DNA of 64,000 bases from Auriscalpium vulgare (taxonomy: Eukaryota; Basidiomycota; Agaricomycetes; Russulales; Auriscalpiaceae), in contig JAHBBC010000029.1 of assembly GCA_019915015.1 (NCBI GenBank), positions 124,001 through 188,000 of the forward strand, read 5' to 3'. How positions within the stretch are numbered: position 1 is the stretch's first letter; each line of letters starts with the position of its first letter. Below are positions 1-64,000 of the stretch, one piece after another. A program made the translations under genes and the position numbers. Under the pieces are notes generated by a model. It worked only from the letters and a program-made list of their open reading frames with translations, made no database searches and was not told where the DNA came from.

Positions 1-1183
1 CACAGTGCCGAGTCCGGGCTGCTCGAGCTGCTCGAAGAGGCGACGCGCGTGCTCAAGGACGACCGAGACGGCCTTTGGCGGAGCGATATGCGGTATTTGA
101 AGCTGTGGGTGCTCTATGCGAGCTATGTAGAGAAGCCCCAGATCATCTACCGCTACCTCATGGCGAATGACATCGGGACATGCTTTGCTCTGTTGTACGA
201 AGAACACGCGATCGTCGTAGAACGCAATGGCCGGTATGTGTCCAGTATGCCTCTCCTCCAGCATTGGTCGCTCATACACGTCGCAGGCGCAATGAGGCGG
301 ACGAAATATATCTTCTGGGGATACACCGTCAAGCCACGCCTCTCGAGCACCTCCAAATGCGACACCGCGAATTCCAGAAACGCATGATGCTCGCCTCGTC
401 CCAGCCCGCTGCCCCGCCCTCCCCACAGGCTCCCTCCACCAAAGCCGCTTCCAAGCGCAAAGTCCTCGGCGAATCCAGCACGTCGCGCACAGCATCCTCC
501 TCGTCATCGTCGCGCACCGCCCGCGCGCCCTCCGTCTCTACAGCCCCGCCCGTCACAGAGGACGTCTTTGGCGCGGGTGCGTCCACCCGCGCGCGGCCGA
601 ATGCGCGCCTGCAGGTCTTCGTCGACCCGTCGGGGGAGGACTCGCAGGCCGCCGGGAACCCTTGGGAGGAGCTCGGCACGCGCAAGGCCCGCATCAAGGA
701 GAACGTGCCGGACGTCGCGAAGATGGGCGGGACGACGCTGAAGCAGCCCGGCAAGCACCAGCGCCTCGCGTCTGCGGGCACGTCGCGCATCGCAGTGTTT
801 AAGGATCCTGAGCCGGGCGACGGCGACGCTGCAGGAGAGGAGGCGATGCCGCCGCCGCGCGTGGCTGCGCCGCGTGCGAAAGAGAAGGTAAAGGAGCTGG
901 CGCCGAAGACGCCTGCGAAGGGTGGGTTTGTGCCGTTCACGGACGAGGACAACGCGCCTGTGACGCCCTTCAGAGACGAGGTGAGCGTCGGGCAGTTGCG
1001 ATTTATGCGATTCGCTAACGGAAAGTTGACTCTTCTTAGGCCTCTTCTCCCGCCTCTGGTAGCGCCGTCCCAGACACGGTAATGAAGGCAAAGAGGGTCG
1101 GCGGAGACATGCCGAGCGAGGCTGAGGCGCTTAGGAAGGACCCCTTCAAGAACTACTCAGACAGGCCGGCCGACGTGGATTGA
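1..1183 (+). CDS. mad3: Mad3/BubR1-type spindle-assembly-checkpoint protein, 3' part (5' end outside window)
   Basis: Three exons (to 233, 287-980, 1040-1183) joined by introns of 53 and 59 bases. The first part is the TPR-like Mad3/BUB1 homology region 1, with YLKLWVLYASYVEKP, then the hallmark NEADEIYLLGI and REFQKRM. A KEN box (IKENVP) lies further on, followed by a conserved-looking tail ending in DPFKNYSDRPADVD. No kinase domain follows, so this is Mad3 rather than Bub1. In the family, Mad3 joins Mad2-Cdc20 in the mitotic checkpoint complex, and the KEN box blocks APC/C substrate binding; the N-terminal KEN box would lie before base 1. The middle is Ser/Pro/Ala-rich and probably disordered. 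The frame is clean across both introns. Confidence 0.93.
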
Positions 1184-1473
1184 TTCCGATGAGGTGTAGC
1201 ATTGGCGCTCTTTTTTTGCTTGATTTTTGGTCTACAACATGCCTTCCACGACTTGTATACTTGTATCATTCGTCCTGACCACGAACGCGATCTTATCTTA
1301 TCTATGCAGTAGCAGGCCTGATATGGCCGATGCTCAGCGACCGCAGTTCCTCACCTTCGTGCATCGACATCACCACCATCGCGTCCATCGGCCCTCTCCC
1401 AACCTTCTCATTGACATCTCTTTGGCTAATTTGACCGCATCTGTGACACGTACCACCAGAAAACCCACCCGCG

Positions 1474-4058
1474 ATGTCGTTCACGAAAGCCGCGCTGTAC
1501 ACCGCGAACCCTACCACCACGCGCGGCGTCTCCACAAAGCTCAGCGCGACGAAGGAGAAGATCGTCTACACGAATGGAAAGGCTGTGTTTGTGCGTTTGC
1601 TTTCCTCTCATACTCGCAGTCCCTTTGATCCTCGACGCACAGATCCGCGATATAAGCGTACGTCTGCCCCATCTCGGTTGCAGCGGCGCTGGCGCTGACA
1701 CTGCGCTCGCCATCGCAGAACCCCGGACTTGGTGTGGCGTATACAGGCCACGTTCAAAACACGACCGTCGCTCGCGCGTCGCCCACAGGGTACTACGTCG
1801 CCTCCGCGGACGTCACGGGCACCGGTGCGCGCCGCATCTTTGCATGTCCCGCGTCCCACGCACATCGCTGACGCGCCATGCCTCTTGTATCTGTGCAGTG
1901 CGCGTGTGGGACACCGTTGGCGAGGACCAGTCGCTGAAGGGCGAGTACAAGGTGATCTCGGGACGAATGTGCGTGCGATTGTTCGTTGGAGATTATGAGG
2001 AGTGACGGCTGACGAGACGCGTCTTTTGTGCAGAAACGATCTGGAGTGGGACGGCGAGAGCAAGCGGATCATTGCGGTGGGTGACGGCAGGGAGAAGTGC
2101 GTGCGGCTCTGGTTGCAGATTTGTGGGCGCTGATGCCTTGACAGGTTTGGACATGCGTTCATGTTCGACACGGGCACGTCGACGGGCGAGATCATCGGGC
2201 ACTCTAAAGTGCGTTGCCGGGCCAGTATTTTGATCACGCTTCGCTAATTGTGATCTTGTAGGCCATCAATGCCGTCGCCATCCGCCACCAGCGACCATTC
2301 CGTGCCGCCACTGCGGCCGACGACAACCTGATTGTCTTCCACCAGGGTACGCATTACCCCTTCGTTATTCATCCTGCACATCTAACAACCCTACAGGCGC
2401 ACCTTATAAATATGACAAGGTATTGTCTCCCTCATCCAACGTTGCGTTAGGAAATGTCATACGAATTGATTTGGGGCGCAGACAATCAAGACGCACAATA
2501 AATTTGTGCAGGACCTGCGCTACGCGGCGTCTGGCGACCATTTCGCGAGCGTTGGGTCAGATGGGAAGATCTTCCTGTACGACGGGAAGACGGGTGATAC
2601 CCTTGGGGACTTTGCAGAGGGACACAAGGGCACCATCGTGAGTGATGCGTTCCCTGGCGACGTATTGGCAGCGATCTGATTATGTGGCCGGGCTCATACA
2701 GTATGGCGTCAGCTGGAGTCTTGACGGCAAGCACATTTCGACGGCGTCAGCAGACGCGACTGTGAAATTATGTAAGTAGCGGCACTCGTTGGCAGCTCTC
2801 CAGCTGACTTGGAGCGATTGAAGGGGATGTGGAAACCAAAAAAGCGACCACTGTCTATACCCTCGGCAGTGGCGTTGACTACCAGCAAGTCGGCATCGTC
2901 TGGAGCGCACCTGACACCATCGTTTCGGTGGCGACGTCTGGCGACCTCAACGTTTTCGACCGGCGGACGGGCGACAAGCCCGCCAAAATCCTCCTTGTAT
3001 GTGCTGTGATCTCTTCTCCGCGGGTCAATTGTGCTGACGCTTCGTAGGGCCCGCAAAGAAGCGTCACAGCTGCGACGACCGTCGATCTGGAGACCTTCTT
3101 CGTGGGCACGGCCGACGGTCGTATACTTTCGTACGATGCAGGGGGAGACTCCTCCTATCTCGAAGGCCGAGGCCATTCGAATCTCGTCGCGGCGCTCGCA
3201 GCGTCGCCCGAGGGCAAAATCTTCTCAGTTGGTTACGATGATCGCTTGCGGGAGCTCGATGGGAAGTCATTTACGTGCGTCGCCTTTCCCTTCCCCGTGC
3301 TCGGCTCGCTGATGTCGCAGCACCAGGCCGGCGGAATTCTCCACCAGCGCGCAGCCGAAGGGCCTCGCCGTTGCGAGCGACGGGACCGTGCTTGTCGGGG
3401 AGGGCAGCGTAACGGAGGCTGTGCGCGCGAACCAGAAAGTCGCGGAGTTGAAGGCCAAGTCACCCGTGAGCGTGATTGCGGCGACGGGGTCCCTCGTCGC
3501 TATTGGCTCGGAGGTGCGTATTCGGATAGCTTCGTTATTCGGTTGCAGCTGTGGCTGACGGGCGCGGCAGGACACGAAGGTGCGGCTGTATGATTGGGAC
3601 GGCAAGGCGTTCAAGGAGGTAGCCACGCTGGACGGGAACAAGGGCACCGTGAGCGCGCTGGCGTTCTCACCTGACGGGACGAAATTGGCTGCAGGAGACG
3701 TGAGCTATCCTTTCATACACTACAATTATATCTGATCCGGCAATAGTCCTCCGGAAAAGTCGTTTTGTACGACGCCAAGGAATACAAGTCCATCACGTCG
3801 CGTTGGTCCTTCCACTCTGCCCGCGTGAACACCCTGAGCTGGACGGCGGATTCGAAGCACTGCGCGTCGGGCGCGCTCGACACGCACGTCTATGTCTGGA
3901 GCGTGGACAAGCCGATGAAGAATATTGCGATTAAGAATGCAGTGTCGGGTGGTGTTAACGCGGTGTTTTGGCTGAAGCAGGGCGGGGGGAAGGGTCGCCT
4001 GGTGGGCACGGGCGCGGACGCGAGCGTGAGGGTTTGGGAGGTCGCTTTCCATGCATAA
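1474..4058 (+). CDS. aip1: Actin-interacting protein 1 (WD40), cofilin cofactor
   Basis: Starts MSFTKAALYTANPTT and ends SVRVWEVAFHA. Many small exons splice with GT..AG introns of about 50-60 bases into a run of WD40 repeats, for example VRVWDTVGEDQ, NDLEWDGESKRI, SWSLDGKHISTASADATVKL and LSWTADSKHCASGALDTHVY. The order and about 600-residue length fit Aip1/WDR1, a two-propeller protein that works with cofilin to disassemble actin filaments in cortical patches. I checked several splice junctions, including the weak-looking one at about 3274-3325, and the frame holds. The start follows a pyrimidine-rich leader and is the only ATG giving the conserved N-terminus. It lies tail to head with mad3 upstream (290-base gap). 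Confidence 0.93.
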
Positions 4059-4780
4059 GCACGGGAGCGACGCAGCAATGGACGTGTACAACGGTGTACA
4101 AACTAATGATATAGGTTTCGTTCCAATCACTGACTTCTGACAATCTATATCGACTCGGGCACGACCGCTCTCCGGCGCGCATACTCCCGCGCACCGCACT
4201 GACCAAAGGACGTGCAGCGCGCTCTGAGAGCATGACCCGACTGCTTCCTGCAGAGGTCTACCTCCCATTCCCACTTGCTTTTCCCTTGCGCCTCCAGCCG
4301 CCATGGCAAGCGCGCGTGGGGCGCCTTACGGAGCACCGCTAGCCAGGAAAGAAGAGAAGGAGGAGAGATCAAGTGGTAATAGTATGTAATATCCTTGGAG
4401 AAGGAATCACACGGGCGACTCAAATGGAAGAGTACAACGATGTACTAAATGGAGACTGCCTCACGACGAGTTGCGTGGCTGGACTGGGATGACGACTGGG
4501 ATGACGAAGGATTCTCTCTGGCTGACTTTGTTAGAAAGATACGAATGATAGCCTGAGATTCAGAGGCTTCTTGACGCTGTGTTCCTGCTGCGAAGGACTT
4601 CGACGAAACAATAGTTAGTGCCGACAATTGGAATATTGTGACGGGTAGGCGCCGGTAGTTACATAATCCTCATTTCTTCGAGTGATTTTTGCAGTGAGAG
4701 CAGCTTGGTCTTGTCCCCGTCGAGAGCACCTTCTCCTCGTCCCATCCGCCTCTCGTTCTCCTCTTTCCTTCACGACAGTC
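4059..4780. other. Intergenic region between aip1 and the Rrm4-like gene
   Basis: About 720 bases with no convincing coding frame. It should hold the aip1 3' UTR and the promoter of the next gene. The last 80 bases before 4781 are rich in C and T, as is common upstream of fungal start codons. No repeat or RNA gene was recognised. Confidence 0.6.
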
Positions 4781-7606
4781 ATGGCAGACGAGTACAGTCC
4801 GCAGCACGGCGCTCACGAACCGGAACCCCATCCCTACCTTCACGAACCGCTCCTCCACATCTCAGGCATCCCAGCCTTCGTTTCCGACGAGAATCTCGCC
4901 CTGGCGTTCGGGGCGTGCGCGCCATTTCGCCCCCGCATCGCTCGTGATGGATCAGGCGGTCCCGTTGGCGGCACGATCGAGTTCAAGTACCTCGAGAAAG
5001 GTCAGTGGCACCACCCCCTTCGCGCCCGCATCTCCGCCGCGCCTCCGCTTGGTCCTGCTGCTGACGCGTATATCCAGCTGAAAAGGCGCTTGCGACCCTA
5101 CAAGGGAGGCCGATCCCAGGCACGACGCCGACCGCACTCCTCGTGCTCTCCCCATACCCGCCGACCACGCCCCCGACCCCACTCCCCCCGCCGAGCGCCT
5201 CCCCGCGCCTCGTCAAGCACCTGCCTCCAGGGTACACCGACAATCAGCTTTACGACTTGTTCCGATCCTTTGGCGCCCTCGCGTCGGTGCGCACGCAGGC
5301 GAACTTCGGCAAAGACACGGGCGTGGTGGAATTTTGGCGCGAGGAGGACGCGCGGCAAGCCGAGGAGGCAATGCATTGTGCAGACGTTGAGGGACAGAAC
5401 ATAGCGGTGCAGGTTTATCAGCCGCGACGGACAAGTGGGCAGATCTCAGAATTCAGCCCGAGCGCGCCTGCGTTCGTTCCCGCCGCAGCCGGATATCCCA
5501 GCCCGTACCCGACCCAGGTGAGTGCTCGTGGCGTCTTGATTCCCTCGCCAACTGGCTGAGTCATCCAGTATTCGCCACCACGGGCTTCCCCTTTCCACGT
5601 TCGATCCCCAGGGCCGTTCATTCATGGTCCCGGCCAACAGGTTCAATTGGCGCCTGTGCACGGTCCTGGCTCGACCAGCCATAGTGGGCTGATCGACCCG
5701 TGCAACTTGTTCTGCAAAGTATGCTTCCCCAGTGGCTTCAAATCACGCTGTCCTCACTCGATCACCTCAGAACCTCGATCTCTCGCTAGACTCGAATGGC
5801 CTCTTCTCCCATTTCCGCCAGGTGAGCGCCCATTTTCGCATTTAGTGTGATATCGCGTACTGAACGAAGTGCAGTTTGGTCAAATCGTGAGGTACGTTAG
5901 ATTCTCGTCTAGCAGCGAAAGTCGTCTCACCTGTTTGCAGTGCTCGTGTGATGAGGGATGAGAGAGGCAACAGCCGTGGCTTTGGTTTTGTCTCATACCA
6001 GACGCCAGATGCTGGTGAGTTGCATGAAGTCTTGGACCAGTGCGTACTCAAGCAACTGTCATGAAGCTTCTGCCGCCATGCACGCTATGAACGGCGCGAT
6101 TTTCGGCAACAAGCAGATGGTCGTACGTCTGCACGAGCCGAAGCAGTTGCGTCAAGAGAAACTGGCTGCGCGATTTTCGGGACACAATGGTCATCCAAGG
6201 AGTGCAAGCGGTGCCACGAGCCCTACATTAAGTGAAGGCGGGGAGAGCTACGCTGGATGGCCGAGTCCCAGCACGCGTTCTGTGATGTTGGGTTCTCCCG
6301 TTGGACACCATGACAAGCTAGACAGGCCACGGAGAGGGTCTGGTAGCTATTACAATGTTGGTATCAGCGTTTACCGCCTCCGATCTTGCACTAATTATCT
6401 TCTATAACAGGCGGCCCTTGCTGGCACCTTGAATTTGCCTATGCGCTACGACGACCTTTCCGCTCTGTCTCCCGTCGTTCGCAAGGAAGTCCTCACTGGT
6501 GAACTCAGCCGACGGATTAAGACCGCGAACCTCGTGCCACCGTCTGAAGTCGACTCCGTTGTCGAAAGCCTCGTTGGACTGTCCCTGTCGGAGGTGCTCG
6601 CCACAATCCAGGACCCGGAGAAGCTCAATAACCAGGTGCAACGCGCGCAATCCTCGCTTTCGCCCGGCAAGATCGCACCTCCGGTCAAGTCACCGTCGCC
6701 CGCACTGTCACACGACTCGCGCCTGCTAGACGCCGACGCGTTGAACGCTACTGCATCTGCCCCAGAACACCCCTCCACGCCGGTTTCCATTGCCGCCTCT
6801 GTTTCAACACCACCGCGGACGTCCTCGCCCTCCGGTTCCGTCGCCCCTGCCACAGCCTCTGAGCGCGAGCGTATCTTCGCTGCTGTATCGCGCCTTGAGC
6901 CCGGGCAAGCGGAAGAGCTTACCGAGCTGCTCATGAGCCTTCCGAAACGCGAGCGTGCTATGTGCCTTTTCAACGTCGAGGTCTTGCGTGCGAAAATCGC
7001 AGACGCCAAGGCCGTGCTCGACAGCGATGATGCGGAGACGCCTGCGCCTGCCAAAATACCACTGCACAGCGTCCCGGAGGTGCCTGTGACGCCACAGAGC
7101 AAGAAGACGGCGTCGACAGCTCTCGAGGACACTCCCCGCACGCCGGACTTGTCATCGCGTGGCCCGTCTGCTGCCGCGTCGCCATCGCCAGCCACGCCAA
7201 GCGCCGCGCATACGATCGCGTCCCTCGCACGCCTTCCCGCTGTCGAGATCATCCGTCTCGCGAACTCGCCGTCGTCGACTGGGCTGCCGTTGCCGAAGGC
7301 AGACGTGCTCGTAACGAAGGCCACCGATGAGTTCATTGACTCGCTCGCGCATGAGACGACCCAGATCCAGAAGCAGAAGGTCGGCGATAAATTGTGAGTG
7401 GTCCCACGCAGCCGTCCTTCAGGTTTGTTGACTCTCCGGTGTGCAGGTTCAAAATAGTCAAGTCGTTCGGGCTGAAGAGCGCGCCGAAGCTCACTATAGC
7501 ACTTCTCGACCAGGATGATCTCCGTGCGCTCGCGCACCTCATGAACAGCTATCCCTCTGTGCTAAAGGAGAAGGCCATTCTTGTCCAGCAAGCATCTGGC
7601 AAGTAA
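4781..7606 (+). CDS. Rrm4-like endosomal mRNA transporter: three RRMs and three MLLE domains
   Basis: Starts MADEYSPQHG. After splicing, three RRMs appear: RRM1 near 4855-5135 (LLHISGIPAFVSDENL), RRM2 near 5205-5420 (RLVKHLPPGYTDNQLYDLF), and RRM3 near 5690-6135, with an RNP1-like RGFGFVSY. The C-terminal half has three MademoiseLLE-type helical domains: 6440-6640 (SPVVRKEVLTGELSRRI), 6860-7020 (ASERERIFAAVSRLEPGQ) and 7375-7600 (KVGDKLFKIVKSFG, then LTIALLDQDDLRALAHLM). This order matches Ustilago Rrm4, which carries mRNAs on early endosomes along microtubules and docks through its last MLLE to PAM2-like motifs of Upa1. Ordinary Pab1 has four RRMs and one MLLE. The Ser/Pro/Thr linker between MLLE2 and MLLE3 is probably disordered. 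Substrates cannot be told from sequence. Confidence 0.82.
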
Positions 7607-8786
7607 ATTGCCTGCGTTTGCTGCCCCACCTTCTTGCTGTAGACTCCTCCGACTGCCGTCCTCAAAACTTTCATTTCATCGCCTGCCCGCCGTAGCTGTG
7701 TCCGCTTTCAATGGTTCTTGACCCGCCTTCTGCATATTGCCGGAGCGATGCATCTCAGAATGCAGCTCTTGTTCGTCATATCTGTGCTATACCATCACCT
7801 CCCTCCTGCGACGGCGCACCCATCATATTTTCTGGATGATCTATATCCCTTCACCTGTACGGGTCTCTCGCACCCCCCTGTTCATTGTTTTGCATATTCC
7901 TTCCCCCGTCATTGTCTCACCGCGCTGAAAATGTCTACGATACAGTACTTACATACCTTCCTTTGAATGGATCCGCTTAGCTACCCGCCACTTCTCACCG
8001 TTCTTCATATTTGTCGTCTTCTGCTGCTCTAATAACGACCTGTCACGACGTGCTCCAAACGTACTTACGCTGTTCAGATCTTCTACGCTGTTATCTTCAC
8101 TCGTGCTTGGTTGGGGTTGTTCAATCGATGAAAGCTTCCGCTGAACCCAGGGTCAACAATATCAATACGGAGCTGAGCAGTACTGGTGGCCATGAGCGCT
8201 GCCTTTCCGCGGGGCGGGGCTTGATCCGAAGAGGCCGGGCGGCTGCGGCACTTGGCATCTTCTTCCCAACATCCATCTTCTCGCCTGCACGCTGGCCCCA
8301 CCTTCGCCTATTAGCTGCTTTGTTTACCCGCCCGCCTTGTGCCCGTCCTTCGCATCGCACTCGTAGCGTATCCTGCCACTAATTGTAAGCAATACATCAG
8401 CTTCGTCGTGCCGACGTGCATGTCCATCCCACCTTGAGCGAATCGTGGTGTCTGCAAGCCTGCCCTCGGCGGTTCGTCCTCACCGCGACTGATCCGACTA
8501 ACGTAGGCCGGGCTCACTCCCCACCGACCTTCTAGCCCTTGCGGGGTGTTTCAACTTTGCACAAGACGATGCCTTTTGCGGATATCATCAGGCTCGCGCC
8601 CCTGCTTCAGATCTTTTCCCGCTGCTCCGTTGCCTGCAAAGGTTGATCGGTGTACACGGCGACGGTGCCAGTCCTCATCAATTATAAGTAGCACGCAGCA
8701 CTGGAGGCTTCTCTGCTGGCGCGTCGGTCACCCCCCCTGTACGCCAAACAACTCGCCTCCTTCCCAATCTCTTCCCTGTTGTTGCG
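7607..8786. other. Intergenic region: Rrm4-like 3' UTR and GH18 copy 1 promoter
   Basis: The first 350 bases are C/T-rich, as in a fungal 3' UTR. From about 8000 the sequence is recognisably duplicated upstream of the second chitinase (from about 10565), so the tandem duplication included the promoter. A segment of about 400 bases (about 8160-8566) is present here but absent at the equivalent point near 10712. No coding frame is supported. Confidence 0.6.
8683..8688 (+). promoter_or_regulatory. TATA-like element of GH18 copy 1
   Basis: TATAAG about 100 bases before the ATG. The equivalent place in copy 2 has CATAAATAG, so the spacing is conserved between the duplicates. Confidence 0.5.
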
Positions 8787-10285
8787 ATGGTGACGTTCCA
8801 CTTGGTGCTGAAGCTGGGTACGCTGCTGGCGGGCGCGTGTCACGTTGCCAGCGCCAGTGCATTTCCAGGCGGGGCAGGCCATGGCAAGTCTGCGGACAGC
8901 TTAGTCGCTGCGAGTTGGTACGCAGGCTGGCATGCTGACGACGTGCCCCTCGCGACCGTGAGCTGGAGCAAGTATACCCACATGACATATGCCTTTGCGT
9001 GCGTTTCATACACTTAAATATTTATGATGGAACTGAGTATTCCTGCAGGGAGACAGCGCCCAGTGTCCATGAGCTATCGTTGTCGGATAGTGATGCGACG
9101 TTCTTGCAGCAGTTCGTTTCAACAGCCCATACACACGTGAGTTGTATTCTCCGCGGATCCGATAGAATCTGACGACGTAGTTTCAGAGCGTCAAAGCTCT
9201 GGTGTCAGTAGGAGGTTGGACGGGCGGCCTGTACTACTCTACCGACGTGGGCAGTGCTGAAAATCGCACGGCATTTGTGAAGACAATTACCCAGCTGGCC
9301 ACGAAGTACAACCTGGATGGCATCGACTTTGAGTGAGCTTCAACTCGTCTATTCCCTTGAACGCGCAGTGCTGATCCGAGTTCTCAGCTGGGAGTACCCC
9401 AACAGTGCTGGCATTGGCTGTAATCAGGTCAACGCGGATGACGTCGCCCACTTCCTTTCGTTCCTTCAGGAGCTGCGTGCGGACCCTATCGGCGCGAAGC
9501 TATTCCTCACCGCCGCCACGCCCGTCCTGCCGTGGTCCGATGCGTCCGGAAATCACGCCACGAACCTCACCGGTTTTGGCACCGTGCTGGACTACGTCGC
9601 CATCATGAACTACGACGTGTGGGGTCCGTGGGCGGCCACCGCAGGCCCGAACGCGCCGCTCGACGACGCGTGTGTCGCTGACCCCGCCATGCAGGCGGTG
9701 GGCTCCGCCGTGTCCGCTGTGAACGCGTGGCATGCCACGGGCATCCCGTACAACAAGATCGTCCTCGGCGTGGCGGGGTATGGGCATTCGTTCCGCGTCA
9801 AGCCGGCGGACGCGCTCCCTCAGGGTGCGAATGGCACGCTAGCATCGTTCCCTGTGTTCGACGCGGCGGATCAGCCGCTGGGCGACAAGTGGGACGACCC
9901 GAACCCAGGCCCCGATGTATGTGGCAATCCGCAGGGTGCGGGGGGTGCCTTCGACTATTGGGGCCTCATCGAAGGGGGGTTTTTGAATGCCGACGGCACG
10001 CCGGCGGCGGGCATCTCATATTCATTCGATGCTTGCAGCCAGACAGTGCGTCCATGTCCCTCCTGCCTCTGCAGGATGCCCGCTAATCGCTGCCTCCCCT
10101 TTTAGCCGTATGTTTACAACGCGACTTCGCAAGTCTACATAGCGTATGACGATGCGAAGTCATTCGCGGCCAAGGGTGCGTTCATCGAAAAGACAGGCCT
10201 GCGTGGATTTGCCATGTGGCAAACCGGTGGCGATTATAAAGATACCCTGATGAATTCCATTCGCGGCGCCGCTGGATTTGCTTAA
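8787..10285 (+). CDS. Secreted GH18 chitinase, copy 1 (intact)
   Basis: Five exons (8787-8998, 9049-9136, 9187-9332, 9388-10045, 10106-10285) give 427 residues. The N-terminus is a signal peptide (VLKLGTLLAGACHVASASA). GH18 landmarks follow in order: SWYAGWHADD (strand 1), KALVSVGGWTGG (SxGG motif), DGIDFDWEYP formed across the third intron (DxxDxDxE with the catalytic Glu), MNYDVWGPW (strand 6), GVAGYGHSF and a late GFAMWQTGGD Trp. It should hydrolyse beta-1,4-GlcNAc chains outside the cell or in the wall, in remodelling, autolysis or feeding. No carbohydrate-binding module or GPI signal is seen. The ATG is fixed by the signal peptide and by conservation in copy 2. Confidence 0.92.
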
Positions 10286-11011
10286 AATCCATAGCTAAAT
10301 ACTCATATATGTGTTCACGCATTTGATTAACATGGACCAAAAGTTGGCGGGAGTCGTTGACCTCACTGACCTATCATACCATATTACTGTCCGAGATCAC
10401 CAACACTTGACCAACATATGTAACGGCATATTCAGGAAACCCTTCATCGCAGCAGTACTACTTGTTCGTCATTGATGGCTTTGTCTAGCGCAGGAAATCG
10501 TAAGAATGTACGTTCTGTTGGACTACTACTTAGACCCCACCGGCGTCACTCTTTCTCGCCTTCAGTCTTCCTCGTCTTCTGCCGCTCTAATAACGACCGG
10601 TCTTGACAAACGTTCTTGCGCTGTTGTTAATATGAGCTTGCTTGTGGTGGTTGTTCACAGGTTTCCAGTCAATCAAAAGAAAGTTTTCCGCCGAATCCAG
10701 GGCCAACAATACAGAACCTGCCTTTTGCGGATATCATATGGCTCAAGCCATGCTTCGTCTCTGCTTCCATCTCGTCTGGCAAATGGTTCGCTTCGAGATA
10801 TTTTCACACTGCTCCGCTGCCTGCAGAACCACATGCTCAAGAAGTTGAGAAACACGTATCGGTGGTATACGGCCGTGGTGCCAGTCCTCGTCACATAAAT
10901 AGCAGGACTTGAGGCTGCCCTGCTGGCGTGTTGGTCACCCTCTGTACGCCAAACAACTCCTCTCCTCGGATCTTCCATCCACGACCTATCTGTGCCTTCC
11001 CTGTTTTTGCG
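10286..11011. other. Spacer between the two GH18 copies
   Basis: The first part is the copy 1 3' region (AT-rich). From about 10565 on it is the duplicated promoter of copy 2, diverged from unit A but alignable in blocks. No independent gene is seen. Confidence 0.6.
10894..10902 (+). promoter_or_regulatory. TATA-like element of GH18 copy 2
   Basis: CATAAATAG, 110-118 bases before the ATG at 11012, at the position matching the copy 1 element. Confidence 0.45.
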
Positions 11012-12520
11012 ATGGTCACGTTCCACTTGGCGCTGAAGCTCAGTACTCTGCTGGCCGGCGCGTGGCACGTTGCCAGCGTCAGTGCATTTCCAGGCGGAGC
11101 AGGCCATGGCAAGCCAGCGGACAGCCTAGTCGCTGCGAGTTGGTACGCAGGCTGGCATGCTGACGACGTGCCCCTCGCGACCGTGAGCTGGAGCAAGTAT
11201 ACCCACATGACATATTCCTTTGCGTGCGTTTTCTCCCTTGATTCTTCTTCGAGAAGGTATGCTGGAACTGAGAACTGCTGCAGGGAGACAGCGCCGAGTG
11301 TCAAGTCGCTGTCATTGTCGGACAGTGATGTGACGCTCTTGCAGCAGTTCGTGTCGGTAGCCCATGCACACGTGAGTTGTATGCTCTGCTGATCCGATAA
11401 GCGAATCTGACGACGAAGTTCCCAGGGCGTCAAAGCCCTCGTGTCAGTAGGAGGTTGGACGGGCGGCCTGTACTACTCTACCGACGTGGGCAGTGCTGCA
11501 AATCGCACGGCATTTGTGAAGACAATTACCCAGCTGGCCACGAAGTACAAACTGGATGGCATCGACTTTGAGTGAGCTTCAGTTCGTCTATCCCCTTAAA
11601 CGCGGTAGTGCTGATCCGAGTTCTCAGCTGGGAGTACCCCAACAACGCTGGCATTGGCTGTAATCAGGTCAATGCGAACGACGTCGCCCACTTCCTCTCG
11701 TTCCTGCAGGAACTGCGTGCGGACCCCGTCGGCGCGGAGCTCTTCCTCACCGCCGCCACACCCGTCCTGCCGTGGTCTGACGCGTCCGGAAATCCCTCCA
11801 CGAACCTCTCCGGCTTCGCCACTGTGCTCGACTACATCGCAATCATGAACTACGATGTCTGGGGTCCGTGGTCGCCCACAGCAGGCCCGAACGCGCCGCT
11901 CGACGACGCATGTGTCGCAGACCCCAACACGCAGGCGGTCGGCTCCGCTGTGTCCGCCGTGAAAGCGTGGCATGCCGCGGGCATCCCGTACAACAAGATC
12001 GTCCTCGGCGTGGCGGGGTATGGGCATTCGTTCCGCGTCAAGCCGGCGGACGCGCTCCCTCAGGGTGCGAATGGCCCACTGGCATCGTTCCCTGTGTTCG
12101 ACGCGGCGGATCAGCCGCTGGGCGACAAGTGGGACGACCCGGATCCGGGCCCCGATGAGTGTGGCAATCCGCAGGGCGCGGAGGGGACTTCGACTATTGG
12201 GGCCTCATCGCAGGGGGTTTTTTGCATGCCGATGGCACGCCGGTGGCAGGCATTTCACATTCGTTTGATGCTTGCAGCCAGACAGTGCGTCCATGTCTCT
12301 TCTGCCTTTGTCAGGATGTGTGCTGAAGCTGCTCTTTTAGCCGTATGTGTACAACGCGACTTCACGAGTCTTCGTAGCATACGATGATGCAAAGTCCTTC
12401 GCAGCCAAAGGCGCGTTTATCAAAAAGACAGGCCTGCGTGGATTCGCCATGTGGGAAACCGGAGGCGACTACAAGGATACCTTGATAACATCCATTCGCG
12501 GCGCCGCTGGGTTTGCATAG
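11012..12520 (+). pseudogene. Secreted GH18 chitinase, copy 2, with one-base frameshift
   Basis: Same signal peptide, introns and catalytic motifs as copy 1 (SVGGWTGG, DGIDFDWEYP across intron 3, MNYDVWGPW). At 12181-12185, where copy 1 reads GCGGGGGGTGCC, this copy reads GCGGAGGGGACT and is one base short. The frame is lost about 80-90 codons before the end. Downstream in the shifted frame the sequence stays open and conserved through the last intron to the stop at 12520, with no further lesion. This means either a very recent mutation or a miscalled G run; one more G would restore AEGDFDYW. If real, the truncated protein lacks the last beta strands and the conserved late Trp. Confidence 0.8.
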
Positions 12521-12588
12521 GATCATTACTATGTGTTCGCGCATGAATTATATTCGTCGTGATTACAAAGTTACATTGATATAATGTT

Positions 12589-13466
12589 TCATGGAAGCAT
12601 TAGGCATATGAACGTAAGACAGCGAACACATTGTTGTTCTAAAACCCGTCCACCAAGGTGCCTGTTGTCAGGGTGCGCACCTGTGAAAACATCACATCCG
12701 TGAGTATCGAGATAGGCAGCATAACGTCCTAAACCTACCATGGGCGACAGCGCGCTCGCGACGCTGAATGGCCTCTCGCTCAAGACGCTCAGCCTCAGCG
12801 ATCTCACTGCTTTGCGACTTGATCGCCTGAGCCTCTCTAACGGTGGGAAAAATTGTAAGCGGTATGATTGCGTATTGAGTGGCCGGGCAGACTTACTGCT
12901 CTTTCTCCTGGCCACGCGCCTGCAAAGCAGTGCTACCGACCAGTGCGCCGACAGCGCTCTCCATCTTACCAGCCGTGCGAGTGCCAGCGTGCTTATGACC
13001 TTGTCCCGGCTGCTGGTAGTGGTTGGTCGGCGGAAGGCCTTGACCTCCCTGACCTACTGGGTCTGCTTGACCCATCATGCCACCCTGTTGCTGGCCGCCA
13101 GGGTAGGGACCCCCAGCACCCATCTGAGAGAACTAGTCAGATGATACTTCAGATCCAGGACATCGAAAAGCTTACGTTCTGTTGGACACCGGCGCCACGA
13201 CCGGACATGTTCGTGTCGTAATTCTGGCGACCGCCTTGGCCAGCGCCGGGGTTCATGCCGGTCATGCCAGTATCCATACCGGTAGAGCCGGCGCCAGTTC
13301 CTCTCCCCATAGAGGCGTCTTGACGGAGGCCAGAGGCCTCCTGGCCAGCGGTGGTTTGGTGAGGAGCGCCGGTCTGATCCTGCTTCTGTGCCGGGGTCAG
13401 ATTTTAAAGGGGTAAAATCAGGCTAGAGGAGAGTCGTACATCGTGCTTCTTTCCAAAGAGCGGCAT
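12589..13466 (-). CDS. Small Gly/Gln-rich conserved fungal protein, function unknown
   Basis: Starts MPLFGKKHD at 13466 and splices over several introns (first 13386-13439). The N-terminal half is low-complexity and rich in Gly, Met and Gln (GMDTGMTGMNPGAGQGG). The C-terminal half is a helical, charged segment (TAGKMESAVGALVGSTALQ, then EAERLEREAIQRRERAVAHG) followed by HPDNRHLGG. I recall similar short proteins in basidiomycete genomes but know no function. The composition suggests a stress-related or disordered protein; that is inference. The last exon (12589-12665) is less certain. Confidence 0.7.
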
Positions 13467-13577
13467 TGTGTATTATTGAGGTGAGTATGAAAGATGTGAT
13501 TGGGAAGTTTGAATTGAGTGAAGTGAAAAATAGAGGTTGAAGTGACTTGTGAATTCGACGGCAAACAAGCTGGCGGG

Positions 13578-13585
13578 TTTATATA
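13578..13585 (-). promoter_or_regulatory. TATA box of the Gly-rich gene
   Basis: Reads TATATAAA on the minus strand, about 112 bases upstream of the ATG at 13466. The 13467-13934 stretch is otherwise featureless intergenic sequence. Confidence 0.6.
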
Positions 13586-13934
13586 CCTTTCGGCGCGTGG
13601 AGAGCCTTGGCTACGACACCATCCTTAGAGGTGACGTCGCCACCGATTGCGTAGAGCATTCGAGATCACGGGGATGGAGTATGTACCCGCACTCCATGGT
13701 GGCGCGTGGAGGCCCCATCTCATTTGATCCCGTTTGGGGGGCTGCGTCATCGCAAGAGCAGAGAAAATTATTCCATCTAATCAACGTTGTACGCGCATCT
13801 GACAAGGGTACGTTGCTCATAAGTGTGCGTTCATTCCAGAGATCATCACATATAGTAAAACAAACCGAATCGTCCAACCAAGCAGCAATAAGTTACCACT
13901 CCATAAAATCGCCCATCCAAGCTCCGAGGCTAGC

Positions 13935-16900
13935 TCACCGCTGAGCGCCGATGCGCGCCCAGAACATCTCTTCCCGCAGGCGGACGAGCTCCTTCCATGT
14001 CCGCTCCTCCCAGGTTGCGTCGCTGACGTACGGTGCCCCGTCAGGCGACGTGCCCAGCGACTCGGTTGAGCCGCCGTGAACGCCATTGATGCCATTGATT
14101 CCCTTCTTCACAATGGACAAAGGCGCCGAGTCCTGAGAGACACGGGCCTCTTCAGGCTTCTCTTTCTCAACGGAATAGATGCTTTCGTCTTCGTACGGAG
14201 GTGATGTCTCAGACTTTTCCTCCTTGGGTTCCTCCTTCACAACGGGGGATGACGCGGGGTGGAGGCGGCATCGAACGTCGCGCTGGTATGCGGGGCTCAG
14301 GATGTTCTTCAGCGACCTTGGCTTCCGGCTCAGCTTCTGCAGTTTCAGCCTTCTGGGGTGCTGAGTCGGTTGACGCGTCTTCAGTCTCGGTATGTGATTC
14401 AACAACAACAGGGCGATGTCGCGGGGGAGGCGGCGGGATGGCGCGCCGGGCATGTGGGCGCGGTTCAGAGTGATGCTCTTCAGGTTTGACTTCCGGCTGC
14501 GCTTCCGCTGTTGCCGGCTCGTCCGACGCGTGCTCGGGATCGGGGTGCGGTTCCACAGTGTCATTGTCAGGGGTAGAAGCTGAAGCTTCATTGTGTGCGT
14601 CCGCCGCTGGATGAGTTGCACCTTGTGGGTGTGGCGGCGGTACCGGAACAGGGCGTCGACCGGCTGCACGTCGAGGAATAGGTGGTGCTGAAGGCGATGC
14701 CGCTCGCGATGGCGTATGCTCGTCTTTCTGCACAGCGTTCACAGCTGCCGGAGTATGAGGCCGAGATGACGACGTTGCCTCCTCGGCAGGCGCATGTTTC
14801 GGCTCCTCCACATCCGCAGAATCGTGTGACGGTACACTCTCTACGGAGTCGGGTTTTACCTCTTCGAACGATGGACTCTTCGTTGGTTCAGGCGGCGCAG
14901 GCGCATCCGTCTCGACGGGCAAGGCTACTGTATTCACATCAGGGGTCACCGGCTTCGACTCCGGCAAGGGAATAGTCGCTGGGGACGTCGCACGGGATTG
15001 TGTGACGCTGAGCGAAGGTCCCTCGCTCGGGGTGGCGAATGCCTCGTGTTCCTGCGCATGGGCATCTAGCTCGCCGGGAGACGCAATCTGCCGCCTCGCC
15101 TGCGGGGCAGCTATGTCTGGCATTGTCGGATGATCTTTCTGCGTGTGCGCAGGCTCCGGGGTACCTTCGCGCGAGGGATGGTGGGCGGGCGGCGCTGCTC
15201 TCGACCGGCTACGGGTTGGAAGAGGGGGAGGACGATGTGGTGATTGCGCTGCGTGCGGCTGCGGCGACAGTGCCGGCGGGGCGGCAGGCGACGGTGTATC
15301 ACGCGCAGGCGAGTCCGTCCGCGTTACCGATGGCGGAGGCGCGACGAAGCGCTTGACGTCCTTCAGTGGCTCTTTCGTAGGCCGATTTCCTTCGGCCCAG
15401 CTGGACACGCCGAGCGCAGACGCAACGCCCCACAATCCGCCCATCTTTGAACCCCTTCGAGGCGGTACAGGTGGCCTACCTATACCACTAGATACCTCCC
15501 GCCTAGGTGGCGGCAGGGTGGCCCCGTGGTCCTCTTCCCATATCTTCTCGACGACGCCTGTACGAACAAATGACCAAAGCGAGCATGTCGAACGCAGGCG
15601 CGCAAGACACCAATTGGATGTACACAGGGGATACGAGGTCGGTGGTTTCTGGACGCCTGGACTCTGCGGGAGGTTCACCGTTGTTATCGGGTTCGCGACG
15701 CGGAAGATGTAGATATGTGAGGGCTGCTGGGCAAGCTGCGTCTGGTAGGGAGGTGGCGAGGGTGGAGCAGAGCTGTTTTGCGACAGCGGATTTTTGAAGA
15801 TCGAAGTCGACCAGGCGCTGTTCGTCCGAGCGAGTGAAAACCCCTGGCGGCTGGGTGAGTCGAGCTGGTTTGGATTAGAGTAGACTGTGACGCCACAGAG
15901 GGCACAGACGATGTTGTTGTGGGACGAGCCGGGGAAATAAGAGCAGATGACTCTAGGAATGCGACGATCGAGGACGGCTCGATGGAAAGTTGGCCATGCT
16001 GAATAGCAGTGATCACGGAACGACGCGTCAACCAGTTGAGCGCGGGCGCGATATCTAAGCGAACAGTGGGATCCCTGCACACTAGTCAGTGTGTTTGCGA
16101 CGGAGACAAGAGCAGCAGGGTACGCACGTGTCTTCCAGCTGCAGCCTTGCGATGAACGGCAGACCCAATAGCGAGGATATCGCCGGTGGTTGGGGCGACG
16201 CGGGGCGCAGAGCACGAAGGTGGGTGAGAAGCCCGAGGAACTCGTGGTAAGGGATGTGAGAGCTGTATAGACGCAGCGTATACGCCGGTGCAGGAGACGG
16301 TGTCCGTTCGACGTACTTCCCTTTACCCATGAGAGCCGACATCTCCTGCATGCGCTGCTCCGAGTTCTCCTTATCTTCCTGCAACTCCTGCATTTGCTGC
16401 TGCAACAACTGCACGACCTCCTCTGTCTCGCGTAGCGCACGCTCTGCATCCTCCGCCTTGCGTTCGCTCTGCGCACGCGCAAAGCGGGCCTCCGCCACCA
16501 TGGTGTTTGCTTGCCCAAAGAGCCCGGCACTGAGGTCATCCAGGTCCTGCTCGATCGCCATGCGGGCACTCTCAGCCTGCCCACGCTGCGCAGCCTCCTC
16601 CGTCGCCTTTTCCATAAGACGCGTGAGCTCCGCAGTGACCTGCTCCTTCTCGACGAGGAGGCCAGTGTCCAGCGCGGCCAGATGCTGCGTCCGCTCGAGT
16701 TCAAGCTGTGAAACTTTGACAGACGATGTGCGAAGACTTTGAGAGCTGACATGGATCTCATCTTCGAGGTCGGAGACGCGGTCATAGGACTTGACGAGCT
16801 TGCCGTTGAGCGCGGTGACCTGAGATATCAAGTCTGCGACCTGCGAGCGCAGAGACGATATCACGAGCGTCTGGGCGTCCTGGTCCACGCTGCCCCGCCT

Positions 16901-17230
16901 TTTATGGGCTGTTGACTGTTCATGGGACTTGTAAGTAGGAGCGAAGTCGTGATTGTGACTGTCCGCTAAGTGCGGCGGCTCGTGAGCTGGGGCTTCGTGT
17001 GCTGGCGCGCTGTCCTCGAGTGTTGGCTTGGTGTCGTCGGCCTGCTGAGACATGTAACCGGAATCGGCGTCAGAGAAAAGGGAAGAGAAAGGGCGGGGGG
17101 CGGGACGAGAGGAGGGACAGTGCTCGAGATCGCAAAGGGCGGTCCGCAGCGCGTGCTCGACACCGGCCGCCGTCTCCCGCGCCCGGCAAAGTGAGCCAAA
17201 TAGTCGCTGCACTTGCTCTTCGACTTGCAT
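13935..17230 (-). CDS. Sec2/Rabin3-like guanine nucleotide exchange factor for a Sec4/Rab8 GTPase
   Basis: About 1,080 residues in two main exons (intron 16082-16127). Residues about 130-300 form the long Sec2-type coiled coil (QVTALNGKLVKSYDRVSDLE ... DDLSAGLFGQANTMVAEARF), the part that opens the Rab nucleotide site. The middle holds CALCGVTVYS and YPLCTSNWCLARLRSTCSLW, matching the Rabin/GRAB C-terminal region. The extreme C-terminus, WKELVRLREEMFWARIG, resembles the family ending WEVMQLRREMTLAKLG. Between lies a Pro-rich repetitive stretch (ARRAIPPPPPR, ARRSMPPPPR). The frame breaks at a run of five C (14244-14248 on the plus strand shows G5); one C fewer joins the two parts cleanly. Role: polarised delivery of secretory vesicles to the hyphal tip. 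Confidence 0.8.
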
Positions 17231-17605
17231 CTCGATTTTGACCGCGCTCTGTGCCAGACGTCTCTTTTCTTATGGCGAAATACACGACTTGTCGTCACTG
17301 CCTCGACACATGCCTTTGCCGCGCGGTTCAAGCAAGTCACCAACTGGCATCCTCTTGGCATACGTGGCCGTCCTCAGGATCTGAAGAAACGTGCCAACGG
17401 CCCTGGACTGTGTAGTCTAGTTCAACAGGATCACTGCGTACGTAGGGTTCCTACCGGCACCAGGACTGGACTGATATCCTGTCCTTAGGATTCGCTCGAG
17501 ATTTGAACCCGCTACTCGCGGCCCCTATAATATATTCAGCCTTGACACCACCCTCAACACCATCCTTCACACCAACGCAGACAGTCGACCCACGCCGGCA
17601 ACGAG
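17231..17605. other. Divergent intergenic region
   Basis: Lies between the start of the Sec2-like gene (minus) and the first oxygenase gene (plus). It carries a TATA-like element for the latter and otherwise nothing recognisable. Confidence 0.5.
17526..17536 (+). promoter_or_regulatory. TATA-like element of 2OG oxygenase copy 1
   Basis: TATAATATATT, 70-80 bases upstream of the ATG at 17606. Confidence 0.5.
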
Positions 17606-19058
17606 ATGCAGATCGATATGCCGTTCGCGGACAGGAAGCGCACTGCGCTCGAAATCAAGGCCGCGGTCGAGTCGATCGCAGACAAGGTGCGACCGATAGG
17701 GCGCTGCATAACCAAAGAGCGCGTTGGTCGGAAGGAGGCGGCACTTGTCATGGGCCTGGATGAAGCAGTTGGCGGCAATCCAGCTCCGAAGGTGAACGAG
17801 GTAGGTTGCTCAGCGCCCTTAACCCGAGCCATAATCTGACGTTGCAAGTGGAGGCTGTTGTTGAAGATTTGGCGAAACTCTACGCAGAGTTCCCTGTTCA
17901 CGCCAGTGGAAACCTGACGGACGAGTTCCAGCTTACTGTCACGCGTGAGAGGTGCAAATACGATGCGATTGTCAAGCCGTCGGCTGACTACATCCAGCGA
18001 GGCAGCGACGAGGAGAACAATCTTCGCATGCTCTTCGACGGCGCCGCGGTCTCCGGGTTTGGAGACGTGCGCAGCCAGGAGACAAAGGTGGACATGGGCG
18101 TGCGCAACGCGCGCGAAATCTCCGCATTCGAGTTCACGGTGTCACAAACCCTCACCAACTCAATATCCGAGATCTGGAGCCGTACAAAATTCACCTCTAT
18201 GGCAAGAAGGGTGGCTTCAAGGCACACCTCGACACCCCCGAGACTGACCTCGTGGGGAATTTCCTCGTCGGAATAGGAGACTCGACGTTCGAACGAAACC
18301 TCGAGCTTGGCATCCGCGAAGAGCTGGACGAGGCAGACTGGTACGATGCAAAAAGCCGTACCGCGCATCTCTCGTTCTCTGCCAATCCCGGTCAATGGGT
18401 AGCCTTCTACCCAGACGTGCCTCATCGCGTCGTGGAAATCACTAGCGGATACCGTGCCGTCGTAGCCTTCAAGGTCTTCCGGCATGCCAAGGCGGCCTCG
18501 ATTGAGGATACCGCGGCCGAATCAGTAACCATGCAGCGCGTCCTTGCGTTGACAAACAAGCTGAAAGCTCCATTCGGCCTCCTCCTCGAGCGCAAGTACT
18601 GCTTTGGCACGGAGGAGCTCAGCGGTCTGGATGCAGATGTTCACAAGGCGCTCCGCGCACGCGAAGGCCAATCTGCGCGTTTATTGCTCGTCGTCATCAA
18701 ATGGTCTGCAGAAGTCATGCGCGATCATGAAAAACTCACGCATTACGAGGCGCCGGTCTACCCTCTTACCGCGGCTCACGTGGATGCTCTCTCACAAGAT
18801 GTGTCGTTTGGTTTTGACACCGCCGACAAAATTGTTGACGCTGTGATCGCCGATGAGAGTCTGGCGTGGCTCAAAGACATAAGCAGGTTGAAGAACGGAG
18901 TCGTGCCGTTCTTCGCCACCAATCTCGCGAACACGACGGTCACCTGGAGCCATCAGGAGCAAATGGAAGCCGAGACTACAGGCAATGAGTCAAGGCCGTA
19001 TTCAGAGGATAGCATCTACCTTTCGTACGCTGTCGTGCTTTTGTCGAACAAGAAGTAA
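17606..19058 (+). pseudogene. 2-oxoglutarate/Fe(II) dioxygenase-like protein, copy 1, frame broken
   Basis: Exon 1 17606-17800, intron 17801-17853, then a long exon. It is closely similar to the next gene over its whole length (KAAVESIADKVRPIGRCITKER ancestor, MLFDGAAVSGFGDVRSQETK, SFSANPGQWVAFYPDVPHRV). At 18180/18181 it is 34 bases shorter than copy 2, between IWS and PYKIHLYG. The reading frame therefore changes just before the iron-binding HLDTPE. A 41-base GTGTCA..GGAG intron could bridge the break but would be unusually short. The 3' frame from 18252 to 19058 is intact, but starting there would lack the HxD motif. Read as a recent pseudogene or an unusual splice form. Confidence 0.65.
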
Positions 19059-19308
19059 TCTTACAGACTCAGGTCGAGCTTTAGCTGGTCATAAATACAA
19101 TGTGAGTTGATTGGCTACGCATCTCTGCGACTCAACGTGCAGCACCCCTGAGACATTGGAGAGGAGATCCGAAAGCAGTGCCCACGGCTTCCCCAGTCGC
19201 CGCCTCCTTGCTTTCCCCCACTCCACTTCGTACAGAAGGTGCCAATCTTCTCACCGTTCTTCTCATCCAGCGACTTTTTGACATAAAACACTCGACCGGC
19301 GAGACGAG

Positions 19309-20854
19309 ATGCATAGACTCGAAGTACCATCTATTGACAGGAAACATACTGCGCTCCAAATTAAGGCAGCCATCGAGTCGATCGCGGACAAGGTGCAACC
19401 GATAGGGCGTTGCATAACCAAAGAACGTGCGGGTCGACAGGACATTAATGACGATAGGGGGGCATCGGATGAAGAAAGCGACTCAGGATCCACGCCTCCG
19501 ACGGAAAATAGCTCGGAAGACTCGGACATCAAAGCCCCTCCTTACACAGTGAACGAGGTAGGCTCTCTTGCTCAAACGCCCCGCACGCGAATCACTGATG
19601 CTACATGTCTAGGCTATTGTCTGCGATCTGGCAAAGCTATACAAGGAGGTCCCTGTCTATGCCAGTGGAGAGCTGAGAGAGACATTCCGTCTCTCTGTCA
19701 CGCGCGCGGGGTGCAACTACGACGCCGACGTCAAACTCGAGGACTCGTATTTCAAGCCGGGCAGTAAAGAGGAGGACGTTCTCCGTATGCTCTTCGACGG
19801 AGCCGCAATCTCTGGATTTGGCGATGTGCGTAGCCAGGAAACCAAGGTGGATGCAGGAGTGCGCAACGCGCGCGAATTCCCCGCATCCGAGGTCACGGTG
19901 TCTCCATCCCTCATAGATGCCATCTCCAAGATCTGGAGCAAGCACTTCGAACCGCGCGATGTGACTGTGGCCCCGTACAAAATGCATCTCTACGGACAAG
20001 GGGGTCTTTTCAAGGCTCATCGCGACACTCCCGAGACCGACCTGGTGGGGACCTTCCTTGTGGGAATAGGCGACTCAACAAATGATCTCAATCTTGAACT
20101 TGCTCTACGTGACCCGGAGGCATTCCATAGTCACTGGACCGCCTCCCAGGTTGCTTTCTCCGCCAATCCTGGTCAATGGGGGGCGTTCTACCCCGACGTG
20201 CCTCATCGCGTCCTGAAACTCAAAAGTGGTTACCGTACGGTCATCGCTTTCAAGGTCTTTCGCCGCGCTGTGTCTCCGGAGGAAGGCAATGTACTGGTGA
20301 CTGCCGTTGAGTCGGAGACTTTGCAGATGGAACGCGTCATTGCCCTAACAAACAAGCTGAACGCACCGTTCGGTCTACTACTCGAGCGCAAGTACTACAT
20401 GGGTATAGAGAAGCTCACCGGTTTAGATGCCGTGGTCTACAAGGCACTCCTCGCACGCGATGGATGTACAGTGCACCTCTTGCCCGTCGTCATTCGATGG
20501 TCCGCAGAGTGTGAACATGAATCCAGCACAATTTATTGCACGGCGCCGGTCTTTCCTCTTACTCCAGCCCATGTGGACGCTCTAACGCGAGAGATAGCAT
20601 ATGGATTTCACGAGACCGACTCAATTGCCGACCCTTTGGTCTCCGAAGATGAAAGCTTGGCGTGGCTCAAACGCGTCAGCAGGCCAAAGAACGGAGTTGT
20701 GCCGTTTTTTGCGACCGATGTCGCGGACACAATGGTCACCTGGAGCCACACGGAGGAGAGTGAGGTCGAGTTCGTAGGGAATGAGTCGCGGCCCTGGTCA
20801 CAGGATAGCGTCTACCTTTCGTACGCAGTCGTGCTTTTACAGAACGAGAAGTGA
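19309..20854 (+). CDS. 2-oxoglutarate/Fe(II) dioxygenase-like protein (prolyl-4-hydroxylase fold), copy 2
   Basis: Two exons (19309-19557, 19613-20854), 496 residues. The double-stranded beta-helix core is seen from PYKMHLYGQGGLFKAHRD onward. The facial triad is His219 and Asp221 (HRD) with distal His281 (DVPHRV), and Arg291 (GYR) is placed to bind 2-oxoglutarate. An N-terminal acidic low-complexity insert (about residues 45-80) is absent or shorter in copy 1. A C-terminal region of about 200 residues (LTNKLNAPFGLLLERKYYMG ... WLKRVSRPKNGVVPFF) has no family I can name. No signal peptide, so intracellular. Substrate unknown. It lies 250 bases after copy 1 in the same direction, a tandem duplication. 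Confidence 0.8.
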
Positions 20855-21084
20855 TTGTCTGGAGGCTGAACGCTGTCGGGATTGTTGGATCATAATGCAG
20901 TTTTGTTTGTCCAACGACTTGTGTCGCTCACGCGCAGAACGCACATTCGAAACGATGCAAAAACAAGACCATGGCATTCGAATGGACATACGGAAAGCGA
21001 GAGACATCACAGCAGAGATCACGAAATCAAGACCCAGACGATTGAGCCCAGAGGTAATCCACTGCTATCCACACCACAATGACT

Positions 21085-22002
21085 TCAGAGCAAGTTCTCC
21101 AAGTCCAACCGCCTTCCAGGAGTCCCAGGAGTTACAGTGGTCGGCGGTGCAAACAGCCCGAGCTGCGGCCGGGGGCGCAGGGTGTGCACGAGGAACGTCG
21201 GCGGCCTGAATGCAGACAGCATCGCGTTCGAGCGAGGGCGCGCTCGTCGAGCCTGTGTCCCGGCGTTGACGACAGCGTCGGACGCCAACGGAAGGGCACT
21301 GTACGCGGGCGGTGGGGAGTAACGCGGCGTGAGGAAGCTGCCATCGAGCGCGCTCGAAGTGGGCCGGGCGCGGACGATGTGGTCGCGCGAGGGCAGCGAC
21401 ACCATGATGGTGGGCACCGAGTGCGTGCTGGCTGTGTCGCTGTCCTCCGAGCGGGAGGCTGACCACAGCGTGGTATGCTCCTCCGGCATCGCGGCAAGCG
21501 CGTCAGCCTCCTTCCTCCGTGCGGCCTTCTCCATCACCGCGAGATAGCGCAGGGACAGGCTCTCCGCGAGGGACGGCGAGGGCTTCGGGCCCACGTCCTG
21601 CAGCGCCTCGATCGAACCAGACTGGGTGAGGCCACGGCACGCGAAATCCATGTCGAGCTGCTCCGCGGTATTCTGTGCACGGGTGGCCCGCAGTTCGACC
21701 GAGCTGAGGGACATTGCCTTCAAGAGCGCCGAGCACCGATGCAGAGACGGGATCGACGAGCGCGAGAAGGCGGCTACACCCCAGCGCTTGGTTGACTGCG
21801 AAGGGGATGAGGGTAGAGGCAGCTCGGGCGGCGCCGTGGATTCCGTGTTCGCCTGAGATCGGTGGGAATAAATGCGGCTGAGGAAGAAAGCGCCGAGAGA
21901 GAGGAGGACGAGCAGAAGGAGGCTGGCAGTGAGAGAGATGATAAGTGGGATTTCGGTGGGCTGGAGGGTGGCCTTGACGGTCGATGGCCGGGCGGGTGCC
22001 AT
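21085..22002 (-). CDS. Single-pass membrane protein, Ser/Pro-rich, unknown
   Basis: One exon of 305 residues. A single hydrophobic segment (about residues 18-44, PLIISLTASLLLLVLLSLGA) is followed by SRIYSHRS and a long Ser/Pro-rich, probably cytoplasmic tail with no recognised domain. There is no signal peptide ahead of the membrane segment, so it would be a signal-anchor protein. The plus strand of the same region is also open in places but shows no domain. The transcript may have a spliced 5' leader (see 22086-22323). Confidence 0.6.
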   Translation of the reverse strand: MAPARPSTVKATLQPTEIPLIISLTASLLLLVLLSLGAFFLSRIYSHRSQANTESTAPPELPLPSSPSQSTKRWGVAAFSRSSIPSLHRCSALLKAMSLSSVELRATRAQNTAEQLDMDFACRGLTQSGSIEALQDVGPKPSPSLAESLSLRYLAVMEKAARRKEADALAAMPEEHTTLWSASRSEDSDTASTHSVPTIMVSLPSRDHIVRARPTSSALDGSFLTPRYSPPPAYSALPLASDAVVNAGTQARRARPRSNAMLSAFRPPTFLVHTLRPRPQLGLFAPPTTVTPGTPGRRLDLENLL

Positions 22003-22085
22003 GGTGTCGATGGTGGTTCAAGGTTAGAAGAACTGGGGGACAGGCGAATGGGTGAAAGGGTTGACATACTCTGCGGACGCCGGTG

Positions 22086-22323
22086 TCAGCTATTGGGCTC
22101 GACTGAAATCTTTGGCTGACCAGGCTTGAAGAAGTCGCGTCCGTAGCAGCCCAAATACCTGTTCGAGTTCAATGGTTAGCTTAACAGTGGGTAGACGATG
22201 AGAAGTCTTTCATGAATCAGAATTCATGGTGAGCTCGAGAGGAGAAGAGAGAGCAAAGGGAGAGAGACGCTTACTGGACCGGCAACTGAGACATCGGGCC
22301 GTGAGGTTGGTACCGCCAGCCAT
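22086..22323 (-). other. Possible spliced leader or very small gene
   Basis: A canonical intron (donor GTAAGC at 22274, acceptor ..AACAG at 22159) sits here on the minus strand, 116 bases long. Splicing joins MSQLPVQ to YLGCYGRDFFKPGQP and a stop at 22086, a 30-residue peptide starting at 22294. An ATG in a strong context (AAAATGGCT) lies at 22323 in another frame. Either this is a tiny protein-coding gene I do not recognise or the spliced 5' leader of the membrane-protein gene at 22002. I cannot choose. Confidence 0.3.
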
Positions 22324-22851
22324 TTTGAAGGTCAACGCCGAGTGGGAAGACCTTGTGGGTATGTCGCTTTCGTCGCGATGCTGACGCGCTGTGATGGCCT
22401 CAGAATGAGGACGTGAAAGTTTGGACGTGAAAGTTTGAATGTTGGAAGGACGCCAGGGCTATAGGACAGATCGACTATCATCTGTCAAAGTCACGGAGAC
22501 TCGGACTAGCCGGCGGCGGCGGCGCGCGACGCGTCGTACTTTTTTCCTTCGAGGGCAGAAAATAAATCCGCATTCTGTGATGGTCATGACATTGACCAGA
22601 TAACATGCATATCATGGACGACGTCCTAGTGCTAGTACAGGGTCTCAAACCACGAAGCTCGACAATGTCCGTTAAAGGCGAGTCCATCGATATCATGCAA
22701 AAGAGATTGACGAAGGGTAGGTAAGAAACCAGTTTGTAAAGCCATGTTGCAATGATACTATTTTATACGAAAGCGTAAAGGGTACGGTGATGAGTCCATG
22801 GTATACCAATGTACAACCGCGAATCTTCATTCATGCAGGCAGACCTAGCAT
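22324..22851. other. Intergenic region
   Basis: No coding frame, RNA gene or repeat recognised. It holds the GFA1 3' UTR (minus strand) and the start of the leader above. Confidence 0.5.
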
Positions 22852-25485
<2,634 letters not shown>

Positions 25486-26263
25486 GGCGCAGGTATGGGG
25501 GAGTTCTATCAGTGACTATCAGCACGACCGTGGCGGCAGTGTAGATGACGGCGACGCACCTTGGTGGAGGGGGAGGGGAGGGTAGACGGGAGAAGCAACA
25601 GTAGTGGAGGAAATTGGAGCCCAAATGCAGATGCTAATTTATTGAACCTGGTCGGTGCCAAACAAGGCCAACTAAGACTGCATCGCACGCAGCGGCAGTG
25701 CGTATCACGCCGCTCATATGCTCTCCTCCGAGTCAGTGCTCATCAGCGCTCAGTCCCTGCCTGTCCTCTGCTGTGCTGGGCGGTGTGTCGATCCTCACAG
25801 CATTCTGCATACATTTCCTCGCTGTGCGCTCGTTTCACCCGATGATGCGGTATCGACGCCGTACGACATGCTCTATGAGTCGGATCCGAGTCGGAGAGTC
25901 TTCATAGCTCCGTACTGACCTTCCACGGAGGACAGACGCCGAGCGATGCGAAGCAACCGCCATCATACTCACTGCGCACCAAGTGGCTGTGGGTCCGGTG
26001 CGTGTGTGTCACCGAATGACCACCGTCTGCAAACGTTGGATCCATATGAGCCGACTCGCCGAAACTACATTGTTACATATTTCAAACTCTGAAGCCACCA
26101 GCAAGCTCTGTACATGGTATACAAACCCGCAGCTGTCAAACAAAAGACAACATTTTACGGAACTGTATCAGTACACAAGCCCGAAGGCCCCGAACGATCG
26201 CAATTATGGATTCCTAGAAATTTAAGAACTTGAAGGCTGCAGATCCAAAGGTACATACATGTC
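25486..26263. other. Intergenic region upstream of gfa1
   Basis: About 780 bases holding the gfa1 promoter (minus strand) and the 3' flank of the hydrolase gene. A G-rich stretch lies at 25562-25585. No supported coding frame or repeat. Confidence 0.5.
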
Positions 26264-27421
26264 TCAGGCATCTGCACCCTCCTCGAAAAACGCTAGCAAA
26301 TGCTCAACCAATGCATCAGGTTGTTCCATCTGCACCCAATGGCCAGCGCCCTCGATCAAGTGGAACCGCGCGCCCATCCGCGGGCAAACCTCCTTCATCT
26401 TTTCAACGGCGCCAGGTGCCTGCCACACGCCCCAGTCCTTTCTGCCTGCGACGAACATCGCAGGCACCGCCACACGCTTCCCCGCGAACATCAGCAGCTC
26501 CGCCGTCGCCGTCTCGTCCGCCATGCAGCGGTACCAGTTGAGCCCGCCCTGGAATCCCGTGCGCGTAAACTCTGCGCCGTATACCCCGAGCTCCGCGTCC
26601 GGTAGCCACCTCGACTCCCCCTGCGCAGGGCCGTGCGGGAGCACGGTCTCAGGCATCGTGCGCGCCATGTCCATGATGTAGTACTCGGGCACGACGGCGA
26701 GGGCGCTCGCGGTGAGCGCGGGCAGCGGGTGCGGATCATTGGACGCCCAATCAGCGCTCTTGACGTGGAAGTACGCGCGTAGGAACGTGCGCAGGTCCTC
26801 CGGATTACTCGTGCGCGTGTGCATGTCGGCGTTGGCCGCCGGGCTCGTAAAGTAGAGCTGGTAGAGCTTGCGCGGGGGCTGCAGCTCCGCGAGCGCGCCT
26901 CGGATGTACTTGATGAGGGTCGCAGTGTTAGGAGGAGACGGGTTCTTAGGCGTTGGGTACGCTGGTGCGCCTGTGAATGGCGCGCTCATCATTACGACGC
27001 GTGCGAACAGGTCCGGGCGGATGAGCGCGCTGAACCCTGCGACCATCGACCCGAAGTCGTGCCCGACGATGGCATGCACCTTCTCGTACCCGAGCGCATA
27101 CACGAGCGCGACGACGTCGCGCACGAGGTTGAACATCCTATACGGCGCGGGGTCTTCGTCGTATTGGACGGGCCCCGGGGCGTTGCGCGAGACGCTGACG
27201 GTCGGGCCGTACCCGCGCTGGTCTGGTGCGACGACGAAGAATCCTGCTTCAGCGAGCAAGGGAAGGACGCTGCGCCAGGAAAAGGAAAGCTCCGGGAAGC
27301 CGTGGAGAAGCAGGACGAGCGGGCTCTCGGGTTTCCCGGCGTAGAGATAGTGCATGGCGAGGTCGTTGATGCGCAGCGTACCAGAGGAAATTGGCGCGGG
27401 TAGACCCCATGCTTCTGCCAT
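26264..27421 (-). CDS. Alpha/beta-hydrolase, epoxide-hydrolase-like
   Basis: One exon, 385 residues from MAEAWGLP. Shows the oxyanion motif HGFPE (residues 40-44), DQRGYG (67-72) and the nucleophile elbow GHDFGS with Asp122. An Asp nucleophile, not Ser, points to epoxide hydrolases and haloalkane dehalogenases. The catalytic His is in GAGHWVQMEQP near the end. Lid-region tyrosines are present, as expected in epoxide hydrolases that open an epoxide to a diol. No targeting signal, so probably cytosolic. An in-frame extension to 27499 exists, but the downstream ATG gives the usual family length. The substrate is unknown; no secondary-metabolism cluster is visible around it. Confidence 0.85.
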   Translation of the reverse strand: MAEAWGLPAPISSGTLRINDLAMHYLYAGKPESPLVLLLHGFPELSFSWRSVLPLLAEAGFFVVAPDQRGYGPTVSVSRNAPGPVQYDEDPAPYRMFNLVRDVVALVYALGYEKVHAIVGHDFGSMVAGFSALIRPDLFARVVMMSAPFTGAPAYPTPKNPSPPNTATLIKYIRGALAELQPPRKLYQLYFTSPAANADMHTRTSNPEDLRTFLRAYFHVKSADWASNDPHPLPALTASALAVVPEYYIMDMARTMPETVLPHGPAQGESRWLPDAELGVYGAEFTRTGFQGGLNWYRCMADETATAELLMFAGKRVAVPAMFVAGRKDWGVWQAPGAVEKMKEVCPRMGARFHLIEGAGHWVQMEQPDALVEHLLAFFEEGADA

Positions 27422-28527
27422 GATATGAACGATTGAACGTTCTGGTGGGACCAGGCCAGTAGAAATACCGTTTCCTTTAAATGTCGGTGCAGGAAGCACC
27501 GGGGCTCGCGCTGGGCAAGATCCGGGCGCCTACTTGCTGGGATTGCGCAGTGCGCAATTAAGTATGTCAGATGTGCTTCGAAAATAAGATCAATCCCTTC
27601 CTATCGTCACAATATTCGCTACTGCGCATTTGTGAGGCGACCGCGCCCAATGTCAGGTCGGGTTTCGAGATTTTGCTGGCATCTGGACTCACCGAAAGTG
27701 CAAAGATCCCAGCCTTAAGGCAAATAGCAGGTCGCAGCTTACTAGGTAATCAGTTCTGCAGGCAAACCAGAGGTGATTCTGTTTTCGGTGAATGAAGGGA
27801 GTCGGATCAAGTTCAGCGCTTCAGCACCGGGTGCCGCCGGCCGGGCCGCACCGCCGCCGGGGCCGAATACCACCCGAATGCCAGGATCGAGCCCTCAGAG
27901 CTTCCTTACTAGCTGACAGCATCATGGGTATCGGCTGCATGCATTGGATGTAAGGCTGACGACGCCGCTGCCACGAGTCAAAAGCCGTAGGAATCAATGG
28001 AATCGGATCCGGAAGAACCAAGTCCACTGTCCACGTCTACAGTGCATATGGATCGGTATGTCTTTAGGCCCTCATTTAGATTTGCCCCGGCGATGTCTGC
28101 CTGATTAACTCTGGTGGATTGTCAGGCGGTGTATTGTATCTCGATAACCTTCATCGTGAGGGCTAGACATTTGCTTTTGTGCTTGGTCAACGAGCTGCGC
28201 GTCTATCGGCGATACCATCGTCTAGTCGACGGCTTGTCTTGCGCAATTGTATATCAGCTGTGTTCGAGAAGAAGATCAATCACTTCATTTGAGCCCTCAC
28301 GATATTTGCTACTGCGCATACTGAAGGCCGTTGGCACTTCGTCGTTCTGCATCTTTGTGAGTTGTCTCCAACGCCACGCTCAACGGGTGTTAATTGTGAA
28401 TTGTACCCACGCCGGGCCCCATTGTATTCGGCCCTTCCTCTTCAGGCCTATTGTGATGCAATCAGTTAAAGATGGACGGCTAGCCTGGTTTCTTTGACCA
28501 CGTATACGCTCTCCAGGTATCCTCCCG
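27422..28527. other. Intergenic region with a diverged internal duplication
   Basis: About 1.1 kb without a supported gene. Two segments, about 27571-27632 and 28258-28320, share AAGATCAATC.CTTC, then AC.ATATT.GCTACTGCGCAT, about 690 bases apart in direct orientation. A GC-rich island lies at 27825-27880. Confidence 0.5.
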
Positions 28528-30113
28528 ATGGCCGACCTCACAGTTCAGCAAGCAGCAGATGATGCTCAGCGGTTTCTCACTCTCTATCCCAATCCTATCC
28601 CATGCAGTCGTACTCACGTGCCCTCCGAGATCATGGAGATGATTCTTTGCTACGCACTGGCCGGCCCACTCGCAGAAGATCACGACGATCGCATTCTCAA
28701 CATCCTTCTCGTCTCGCGGCTCTGGAATCAAATAGCGCGAGGATCGCGCGAGTTCCGATCCCACCTTCCCGTCCCGCGGCCGGGTGCCAACCGAGAAGAG
28801 ACCGAGACATGGCTCGAACGTACCCGCCCGTACCCAATCCGGATCTGGGCATCCGCGTATGTCGAGGGCGCGTTGAACCTGGAGGACGATGAATACGCTT
28901 TCCACCCTGCCCTTGGCCCTCTAGAAGTTGCGCTCAGGGAGGATAATCTCTTGCGCGTTCGCGAGATACACGTCGAAGGATACCGGGACGATGAGGATCT
29001 TCACCTCCGCCCCCTCCCCATCGCCATTATCTTAGACCACCTTGCGAATCTTGGAGAGGGCATTTCCCTCCCGCTGGAGATCTTGCGTATCAAAACAAAT
29101 TTTTTGCAGGACGTCAGGTTCCCGGATGACTGGCCACTCTGTCCTTCTCTTCGTGTGGTCGATATCAGCAGTGGTGGCAGCCTTGGTCCGGATCTTGCTT
29201 TGTTCAGGAGCCCAGTCTTGACCAAAGTGTTGCTTGAAGGAGTCAGGGACATCTGGTATGAGTGGAGAGACGTACAAGATGCTCTCGAGGAAATGAGTGA
29301 CACAGTGGAGGTCCTGGCGTTGGACTTATACATACTGCCACTGATAGACGACATCGGCCCGGACGGAACTGTACCAGTCCTTCCTTCTTTGCGATACCTT
29401 CGGGTTCAAGACACGCCGGAAATCGTGGCCGAACTTTTGCGATATGTGTGCTTCCCCCGGAAGCGTCACTCCATTTCTCATTCATGATGGATCGCGCAGA
29501 GTTGCTATCGTCAAGTCCTTCCACACTGTCTGCGGCGTTAGCGCACTGCTGGGAAGCGGAGTCGCCGTTCCAGGAGCTCATCATCGGAAGCTGGCAGCAA
29601 GGCGAAATTTCGTGGACTGCCAGACCACCGCCCGGGGTCGCACAAGCCGGCTGGCTGCGGCTGGATATGAGCGGTGGCTTGAAGGGCGGACTCCTCCCAG
29701 AGCATCACGGATTTCTCTTGAACGCATTCACATCCTCTAAGCTCCTCCTTGGTGTCCGTTCAGTTGCGTTTTATACCCCACAGCTCCCATCTCGTGCGCT
29801 ATGGCAGGAGCTCTTGGTTCATGCGCCTCAGATTGAGGAGCTGGTTATCGGTGGAGAAGCGGTAATGGGGTGGATCGAAGCGATGTCGAAACCCAGTGGC
29901 ATACCGCACGTCCCTCGGCTGGTCATCGCGCACACGACTTTCCACGGGATTGAGCCTTGTATGCACTTGGCACAATACCTCCGCCGTGGTACATCCTATG
30001 GCTGCCAGAGGGTCAGATTCCATCAATGCACCTTCGAGGGCATGACAGACGAGGCTTGGGTGGAGTTTATGAATATCATCGGGTGTGAGGTATCTCGCGC
30101 GGGCAGTCAGTAG
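28528..30113 (+). CDS. F-box-like / LRR-type protein (one apparent frameshift)
   Basis: Starts MADLTVQQAADDAQRF. An F-box-like segment, VPSEIMEMILCYALAGPL then ILNILLVSRLWNQIARG, is followed by leucine-rich-repeat-like sequence, the usual layout of the large Agaricomycete F-box family. Such proteins may serve as SCF ubiquitin-ligase adaptors; the target is unknown. No intron is obvious. The frame breaks near 29454-29458 (CCCCC): the first part ends at a stop at 29487, while PPEASLHFSF and about 215 further residues continue in another frame to 30113. One more C would fuse the two without other change. Either a miscalled homopolymer or a fresh mutation. Confidence 0.65.
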
Positions 30114-30464
30114 CTGCCTTAGTATGCTCGGCGTGAGCCTTGCGGATATGTATATAAACAATGACAGGAATGGCTGGAGTGCGCCATGATTAGATATTAA
30201 AACGTTAATGATGCAGGTCGCTAACAATTGGCTCTCACAGGCATCTTGCATTACTCATGGGCTATGTGGCAATCATACGAAGCGCAGTGGAAAGCGATAG
30301 CGATGGCTGCTGGTCGCGTCGAGGAGTATATTGCATCAATCCCCGTCGCAGCAGAACGCTCGCTTCAATCTTTACGCAAGGATGTTTGCAAAGGATGTTG
30401 TTCATAGTGTGGCACATTGATTCTTCCGGCGACATGTCACTTGAGGGGGCTCAGGACGTTTCGC
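30114..30464. other. Intergenic region between convergent genes
   Basis: Holds the 3' ends of the F-box gene (plus) and the Ser/Pro-rich gene (minus). Nothing else recognised. Confidence 0.5.
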
Positions 30465-33027
30465 TCACCTCGTTTTCTTCCTCAGCAGATTCCGTGCTGA
30501 CGCTGCCCTGCGCACCTTCGCCCCCGTTCCGGTTGCCATCTCGTACTCCTCCCCTTGCGCGTCCGCCGACCTCCCAAACAGATTGTTCAACGAGCTCCGC
30601 CCTCCCTTCCGCCCATTATTCTTCCCTTCACCGGAGCCCGCCACCCGCAAGTCGCTCACGCTCACGCTGCCTATACTCATTCCCAGTCCGCGCAAACTGC
30701 CCAAGCTCACGACACGCGGCTCGCTGATCATGCCCTTTAGCGACTCCGCACGCCGCCGGCGAGCGCGCTCCTCTGCGGTCCCCGGAGCCAGGAGGCTCGA
30801 CGTAGAGGGCGACACCTGGAGCACGTCTGCGCGGCGGAAGAGCGACTTGAGGCCGAGTCCAGTCCGTAGGGACGAGGAGCGCCGCAGCGGGTTTGCATCG
30901 ACGAGCGGCATCGGGAACGAGATGGTGGGCTGCGAAGTGTTGATGGGGAATGAGGACGGGAGCTGCTTCTGCGACACATCCAAAACCGTATCGTTGGTCG
31001 GCCGAGGTGAAGCTGGCTGTTGCGGGCTATCTTCTGACCGCAACGTCGCTGGCGACGTGTTCCGCGTACCAGACGCGGACGACAGGCTACCAGACGATGT
31101 TCCCGCTGTGTAACACTTCTGCGCCAGAGGAGAAGACCTGTGCGGAGATGCTCTTACCGCACGCAAAGGGCTGGGCGTTGGAGGCGACAAGGCATTCTGG
31201 AATGTCGGACGAGACAGAGGGGATGAAGCGTACAGAGAAGCGTTCGAGGTGCACGGTGAGCCAGCTGTCGATAACGTGGGGCTGGGCGATACGTCGCCGG
31301 GGGTCCCCGCCTGCCGCCTGTTGGAAGAACGCGGGATGTCTTTATCGAGTGAGAGCGCTGTTATGATGGCGCTCATGTCCCTCGCTTCGGTCAAGATAGG
31401 CGACCTGTTGATCTATATCCTTGGTAAGTGCGCGTCTTCTCTTCGACCGTAAGGCTGACTGACCTCAGGAAGCAGGGAAAGATAAGGGGCCGACGATGGG
31501 GTGCTAGGAGCAAGCGTTTTCGGGGGAGTCCTCAGAGGTCCCGGACTCGTCTGAACGTGTACAGTCTGTTCGCGTACCTCGCATACATTGGGTCGGATGA
31601 TCACTGTAGTCTGTAGGGCACTCGTGAGCTTTATGATGGACAGTGCAAAACATGTCGCTTACATGAACATGTGCAGGTGCATCTCTAACCACAGCCACGT
31701 CTCGGTGAGCATGCCGTGCTGTCAAAACCAAACCTTCAGCATCGGAACCTTCGTCATCAGAGTCAATTGCCGTCGTGCGCGTGGTGTTGCTAGCGGCTGA
31801 TAGCTTCCGGCTCGGTGTATGAGACGCGTTGTGACGAGCAGAGTCCGCATTCGCGGTCGTGAAATTGGTACGAGGTGGAGACGATGGCAGGCTCTCGCTG
31901 TCCTCAAGATTGTTGTCTGCTCCTTCAACGGTACCCAGTGTCGTTGTGGCGGAAGGTACACCTTCATCCGCACAATGATACTCGGCAGCCTCCGAGCGCT
32001 TCGCTCGGGGATCCTCTTCAGGACAGAGGATGTCGTCGAACATGAACGTCCACTCCGCGGCAAACCGGTCGACTTCATCCATCAGCGCCTTGACCTCGGT
32101 TGGGATGTACACATCACCGAAGTGAAGAATGTGCAGGCAGCTCGAGATGGGCTTCCGGATGACGAGTGGACGTGGAAAGTTGGGCTGACGGGCGGCGTCT
32201 CCCTTGGTGGGTCGGATGAGATCGCGAGGAAGGGCAATGGATAGTGTTGGGCGGTTCTCCTTCAGCTTGCTGCTGCTGGGCGTGGCAGCCTTTGGACGCG
32301 ATCTAGACACGACCGCCGCGGCGGGAGGTGCAGGGAACGAGTAAGGGAGGTGTGTTGATGCATTAGGTTGAGTGTCTAGGTCGCAAATGCTCGCCGTCGC
32401 TTCCAGTAACTTGACCTCCTTCCCTTCTTCCACCTTCCCATCCGTTCTCGTCTCCACCGAGCTCGGCGGCGTAGGATAGGCATCGGTGCGAACGGGAGTA
32501 CGGATCGCGGGGCCGAAAGGCCGTCTTGCTACCACTCGGACATTGCTTTCGAATACCCGCGCGGGATGCGGGGCGCTCGTGTGCAGCGGCAGCGAGACTG
32601 GCGAAGGGCCCGACTCCGAGCTCGCGCGAACCAGCGCTGTCTTCGCCGGTGGCGCGTCGGCGGGTGATGTCCATGGCGTGCGGGACGCTCCGTCGGAACC
32701 AGCGCGTGCGTGGACCGTGGGCGCCGACTGTGGTGGGGAAGTAGCGTCGAGTATGGACTGTGGAGCTCTACGAGAAGTAGTAGGATGAGGGAGTCTTGAG
32801 CGAGAGGCATTTTTCACTGGCTGCGCGGGGGCGACGACGTTCAACGCCGGCGCGGGGAGTCGAGCCGAGGTGGCTGGCTTCTTGAGAACAGCGCGCGAGT
32901 GCTGGCGCGGCTTCGGCAGCATCGAGGTGCGCGCGGACTCCTTTGAGAGCTGGGACATTGGCAAGATGCAAGGGCCGGAGGGTGATAGTGTGTTGTCGAC
33001 AACATGGTCGAGGTCGGATGGATCCAC
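30465..33027 (-). CDS. Ser/Pro-rich, largely disordered protein, unknown
   Basis: Three exons separated by introns 31611-31662 and 31413-31463, both with clean boundaries. The frame is continuous from MDPSDLDHVV to the basic end VRRAASARNLLRKKTR. The composition is dominated by Ser, Pro, Ala, Thr and Arg. More ordered patches are LHILHFGDVYIPTEVKAL with DEVDRFAAEWTFMFDDIL in the middle, and TEARDMSAIITALSLDKDIP, which could be a short helical motif. No enzyme domain, signal or membrane segment. Perhaps a scaffold or regulator; this is inference only. Confidence 0.65.
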
Positions 33028-33565
33028 GTCATATCACGCTGTTGAATTCCAAACCCTCATTTGGTCTGCTTCACTTGTGCTCTTGAAGCCAGCTACCAGG
33101 ACCTCTCGTGCAGTCTTTCAGTAAAACATGCAGGCATGTAGCAGTCATACATACCATTCCGATGGTATGCTGGCCAGCGTGGCAACTTCCAGGAAGTAGC
33201 TGCACTCTGCTTCGTGCACACAAAACAATGATTTTGATGTCATAGGGTAACTTGGGACTACAAAGTTAACTTCATCATGTCAGCTCCAGCTCCGAAAGTA
33301 AAGACATACGCTTTTGAAGCAAGTATGGGAGTATGATGAAAGACAGTAGTCCTGTAGTCACGGTAGTGTAGCAAGAGCTGGTGGACTGCGCTCCGGGGAT
33401 ACCCGGGGCGCCGACTTGTTGGGACATATTCGATGTGGGTGCAGACCTGTTGCATTTTACGACAGACACCGACCGACTCCAACTTGCCACCTCATTTGCG
33501 TCGAAAAATGCTCAGCACCGAAGCTACAACCGACCTCAAGCTGTTCGCCGCACCATGAACCTTCA
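33028..33565. other. Intergenic region left of the Helitron
   Basis: Upstream region of the Ser/Pro-rich gene. Contains a perfect 8-bp inverted repeat with a TCCG loop at 33150-33169 (CATACCAT/ATGGTATG) and a smaller CCGGG-GATA-CCCGG hairpin near 33391. No coding frame. Confidence 0.55.
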
Positions 33566-33597
33566 CTAGTCTTTAAAAGGCCATTGCAGAGCATGGC
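33566..33597 (-). other. Helitron 3' terminal hairpin and CTAG
   Basis: Plus strand reads A|CTAG, ten bases, then GCCAT..ATGGC with an inner GC/GC pairing (33580-33597). This is the classic Helitron 3' end seen from the other strand: hairpin, 10-12 bases, CTRR. Confidence 0.7.
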
Positions 33598-33659
33598 AGG
33601 ACGATTCCTTCGGTACTTTTCAGAACATCTCCCAGCCTTTTTGCATCTATCTTGTGTAC

Positions 33660-33907
33660 AATTCATATGTAACTCCAAGGTGAAATTCAATCAATAGCTG
33701 TAATTCATATGTAACTCCAGGGTGAAATTCAATTAATAGCTGTAATTCATATGTAATCCCAGGGTGAAATTCAATTAATAGCTGTAATTCATATGTAATT
33801 CCCAGGTGAAATTCAATAAATGACTGTAATGCATATGTAACTCTAGGGTAAAATTCAATTCACAACTGTAATTCATATGTAATTCAAAGGTGAAATTCAT
33901 TCAAAGT
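33660..33907. repeat. 42-base tandem repeat, about six copies
   Basis: The unit contains ATTCATATGTAA, a CC.AGGTGAAATTCAAT block and a TAGCTGT-like end. Copies differ by a few bases, the last two most. No unique spacers, so not a CRISPR array. Lies between the Helitron 3' end and its gene. Confidence 0.85.
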
Positions 33908-34077
33908 CATTCTGACACCTGGGTACACCCAGTCTGCCTCAATATCACACTTCTATAGGATTGGACTACTTTTCAAACAGCTCTCACCTTCCCTCACAGA
34001 CCTTCCAGCTAGAAATCAAGCAACAGAGATATTGAGACCCATTTTAGAAAGAAAATCAAGAGTAACATTAAAGGGAA

Positions 34078-34300
34078 TCAGGGGGATAATTGAGGGATAA
34101 TCAGAGGAAATCCAAAAGATATTCAGGGGGATATTCAGGGGAAATTCAAAAGATATTCAGGGGGATATTTAGGGGGATATTCAGGGTAGATTCAAAAGAT
34201 ATTCAGAGGGATACTCAGGGGGATAATCAGGGGAAATTCAAGGGATAAATAGGGAGATAATCATGGGGATAATCATGGAAATTCACAGGAAAATACAAAG
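34078..34300. repeat. Degenerate short repeats (GATATTCAGGGG-like)
   Basis: Roughly 16-30 base periods built from GGGGATATTCAG, AATTCAAAAG and GGGATAATC motifs. Purine-rich on the plus strand and non-coding, in the 3' untranslated part of the Helitron gene. Confidence 0.75.
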
Positions 34301-34378
34301 GCATCTGGACAGAGATTGATTGGCAATCTACCTGCTATCAGAATAGTATCATAGATATAACAGATCAATTCTTTTACT

Positions 34379-37300
34379 TTATATGTACAATGCAAGTGCT
34401 GCTGTACGACCTTCTGCTTCATATACATTGATGCTTTCCCTTGGTCCCTCATGGTTGAACTTGGTTTTTGTTGTCATACCATCATGATACCAAGTTTGAT
34501 CTTGAAGGTCAAATACACGCGCAGTAAAATGGAACCCACCATGATATATAATACCTGCCAAACGGTAGACACGTGTTGCATGGTCTTCAGCAATGTGTAT
34601 GCTTTTACTAAGTACAACATTGCGCTTTGAAATTGACAACATCAATACAGGAGGTAGCTCACCAATAAACTTAGTGACTATTGTCAGATGATCTCTGCAA
34701 ATAGAACACAGGTCATTTAATTGTCTATGCTGTGTATTCATAAATTCATTGGTATTGGTCGCACCAGAGTAACAGGGATCCCATAAGGCAGCAGGTTGAA
34801 CATGCTGTTTGTCAAGACGATGACACCTTATGCAACTTGTTTCATTGACCACTGAGCCTTTGTCATTTTTAAATAATTCCATGCACATGCTCCTAATATC
34901 TGTTCCATCCACAGCATTGTTGGGAAATTCACGAGGGTTCATGTTACGTATACTCATGCGCACAAGGTCACGTTCAGCCTCTGCTGTCCTACCCCTCACA
35001 GGATGTGACCACAAATCACTCATAAGATCTAAATGTTGATTCTTTCCTAGTATGTGTGTATTCCAGGTACTGCTTTCTACCGCAAAAACATTTCTAAGAA
35101 TTGTGAAAGTACTATCATAAGCACAACTAAGAGTCTTTTTATCCCATCTCAATCCTTTGATTTTTACTTTATGTACTATGGCTGCAGAGGCAGTTGCAGT
35201 CTTCCTACGTTTTGAAGGCTTGTCTGGTGCATCAGTTGTATCTTTGACAACTCCAGCGTCAACTGCCTCTTGGATATGCTTATTATGTGTACTTACTTTT
35301 GGTGTGGTAGTGATAGAGAGAGTGTTTGCTCTGTCAGTAAGAGGTAGTTTTGTCTTTGCATGTGCAGGAGGCTTTTTCAGCAAAGTCCATTCCAAGTCTG
35401 GTAGTACTGTCACCTTGTCCATGGGCTCTTTGGCAGACCAGGATATGGCATTATGCATGTGCTTAGGTGTGAGCAGTTTGCCAGAGTTGCTCCTATACTC
35501 CTGATACTGTCTTACAAGAGCAGTGCGAGTTTTAGCATTTATACCTTCAGGCAGTTTACCCATGTATCTCAGAGTGGTAATATGGTCTAGAATCTCTAAT
35601 TCACGAAAGTTTTGCCGATCCCATCCAGATAATCCTCCCTGAATCTTGTGTGGGAAGAAGCCTTGTACAATTAGTGTTCCTTGTAAGGATGATCCTCGTG
35701 ACAGCGCAGTATAGTATGACTGATGAGTGCGACAGTTGTGCAAATCCACTACATTGTATTTGCGAGTTCTACCTTGGGAAGCAAAGTCTGTCATTGCAAA
35801 ATTGGGAATGACCGGTACTTGCTCTCGACTTATACGCCAAGGTGTGTCATCAGGCATCTCACAGACAAGATCTTGTTTCTGTTGAGACACAGGTACTACA
35901 TTTTGACTCAAGCCAGTTAAATGAATATCTTGTGCAGGATTACTGAGATGTACAAACACAGTCTCTAGTGCTTGCTTGTCATGTGAAATGTCTTTTGCAC
36001 GCCACCCTACAACAGTGCCTTCTGCACCATTTGTTACACCAAGCTCAGTGGCTTCATTCTTCTTGATCATTATATGCATGCCTTTACATAAAGACAGTAT
36101 TCCAGGATGGTGATCTGTTACTGCATGAGGAAGATTCCACAGTATTTGCTGTGGGCCAAGAGCAATGACATTTGATGTCCGCAAAGGATCAACAATGTCT
36201 GCATTCTTCCGCTTACGACCTGGCTTTTTATCTGAGTCTGTATTTGTCCGCCATTTATCAATAGAATAGAAATGTGTGAGATGCTGGTGATGATCATCTG
36301 CAAACTGGCGACTATTCAATTCATTTAGACGATCACGATGTGAATTCAGACCTGTGATGACTGATACATATCTAAACTCAGGATCCCAGATATGAGGTTG
36401 AGCTTCACCACGTCCAGCAATTCGTGTGCGAAGCAATGCAATATCTGCATCAGTGCATGCACGATATCTCATATTTTCAAGAGCTGTGCGAAACTTGGCA
36501 TCTTCCGGAGTCTGAGTCTTCTGACGCATATTTTGACGGAGTATAACAACATGTGTTGACTGATGCCAGGTAGCTTTGCCCATAATACTTTTCTGTACCT
36601 TGTGACTATTGGTTGTATGTAAAACAGCATCTGGAGTTCTTGAGTATAATGCAGGACTTGTAGAAGGTGGGGGTAGCTGAGCAAAATCACCTGCAAAGAC
36701 CATGTTTTTACCTCCATATGCAGTATCATGAACCTGCATTGCAAGGCACATCTGAGCACTGATATTGTACAGGCTTTCACAATCTACCATTGAGATCTCA
36801 TCCAAGAATACATATTGAACATGCTTAATACGCTCGTGGACTTCATTCAAAGCCATCCAACTTTGCTGTGTTCCAAAACCATTAATACCTAGCACTGAAT
36901 GATAGGTTGAGCCTGAAACCAAAGCAGCTGCAGCCCCTGTTGGTGCAAGAACTAGAAACTTGTATTCTTGCTTCATTTCCTTGAAAAAGTGCATAAGTGC
37001 CTTTATGACTTGAGACTTGCCTGTGCCTCCCATACCACCTAAATACATTTTAAGCTGTTCAGCAGCTGGGTCAAGGACATGGTTTGATACAATCCGAAAT
37101 GCACGCTTCTGTTCAGTATTCAAAGTAAAAATTTGGGTAGTCTTAGTTACAATCTCTCGCTGCTCTTCTGTTCCTGCTATATGAGCCTCTGTTAGATATG
37201 CAAGGTCCACCACTTTCACAGTGTTTTCCAGGTCCTCCTTTTGCCCTTGTGCTGAGCTGGTGGCACTTGCTGCAGATGCCTGTTCAGCTCGTCCATCTAT

Positions 37301-40300
37301 TACCTTTTGCTTCTCTAAAGTTAGTACTGTTTTCCAGTGTGCAGCTGACTTTACAGACCCATCAAACAGAGGCTCAGTATCAATATCCATTGGAATGCTG
37401 CCCTTGCGTTCAAGCCAACCAGTCTCATGCATCACCTTTTCAATCTGAGTCATCTGGGTTAATCGATTCAAAGTCTTTTTCCCAATCACCTGCCACTGAC
37501 TTTCCAAGGCCTGTGCTAATTCTGTAAGATTTATTCCATTAGTATCACCGTCATCTTCAATAGTCTGATCCAAATGTTCAAAGATCTGATTAAATATTTT
37601 ACCTGTCATATCTCCCTCTGCATTACCTGCTTTGCGCTTAGCAGCATAATCATCTCTAGCATCATTGCATTCATATTTGATCTGCATAAAGTTCATGACC
37701 CGCCTTTGGTTGTCAGAAAATTCATGGCTCTCGAATGTGCTTTGCCATGTATCTCCACTATCTTTCAAGTCTTGTGGGACACGCCAAGGTTTGAATAGAG
37801 TCAGCATAGTTGAACAGTACTCCTCAATGTTACCTTGATCGCGTCTTGGAAGAGATCCACCCAAAAAATTTGGCACTTTTGATTTATCTTCTTTACATAC
37901 CCTAACTTCATGCGTGCCATGTTGAGGATGGGTAGAGATAAATTGATAAGACTGCATCCGACGGGGTTTCTTATTCTGTTTGGAACCATTTGGAGTGTAA
38001 TTTGAGTCAGGGTCTTCTTCTGCAAGATGGAGTCCTTCCACATCTGAGTCTGTGGTGTAGACAGATGCCTTGTCATCATTATCTTCAGATTCTGAGTCAA
38101 ATTCCATATCTGCATCCCTTTTGTCTGCTTGAACTTTACCAGATCTCGCTCTAGATTTACGTTTGAGTATTTTAGTACATGTTCGAATCCAGTCATAGAC
38201 ATTCATATGTATCAACTCTTTTGGCCGACACGTATAGTCCATAATAGCACTTTGCCCAACTATGAATCCTTTGATATTCTTTACAACTACTGTAGCATCT
38301 GGTGCATCATCGGAGGAGTCATCATTTGGTGACCAAAAGCGTAAGACATCATTGATATAGTTCTTCCAATAGAGCTTGGCAAACAAATGCATTGTATAGT
38401 GGTCAGGATGTCCTAATAAATATAAGGATGCCATTGGCCCTCCAATCTCCAGGCGCACATTCATATTGTTGACAATTTGCACCATCACTTTCTTTGCTTT
38501 CTGTAAACTAGTCAAGCTCTCATCCTCAAGTGTAGCATTCCGTTCAAATACAGTGCGAACAGCATCAAACATGACATGTGTTTTCAGAGGTGTTTTTGTA
38601 ATGTAGTCTGTGATGTATGCAATAATGGACTTAATTGCTGTGCCTGATAACAGACTTGTGACATCTGAGTTGCACCGAAGCACATAAGTAAGGACATAAG
38701 AAAATGTATTGAGCCATGCTTCATTTTGACGCATATTAATGCTGCCCGTTTCAGAGTCAACAGTGGTTGTAGGATTTGTATCTCGTGGAAATCTGGACTT
38801 ACATGTTTCATGTTTTGGATCAGTGCACCCAGCATGATGTTTGTGCTTGTTGAGTCGAAAGAGAAGGTCATCAACAGTAGATTCAAATTCTCTTTGCCAC
38901 TGAATATATGGCTCACAATTCATACAAGTGTCATTACTCTCATCTTTGTGACATTTGCATAATTTGGGTGGACATTTAGGCAACACAAGAGATGGCTTAA
39001 TATAATTATGTTCCTTTTCAGCTTCCTTAATTGCCTCTTCCACATGATCTATGGATCCTGTCAAAAACTCACCTGCATGTGCACTCTCGAGATATGCTAT
39101 CATGTCCCGCTGAAAGTCTGAATTCCGATCAAGAAGTTTATCACGTATTTCTTGGGGAGTAAGGACACCTTTGATCCATAGCAACATATGCAAATGTAAT
39201 GTTAGCCGCCCTTGTTGCTCGACAGTGCCATAATAACCGGCAGTGTCACCATAAAGACCTGAATGCTTAGAGCCGACACCTAAAACATGTTTGATAAACA
39301 AGTCAACCATGAGTTTAAAGAACTTGGCGCCTGCAACAGGGTTATTTGCTATCAATCGTACCCTCTCATCCTGCTCATAAAATGTGGGGAATATAGCAGA
39401 TGGCTGGCCAGCATAGTATAGTGCAATAGGGTGATTAACATCTGATGGTGCAAAGGTAATAAACCAAGATGGAGCTCCAAGGTAAGAAATTAAAGACCAT
39501 ATTTCACTACGCATATTCTTCTTGCTTGCCTTTGACCCTGGTACACCTGCAGCAACAAAATCAAGATCATTTAATATTTGATAACATGCACTCTCAGCAT
39601 CAGTGGATGCCTTTACATGTTCGCCTTTTGCCAGACGTTCAATCAGCTCTGTAAGAACACCAACATCAACCTTTGCAAGTCGATCTGCGATGCGACCAAA
39701 ATTGGCTTGTTTTGCCATAAGGTATCCTCCCAATGCACTGCTCTTGACTTGCTGATGATTTAAAGCAACTAGAGGAAACATTGGTTCAAATTGGAAACGT
39801 TTGTCATGGTACAAAAGCAAGTGGTGCAAGCGTCTTTTGTTGCTCATACCTTTGATACCATTATCATTTCCGACACCACCAAGGCCATATGGGAACAACC
39901 AAGGAAAGATCTGTGGATAAAGCTGAGGATTGTCATAGGTAGATATAGGGGTATTGGACTGCCCAATTCCAAGAGCCTTACCTCCATTAATAAGATGCTG
40001 CATAGCTTGTGCCTTCAGCTGCTCTGTAGACATCCTTTCAATTTCCTTTCCAGTCAGGGCATGTACTGTGAACGGACAAGCACCATCTGTAGTAGCCACA
40101 TCATCATCTGTATTAACAGATTTATTTTCACCAGTTCCTCCATCTGCTGATAACTTATACTCTGTCACAATAGGTACACCTTCTTCCTCATACTCAGCAA
40201 GATTGGTATAGGAGATCTCAAGGTCTCGATAATCAATATGATTGCATTTGAGCCACTCGAGAGCAGATGCAACTTTATTTCTCCGCACAAGTAGAGGGGT

Positions 40301-40585
40301 CCGTCTAAGGTCTTTGTCTGTTGGTTTTGTCTGACCAATATATACAAAGCCTATAATTTCATTCACATCCTCGCGCTTGGGTGGCAAAGCTGCGTATACC
40401 TTAGGAGTTGGCGTAGAAAAGAAAACAGCATTAGCACTCATCTTGTGCATCCCAGATGACATTACGCGAACTACGCATCGGTTATGACAGACCCGAGAAA
40501 TCAGCATTTTTTCTGCCCATGAGAGTCCTTGCAGTACTGACGGGATATCTCCCAACCAATTGCCATTAGCTAGCGCGGTCACCGG
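34379..40585 (-). pseudogene. Helitron Rep/helicase protein, main (C-terminal) part, separated from its N-terminus
   Basis: A single open frame of more than 2,000 codons. Order: a Cys-poor N-terminal Helitron region; Rep nuclease with the HUH motif TLHLHMLLW (about 39180-39215) and the two-Tyr motif YITDYITK (38595-38625); Pif1/RecD-type helicase with Walker A GGMGGTGKS (37011-37045) and Walker B VFLDEISMVD (36780-36815); then a Cys-peptidase-like domain at 34400-35160, with SCAYDSTF (candidate Cys at 35121-35123), zinc-type CIRCH and CSIC pairs, and GGFHFTARV (candidate His at 34529-34531) followed by a WYHDG motif. Rep nicks and joins DNA and the helicase unwinds it in rolling-circle transposition. 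The frame runs about 69 codons into the LTR at its 5' end; those codons are not native. It is disrupted only by the LTR insertion. Confidence 0.88.
40582..40585. other. Target-site duplication CCGG, left
   Basis: CCGG directly before the TGAT start of the left LTR. The same four bases follow the right LTR at 45182-45185. Counting them once rejoins the Helitron reading frame exactly. Confidence 0.8.
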
Positions 40586-41962
40586 TGATACGCCTGGTTC
40601 TGCGGTGTGCGGAGATCTCACTTCAATTTTTGAACTTTTGTCAAGTCGAGAGTTTCGCTTCAGAGTCACCTGACTTCGGAACTTGGCCAGCAGTTTCCGA
40701 GGTTTCAACCCAGTCACTTCCGAACTTTCCGAAGTCACGTGACTTCGGATTCCGAACTCGCACCGGTCTCGGCCCGCTAGCACAGCCTCCACGGATCTTT
40801 GCGAAGCGCCCGCACGTGATTCGGTCCAGACTTCACAAGCCCATCATCATCAGACACGCCCCAAACGTGATCCAGAGTCGAAACACTCACAGATTGTTGG
40901 GCTATGTCGCATCTAGGCCATATCCACTCCAGAACATTGCCCCCTCGTTCCCAGTATTGTCCCCTCCATTCCGACCCTACCTCGAGCCCTCCAGATGTGG
41001 TTCGCAGCGTTTCTAGCTGCGTCGAACCGCTACGCAACGCAATACTTCGGAAATTCGGACGATAGCCGCAGCGACTTCGGAACGCGTTCCGAAGTTAGGC
41101 GCACAATCCCACTGTGGAGTCCCTTATGTTTCATTGTCTTAGGTTTCATGACTACTCTTCTCAGGCTTCCTAGCAATGGCGTTCGACTTACCGTTTGCTT
41201 GCGACTTACTCATTTCTTGTGATCTTGACCCACTTGCTTCGTGTTTCGTTCTACTTATGCTCTTGTTTGTTCGCACGGTTGTATATTACTTCGGAATCAC
41301 TCGTAGTATATATAGGACTTGTCAGTACGATATTCTGGATCATATCATATGCCCCCTTCTTCCCCCTCATAGTGAGACTCACGCTAGAGACTCTCCTCGA
41401 CCTCTCGCATTGTCAAAGCGTTTCTGACTTTGCACCTTTCGACTTCGACTTCGACTTCGCCTTCGCCGCACGCCGCACGTATAGTATTTGACTTCGACTT
41501 CGGATCTCGACTCCGACTTCGACTTCGCCTTTGACGCACGTATCGTATTCGCCTTTCGTACCCTCCTTTGTCATTCAACTTCGACTTCGACTCCATCCTC
41601 GACCCAATCACTTCGGCACTTCGGCTCCATCACTTCGGCACTTCGGCTCCATCACTTCGGCACTTCGACTCCATCACCTCGGCACTTCGGAACCACGGCA
41701 TTCAACTTCGACTTTGCCTACGTTGCACGACCACTCGACACCCCGCAGATCGTAACATCCCCACACTTCCTCGTCCTTCCTAGTTTGGATCACTCCCGAA
41801 CTCACTGCTATCACGCTACGACCACCCCATTCCCACTTCGGAGACGCTCCCGGAGACTTCGGGACCACTGACGACTCGCCCCTCACACAACGGTACCGTG
41901 CACTGTGCTCTAGGGATAGGTATACAAGACATTACCGCCCTACTACCGGCTGGTACCCATCA
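40586..41962 (+). repeat. 5' LTR
   Basis: Begins TGATACGCC, ends GGTACCCATCA. A TATATATA element at about 41307-41314 could be the LTR promoter. Two internal simple-repeat patches occur: CGACTT.GACTTCG (41425-41525) and CACTTCGGCACTTCGGCTCCAT (41605-41695). Short open frames here are repeated exactly in the other LTR and are not genes. Confidence 0.92.
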
Positions 41963-41966
41963 TTAT

Positions 41967-41984
41967 TGGAGCCCACCGCGAGGG
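41967..41984 (+). promoter_or_regulatory. Candidate primer-binding site
   Basis: TGGAGCCCACCGCGAGGG begins four bases inside the 5' LTR with the TGG expected opposite a tRNA 3' CCA. The tRNA was not identified. Confidence 0.45.
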
Positions 41985-42180
41985 GACCAAGTCAGTATTC
42001 CTCCGAAGCCCTCGGACGTGTCCACTCCCTTTGATATAGGTGTCGCATCTCCAATCAACTTCGGATTTCGAGCGCTCGATCGCAACAACCATCCGAACCT
42101 AGGCCGGATACTTCGCCTCCGCACGCCTCATCCCTTCCACATCCCATTCACTTCGCCTCCTTCGCATCCCTTGTCTATTG

Positions 42181-44235
42181 ATGGCCTCGTATATGCCCCC
42201 TCGCCGCGCACGAACTGCACCGATGTTCGATCCCAAACAGCCCCGTAGGTTCTTCTCTGACCTTGAGAAGCTCACCACGTCTGCGAACATCACCAGTGAT
42301 CGCGCCAAGAAAGATTGGGCACAGAAGTACGTTGAACTTGACGAAGCTGATTTGTTTGACGCGATGGAAGTATTCTACGGTCCTGGTACCTACGACGACT
42401 TCAAGGAAGCAGTCGCGAACCTCTACCCAGGAGCCGAAGAAGACATCCGAAACTTCCGAACCATTGATCCAATTATGTTCGACATCGCCCCAGCCGGAGG
42501 ACCTCCAACTTCGCTCGTTTCCGAACAAATCGAGGCTATTGACGCAGAGTTGGCCTGGCTGCGCGAGCAACAGGCTCTCGAACAAGAGTATGATGGCATT
42601 GCAGCAATGCACGAGCCATCCGAAGTATTCGACACCGTTCCGAACCTCTGCTATGTCACCCCCGTTCCTGTGCCGCTCACATCTTCTCATCGTCGCGAAC
42701 CAGAAGACTGCAACATGACTTGGGTCACCGTTTGCTTCGACGCTTCGGATCCAGCGTTCGCAAGCGAGGCACAAGACCCCGCTGCCACGTCCTCGCCTTT
42801 GGAGCACTTCGCAAGCGCCCCGGAGCTTCGCTTCGCACCCATTGCACTGCGTACAACCATTGAACAAGTCCCGAACCAAGACGCAGAGATACGCAGCGAC
42901 GCGAACGACACCATCCCACTCACTCCACACCTCGGAACATTTCCGAGCTACCGAGGAGACGACGCACTACTCGTACAGGACATCCGAACTACCATCCCCA
43001 ACTTCGACACACTTCGCCCCATTCCCAGTGACAGCTACAGCCGCATTCCAATTGAACACCCGCAGTTCAACGTCTCGACGTTCATCATGCCCCGCATCAT
43101 CGACAAGCACCTCTCCAACCTCTTCCGAACTTACCAACGCATGTTCGACACTGGAGGCATGTTCTCTGCAATTGGCCACACTTCGACTTCACGTGGCATT
43201 GCGGGCAGCAATACCATCGTTCATAGCAACCCAGAGCAGCCGATGAAACACTGCTACAATTGCTTCGGACCCAGTTCGCTTGGTTTTCGAGCACGCAGCT
43301 CGACTCTGCCAACCTTCGAGTTAGGAAACTTCGGATTCTTTCGTGGACTTCGGACGCCTCACGTCCTTAGGAACCACATCACAGACATCAACCTTTCCTC
43401 CGACCACAGCATCTCGCACACCACGGCCGTCGCACATACAGAGGAGTCGCAACTTCGTCGCATCAACTTCGGAGTATTCCTAGGCTTCACATCCCTCTTC
43501 CTCGCGTTCAATCGTCGATTCCCACGGTACTTCGGAAGTGCCGCGCCTCCGCTCGACCTCTCGAACCAACATCCTGTCTCAACGCATTCCTCCTATACTT
43601 CGCGTTTTGCACATGGACGCATCACCATGACTCGCATCTTCCTCTTCCACCACGGCGCACCCATCATCCTTTGCGACTTCGCCAAACTACTTCGGATCTT
43701 TGCCACATCACTTCGGAAACTCCATATGGCGCACCTCGGAATCCTCGCGCACGTCGCGTATTGGGCTCTGACCGTGGACGGTCAGTATCAAAGTATGGAG
43801 GAGGTGATACGCCTGGTTCTGCGGTGTGCGGAGATCTCACTTCAATTTTTGAACTTTTGTCAAGTCGAGAGTTTCGCTTCAGAGTCACCTGACTTCGGAA
43901 CTTGGCCAGCAGTTTCCGAGGTTTCAACCCAGTCACTTCCGAACTTTCCGAAGTCACGTGACTTCGGATTCCGAACTCGCACCGGTCTCGGCCCGCTAGC
44001 ACAGCCTCCACGGATCTTTGCGAAGCGCCCGCACGTGATTCGGTCCAGACTTCACAAGCCCATCATCATCAGACACGCCCCAAACGTGATCCAGAGTCGA
44101 AACACTCACAGATTGTTGGGCTATGTCGCATCTAGGCCATATCCACTCCAGAACATTGCCCCCTCGTTCCCAGTATTGTCCCCTCCATTCCGACCCTACC
44201 TCGAGCCCTCCAGATGTGGTTCGCAGCGTTTCTAG
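42181..44235 (+). CDS. Gag-like protein of the LTR element, read-through into the 3' LTR
   Basis: A 684-codon frame from MASYMPPRRARTAPMFD. The first 100 or so residues (PRRFFSDLEKLTTSANI, KDWAQKYVELDEADLF, FYGPGTYDDFKEAVANLYPG) resemble the N-terminal part of fungal retroelement Gag/capsid proteins. After about residue 140 the sequence becomes unlike Gag, rich in Phe, Arg, Ser and Pro, with no CCHC knuckle. The last 143 codons are LTR sequence. The later part may be open by chance because the DNA is made of CTTCGGA-type repeats, which avoid stops in this frame. Function probably limited to particle packaging, if any. Confidence 0.55.
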   Translation: MASYMPPRRARTAPMFDPKQPRRFFSDLEKLTTSANITSDRAKKDWAQKYVELDEADLFDAMEVFYGPGTYDDFKEAVANLYPGAEEDIRNFRTIDPIMFDIAPAGGPPTSLVSEQIEAIDAELAWLREQQALEQEYDGIAAMHEPSEVFDTVPNLCYVTPVPVPLTSSHRREPEDCNMTWVTVCFDASDPAFASEAQDPAATSSPLEHFASAPELRFAPIALRTTIEQVPNQDAEIRSDANDTIPLTPHLGTFPSYRGDDALLVQDIRTTIPNFDTLRPIPSDSYSRIPIEHPQFNVSTFIMPRIIDKHLSNLFRTYQRMFDTGGMFSAIGHTSTSRGIAGSNTIVHSNPEQPMKHCYNCFGPSSLGFRARSSTLPTFELGNFGFFRGLRTPHVLRNHITDINLSSDHSISHTTAVAHTEESQLRRINFGVFLGFTSLFLAFNRRFPRYFGSAAPPLDLSNQHPVSTHSSYTSRFAHGRITMTRIFLFHHGAPIILCDFAKLLRIFATSLRKLHMAHLGILAHVAYWALTVDGQYQSMEEVIRLVLRCAEISLQFLNFCQVESFASESPDFGTWPAVSEVSTQSLPNFPKSRDFGFRTRTGLGPLAQPPRIFAKRPHVIRSRLHKPIIIRHAPNVIQSRNTHRLLGYVASRPYPLQNIAPSFPVLSPPFRPYLEPSRCGSQRF
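43795..43804 (+). promoter_or_regulatory. Polypurine tract
   Basis: ATGGAGGAGG immediately before the 3' LTR; the expected primer site for plus-strand DNA synthesis. Confidence 0.65.
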
Positions 44236-45181
44236 CTGCGTCGAACCGCTACGCAACGCAATACTTCGGAAATTCGGACGATAGCCGCAGCGACTTCGGA
44301 ACGCGTTCCGAAGTTAGGCGCACAATCCCACTGTGGAGTCCCTTATGTTTCATTGTCTTAGGTTTCATGACTACTCTTCTCAGGCTTCCTAGCAATGGCG
44401 TTCGACTTACCGTTTGCTTGCGACTTACTCATTTCTTGTGATCTTGACCCACTTGCTTCGTGTTTCGTTCTACTTATGCTCTTGTTTGTTCGCACGGTTG
44501 TATATTACTTCGGAATCACTCGTAGTATATATAGGACTTGTCAGTACGATATTCTGGATCATATCATATGCCCCCTTCTTCCCCCTCATAGTGAGACTCA
44601 CGCTAGAGACTCTCCTCGACCTCTCGCATTGTCAAAGCGTTTCTGACTTTGCACCTTTCGACTTCGACTTCGACTTCGCCTTCGCCGCACGCCGCACGTA
44701 TAGTATTTGACTTCGACTTCGGATCTCGACTCCGACTTCGACTTCGCCTTTGACGCACGTATCGTATTCGCCTTTCGTACCCTCCTTTGTCATTCAACTT
44801 CGACTTCGACTCCATCCTCGACCCAATCACTTCGGCACTTCGGCTCCATCACTTCGGCACTTCGGCTCCATCACTTCGGCACTTCGACTCCATCACCTCG
44901 GCACTTCGGAACCACGGCATTCAACTTCGACTTTGCCTACGTTGCACGACCACTCGACACCCCGCAGATCGTAACATCCCCACACTTCCTCGTCCTTCCT
45001 AGTTTGGATCACTCCCGAACTCACTGCTATCACGCTACGACCACCCCATTCCCACTTCGGAGACGCTCCCGGAGACTTCGGGACCACTGACGACTCGCCC
45101 CTCACACAACGGTACCGTGCACTGTGCTCTAGGGATAGGTATACAAGACATTACCGCCCTACTACCGGCTGGTACCCATCA
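43805..45181 (+). repeat. 3' LTR
   Basis: Same 1,377-base length as the 5' LTR at a constant offset of 3,219 bases. I found no difference on reading, and every short frame in it translates identically to its partner. Confidence 0.92.
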
Positions 45182-45185
45182 CCGG
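45182..45185. other. Target-site duplication CCGG, right
   Basis: Pairs with 40582-40585. Confidence 0.8.
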
Positions 45186-46078
45186 AACAGTGCCCTTTTT
45201 CATGTGACGAAGACAATCCTTACATATGAGACCAGAGTCATGTAGAAGGGGACCATCCAAAGGCAGGATGGAGTCATCAACCGATGAACGCGCCTGGCGA
45301 GCTATATATGTATTTTCTGTTTTCAGAATATCCATATTGAAGCTATCTGCTGTGAATGGGGTCAGGTCAATTTGTCGATAAATAGTGGCACATACCGCAC
45401 AAGCACTTTCAGATATTAGTTCTGGATTCAAGCTCGCACAGTAGTTAGATATAATCTGATGGATGAGCGATCTAGATGGAGGCTTTGGAGGAAAATCCGG
45501 AGTATCCACAGTGCCTTTCATAGCCTGTCGTAATTTTTGAACCCGTTGAGTACTGTTAACATTGTTATCTGTGCGGGCTGCATTGAAGGTGGTCACATGG
45601 TTAGCACATTTTCCCATGTGCACGTGTGCCTCTAAGCGTGCACGGAGGGTAGCCACAGGGGTACGTCCTGATCCTGGGATATCATGTAGCTTGCATATCT
45701 GAATGAGTTTGTCATATGTCAGACGCAGAAGCAGTTCAAGCGGGACATGCATTTGGATGTGTGAGGGGTCGTCATCCAATCTGGGGCCATGCGAGACAAA
45801 CATGAATAGGCCTGTATCATCTCCCAGTTGAAGATTATCAATGTAAGGAATTAATTCTGCATATGACCATGTCACCACTTTGCGCCCTCCGCCTACAAAT
45901 GACATGATGCGGCTGCGGCTGCGGCGCTCAAAGCTGCCATATCTTATATGCAGCCTTATTATAAAGCAAAGTGTTATGATGCAAATTGACATGACAAGTG
46001 TTATGCTGATGGCTGCCCACATGGGATGTGCTTCACCGTGCGTCACGTTGGACAGTATCATTTTGCTTATAGTCGCTC

Positions 46079-46190
46079 CGGACATTGTTACTTTAGATGG
46101 TGCCACTCCGGGCAAAATTGTCACATTTGACGGTGCCGCTCTGGGCAAAATTGTCGCATTCGACAGTGCCACTCCGGGCGAAATTGACAT
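46079..46190. repeat. Short in-frame tandem repeat in the Helitron N-terminus
   Basis: Three units of about 39-42 bases (GGTGCCACTCCGGGCAAAATTGTC variants) encoding the repeated SNATILP-like peptide on the minus strand. Confidence 0.7.
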
Positions 46191-46264
46191 TGTCGTATTA
46201 GATGTTGTCTCTTTGGATATGTAAAGCAGACTCTGAGTCATCAATAACCAGGTGAGGTGGGACA

Positions 46265-46800
46265 GAGGTGCAGTTTCTTATGAAAAGCGCACAGAGAGCG
46301 GAGGCTAAGAACAGTCGCACGCACAGAGACTGGAGGCTAAAAGATAGTCGCGCGCACGGAGAGCAGAGGCTAAGAGAACTCGCGAGTGGAGGCTCAGAGA
46401 CAGTCGCACACGCAGAGAGTGTAAGCTTAGAGACAGTCAAGCGCACAGAGAGGACACTGACAGATAGTCGCGCGCACGGACCAGCGGAGGCTAAGTGAAG
46501 TCGCGAGTGGAGGCTCAGAAGCAGTCGCACGCACTCAGAGTGTAGGCTCTGAGACAGTAGCGCACAGATATTGGAGGCTGAGAGAGATAGTCGGACAATG
46601 GAGCAGCTGAGAAACAGTCGAGACTGTAGGCTTCGAGACTGTAGCACGCACGGAGAGTGGAGCTGACAGATAGTCGAGTCGCACACACGGGGAGTGTAGG
46701 CTAAGAGACAAACAGGAGTGGAGCTCAAAGACAGTTGCGAGTAGAGGCTCAGAGCTCGCGCAACGAGAGTGAAGGGAGGTAAGGGCTAAGAAACAGTCGC
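46265..46800. repeat. Degenerate tandem repeat of about 33 bases, some 14-16 units
   Basis: Units built on AGTGGAGGCTCAGAGACAG then TCGCACGCAC with many small indels. Directly upstream of the Helitron gene on its own strand, so it may form its promoter region. Frames crossing it are Ser/Leu/Cys-rich artefacts. Confidence 0.8.
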
Positions 46801-46936
46801 ACAATCGCGCGAGAGAGAAAAAGGGGTGCCTGGATGGATATCAAGGCCGCAAGTCACCGACCTTATCCGATTCACACGGAGTCAAGCACGGGCTATGCTG
46901 GTGTCTTGCACTCTTAAATCAATTCATTGTTGTATT

Positions 46937-46959
46937 CCTAGTACATTACATCTACTAGA
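46937..46959 (-). other. Proposed Helitron 5' terminus
   Basis: Minus strand reads TCTAGTAGATGTAATGTACTAGG after an A. It contains an inverted CTAGTA..TACTAG. The next plus-strand base is T, as expected for insertion between A and T. Chosen by rule-fit only. Confidence 0.4.
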
Positions 46960-47914
46960 TAGCTATAAGAGCAATTAAAGTCTAAGGGTAGTGCCTAACG
47001 CGAGGCGACGAAAGGGGCGACCGCGCAAGTACCGCGTGATGGCGATGAGAGTGAGGGCGGCGGCGGAGGCAGAGTATGACGGCAAGGGTGGCGTAGGACG
47101 GTGGCGAGGGCGGCGTAGGATGGTGGCGAGGGCGATGTATGACGGCGGCAAAGGTGGAATATGCAGCGGCGAGGGCGGACACAGAGAGCGCGACGCGGCA
47201 GCCAAGGGCAGGCTGCGAGAAAAACCGGAAGTCAGCAAGTGGATCAGCAAGATTGGATTAGAGGATACACACGTGAAAAGGCGGCGGCAGCGCACGAGAT
47301 TGATGTGTGAAGAAGAGGTCATGCAGTCGGCAGCGAGTGCGACGGGGGACGTGGACGGGCGATAGCGACTACATCGGCGTTACACCGGCGTAGCGACAGC
47401 GACGATGGCGGGGCAGAAACTGCGAGGAGACAGCGACAGCGAGGGGCGGCGAGGGCGATGGCGATGGCGAGGTTGATGGGTAGTTGATGGTGCGATAGTG
47501 ATGGCGTCGGCGATGTCAATGTTGATGTGGACGGGAATGGGGATGGAACAGGGTAGGTAGCATTAGCTCACCGTCTTCCAGCCCTCAGGCCATTCTCCCC
47601 CCATCTCCGGCCTATCTCCTCTCCTCTCCTTATTGCCCTCGGTATCCATCCTCTGCGTGCGCGCCGCTCGATGGCTGTTGATGCTGGCGCTTTAGCTGCG
47701 ATGTGTCGCCTGCGCATCCCGTGGTGTGACGGCGCATGTGAGGAACTTGAAAGCACATGTTGACGTTGAAGTTGATGCCTTGCAGTGACGGCGTGAACTA
47801 GCACTTGTGCCGCAGGGAGAGGAGGTGGGACGAACCAAGGACGAACAGGAAGAAGGGAGTGCCGAGGTATCGCCGCGAAGCACAGCAACTTCGGCCGCGC
47901 CCGCACTGGCCGAT
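46960..47914. other. Low-complexity GGCGA/GATGGCG-rich region
   Basis: 47030-47540 consists of irregular GGCGAN and GATGGCGA repeats on the plus strand. Open frames follow from the bias against stops. No domain, no splice logic and no RNA gene recognised. Confidence 0.65.
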
Positions 47915-48065
47915 GCCGCTGCTGCGAGTCGAGCGCAGCCATCCGACACGGCGCCGGCGTCCTTACATAGGATGTCCGGACTCCTACAGGTGAGCTGTAC
48001 GCATCACAGGGCATTAATCATTCGATGATGGTGACGCTGCAGGAATCTCAATAGCAGCCCTCCAG
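47915..48065 (+). repeat. Diverged direct repeat, copy 1
   Basis: Shares with 49125-49270 the blocks AGTCGAGCGCAGCC, TAGGATGTCC, GGGCATT..CATTCGA.GATG and GCTGCAGGAATCTC, in the same order. Roughly three quarters of positions match by eye. Confidence 0.7.
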
Positions 48066-49124
48066 CACGGGTTTTGTGATCTGCTGGCCCACCCCCGCAC
48101 ACCACAACTCTCTCCGCAAGACAGGCACCATCACTCGACCGTCGATATCAATACACGCCCCAGTGTCGTGCCTGCCGTCCAAACGAGCCTGCGCTGCCTT
48201 GCAAGGTGTCAAACCTGGCGCCTCTTGGCTGCGCAGACCCGTCTCGAGGACGACGCGCATCGCTGGCCAGTCCGCTGACATTGTTGTTTCTTCTAGCACG
48301 ATGCTGTTTTCTTCTGCAATGCTGAATGACCTGCTAGCTATAGCCTATGTGCTCTTACCAAGGTGCGTGCGCAGATTCTCGCGAAGCGCAGCTGCTGACG
48401 ACTTCAACAACGTCGTGTACGACCACGAGGGTCTAGCCGAGACGACGGTCAAGCACCCCTCACCATTCCTTCCACGAGACGCAAATGAGCCCGAACGACG
48501 AGGCCGCCGGCGCGACGCGCCTCTACCGCCCGCAGGCATATCAACAACCGTCCTCTGAAAACTTGCGCTTCGCAAGATGACGACGCTCTACGGGACCACT
48601 GTCCCGCAGAGCGTGCCCAAGGTCTGTCGCTACGATGATGGGACGGGCGACGAGCTAAGTACCCATGCCAGCACGACCACGTTCATCTTAGACCTCGCGC
48701 CATGATTCAGCGACCCGCCGGCGTACATCTTCTAGCCGGTCCATTCCCACAGCAGCGGACTCAAACTAAGTGCTCATTCTTCTATAGCTATGTCCCCATG
48801 ATTGGTACGTCCTCTTGCTACAAATTCGGAGCCTTGACGTCAATTTGATCTTGTACTGCAGGCACGAGCGGGACCTGCGCTACATTGACGCGGCCGGACC
48901 AGGAGCGCGCGGTCCACCAGTGCAACCTCGCCGCCTCAGCGGACTGTTGAACATTGTCGACGAGCCCGGGCCTGCCGCGCTGCTCAGCCGCTCTCAAAGT
49001 GTCCGCGCTCTGCGCCGCCGGCGCCGTGTCGTACGGCGTAACCCCACCGCACCAAAGTGCGCACCCGCGATTGCGCCCCGCCGGCGTCATGCCCGGTCAC
49101 GCCGCCCACCTGCGCCGGCCTTGC
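48066..49124. other. Gene-like debris with at least one intact splice junction
   Basis: Short coding-like pieces appear on the plus strand: MTTLYGTTVPQSVPKVCRYD from 48578, and YVPMIG joined over a canonical intron (about 48805-48860) to TSGTCATLTRPDQERAVHQC. None can be assigned to a family, and stops interrupt each within about 30 codons. Probably remnants of a captured or decayed gene. Confidence 0.4.
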
Positions 49125-49270
49125 GACCTGCCGCCGCTGACAGTCGAGCGCAGCCCTCCGAAACGGCGTCAATGTGCTTAGGATGTCCCACAGCTAAGCC
49201 GTACGAATTTATGGGCATTCATTCGACGATGCTGATGCTGCAGGAATCTCTTTTGCAGCCTCCAACGCGT
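49125..49270 (+). repeat. Diverged direct repeat, copy 2
   Basis: Partner of 47915-48065, about 1.2 kb away and immediately upstream of the ribonuclease Z fragment. Confidence 0.7.
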
Positions 49271-49371
49271 CTTATGTAATCAATGTTGGTGCCCGCCGCC
49301 AACGACAATCTCCTTTCAACCCTCAACGAATTCGTGGCTCTCCCCCGCCACTCTTGAAGCGACGTCCAGCC

Positions 49372-50059
49372 ATGTCGCACTGGATGAACGTCGCTTTCCT
49401 CTCCGCCCCGCGCAAAATCGTCGTGCTCGGCGACACGTCCACGCCCGCCGCCCTCACGCCGTTGATCTCGGAGACCCCCGGACGCATCGCGCTGCTCGTG
49501 CACGAGGCGACCGACGCGCACATCCCCGCGCACGTCGACGCGGCACTCGCCAGGCGCCGCTCCGAGGCGCTCGTGCAGGGCAAGGTCGACGCGAAGGGCC
49601 ACTCGACGCCCGCGATTGCGGGGCGCTGGGCGGGCGAGTGGGGCGCTCGGCGGCCGTGCTGAACCACATCGGCGCGCGGTGCGTCCATATTATTCTTGCT
49701 TCCGTATCCCGGAGAATCTGAGGCGCAGTGGATGCAGGCTCCCCGCTCCTATTTACACGTCGCCTGCGGGCAAGAAGTATCGCACCGCGATCCTCGACGA
49801 GCTCGCGCGCCAGGCGACCGATGCGTGGCGCGCCACCGCAAAGCAGCTCAACAGGCCTGTGAGCTTGTTCGCGCCGCCCACGGGGCTGGTGAGCGAGCGT
49901 GAGCAAGAGGCGATCGTCGCAACCGACTTCCTTACGGTGTCAATATCCCCGAGCGGCCAGCCTGAGGGCACGGAGTCACGCTGGAGGCCGGGGACGAGCA
50001 CGCCTACTCGCGACCGTGACAGTGGGCGGGAATATACGAAGCGGAGGCGGGAGGGGTGA
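49372..50059 (+). pseudogene. Ribonuclease Z (tRNA 3' processing) C-terminal fragment
   Basis: Starts abruptly at SAPRKIVVLGDTSTPAAL, a segment from the last third of long-form RNase Z. It continues with LLVHEATDAHIP (the HEAT metal-site region), KGHSTPAIAG (HST motif), LNHIGAR, an intron (about 49680-49739), PAPIYTSPAGKKYRTAIL and a basic tail. The upstream metallo-beta-lactamase core with HxHxDH is absent. One G is missing at 49651-49654 (CGGCGGCC), shifting the frame before VLNHIG. So it is a truncated, broken piece of a tRNase Z gene whose full copy should lie elsewhere. Confidence 0.78.
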
Positions 50060-50244
50060 AGTGCTACTTATTTTGGGGGGCGATTCATGTTCATGTCTAG
50101 GACCGTGAGTGTAACTTCACTACTTGTATTATTCCTACCTGCAACGTCGAGTACTGCGGCACCGTAATATGATTTGTTATTTGCCATCTGCACGAGGGTA
50201 TTTCGCACAAGAGCGGAATCCCAGTAGAACCGGACAACTCGTTC

Positions 50245-50640
50245 TCATTCTTCCTCGTTGCCTGCCTCTGCCATCCTCGCCCTCTCGCGCGCGCCCTCAT
50301 CCCACATCACCCGCGTCCCCGGCAGCGCCTCGCGCGCGTGCGCCACCCACGCGCCGTCGACATTGCACTGTTCCACGTCAAGCTCCTGCAGGCGCCACCC
50401 CGCCTTCGCGACCCTCTGCGGCAGCCGCCACATTGCCCCTTGGGCCCCGGCCGCGATGCGCACGTCGTTGAGGACGAGGACCGCGAGCGAGGGGAGGATA
50501 GGAAGGACCCGGATCGTGCTGAGCACTTCGACCGCCTTGCGTGCCACGGTGAGGCGCCGCAGCGCGGGCGCGTCCGGCCACTGCCTGCACAGTGCACACC
50601 GCGCCCAGCTCGCCCAGCTCGGCGTGACCTCATCCAGACC
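50245..50640 (-). pseudogene. LRR (F-box-type) protein C-terminal fragment
   Basis: Minus-strand frame with regular leucine-rich spacing: ALRRLTVARKAVEVLSTIRV, LPSLAVLVLNDVRIAAG, WRLQELDVEQCNVDGAWV, ending in an acidic tail and stop. It looks like the end of an Agaricomycete F-box/LRR protein. Upstream (toward 50640) the coding character stops exactly where the LipB fragment begins, and no F-box or start is present. Confidence 0.6.
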
Positions 50641-51117
50641 CCACGCGGCGGCGAACTCACGTTCCACGGGCCCGGCCAGCTCGTCGCCTACCCGCTCCTC
50701 GACCTCGCGCGCGCGCAGCACCGTCCGCATGTACGCGTGCCTCCTGGACGACGCTCAAGCTGCACCTCGCAGAGGCGCACGGGCTGCAGGCCGTCCCGTG
50801 CGCGCAACCAGGCGTGTTCCTCGACGCGACCGTCGGCGTGCAGGTGCGCCACGGGCCGACGCTGGCACGGCGTCGCGCTCAACGTGACGCGCGCCCCGCT
50901 GCCCTGGTTTGAAGAGATTGCTGCGTGCGGGTTGGAGGACGTCAGCGCAGGCGCGGTCGAGGTGGCGACGGGGACGGCGGCAGATGTCGAGGCGGAGGTG
51001 CCGGGCCTAGTTGAGCGATTTGGGCGGGTCTTCGAGACGGAGATGCGCACACTGGACGGACGTGTACACGCTGTTATAAGTCTGAGAAGCGGCTGGATAG
51101 GGCTGTGGCACATGTAG
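50641..51117 (+). pseudogene. Lipoyl(octanoyl)transferase (LipB/Lip2) C-terminal fragment
   Basis: Opens in mid-protein at TPRGGELTFHGPGQLVAYPL, the RGGxxTFHGPGQLxxYP signature of LipB. LHLAEAHGLQAVPCAQPGVF follows in one frame, and WHGVALNVTRAPLPWFEEIA plus a C-terminal tail in another. The conserved K-x-A-S-I-G stretch between PGVF and GVQVRH is missing, removing the catalytic Lys. The N-terminal half is absent. The intact enzyme moves octanoate onto mitochondrial lipoyl domains; this copy cannot. It abuts the inverted LRR fragment with no spacer. Confidence 0.75.
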
Positions 51118-51849
51118 AGTGATAGATAAGAGCAATAGATAACGGAAGTGTCCGGAACGGGCAAAACCGGGTGGTAGATCTTTGGCGTTTCACAAACGGG
51201 CTGAAAAGGCCCCATTAGTAAACGATTTTCTTCGTACCTCAGGAATCGTAAAATTGCAGGGCACGGCATCTTCAAGGGAGCCGGGACACGACCGTCACAA
51301 CTTCCCCCATAGTTCCGACACTGGTCTGGTCTTGTGCGTAGTGCCATGCTACTAAGGATGCAGGGCTGTGCTTTGAGTGTGTGAGCGAGCTCCTTCGACG
51401 CATGACTCCTCTCACATAGCCCGGCGCCGGCGCATAATTATAGAACTGCTCGCCTTGTCTTCGACCTCCGGCTTCTCAAGTGCCTCGCACCAACGTTTCG
51501 TCGAGATTTATTGTCCATTTTAAGACGCAATAATATCGACCTTGAAATACGGACTTTCCACACGCGCGTCCCCACCTCGACAGTGGACACCCTGAGCGCC
51601 AATCTTCGTAGCGGAACTCCTCGACTTATCTTCGGTGCACACAAGCTCGAGAATGACGCCGTGATGCTATGCATGGAGCTCGGCTATGTGATCGCCTGCA
51701 GCGAGCTGCAGCGTATTAGGTGGCTGGTGGCTGTGTCCTCGTGTTTGGCCGACATCTACCTTTCGACTCGGATCACCAACAGCTCTCTTCAGGCCCTCAC
51801 CTCCCGCCCTCACTTAAGACATACACAACACATCGTGGTACACGTTGCC
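51118..51849. other. Intergenic region upstream of the EVH1 gene
   Basis: About 730 bases. An open frame runs into the next gene from 51511, but its extra N-terminal residues lack conserved features, and the downstream ATG starts the conserved domain neatly. No other feature recognised. Confidence 0.5.
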
Positions 51850-54052
51850 ATGAACGGTCCAGATGACTGCTATCCGAGTCAGGAGGACAAAGATCGCGAT
51901 CTGAAGCGTGTGCAGGTGTGTCCGCTACTTCTGCATCACGCCTTTCGTGCTGCGCCGACTGTGAATCACTTGCATGCGTAGCACGACGCGCCTCGCGTCC
52001 TAAAAAGCGTGCGCTGACTCTGCGTTGCTAGGTATACGAGCTCGTGGACGACCAGCTCGAGGACAAGGGTACCGCGTTTTGCTACGGTCACTATGATAAC
52101 AGCAAGCACAAGGAGCTCCTCGTCGCGCACGCGGAGGGTGACTATAGCCATGTCATTCTGGAGACCGTCATCTCTTCCAACACAATGTATCATCTCCAGC
52201 AAGGTGCATCACCCGTTTCGTTTGCAGTGCTTGTATTTACCTATACTTCAGACCCAATTATCATCTGGACAGAACCAAACGGCGCCCAGTATGCGCTTAA
52301 ATTTGAATATCCGGAGCGGTGCGCAAAGGTGTGGAAATGCATCAACGATGTGCTACACACGTCCACTTCGGAAATTCTACGAGATGCGGATGGGCCAATC
52401 GCCGCCTTTCTTGACGAGAAACTTCGCGCAGATCAGGCTCGTCTTCTAGTCCTGATCACGGCTCTCTCCGCTTTCCTCTACGAGGAACCCAATTTGTGCG
52501 ATGCCGAAGCGACCGCAACTGCACAGAGCAACCCGCCATCGCCCAACGCGCCTAGCTCTTCGAAGTCGACGGGCTCTCAAGGTTGGCGCCAGACTCGACC
52601 CTGGCAAAGGCTCAATCGAACGCTGTCCTCATGGAAGAAGCTCATGAAGCGGCTCTCCACGGCGATCAACCACGTCGAAGAACTTGCTGGCACCGCTCCC
52701 GCCGAACACCAAGCCTCTCTGCAGGAACAGATTGCCGAGCTCCACAATGTACTCAAGCGGCACCAAGACCGCTACGAGGAGTTCGTCAAGTTGTCACAAG
52801 AGTACGCGGAGCAGTATTTGCGCGACCTCTCCGACGAAATACGATCCCAGAGCGCCTGGCTTGTTTTGCTAGAGCGTCGCCTAGAGCTCGCGAAGACGCT
52901 GCGGACCGATGCGTTGGATCTTAGGTCGTCCTTTGAGAAGGGTGTATGCAAGGAGCTGAAGGGCGTCCGTGCGGCCGGTGTGTAACATGTTCCCCCTCCC
53001 CTTATCCATTTCAGCTGACCGGAGACCTTGCAGTGCGCGCCTGCCCACTTGCCGATGAATCAGATCTTTTCAAAGAGCTCGACACGTTGATCGGCGCCAT
53101 CAAGGCTTGTTATGTCGAGCTGGACAAGTTTTGGGCAAACGAGGTCAGGCACGTGATGCAGGCGCTTCAGGAACACCCCATAGAACCAGGCGAGGTTAGC
53201 CGTTGGCGCAAATTTGAGAGAACTTTGGAAGGCATTCTTGACAGCGGTACTGTAAGTCTCTTCAGCACTGTATTCATCTCAAAGCTCTGTATCTGACTTG
53301 CCGCATAGAAGGGGACTCCTGCATTTGAAACGCTGCCATCTCCTCGTCCCCCAGATCTCGATGTCAAGCCTACGCACCAGGTAAAATCTCGTGCCCGTCC
53401 ATATCCCTCAATTCTGACTCCGACGTACAGCTCGACGTCCCTGCGGTCGCAGTCACGCTAATCTCCGCAATATATGCCATCCAAACATCTCTGTCGTCCG
53501 CGCGAGGCTTCAATCGACCCATCTTCTCCGTCCTAAAGCCCTCGCACCTCCGGAGCCTCCAGCAGGCGCACTACAATGCGGCGCAGCACAACTCGCGCTG
53601 CATGCGGTTTCTCGGGGACTGCGTCGCCTACGCGCGCAAGGCGGCCGAGTCTGCGTGCGCGGCCCTCTCCCGGCCGGCTTTCGCGCGCACCGGCGCTGCG
53701 CTCGGCCTGCGCGAGCGGGCGACAGCGCTCATACACGCCCGCCCTATAGCTGGGAGCGTCGACGTGCCGGAGACAGGTACGTTGTCACCCGCCATCGTCG
53801 GTTATAACCTGCTGACTCTGAGTAGCCGGAAGGAAGGTCTGCAAGGCATTCCGCGAGCTCGGGGGCATGCTGCGCGACGGCGAGCGCCTGTGGCGGGCGA
53901 TCGTGGACGCCGACACGCACGTCTTCGCCGCGCTGGTGCGCGGCGAAGAGCGACGATCCGTGGGCGGCTGCAGCACGAAGCAGCTCACGAAATTGCTCTG
54001 CAGGATGGACAGGGAGAATTCTGTTCTTCATCGTCTTTCCCTGACGAGCTGA
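51850..54052 (+). CDS. EVH1 (PP4R3/Psy2-like) domain plus coiled-coil protein, otherwise unknown
   Basis: Seven exons; introns 51916-52031, 52204-52251, 52978-53033, 53252-53308, 53381-53430 and 53777-53825 all fit. Starts MNGPDDCYPSQEDKD. Residues about 20-125 look like the EVH1-type domain that opens PP4R3/SMEK/Psy2 proteins: RVQVYELVDDQLEDKGTAFC, HLQQDPIIIWTEPNG, CAKVWKCINDV. PP4R3 proteins then continue with a long SMEK alpha-helical repeat region. Here a coiled coil follows instead (WKKLMKRLSTAINHVEELAG, HQASLQEQIAELHNVLKRHQ), then more helical sequence with no known family. No signal or membrane segment. The EVH1 part would bind short proline-type motifs. Could be a lineage-specific domain fusion. 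Confidence 0.7.
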
Positions 54053-55240
54053 TAGATGGATGCGCCCGGGAACCCTTGCATCATTTGTCGATCTAATGAA
54101 ACCATCCAACGTACTCTCGTATACTCTCGTGAATTACTCGGCGTGCTCTCCCACCCCACCTTTTGGGCTTCGCCGTACCTGGGACCTACCTGTACATGAC
54201 CTGCCTACCACCAGGATCCAAAGCCTAACTCCTCGTACGAAATACCATCCCACCGCCATCACATACTATACAGACTCGCGGGCGCGCGCTGCTCCCCGAA
54301 CCCCCGCCGATCGTCCACATCCGCACGGCCCGCGGGATCGACACGATCATCTCCACCGGCGTCCCCCACGTCCATCAGCGCGCACGAACCCCTCCAGCCT
54401 CCATATGTACGCGTCTTGATCACGACTTCCCCGCCTCGCTCGCCTCGCCCGCCGCTCCCGCGCTCTACCCCCACGCCCACCCTTCCCCGCTACGTGCCCA
54501 CATCCATCAGCGCCCGCGTCCCCTCCGTCCCCACTCCCAATTCGCACCGGGTGCCGTCACCGCGCGTCCCACGCAGATCTCGCCCATCGCCGGCGTGACT
54601 GCCTGCCCGCCAGCGGCTGGAGGGCTTCCGCCGTGCTTCATTCACCCGCCCTATTTTCCACCCACCCACCAATGTAATTCTTCCATCCGTTGCCAACCCC
54701 TGTGTGCTTCGCAATCCACGCGCGCCCGTCGATTTCTCAGGCCTAAAACCTTGTCGGGGCTTTCGAACGCTCCGGCAGACGCTCAATTGCGTTGGGCGTT
54801 CCGGGAGAAGACTTCGGTTGCTATAAACAACACTGCCGTATGTCCTGGAAGCTGGCCATAAATAACGTTTGCAGCCTCCAGTCGACGGGTGATTCGATGC
54901 AAGGTTTTCGTGTTTACATACAAACCTATACAGCGATATATTGTGAGAACAAATGCAGCTGGAGCGCCAGGCTGCCATCGCCACTTTCAAAACAGCGGCC
55001 GTGTATCAACCGGCCCGGGTATACAACATTTGGTCTTCAATGCGTGAGCAGTACGTGATCTCAAGAAGGAATCAATTGTGGGAATGCAACGTAAACAAGG
55101 AAGGAATGCAATGCGGAGTGCGATAGCGAGCAAACGGGATTGGTGTTCCATGCCTGAACGACAGGCAGCGATGGAGAGGTGAGTGCGGGCAGAGGAAGAA
55201 CGAGTGCAGCGTCCATGACGTGGGATTCCGAGGGATGGAA
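54053..55240. other. Intergenic region, C-rich middle
   Basis: About 1.2 kb. At 54280-54600 a plus-strand stretch (LLPEPPPIVHIRTARGIDTI) looks weakly coding but is short, has no start or splice context and matches nothing I know; it may be another gene fragment. The remainder holds nothing recognised. Confidence 0.45.
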
Positions 55241-56865
55241 TTAGTAGGGTGGGCGCTTGAACTCGTCGCTGATGATTTGGGCCTCTGGATCGTAGTGGTC
55301 CTCCTTGACGATGCGCCCGGCAGCGTCGTACTGGATGGCCATCGAGTCGGCAGCAGAGAAACTGTCCATCTACACCGGGTTAAGACATTTCAGACGACGT
55401 CATCGGGCCCGACGTACCTGTACGTGAACCCCGGAAGGCTGCTGCTTCCCGAGCGATACGTTGGGCTGCATTGCCGACCGCTGGCTCGGACGGAACGCGA
55501 AAGATGAGCCAGTGGTAGTCGTTCTAAGCGCACATGAGAATATAGTGCGTCTCCGGAGATAGTGCGCACGTACGCGAACATCTCAGCGCTGTCGTTCGAG
55601 AAATTTGCAAGGCGACGAACGACCCGTGACGCGACAATCTGACAAGACAGGTTATCGCGAATGGAATAGAAGACGGAGAATATGCGCACCGTAGATGCAA
55701 TGGCAGCTGGAACGTTCGCAATGATAGACATCACCGCGTTGAGGTTCAACGTCATGAAGATCTGGATGCGAACGATCAGCGTCGTCTCAAGTTGACATGT
55801 CATGAAACTCACGGTAGCAATCAAGTTCGCCAAGAACCTGCAACGAGCCTTCAATGGCAAGCTCCGCGCCAGAGACGAAGGGGACTCACGCGATGATGAA
55901 GTACACGAGACCATCGGTGAAGATCATGTCCACGAGCTTGCTCTTACCGCTGGAACTGGGATGAGCAAGCTTCCACCCGGTCAAGATCAGCACGAGCAAG
56001 TCGAGCGACATGCTGTAGATGAAAGTGACGGAGAGAATCCTGCTGTCGGTCGACGTAATGACGCAGCCGGCTTCAGGGACCCAAGCAGCCGTGAGGAGGA
56101 TGCCGTGCAGGAGGAGCGACCAATGGCCCAAGATGATGGCCGTCAAGGGCACGACAATGTACCACCTTTGGCCCCAGACAGCCATCCTGTCGACCAAGTT
56201 GGCAAGTGAAACCTGAAGCGGCGAACGACAGACTTACGTGCGGAGGGAGAGATTGACGCTGGCCAAACCAATCGCAAGGTTGCCCATACACTATATGCGG
56301 TCAGCACAACGCCTCCATCGTTTCAGGGAGGGACAGCGGTACCTGGTTGAACGTGTATAAGCCCTGGCAGTTGATTTTTCTGGAAATTGCTTGAGCGCAT
56401 GTCCAGGAGAAGCGCACGCACGCCACTTACTGTTTGACATTAAGGGCGACCGCGCTGAGATGATGCCGAGAGGTCAGACATGAGTGACAGAGGCGGTCAA
56501 ACGGACGTACATGCCGATGAGCGCGGCGAGCAGGCAGTACCGGCCCAAGAAGTAGAAGGTCTGCACGGGCGTCTGAGCAAGATGCACTGGACAGAAGCGC
56601 GGAACGCACCAAAGGCCAGCGGAAGACGCGCTTCCGGGTGATGAACGCGATGTCAAAGTCGAGGGAGGTGACGAACTCCCAACTTGCCGAAGCGTTAAAA
56701 GACGAATAGGGCGATGGAGGGGACTTACATGTAGAGGCCCAGGAGGGAGTGGATGAGCTTCGAGAAGGCATCTGAGGCGCGTCGGTGAGAGAAGGCAGGA
56801 GGTATGCGGTAAGGGGACCAGCCTGCATCGCGGGCGAGCTCCGCGGGGGAATGCCAGTCGACCAT
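55241..56865 (-). CDS. Multi-pass integral membrane protein of a fungal family, function unknown
   Basis: Starts MVDWHSPAELARDAG at 56865. It splices over several introns to a cytoplasmic end, MAIQYDAAGRIVKED ... FKRPPY, at 55241. Hydrophobic segments include FYFLGRYCLLAALIGMYV, WYIVVPLTAIILGHWSLLLH, LSVTFIYSMSLDLLVLIL, LVDMIFTDGLVYFIIA and AVMSIIANVPAAIASTV, so at least six membrane spans. The signature WEFVTSLDFD..FITRKRVFRWPL before the first loop is common in Agaricomycete membrane proteins of unknown role. Exact exon ends in the middle were not all fixed. Confidence 0.7.
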
Positions 56866-57702
56866 GGCGGTGAGGATGCGGAGTTAGTTGACGGGGTCGG
56901 GGAGTGGACGACGGGTCGAGCGGGGAGGTGGGGGCGCGGGGAGGCGGTGGCAGGAGGCGAGGGTGCGGGGGACGAGGGCGCAGAGAGGACGGGGTACTTA
57001 TAGGTCGAGGGCATGGCGGGCTGGCAACGGGGGACGGGTGCCGAGATGGCGCTGGAGAGGGAAGGAAGACTGCTGCAGCGCTGTCCCGTTCGGACGAGAA
57101 GAGCTGCAATGGCAGACGCGCAGGAAGGCAGACTGCCGCTTCCGCACGCGCTGCCCATTTGGACGCGTCCTCGCCCTCCCATTCGCCCGCTCACCTGCTC
57201 CCACAGAATATTCCGCTCCGCCCCGCCCACGTGCGTGATCCGCACGCACCTTCGCCTCCAGCCCCGGTGTCATACACTCGTGGTCAAATGAAAAGAGAAA
57301 TTTAGTGCACCTGCGCGAGATGCGCAAGACGCCATCTGGTGGAGCCGCATCAGTTCCAATATGCTCACTCCCTTGTGCTCGTCTTGGGAACAACGATCCA
57401 CGGGGGCTTCTCCCGAACGGTCCTTCGTTTAGAGTGCACCCGCAGCTGTCGTCACGAAGGGAAAGCGCGAAGCTTTCGCGGTTCGCTGCAAACTTCACGG
57501 CAAGCCGCGGCCCCGGCAGCGTGGCGCCAATGCGCTTTTCGTCCCGCTCCGCGACAGCAGCACTCCCGCACCAACGTTTCATGACAGGTCAGATACGCCT
57601 CTATCCAATGCCTATCTCGCGTTTCAAACCCCGGGCGAGTCCAAGGAAGTGCAGCCTGCACAACACGTGGTCCGCCGTCCGAACCCCCGCCTCGCGCCCA
57701 TG
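56866..57702. other. Intergenic region between the membrane-protein gene and pwp2
   Basis: Holds the membrane-protein promoter and the pwp2 3' end, both minus strand. G-rich on the plus strand at 56890-57060. Open frames here show no domain. Confidence 0.5.
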
Positions 57703-60670
57703 CTACAAATCCACCTCCATCCGGCTCTCTGCCTCCTCCCGCAGCCTCGACTGATCAATCATATACGCCAGCGTTGCCGTGTTCTCATCGCACCTGAAAA
57801 CGCACACATCATTAGTCTTTCTCGTCCACCCACACAGAAACATCACGCACAGCTTCGCCACCGCGCCCTCGAACGCGCCCACCGCGCGGCGCACTTCGCG
57901 CAGCACGCCCGCGAGCTCGACGCCGTGCGCGCGCACCCAGCGCCCGTGCGCGCCCAGCACCTCGCGCACCCAGCGCAGGCCCCACTCGATGCGCGGGCCG
58001 TCCTCGAGGCGGCGCGCCGCCACGCTGAGCACGCGCGCGACGTACACCGTGGGCAGCTGGCGCGCGGCGAGCGGGATCTCGTCGTACGGCACAGCCTCGT
58101 ACGCGCGCTGCACGAGCGGCGCCTCGTTGAGCCGCAGCGCCATCACCAGCGCGCGCAGGTGCTCGCGCGCGGCGAGTGCGCCCAGCACGGCCTGCGGCGT
58201 GAGTTCGAGCGTCAGGTCGAGCGGGTCGAACGCGAGCGCGTCGTCGACGCTGTACACGAGCAGGCCCTCCGTCGACGCCGCCGCCCACGCGCGCCCCGTC
58301 GGCGCGAAGCGCACGCACTTGGTGCGCGCCTCCTGGCGGTCCCGCCGCCGCGAGAGGTCGCCGCGCTGCGCGCCAGGCAGGGTGTTGTCCGCGCGGTCCT
58401 CGAGGTCGCGCGCCTCGCCGCGCGTGTCGAGCAGGTCGATGTTGCCCGCCTCCGTCACGCGGCGGCTGTCGAGCAGCTCCTCCGTGCCGTCGAGCGACAG
58501 GTTCTCCGAGATCTGCCAGCGCCGCACGAGCACGCCGCCGCGCGCGTCGTACAGCGCGACGTACTTGCTGTTCCCACCCGCGAGCACGCACGCGCCGTCC
58601 GCGCTCCACGCGACGCTCGTGAACGCGCGCCCCGACGCGCTGTTCGCCGCCGCGACGCGGTCGTCCGCCTTGCGCCCGCCCGCGATGTCCCGGCGCCCCT
58701 CGATGACGTTCGTCTGCTTGGACAGGTTCGTGCTGAAGAACGTGAGCTGCCCGTCGAGCGTCGCGACGACGAGCTCCTGCCCGTCCGGCCGGAACGCGAG
58801 CGCGAGCACGTCCGCGTTGAGCTGGAAGGGCTCGACGTTGTGCGCGCGCGAGAACACGTCCCACACGCGCACGCTCTTGTCCCACGAGCCGCTCGCGAGG
58901 ACGTTCGTTGTCGGCGAGAATGCAAGCGCGCTCACGGGGCCCTCGTGCCCCGCGAGCACGTCCAGGAGCTTCCCCGTCTGCACGGACCACACAAACACCT
59001 CGAACGAGTCCGACGACGCCGCCGCGACCACCTCGCCGCTCGGGTCCACCGCGAGGCAGGAGAACTGGACCGGGGAAGGTGAGGTGAACGTGCGGAAGTT
59101 GCGGTAGCGCACGAGGTCGAACGCGCGGACCGTGCCATCGAGCGACGCGGAGAACAGCACCTGGCCCTGCGCGGCGAACTGCACCGCCGATACCGCCGCC
59201 GTGTGCTGCGGGAAGGTGATGACGCAGAAGCCCGAGCGCGTGTTCCACAGCTTCACCTTGCCGTCGTCGCCGCCCGTGGCGATGTACTGCCCGTCGGGGG
59301 CGTACGAGAGCGTGTTCATGTCGAAAAAGTGGCCCTGCTGCTTGAGCACGTACGACTCGGACTGCCACTCCCACACGAGCAGCTGGCCGAGGCGCCGCGC
59401 GCCGAACGCAAGCCACTCGCCGGACGCGCTGACGGCGACGGACGAGATCTTCTCCTGCGAGATGCTGAGCGTGTGCACGTTCGTGAACGCGGGCATTTCC
59501 CACAGCCCGAACACGCCCGTCGAGAAGCCGACGACGAGCAGCCCCGCGCCGCGGTGGAACGTGCTGCACACGACCTTCGTGCCCGGCTGGTTGAAGTAGT
59601 GCCGCCGGTGCACGCCCCACCGCGTGTGCGCGATGAGCTGGTCTTTTGAGGTCGACGCGACGGGCGCGGCGGTGTCGGCGTCGTCGGAGTCCGTGTCCGA
59701 CGCGCGGGGCGAGGAGGGCTTTGCGCGCCACGTGAAGACGGCGCCGTCGCGGCTGACGGTGTAGATCTGGGCGCGGGTGAGCACATGGCGGGGGCGCGAT
59801 CGCGAGGGGCGCGCACCGTTTTGGAGTCCGAGGAGAAGTAGGCGTTGAGCACGGCATCCTTGTGGCCCGCGAACGTTTTGGGGCGGAACCCTTCGACGGG
59901 GTCCAGCGTGAACAGTCGGGCTGTCATGTCCCGGCTGGTCGTGATGAAACATCTGCGGCGCGCCGTCAACCCCGTGTCACGGTCTCCATACTAGCACGAG
60001 ACGGCCTTACTTTGAGTCCGGCGACCACTCGATGCTGAGCACTTCGTCGTGGTGGCCGGTGTAGGTTCGGTGGAGGTTGAACGGCGCAAACTCGCGCGCG
60101 AGGTGGTTGGGCGTCCGCCAGACCTGCACATGGGCATCGTGGGTCACGGCAATGTACGCGCCGTCCGGAGAAAATTGAATGGCGTTGACGGGCTTATGGA
60201 AGTTGAAATGGTGGAGGACGACGCCGCGGCGAAAATTGACTAGCAGGGCCCTGCCGTCTGCGCGGACAGACACAAGCAGTCAGAAGCCATACGGGCGTCG
60301 ACTTGGAAAGAGAACGCACCCTCGTCCACCGAGATCAAGACGTTTCCATCCGGGCTAAGAGCGATGGCCGCGATGTTCTTGCGGTTCTGGAAGGGGAACG
60401 TGAAGGACTTGTTGCTAGCAGAGAAGAGCGCGGGTGAGGGCGAGTTCCATTGGTGCGGGGCCGAGCGACGTACTTACTTGACGAGGTCAAAGACCGAAAC
60501 GCGATTGCCAACCGGGCTGAGGACGGAGTTGCCGTCCGGGGTGAAGAGGATGTTGCCCTGACGGTAGACGGTACCGCAGAGGTTCGAGAACTGGGCATAG
60601 TGCGCATCATTTTCTGTTAGTGCAGGGTGCTGTCAGGCTGGCGGTGACACACCTTGTAGTTTGCCTTCAT
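57703..60670 (-). CDS. pwp2: Pwp2/Utp1, WD40 subunit of the small-subunit processome (UTP-B)
   Basis: Exon 1 is MKANYK. After an intron comes FSNLCGTVYRQGNILFTPDG, then SPVGNRVSVFDLVK, FPFQNRKNIAAIALSPDG, NAIQFSPDGAYIAVT, SRDMTARLF and YTVSRDGAVFTW, matching yeast Pwp2 in order. Two tandem propellers of WD40 repeats are followed by the helical Utp12-type C-terminal domain (ALVMALRLNEAPLVQRAYEA) and an end, DQSRLREEAESRMEVDL. It works in the nucleolus in U3 snoRNP-dependent 18S rRNA processing. GC content is very high with G or C at third positions, which is why long open frames appear on the opposite strand. A 42-base intron near 57790 is possible but not needed for the frame. Confidence 0.94.
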
Positions 60671-61808
60671 TTCCACCGTCTGCCTCGTCGAACGTCAGGC
60701 GCCTCAGAGCGCGAAGAGTGTTTCGGGCCCGGGGGAGAAGCGGGGAGGAGGAAAAGTGGCGAGGCGGGCGCAGGACGGCCCGGAGGGTGTGACGGGCCGT
60801 GACCAAGGGACGTGTTATCTTGAAGGGAAGGAAGCGTTATCTCCTAGGGAGATCTAGTGGCACCTGAAGTCCGAGGAGGCCGAGTCCCTGACCAGCGCGT
60901 CGCTGCCGTCGGTCCTTCTGTCCTGACCCTCGTCGTGTCCTCTGTCCCGCCGACATTCCCTCCAGCACGCACTGATCCACATCACCTCGTAAGGGCCCCT
61001 TGCACTCGGCAATCACGCGGTACGGCAACAGTCCGAGCTCACCGTTGGGCTCCTTGCGCACGGCATGCCTTCCGCTTAGGGCGACGAGCTGCTCGCCTCG
61101 TGATAGCAGTGGACTTGGTGGCGTTCGTTCTGTGGGGCACAGATCTGGGGTGCATGACCGGCCGGGTGGATTGCAATAGAGTTTGGGAACATCGCTGGCC
61201 GACAGCCTGGTTGGCTTGGCGGATTCGGAAGAGAAACATCGCTGGCGTGATCGATCCCGCGCGCACTCATCTTCAACTCTCCCAGAACCTTCTGGCCTTC
61301 TTTCGTAGCTCGTGGCAGCGAGGGCGCTCTCCTCCCTCGGCCTCCCGACCCTCCCTCCGCCTCCCTGCGTATCGTCTCTCTGGCCAGGTCAAAGTGGTCT
61401 TGACATGCACTCGACGGTTCATGCCGAGGCTCACCGTCGATCGAATTGATGACGCGAGCGACTGACAGCTCTGGAGTCCCATAGTCCGATCTTCGCTGTC
61501 ACGGCCACTATCACGGCGAATATCCAATCCCACTCGTCCGGGCGTCCTGCCCCGTGGCTCTCGACTTTCCAGGGTCCCGTGGCGGCAGTGTGTATGGCAG
61601 CTTTCCCCCTGGCAGAACTCCCTTCGCGCAGGTCAAGTCGCGCGACGCCCAGGCAGCGGCTCTCCTTACGCCCCCGCCTGAAACGCCCTGCATCTCCACC
61701 CGTGCGAGCGGCATGGAAGCCCCGCACGTATTCCACCAGAAACGGTGCAGCGCATACGCATGATGCGTAGTCCCCATCGGGTTCCACTTGGAATTCATTG
61801 CATATCCT

Positions 61809-61817
61809 ATATAATAT
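61809..61817 (+). promoter_or_regulatory. TATA box of the zinc-finger gene
   Basis: TATATAATA, 321 bases before the ATG, implying a long 5' leader. Confidence 0.5.
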
Positions 61818-62033
61818 TCCCCGGCGTTCGACCATCCTCCACCAGCTCCTCCCTCTGCTCATCGCCCTCCACTTGCTCCCAACGTTCGTGTCGCCCCTGT
61901 CTTGTCCGCATACATACACCGTGCTAACTCTTCATACCGGTACTTCTCCAGGGGCCTTGATCTGGACAACAGCGCATATATCTTGGTTTTCGCAACATTG
62001 CCCCCGTCCAATTGTCTTGACACGCTCACTGCG

Positions 62034-62095
62034 CCTTTCCAATTGCCTCGCCACTTCGCGCCCTTCCAATTGCCTCGCCACTTCGCGCCCAATTA
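62034..62095 (+). repeat. 27-base direct repeat in the leader
   Basis: Two near-perfect units of CC.TTCCAATTGCCTCGCCA plus CTTCGCG, followed by a partial third. A weaker CCGTCCAATTG copy lies just before. Ends about 45 bases before the start codon. Confidence 0.8.
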
Positions 62096-62137
62096 CACTC
62101 CTCCTCATCCTTGGATCACTATCTCGTATACTCAACG

Positions 62138-63786
62138 ATGTTTGATGGCTGTACACCCGACGTCGCCACCGCGAGCCCCGCACAGGTGCCACCTGCGCCC
62201 CTTCGCGATTCCTCGCTTCAAGTAGGCTTGCGTATCGACACCGCCCTCGCCTCGTCCGTCGCTGCCACTCGCGTCTCGTCCCCGGCGTCGACCATGTCGA
62301 CCTGCCCGTCCCTGCTATCGTCCCGCACGTCGCCCTGCGGCTCCTTTGGCTCCGAGTCCGACCTGCGCACGCCGGTCACCCCCACGCCCACCACGGCCTT
62401 CGATATGCTCGACAACGCACTCAAAACCTCTCTCCATGGCGTCACCGCGGAGTCCATCCACGGGTCCGCCCCCGCCCACGCCGCAGAGCACTTCTCCCTG
62501 CACGCACCCTTCCCCCTTCGCGACTTCCGGACGGCCGTCGCCCGCGGCGAGCCCGAGCTCGACGATGTGCGCTGGATGACGGGCGTGCCGCGCCATATGA
62601 TCGGCGTCTTCCGCGCCGATCCCTTCTCGTCGAGCGACACGTCGTCAGGCCCGCCCGTGCCGGGCGCATATACCCACACAGTGACCCCGAGCCTCTCCAG
62701 ACCGCCGCCCCCGCCGAAGCGCACGCACACGGGGTCGCCCGCGGCGGGCAGGAAGCGCAGCAGCAAGCGGCGGCGCGTCGACTCGGCGCCGCCGCTGCCG
62801 TTCCTCGCGACGGGCCCGCAGGAGATGTACACGCACGAGTTCCGCGTGCACATGCAGGACTGCGCGGAGGCGACGGAGCACATGCAGGCGCGGCATGCCG
62901 CGGACAGCCGCGCGTACGCGGCCGCCGCGTCCGATGCCTACGGGCGGTGGATCGCGCCGCATCCTGCGGAGCAGGCGCACGCGCACGCGCATCCCATGGA
63001 CGTCGACGTCGCGCAGAATCGCCCTGCGGGGTACGACGCAGAGGCGGACCGCGGCCTCGCGCCGGCGATGTACACGCCGATGCTGGGCTACCCGCCCTCG
63101 CCCCCGCCCGCGTTCGCGGCGCCCCACCGGGACGGCGCGTTCGCAGAGCCCACGTATCACGTGCCGACGCCGCACCGCCTCTTCCTGCCCGCGTTCGAGC
63201 TGTCCCCGTCCTCGCTGCCCTCTTGGGAGTACGACGCCGCGCAGCACCCGCAAACCCAAGACGCGCCGCTCGCCGCCGCGCCGCGCCTGCGCACGACCGC
63301 GCTCCCGCCGCCGCGCTACGCGCTCGACACGCAGGGCGGGTACGTGTGCCCGCTGTGCGAGCGCGGGTTCCAGCTGCCGAACGGGCTCGCGCTGCACCTC
63401 AAGTGGCATGAGCGCGTTGAGGGCAGGCGCGTCGAGTGCGGCGCAGAGCAGCAGCAGCCGCAGCACGACGCGGGCGCGGGCGAGGAGAGGCCGCACGAGG
63501 CCGATGCGATGCAGTCCAACAATCACTGGGACTACGCCTACGTCGTGAGTGACATTTTGGTTTGCTCGAGGCGATGGATCGCTCATGATGCATGATGTTC
63601 CAGGACTATCGCTACAATTCGGGCTATCATCGGCCGACGGAGAGCACGCTGTTCTCCACGGGCCAGTCGCCCGGCGGCTCAATGCTCCTCGCGCCGCTCG
63701 ACGGGCTGCAGATGCTCGCCCCAATACCCTTCAGCCAGGCCTTATGGGCAGGCGAGTCGCTCAGCGCGTCCTCCTCCTTCTCGTAA
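62138..63786 (+). CDS. Single C2H2 zinc-finger protein, probable transcription regulator
   Basis: Two exons, intron 63545-63603. Starts MFDGCTPDVATASPAQV; an in-frame ATG at 62111 is less likely. A long Ser/Pro/Ala-rich region with a basic patch (RKRSSKRRRV, a likely nuclear signal) precedes one classical finger near the C-terminus: YVCPLCERGFQLPNGLALHL with the second His in KWHER (C-x2-C-x12-H-x3-H). Exon 2 encodes a Gly/Ser-rich tail ending ESLSASSSFS. A single finger may need a partner or flanking basic residues to bind DNA. Targets unknown. Confidence 0.75.
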
Positions 63787-64000
63787 GTCTTCCCGAATAT
63801 GTATACCTTAATTGAGAACTTTCGTTTTCGCGGAGCAAAGGGCCCTCGCGCTCTCGTTTCCTCTGTGTACATCCCAGCCAAGTTCTGCACGCACTCTGCA
63901 CTTGTATACCTCTCTCATTTCACTTCATCCATGCCCATTCGGAATTATCAGTATCAATATCATCGACATGTCTTCAGAGCACGTTCTCGGTCCTTTCTTT

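What the first reader, a model, noticed from the sequence alone, without database searches (positions are those of the whole stretch)
33566..46959. Large Helitron with identifiable termini in a fungal gene-rich region
The left end shows hairpin, exactly ten bases and CTAG when read on the minus strand, next to host T; the element's own Rep/helicase is on that strand. The proposed right end gives A|TC..CTAG|T, the standard A/T insertion. If both ends hold, the element is about 8.8 kb without its nested insert. Both flanks of the gene are built of different tandem repeats (42 bases on the 3' side, about 33 on the 5' side).
Basis: partly seen in the sequence, partly recalled or inferred. Interest (0 to 1): 0.8.

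Follow-up and report, generated by a model that had tools for sequence, protein, structure and literature searches.

The report
Fungal Helitron with deubiquitinase and cargo

Summary
Left end right, right end wrong. Copies on C10, C2 and C14 and a truncated one on C1 have different flanks and end at the same base as window 33566 (hairpin, 10 nt, CTAG, then T, minus strand). No other copy supports 46959. The three full copies share another 5' terminus, TTACGATTCC, which the window has at 51251. An empty site for the C14 copy shows A|TTACGATT...CTAG|T without duplication. The window element is therefore 33566-51251 (17,686 bp), with an LTR retrotransposon (40586-45181) inside the RepHel gene. 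Between gene and 5' terminus lie pieces of host genes: TauD-type dioxygenase, probable tRNase Z with a neighbouring F-box gene, lipoyltransferase. The C10 and C2 copies are 99.9% identical in their longest block: recent movement. RepHel ends in a 270-aa domain predicted to have the ubiquitin-specific protease (USP) fold, with conserved Cys, His and Asp; 36 of 50 Rep-domain matches in this genome have a match to this C-terminus downstream. OTU and VTD deubiquitinases are known in Helitrons; I found no report of a USP one. The termini mix a canonical 3' end with a non-canonical 5' end. Host: Auriscalpium or a close relative.

The parts
33566..51251 (-). Whole Helitron, 17,686 bp including the nested LTR retrotransposon; 5' end at 51251, 3' end at 33566
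   Evidence: both ends shared with copies C10 (11,825 bp), C2 (11,904 bp), C14 (13,257 bp); empty site for C14; none found for the window copy
33566..33597 (-). 3' terminus: hairpin GCCAT-8-ATGGC (33580-33597), 10-nt spacer (33570-33579), CTAG (33566-33569)
   Evidence: same structure in a second family
33601..33616 (+). Candidate asymmetric terminal inverted repeat, 3' side: ACGATTCCTTCGGTAC, 14 of 16 bases as at the 5' end
   Evidence: 8 of 2000 shuffles as good for the window, 38 for C14, 1190 and 1166 for C10 and C2; internal control pairs of C10 reached 20 at the 99th percentile and 27 at most, against 22 for the window; perfect 8-mer in the second family
33660..33899 (.). 42-bp subterminal tandem array (5.7 copies)
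   Evidence: also in the C10, C2, C14 copies
34382..35191 (-). C-terminal USP-fold (deubiquitinase-like) domain; candidate catalytic Cys codon 35123-35125, His 34529-34531, Asp 34481-34483
34379..40585 (-). RepHel gene, main part: DUF6570, Rep (HLHMLLW 39176-39196; YITDYITK 38594-38617), PIF1 helicase (GGMGGTGKS 37013-37039), USP-like C-terminus; motif meanings recalled
40586..45181 (+). Nested LTR retrotransposon inside RepHel: LTRs 40586-41962 and 43805-45181, identical; CCGG on both sides; frame 42178-44235 without Pfam match; strand taken from that frame only
45182..46244 (-). RepHel N-terminal part, separated from the rest by the nested element; includes coding 33-bp repeats 46084-46186
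   Evidence: C10 and C2 have one uninterrupted 2,323-codon frame across this place
46245..48293 (.). Repeat-rich stretch; up to about 46990 found only at this locus, 47914-48252 shares short blocks with other loci
48294..48688 (+). Fragment of a TauD-family dioxygenase gene (C12:318220-318739), 79% over 288 bp and 73% over 113 bp
   Evidence: Pfam match on the C12 gene
49288..50584 (+). Fragment of a probable tRNase Z gene and the 3' end of the F-box gene beside it (C25:603285-605433), 90-92%; 853 bp of the donor missing inside
50563..51072 (+). Broken lipoyltransferase (LipB-type) fragment, 59% to the Auriscalpium vulgare protein P0010
   Evidence: Pfam LplA-B_cat below the curated cut-off in the window frame
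51166..51251 (-). 5' terminus: TTACGATTCC (51242-51251) with inverted mate AATCGT about 25 nt inside

Best explanation
A rolling-circle transposon (Helitron) inserted its copy next to a T, without target-site duplication. It reads, on the minus strand, 5'-TTACGATTCC (51251) ... hairpin-10 nt-CTAG-3' (33566). SHOWN: termini shared by independent copies, one empty site (for the C14 copy), recent mobility of the family, a RepHel gene with Rep and helicase domains, its interruption by an LTR retrotransposon, gene fragments between the ends. INFERRED: RepHel nicks at the CTAG end, peels off one strand and joins it to the target. The gene fragments lie on the 5' side of RepHel and include donor intergenic DNA, so they were probably taken up as DNA filler during break repair or template switching, not by read-through of the 3' end. 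The C-terminal USP-like domain probably removes ubiquitin from RepHel or partners and so protects them from degradation. This window copy is probably immobile by its own means now, because its gene is interrupted.
For: Ends. Empty site: C2 has CGTAAA|TACTAAAG where C14 has CATAAA|TTACGATT...GACTAG|TACCAAAG. Recency: C10 and C2 have 7 mismatches in 7,488 aligned columns in the longest block, 3 in 3,905 and 7 in 546 in others, plus a few gaps, with different flanks. Domains. Nested element. Cargo. USP fold; spread in the genome. A 3,109-bp element on C26 shares the first 38 bases of the C10/C2/C14 copies (37 of 38) and the hairpin-10-CTAG end.
Against: No empty site was found for the window copy itself: its left flank (65 bp tested) occurs only at C29 and C62, both filled, and C62 ends at 46545, before the right end. 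The window 5' end is degenerate (one base missing, others changed). The stretch 45546-51165 is mostly not alignable to the other copies, so its belonging to the element rests on the shared ends. The USP reading rests on a predicted fold and conserved residues; there was no sequence match in Pfam or PDB, the model is of middling confidence (pLDDT 79) and the superpositions are loose (Foldseek rmsd 5.5-14.7, VIA 3.7-4.8 in the rows shown). 14 of 50 Rep matches have no such domain downstream.
Confidence: 0.88

Rival explanations
1. One reading: 33566-46959, about 8.8 kb without the insert, canonical A|TC...CTAG|T.
For: TC follows a host A on the minus strand at 46959/46960.
Against: No other copy starts there; three copies share another 5' end, which the window also has.
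Confidence: 0.04
2. Two pieces: a Helitron lacking its own 5' end plus a separate solo 5' end at 51166-51251, with ordinary host DNA between about 46990 and 51165.
For: Middle part mostly not alignable to the other copies; the tRNase Z/F-box and LipB pieces are GC-rich (0.66 and 0.69, against 0.42 for the RepHel gene and 0.58-0.62 for the flanks).
Against: Orientation and order of the ends fit a single element; the C10, C2 and C14 copies carry 4.2-5.7 kb between 5' end and the RepHel frame; the host-like pieces are broken and joined out of context, as in captured cargo; the 51000-51300 query found this terminus at 4 of 4 places that also have the 3' end.
Confidence: 0.08
3. The C-terminal domain is a degenerate USP-like fold without protease activity (for example a binding module).
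For: No sequence-level match to USP in Pfam or PDB; moderate model confidence (pLDDT 79, 9 sequences).
Against: Cys and His invariant in 9 of 9 rows, HDG in 8 of 9 (the ninth row is truncated), three of four Cys of two pairs invariant.
Confidence: 0.25

Closest known systems
HELPO1/HELPO2 Helitrons of Pleurotus ostreatus (PMC4289320, passages read)
   Same: Basidiomycete Helitrons, subterminal hairpin, CT[A/T]G 3' end, Rep and PIF1 domains in one frame, non-autonomous relatives, an LTR retrotransposon inserted in RepHel in one copy
   Different: Described with AT insertion, T[C/G] 5' ends and RepHel of about 1,400 aa; [quoted passage not shown] Here 5' TT, a RepHel frame of 2,323 codons with a USP-like domain, and recognisable host gene fragments
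FoHeli / Helitron2-type elements of Fusarium oxysporum (PMC5148889, passages read)
   Same: asymmetric terminal inverted repeat with the 3' arm about 20-40 bp from the end, a hairpin-like repeat at the 5' end in the better-preserved copies, no endonuclease domain
   Different: FoHeli ends ATTTT or CTCCTGT; here hairpin-10-CTAG with T as next base
Helentrons with VTD or OTU deubiquitinases (PMC9741609, passages read)
   Same: deubiquitinase-type cysteine protease in the same protein as Rep and helicase
   [quoted passage not shown] here a USP-type fold, no endonuclease match, in a fungus
USP (peptidase C19) catalytic domains such as USP12, USP46, USP35, USPL1
   Different: 10-18% identity, about 260 aa, not detected by sequence

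Membership tests
Helitron (superfamily) | Rep (HUH, Y2) and PIF1-type helicase in one protein | tested here: met
Helitron (superfamily) | no target-site duplication, precise insertion | tested here: met
   empty site for the C14 copy; not testable for the window copy
Canonical Helitron (Helitron1) | 3' CTRR with hairpin about 10-12 nt upstream | tested here: met
Canonical Helitron (Helitron1) | 5' end TC | tested here: not met
   TTACGATTCC
Canonical Helitron (Helitron1) | insertion between A and T | tested here: not met
   3' T in 7 of 7, 5' A in only 6 of 12; A|T does occur (C14, C2)
Helitron2 | asymmetric terminal inverted repeat | tested here: inconclusive
   weak within the family and within reach of an internal control, perfect 8-mer at the same place in the second family
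Helitron2 | insertion between TTTT and T or C (as given in PMC5148889) | tested here: not met
   5' flanks vary
Helitron2 | phylogenetic grouping of RepHel with Helitron2 | not tested
   no named reference set was at hand
Helentron | AP endonuclease domain | tested here: not met
   no such Pfam match at E up to 0.001 in the 2,137-aa frame; the N-terminal frame 45162-46244 has no Pfam match
USP deubiquitinase (fold) | USP fold with Cys, His, Asp | tested here: met
   by prediction; superposition of the active site itself not examined
USP deubiquitinase (family by sequence) | match to a curated USP/C19 model | tested here: not met
   no Pfam match at E up to 10 in the window piece, none to USP in P0001 and P0002, no PDB sequence match at E up to 1
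USP deubiquitinase | ubiquitin cleavage | not testable with these tools
   needs biochemistry

The most novel reading that the evidence does not exclude
Helitrons have recruited a third, independent class of deubiquitinase: a USP-fold protease at the C-terminus of RepHel is a standard part of a large clade of fungal (and possibly other eukaryotic) Helitrons that lack the Helentron endonuclease, beside the known OTU and VTD classes. Deubiquitination would then be a recurrent need of rolling-circle transposition.
Probability: 0.6. Interest if true: 0.62.

Novelty: new variant of a known kind. Interest (0 to 1): 0.48.

Why it matters
It corrects the ends, which changes the size from about 8.8 kb (13.4 kb with its insert) to 17.7 kb and turns an apparent gene neighbourhood into transposon cargo. 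Pleurotus Helitrons were described as not tending to capture host gene fragments (PMC4289320), while 27 putative captures were listed for Fusarium (PMC5148889); this single element carries pieces of four genes. The USP-like domain gives a testable reason to ask why transposons of this type keep acquiring deubiquitinases.

Tried and rejected
Right end at 46959: rejected. C62 as a second insertion: rejected, same flank and gaps only over 20 kb. C1 as a full copy: only the last 166 bases were detected and no exact TTACGATTCC on either strand in the 15 kb fetched. Inverted repeat within the family alone: not significant for C10 and C2 (1190 and 1166 of 2000 shuffles as good); for the window 8 and for C14 38 of 2000, but 2000 random internal pairs of C10 reached a score of 20 at the 99th percentile and 27 at most, against 22 for the window and 19 for C14. 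Sequence matches for the C-terminal domain in PDB and Pfam: none to USP. Origin of the lipoyltransferase piece: the genome's complete LipB (C22) is 42% to the broken fragment and 52-54% to P0010; P0010 is 59-62% to the fragment; no intact P0010-like gene was found in this genome; the C22 protein is 67% to one from Rhodocollybia. Capture from a relative or later loss of the donor cannot be told apart. Papers: PMC4289320, PMC5148889 and PMC9741609 were seen as search listings and passages only, all others as listings. That I found no report of a USP domain in a Helitron rests on searches in the open PMC library only.
Full report
What was claimed. A Helitron from 33566 to 46959 with both termini readable, A|TC...CTAG|T.

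The left end. The genome (51.6 Mb, 96 contigs, window at C29:124001-188000) holds other copies. CTAGTCTTTAAA after a host A (plus strand of the window) is found on C10, C2, C14 and, truncated, on C1, each with its own flank. A 30-base 3'-end pattern allowing 3 mismatches finds 6 places, 0 for the reversed control. One of the six, C62, is the same locus as C29 (99.94% over 20,009 bp, gaps only). The structure is hairpin GCCAT-8-ATGGC, ten bases, CTAG.

The right end. The search with 46200-46990 finds only C29 and C62. C10, C2 and C14 match the window in order up to 45542-45545 and then again at 51166-51251 or -51253. Between these, C10 and C2 share only short inverted blocks with it (47914-47973, 48187-48253, 49076-49280), which also occur elsewhere in the genome. 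C10 and C2 match each other through the whole element and stop at its end (99.893% over 7,488 columns, 99.206% over 3,905, 98.718% over 546, and shorter repeat blocks at 96%). All three full copies end ...GGGAATCGTAA on the plus strand of the window; the window has ...GGAATCGTAA, ending 51251. Element lengths are 11,825 (C10), 11,904 (C2), 13,257 (C14) and 17,686 bp (window).

Empty site. C14 sits in a repeat whose other copy on C2 is empty: CGTAAA|TACTAAAG against CATAAA|TTACGATT...GACTAG|TACCAAAG; alignments of 80% (447 columns) and 87% (359) meet at the junction. There is no duplication; one base (T) can be counted to either side. No empty site for the window copy was found; 65 bp of its left flank occur only at C29 and C62.

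A second family. The 24-base 5' end occurs exactly in 11 places: 3 are ours (C10, C2, C14), 8 others lie on C8 (3), C23, C24, C26 (2) and C27; one more on C13 has 3 mismatches; the reversed control gives 0. The window copy is too changed to be found by that pattern. The 8 others share the first 38 bases with C10, C2 and C14 (37 of 38) and then differ. One copy on C26 is 3,109 bp long, with no Rep-domain match on C26, and ends GGAATCGTCCTGCCATGCTTAGCAATGGC-10 nt-CTAG|T; the second C26 copy ends alike in another flank. So 5' TTACGATTCC, the inverted ACGATTCC near the 3' end, hairpin, ten-base spacer and CTAG are kept while most of the rest has changed. The base after CTAG is T in 7 of 7 (C29, C10, C2, C14, C1 and the two on C26); the base before the 5' end is A 6, G 3, T 3 of 12 (the 3-mismatch C13 site was not counted). 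Taken alone, the inverted repeat is weak: 8, 38, 1190 and 1166 of 2000 shuffles as good for window, C14, C10 and C2, and random internal pairs reach higher scores at most (27 against 22).

The gene. The frame 34379-40792 (its first 207 bases lie in the LTR) has DUF6570, Helitron_like_N and PIF1 and the motifs HLHMLLW, YITDYITK and GGMGGTGKS (read as HUH, two tyrosines and Walker A from recall). In C10 and C2 it is one frame of 2,323 codons; in C14 it is broken in two. In the window an LTR retrotransposon (LTRs without mismatch over 1,379 bp, or 1,377 counted from TG; CCGG at both sides) lies inside it.

Cargo. 48294-48688 matches a TauD-family gene on C12 (79% over 288 bp and 73% over 113 bp). 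49288-50584 matches C25 at 90-92% across part of a probable tRNase Z gene, the DNA behind it and the end of an F-box gene, with 853 bp missing inside. The two metallo-lactamase/tRNase Z Pfam matches are below the curated cut-off (E 0.009), so that name is tentative; the F-box match of the neighbour is above it. 50563-51072 is a broken lipoyltransferase closest, among the 120 of 4,657 matches listed, to Auriscalpium vulgare (59-62%), not to the genome's own complete LipB (42%); the window frame's own Pfam match is below the cut-off. These pieces lie on the 5' side of RepHel. In one search only 40 of 52 candidates were scored, so closer donors may have been missed.

Host. A hydrolase at 26264-27499 is 97% identical over 90% to one of Auriscalpium vulgare (Russulales); the next four named ones are 56-67% (only the 8,000 candidates sharing most words were scored). 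So the host is this species or a close relative.

Verdict. Helitron confirmed, left end confirmed, right end moved to 51251, size and content changed. The specially interesting part is the USP-like C-terminal domain and the mixed termini.

Noticed in passing
window 40586-45181: Nested LTR retrotransposon with identical LTRs and one long frame without Pfam match: looks recent and non-autonomous; another LTR copy (98%) lies on C14 just outside the Helitron there.
   Followed up: partly
window 50563-51072; C22:76751-77476: The broken lipoyltransferase is nearer to the Auriscalpium vulgare protein P0010 than to this genome's complete LipB, and no intact P0010-like gene was found here: possible loss or transfer.
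   Followed up: partly
C7:1369384-1370044, C9:833364-834024, C19:377211-377871: In one related Helitron family about the last 66 residues of the USP-like domain are repeated as three extra pieces at 236-239 bp spacing beyond the gene; fewer such pieces on C13, C58 and C9:1437897.
   Followed up: no
L077 (C26), read on its minus strand, about 2384-5197: A 2.8-kb insertion with inverted ends CATCAGCAAAAGTGCA and TA on both sides inside a non-autonomous Helitron, probably a TIR DNA transposon.
   Followed up: no
C8:884244 (+) and C8:894784 (-): Two 5' ends of the second family in opposite orientation 10.5 kb apart; whether two elements or one rearranged is open.
   Followed up: no
whole genome G000: 50 Rep-domain (PF14214) matches, about 48 loci after removing C62 and one split locus: a Helitron-rich basidiomycete genome.
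   Followed up: partly
window 46245-47900: Repeat-rich, mostly unique stretch within the element whose origin was not found.
   Followed up: partly
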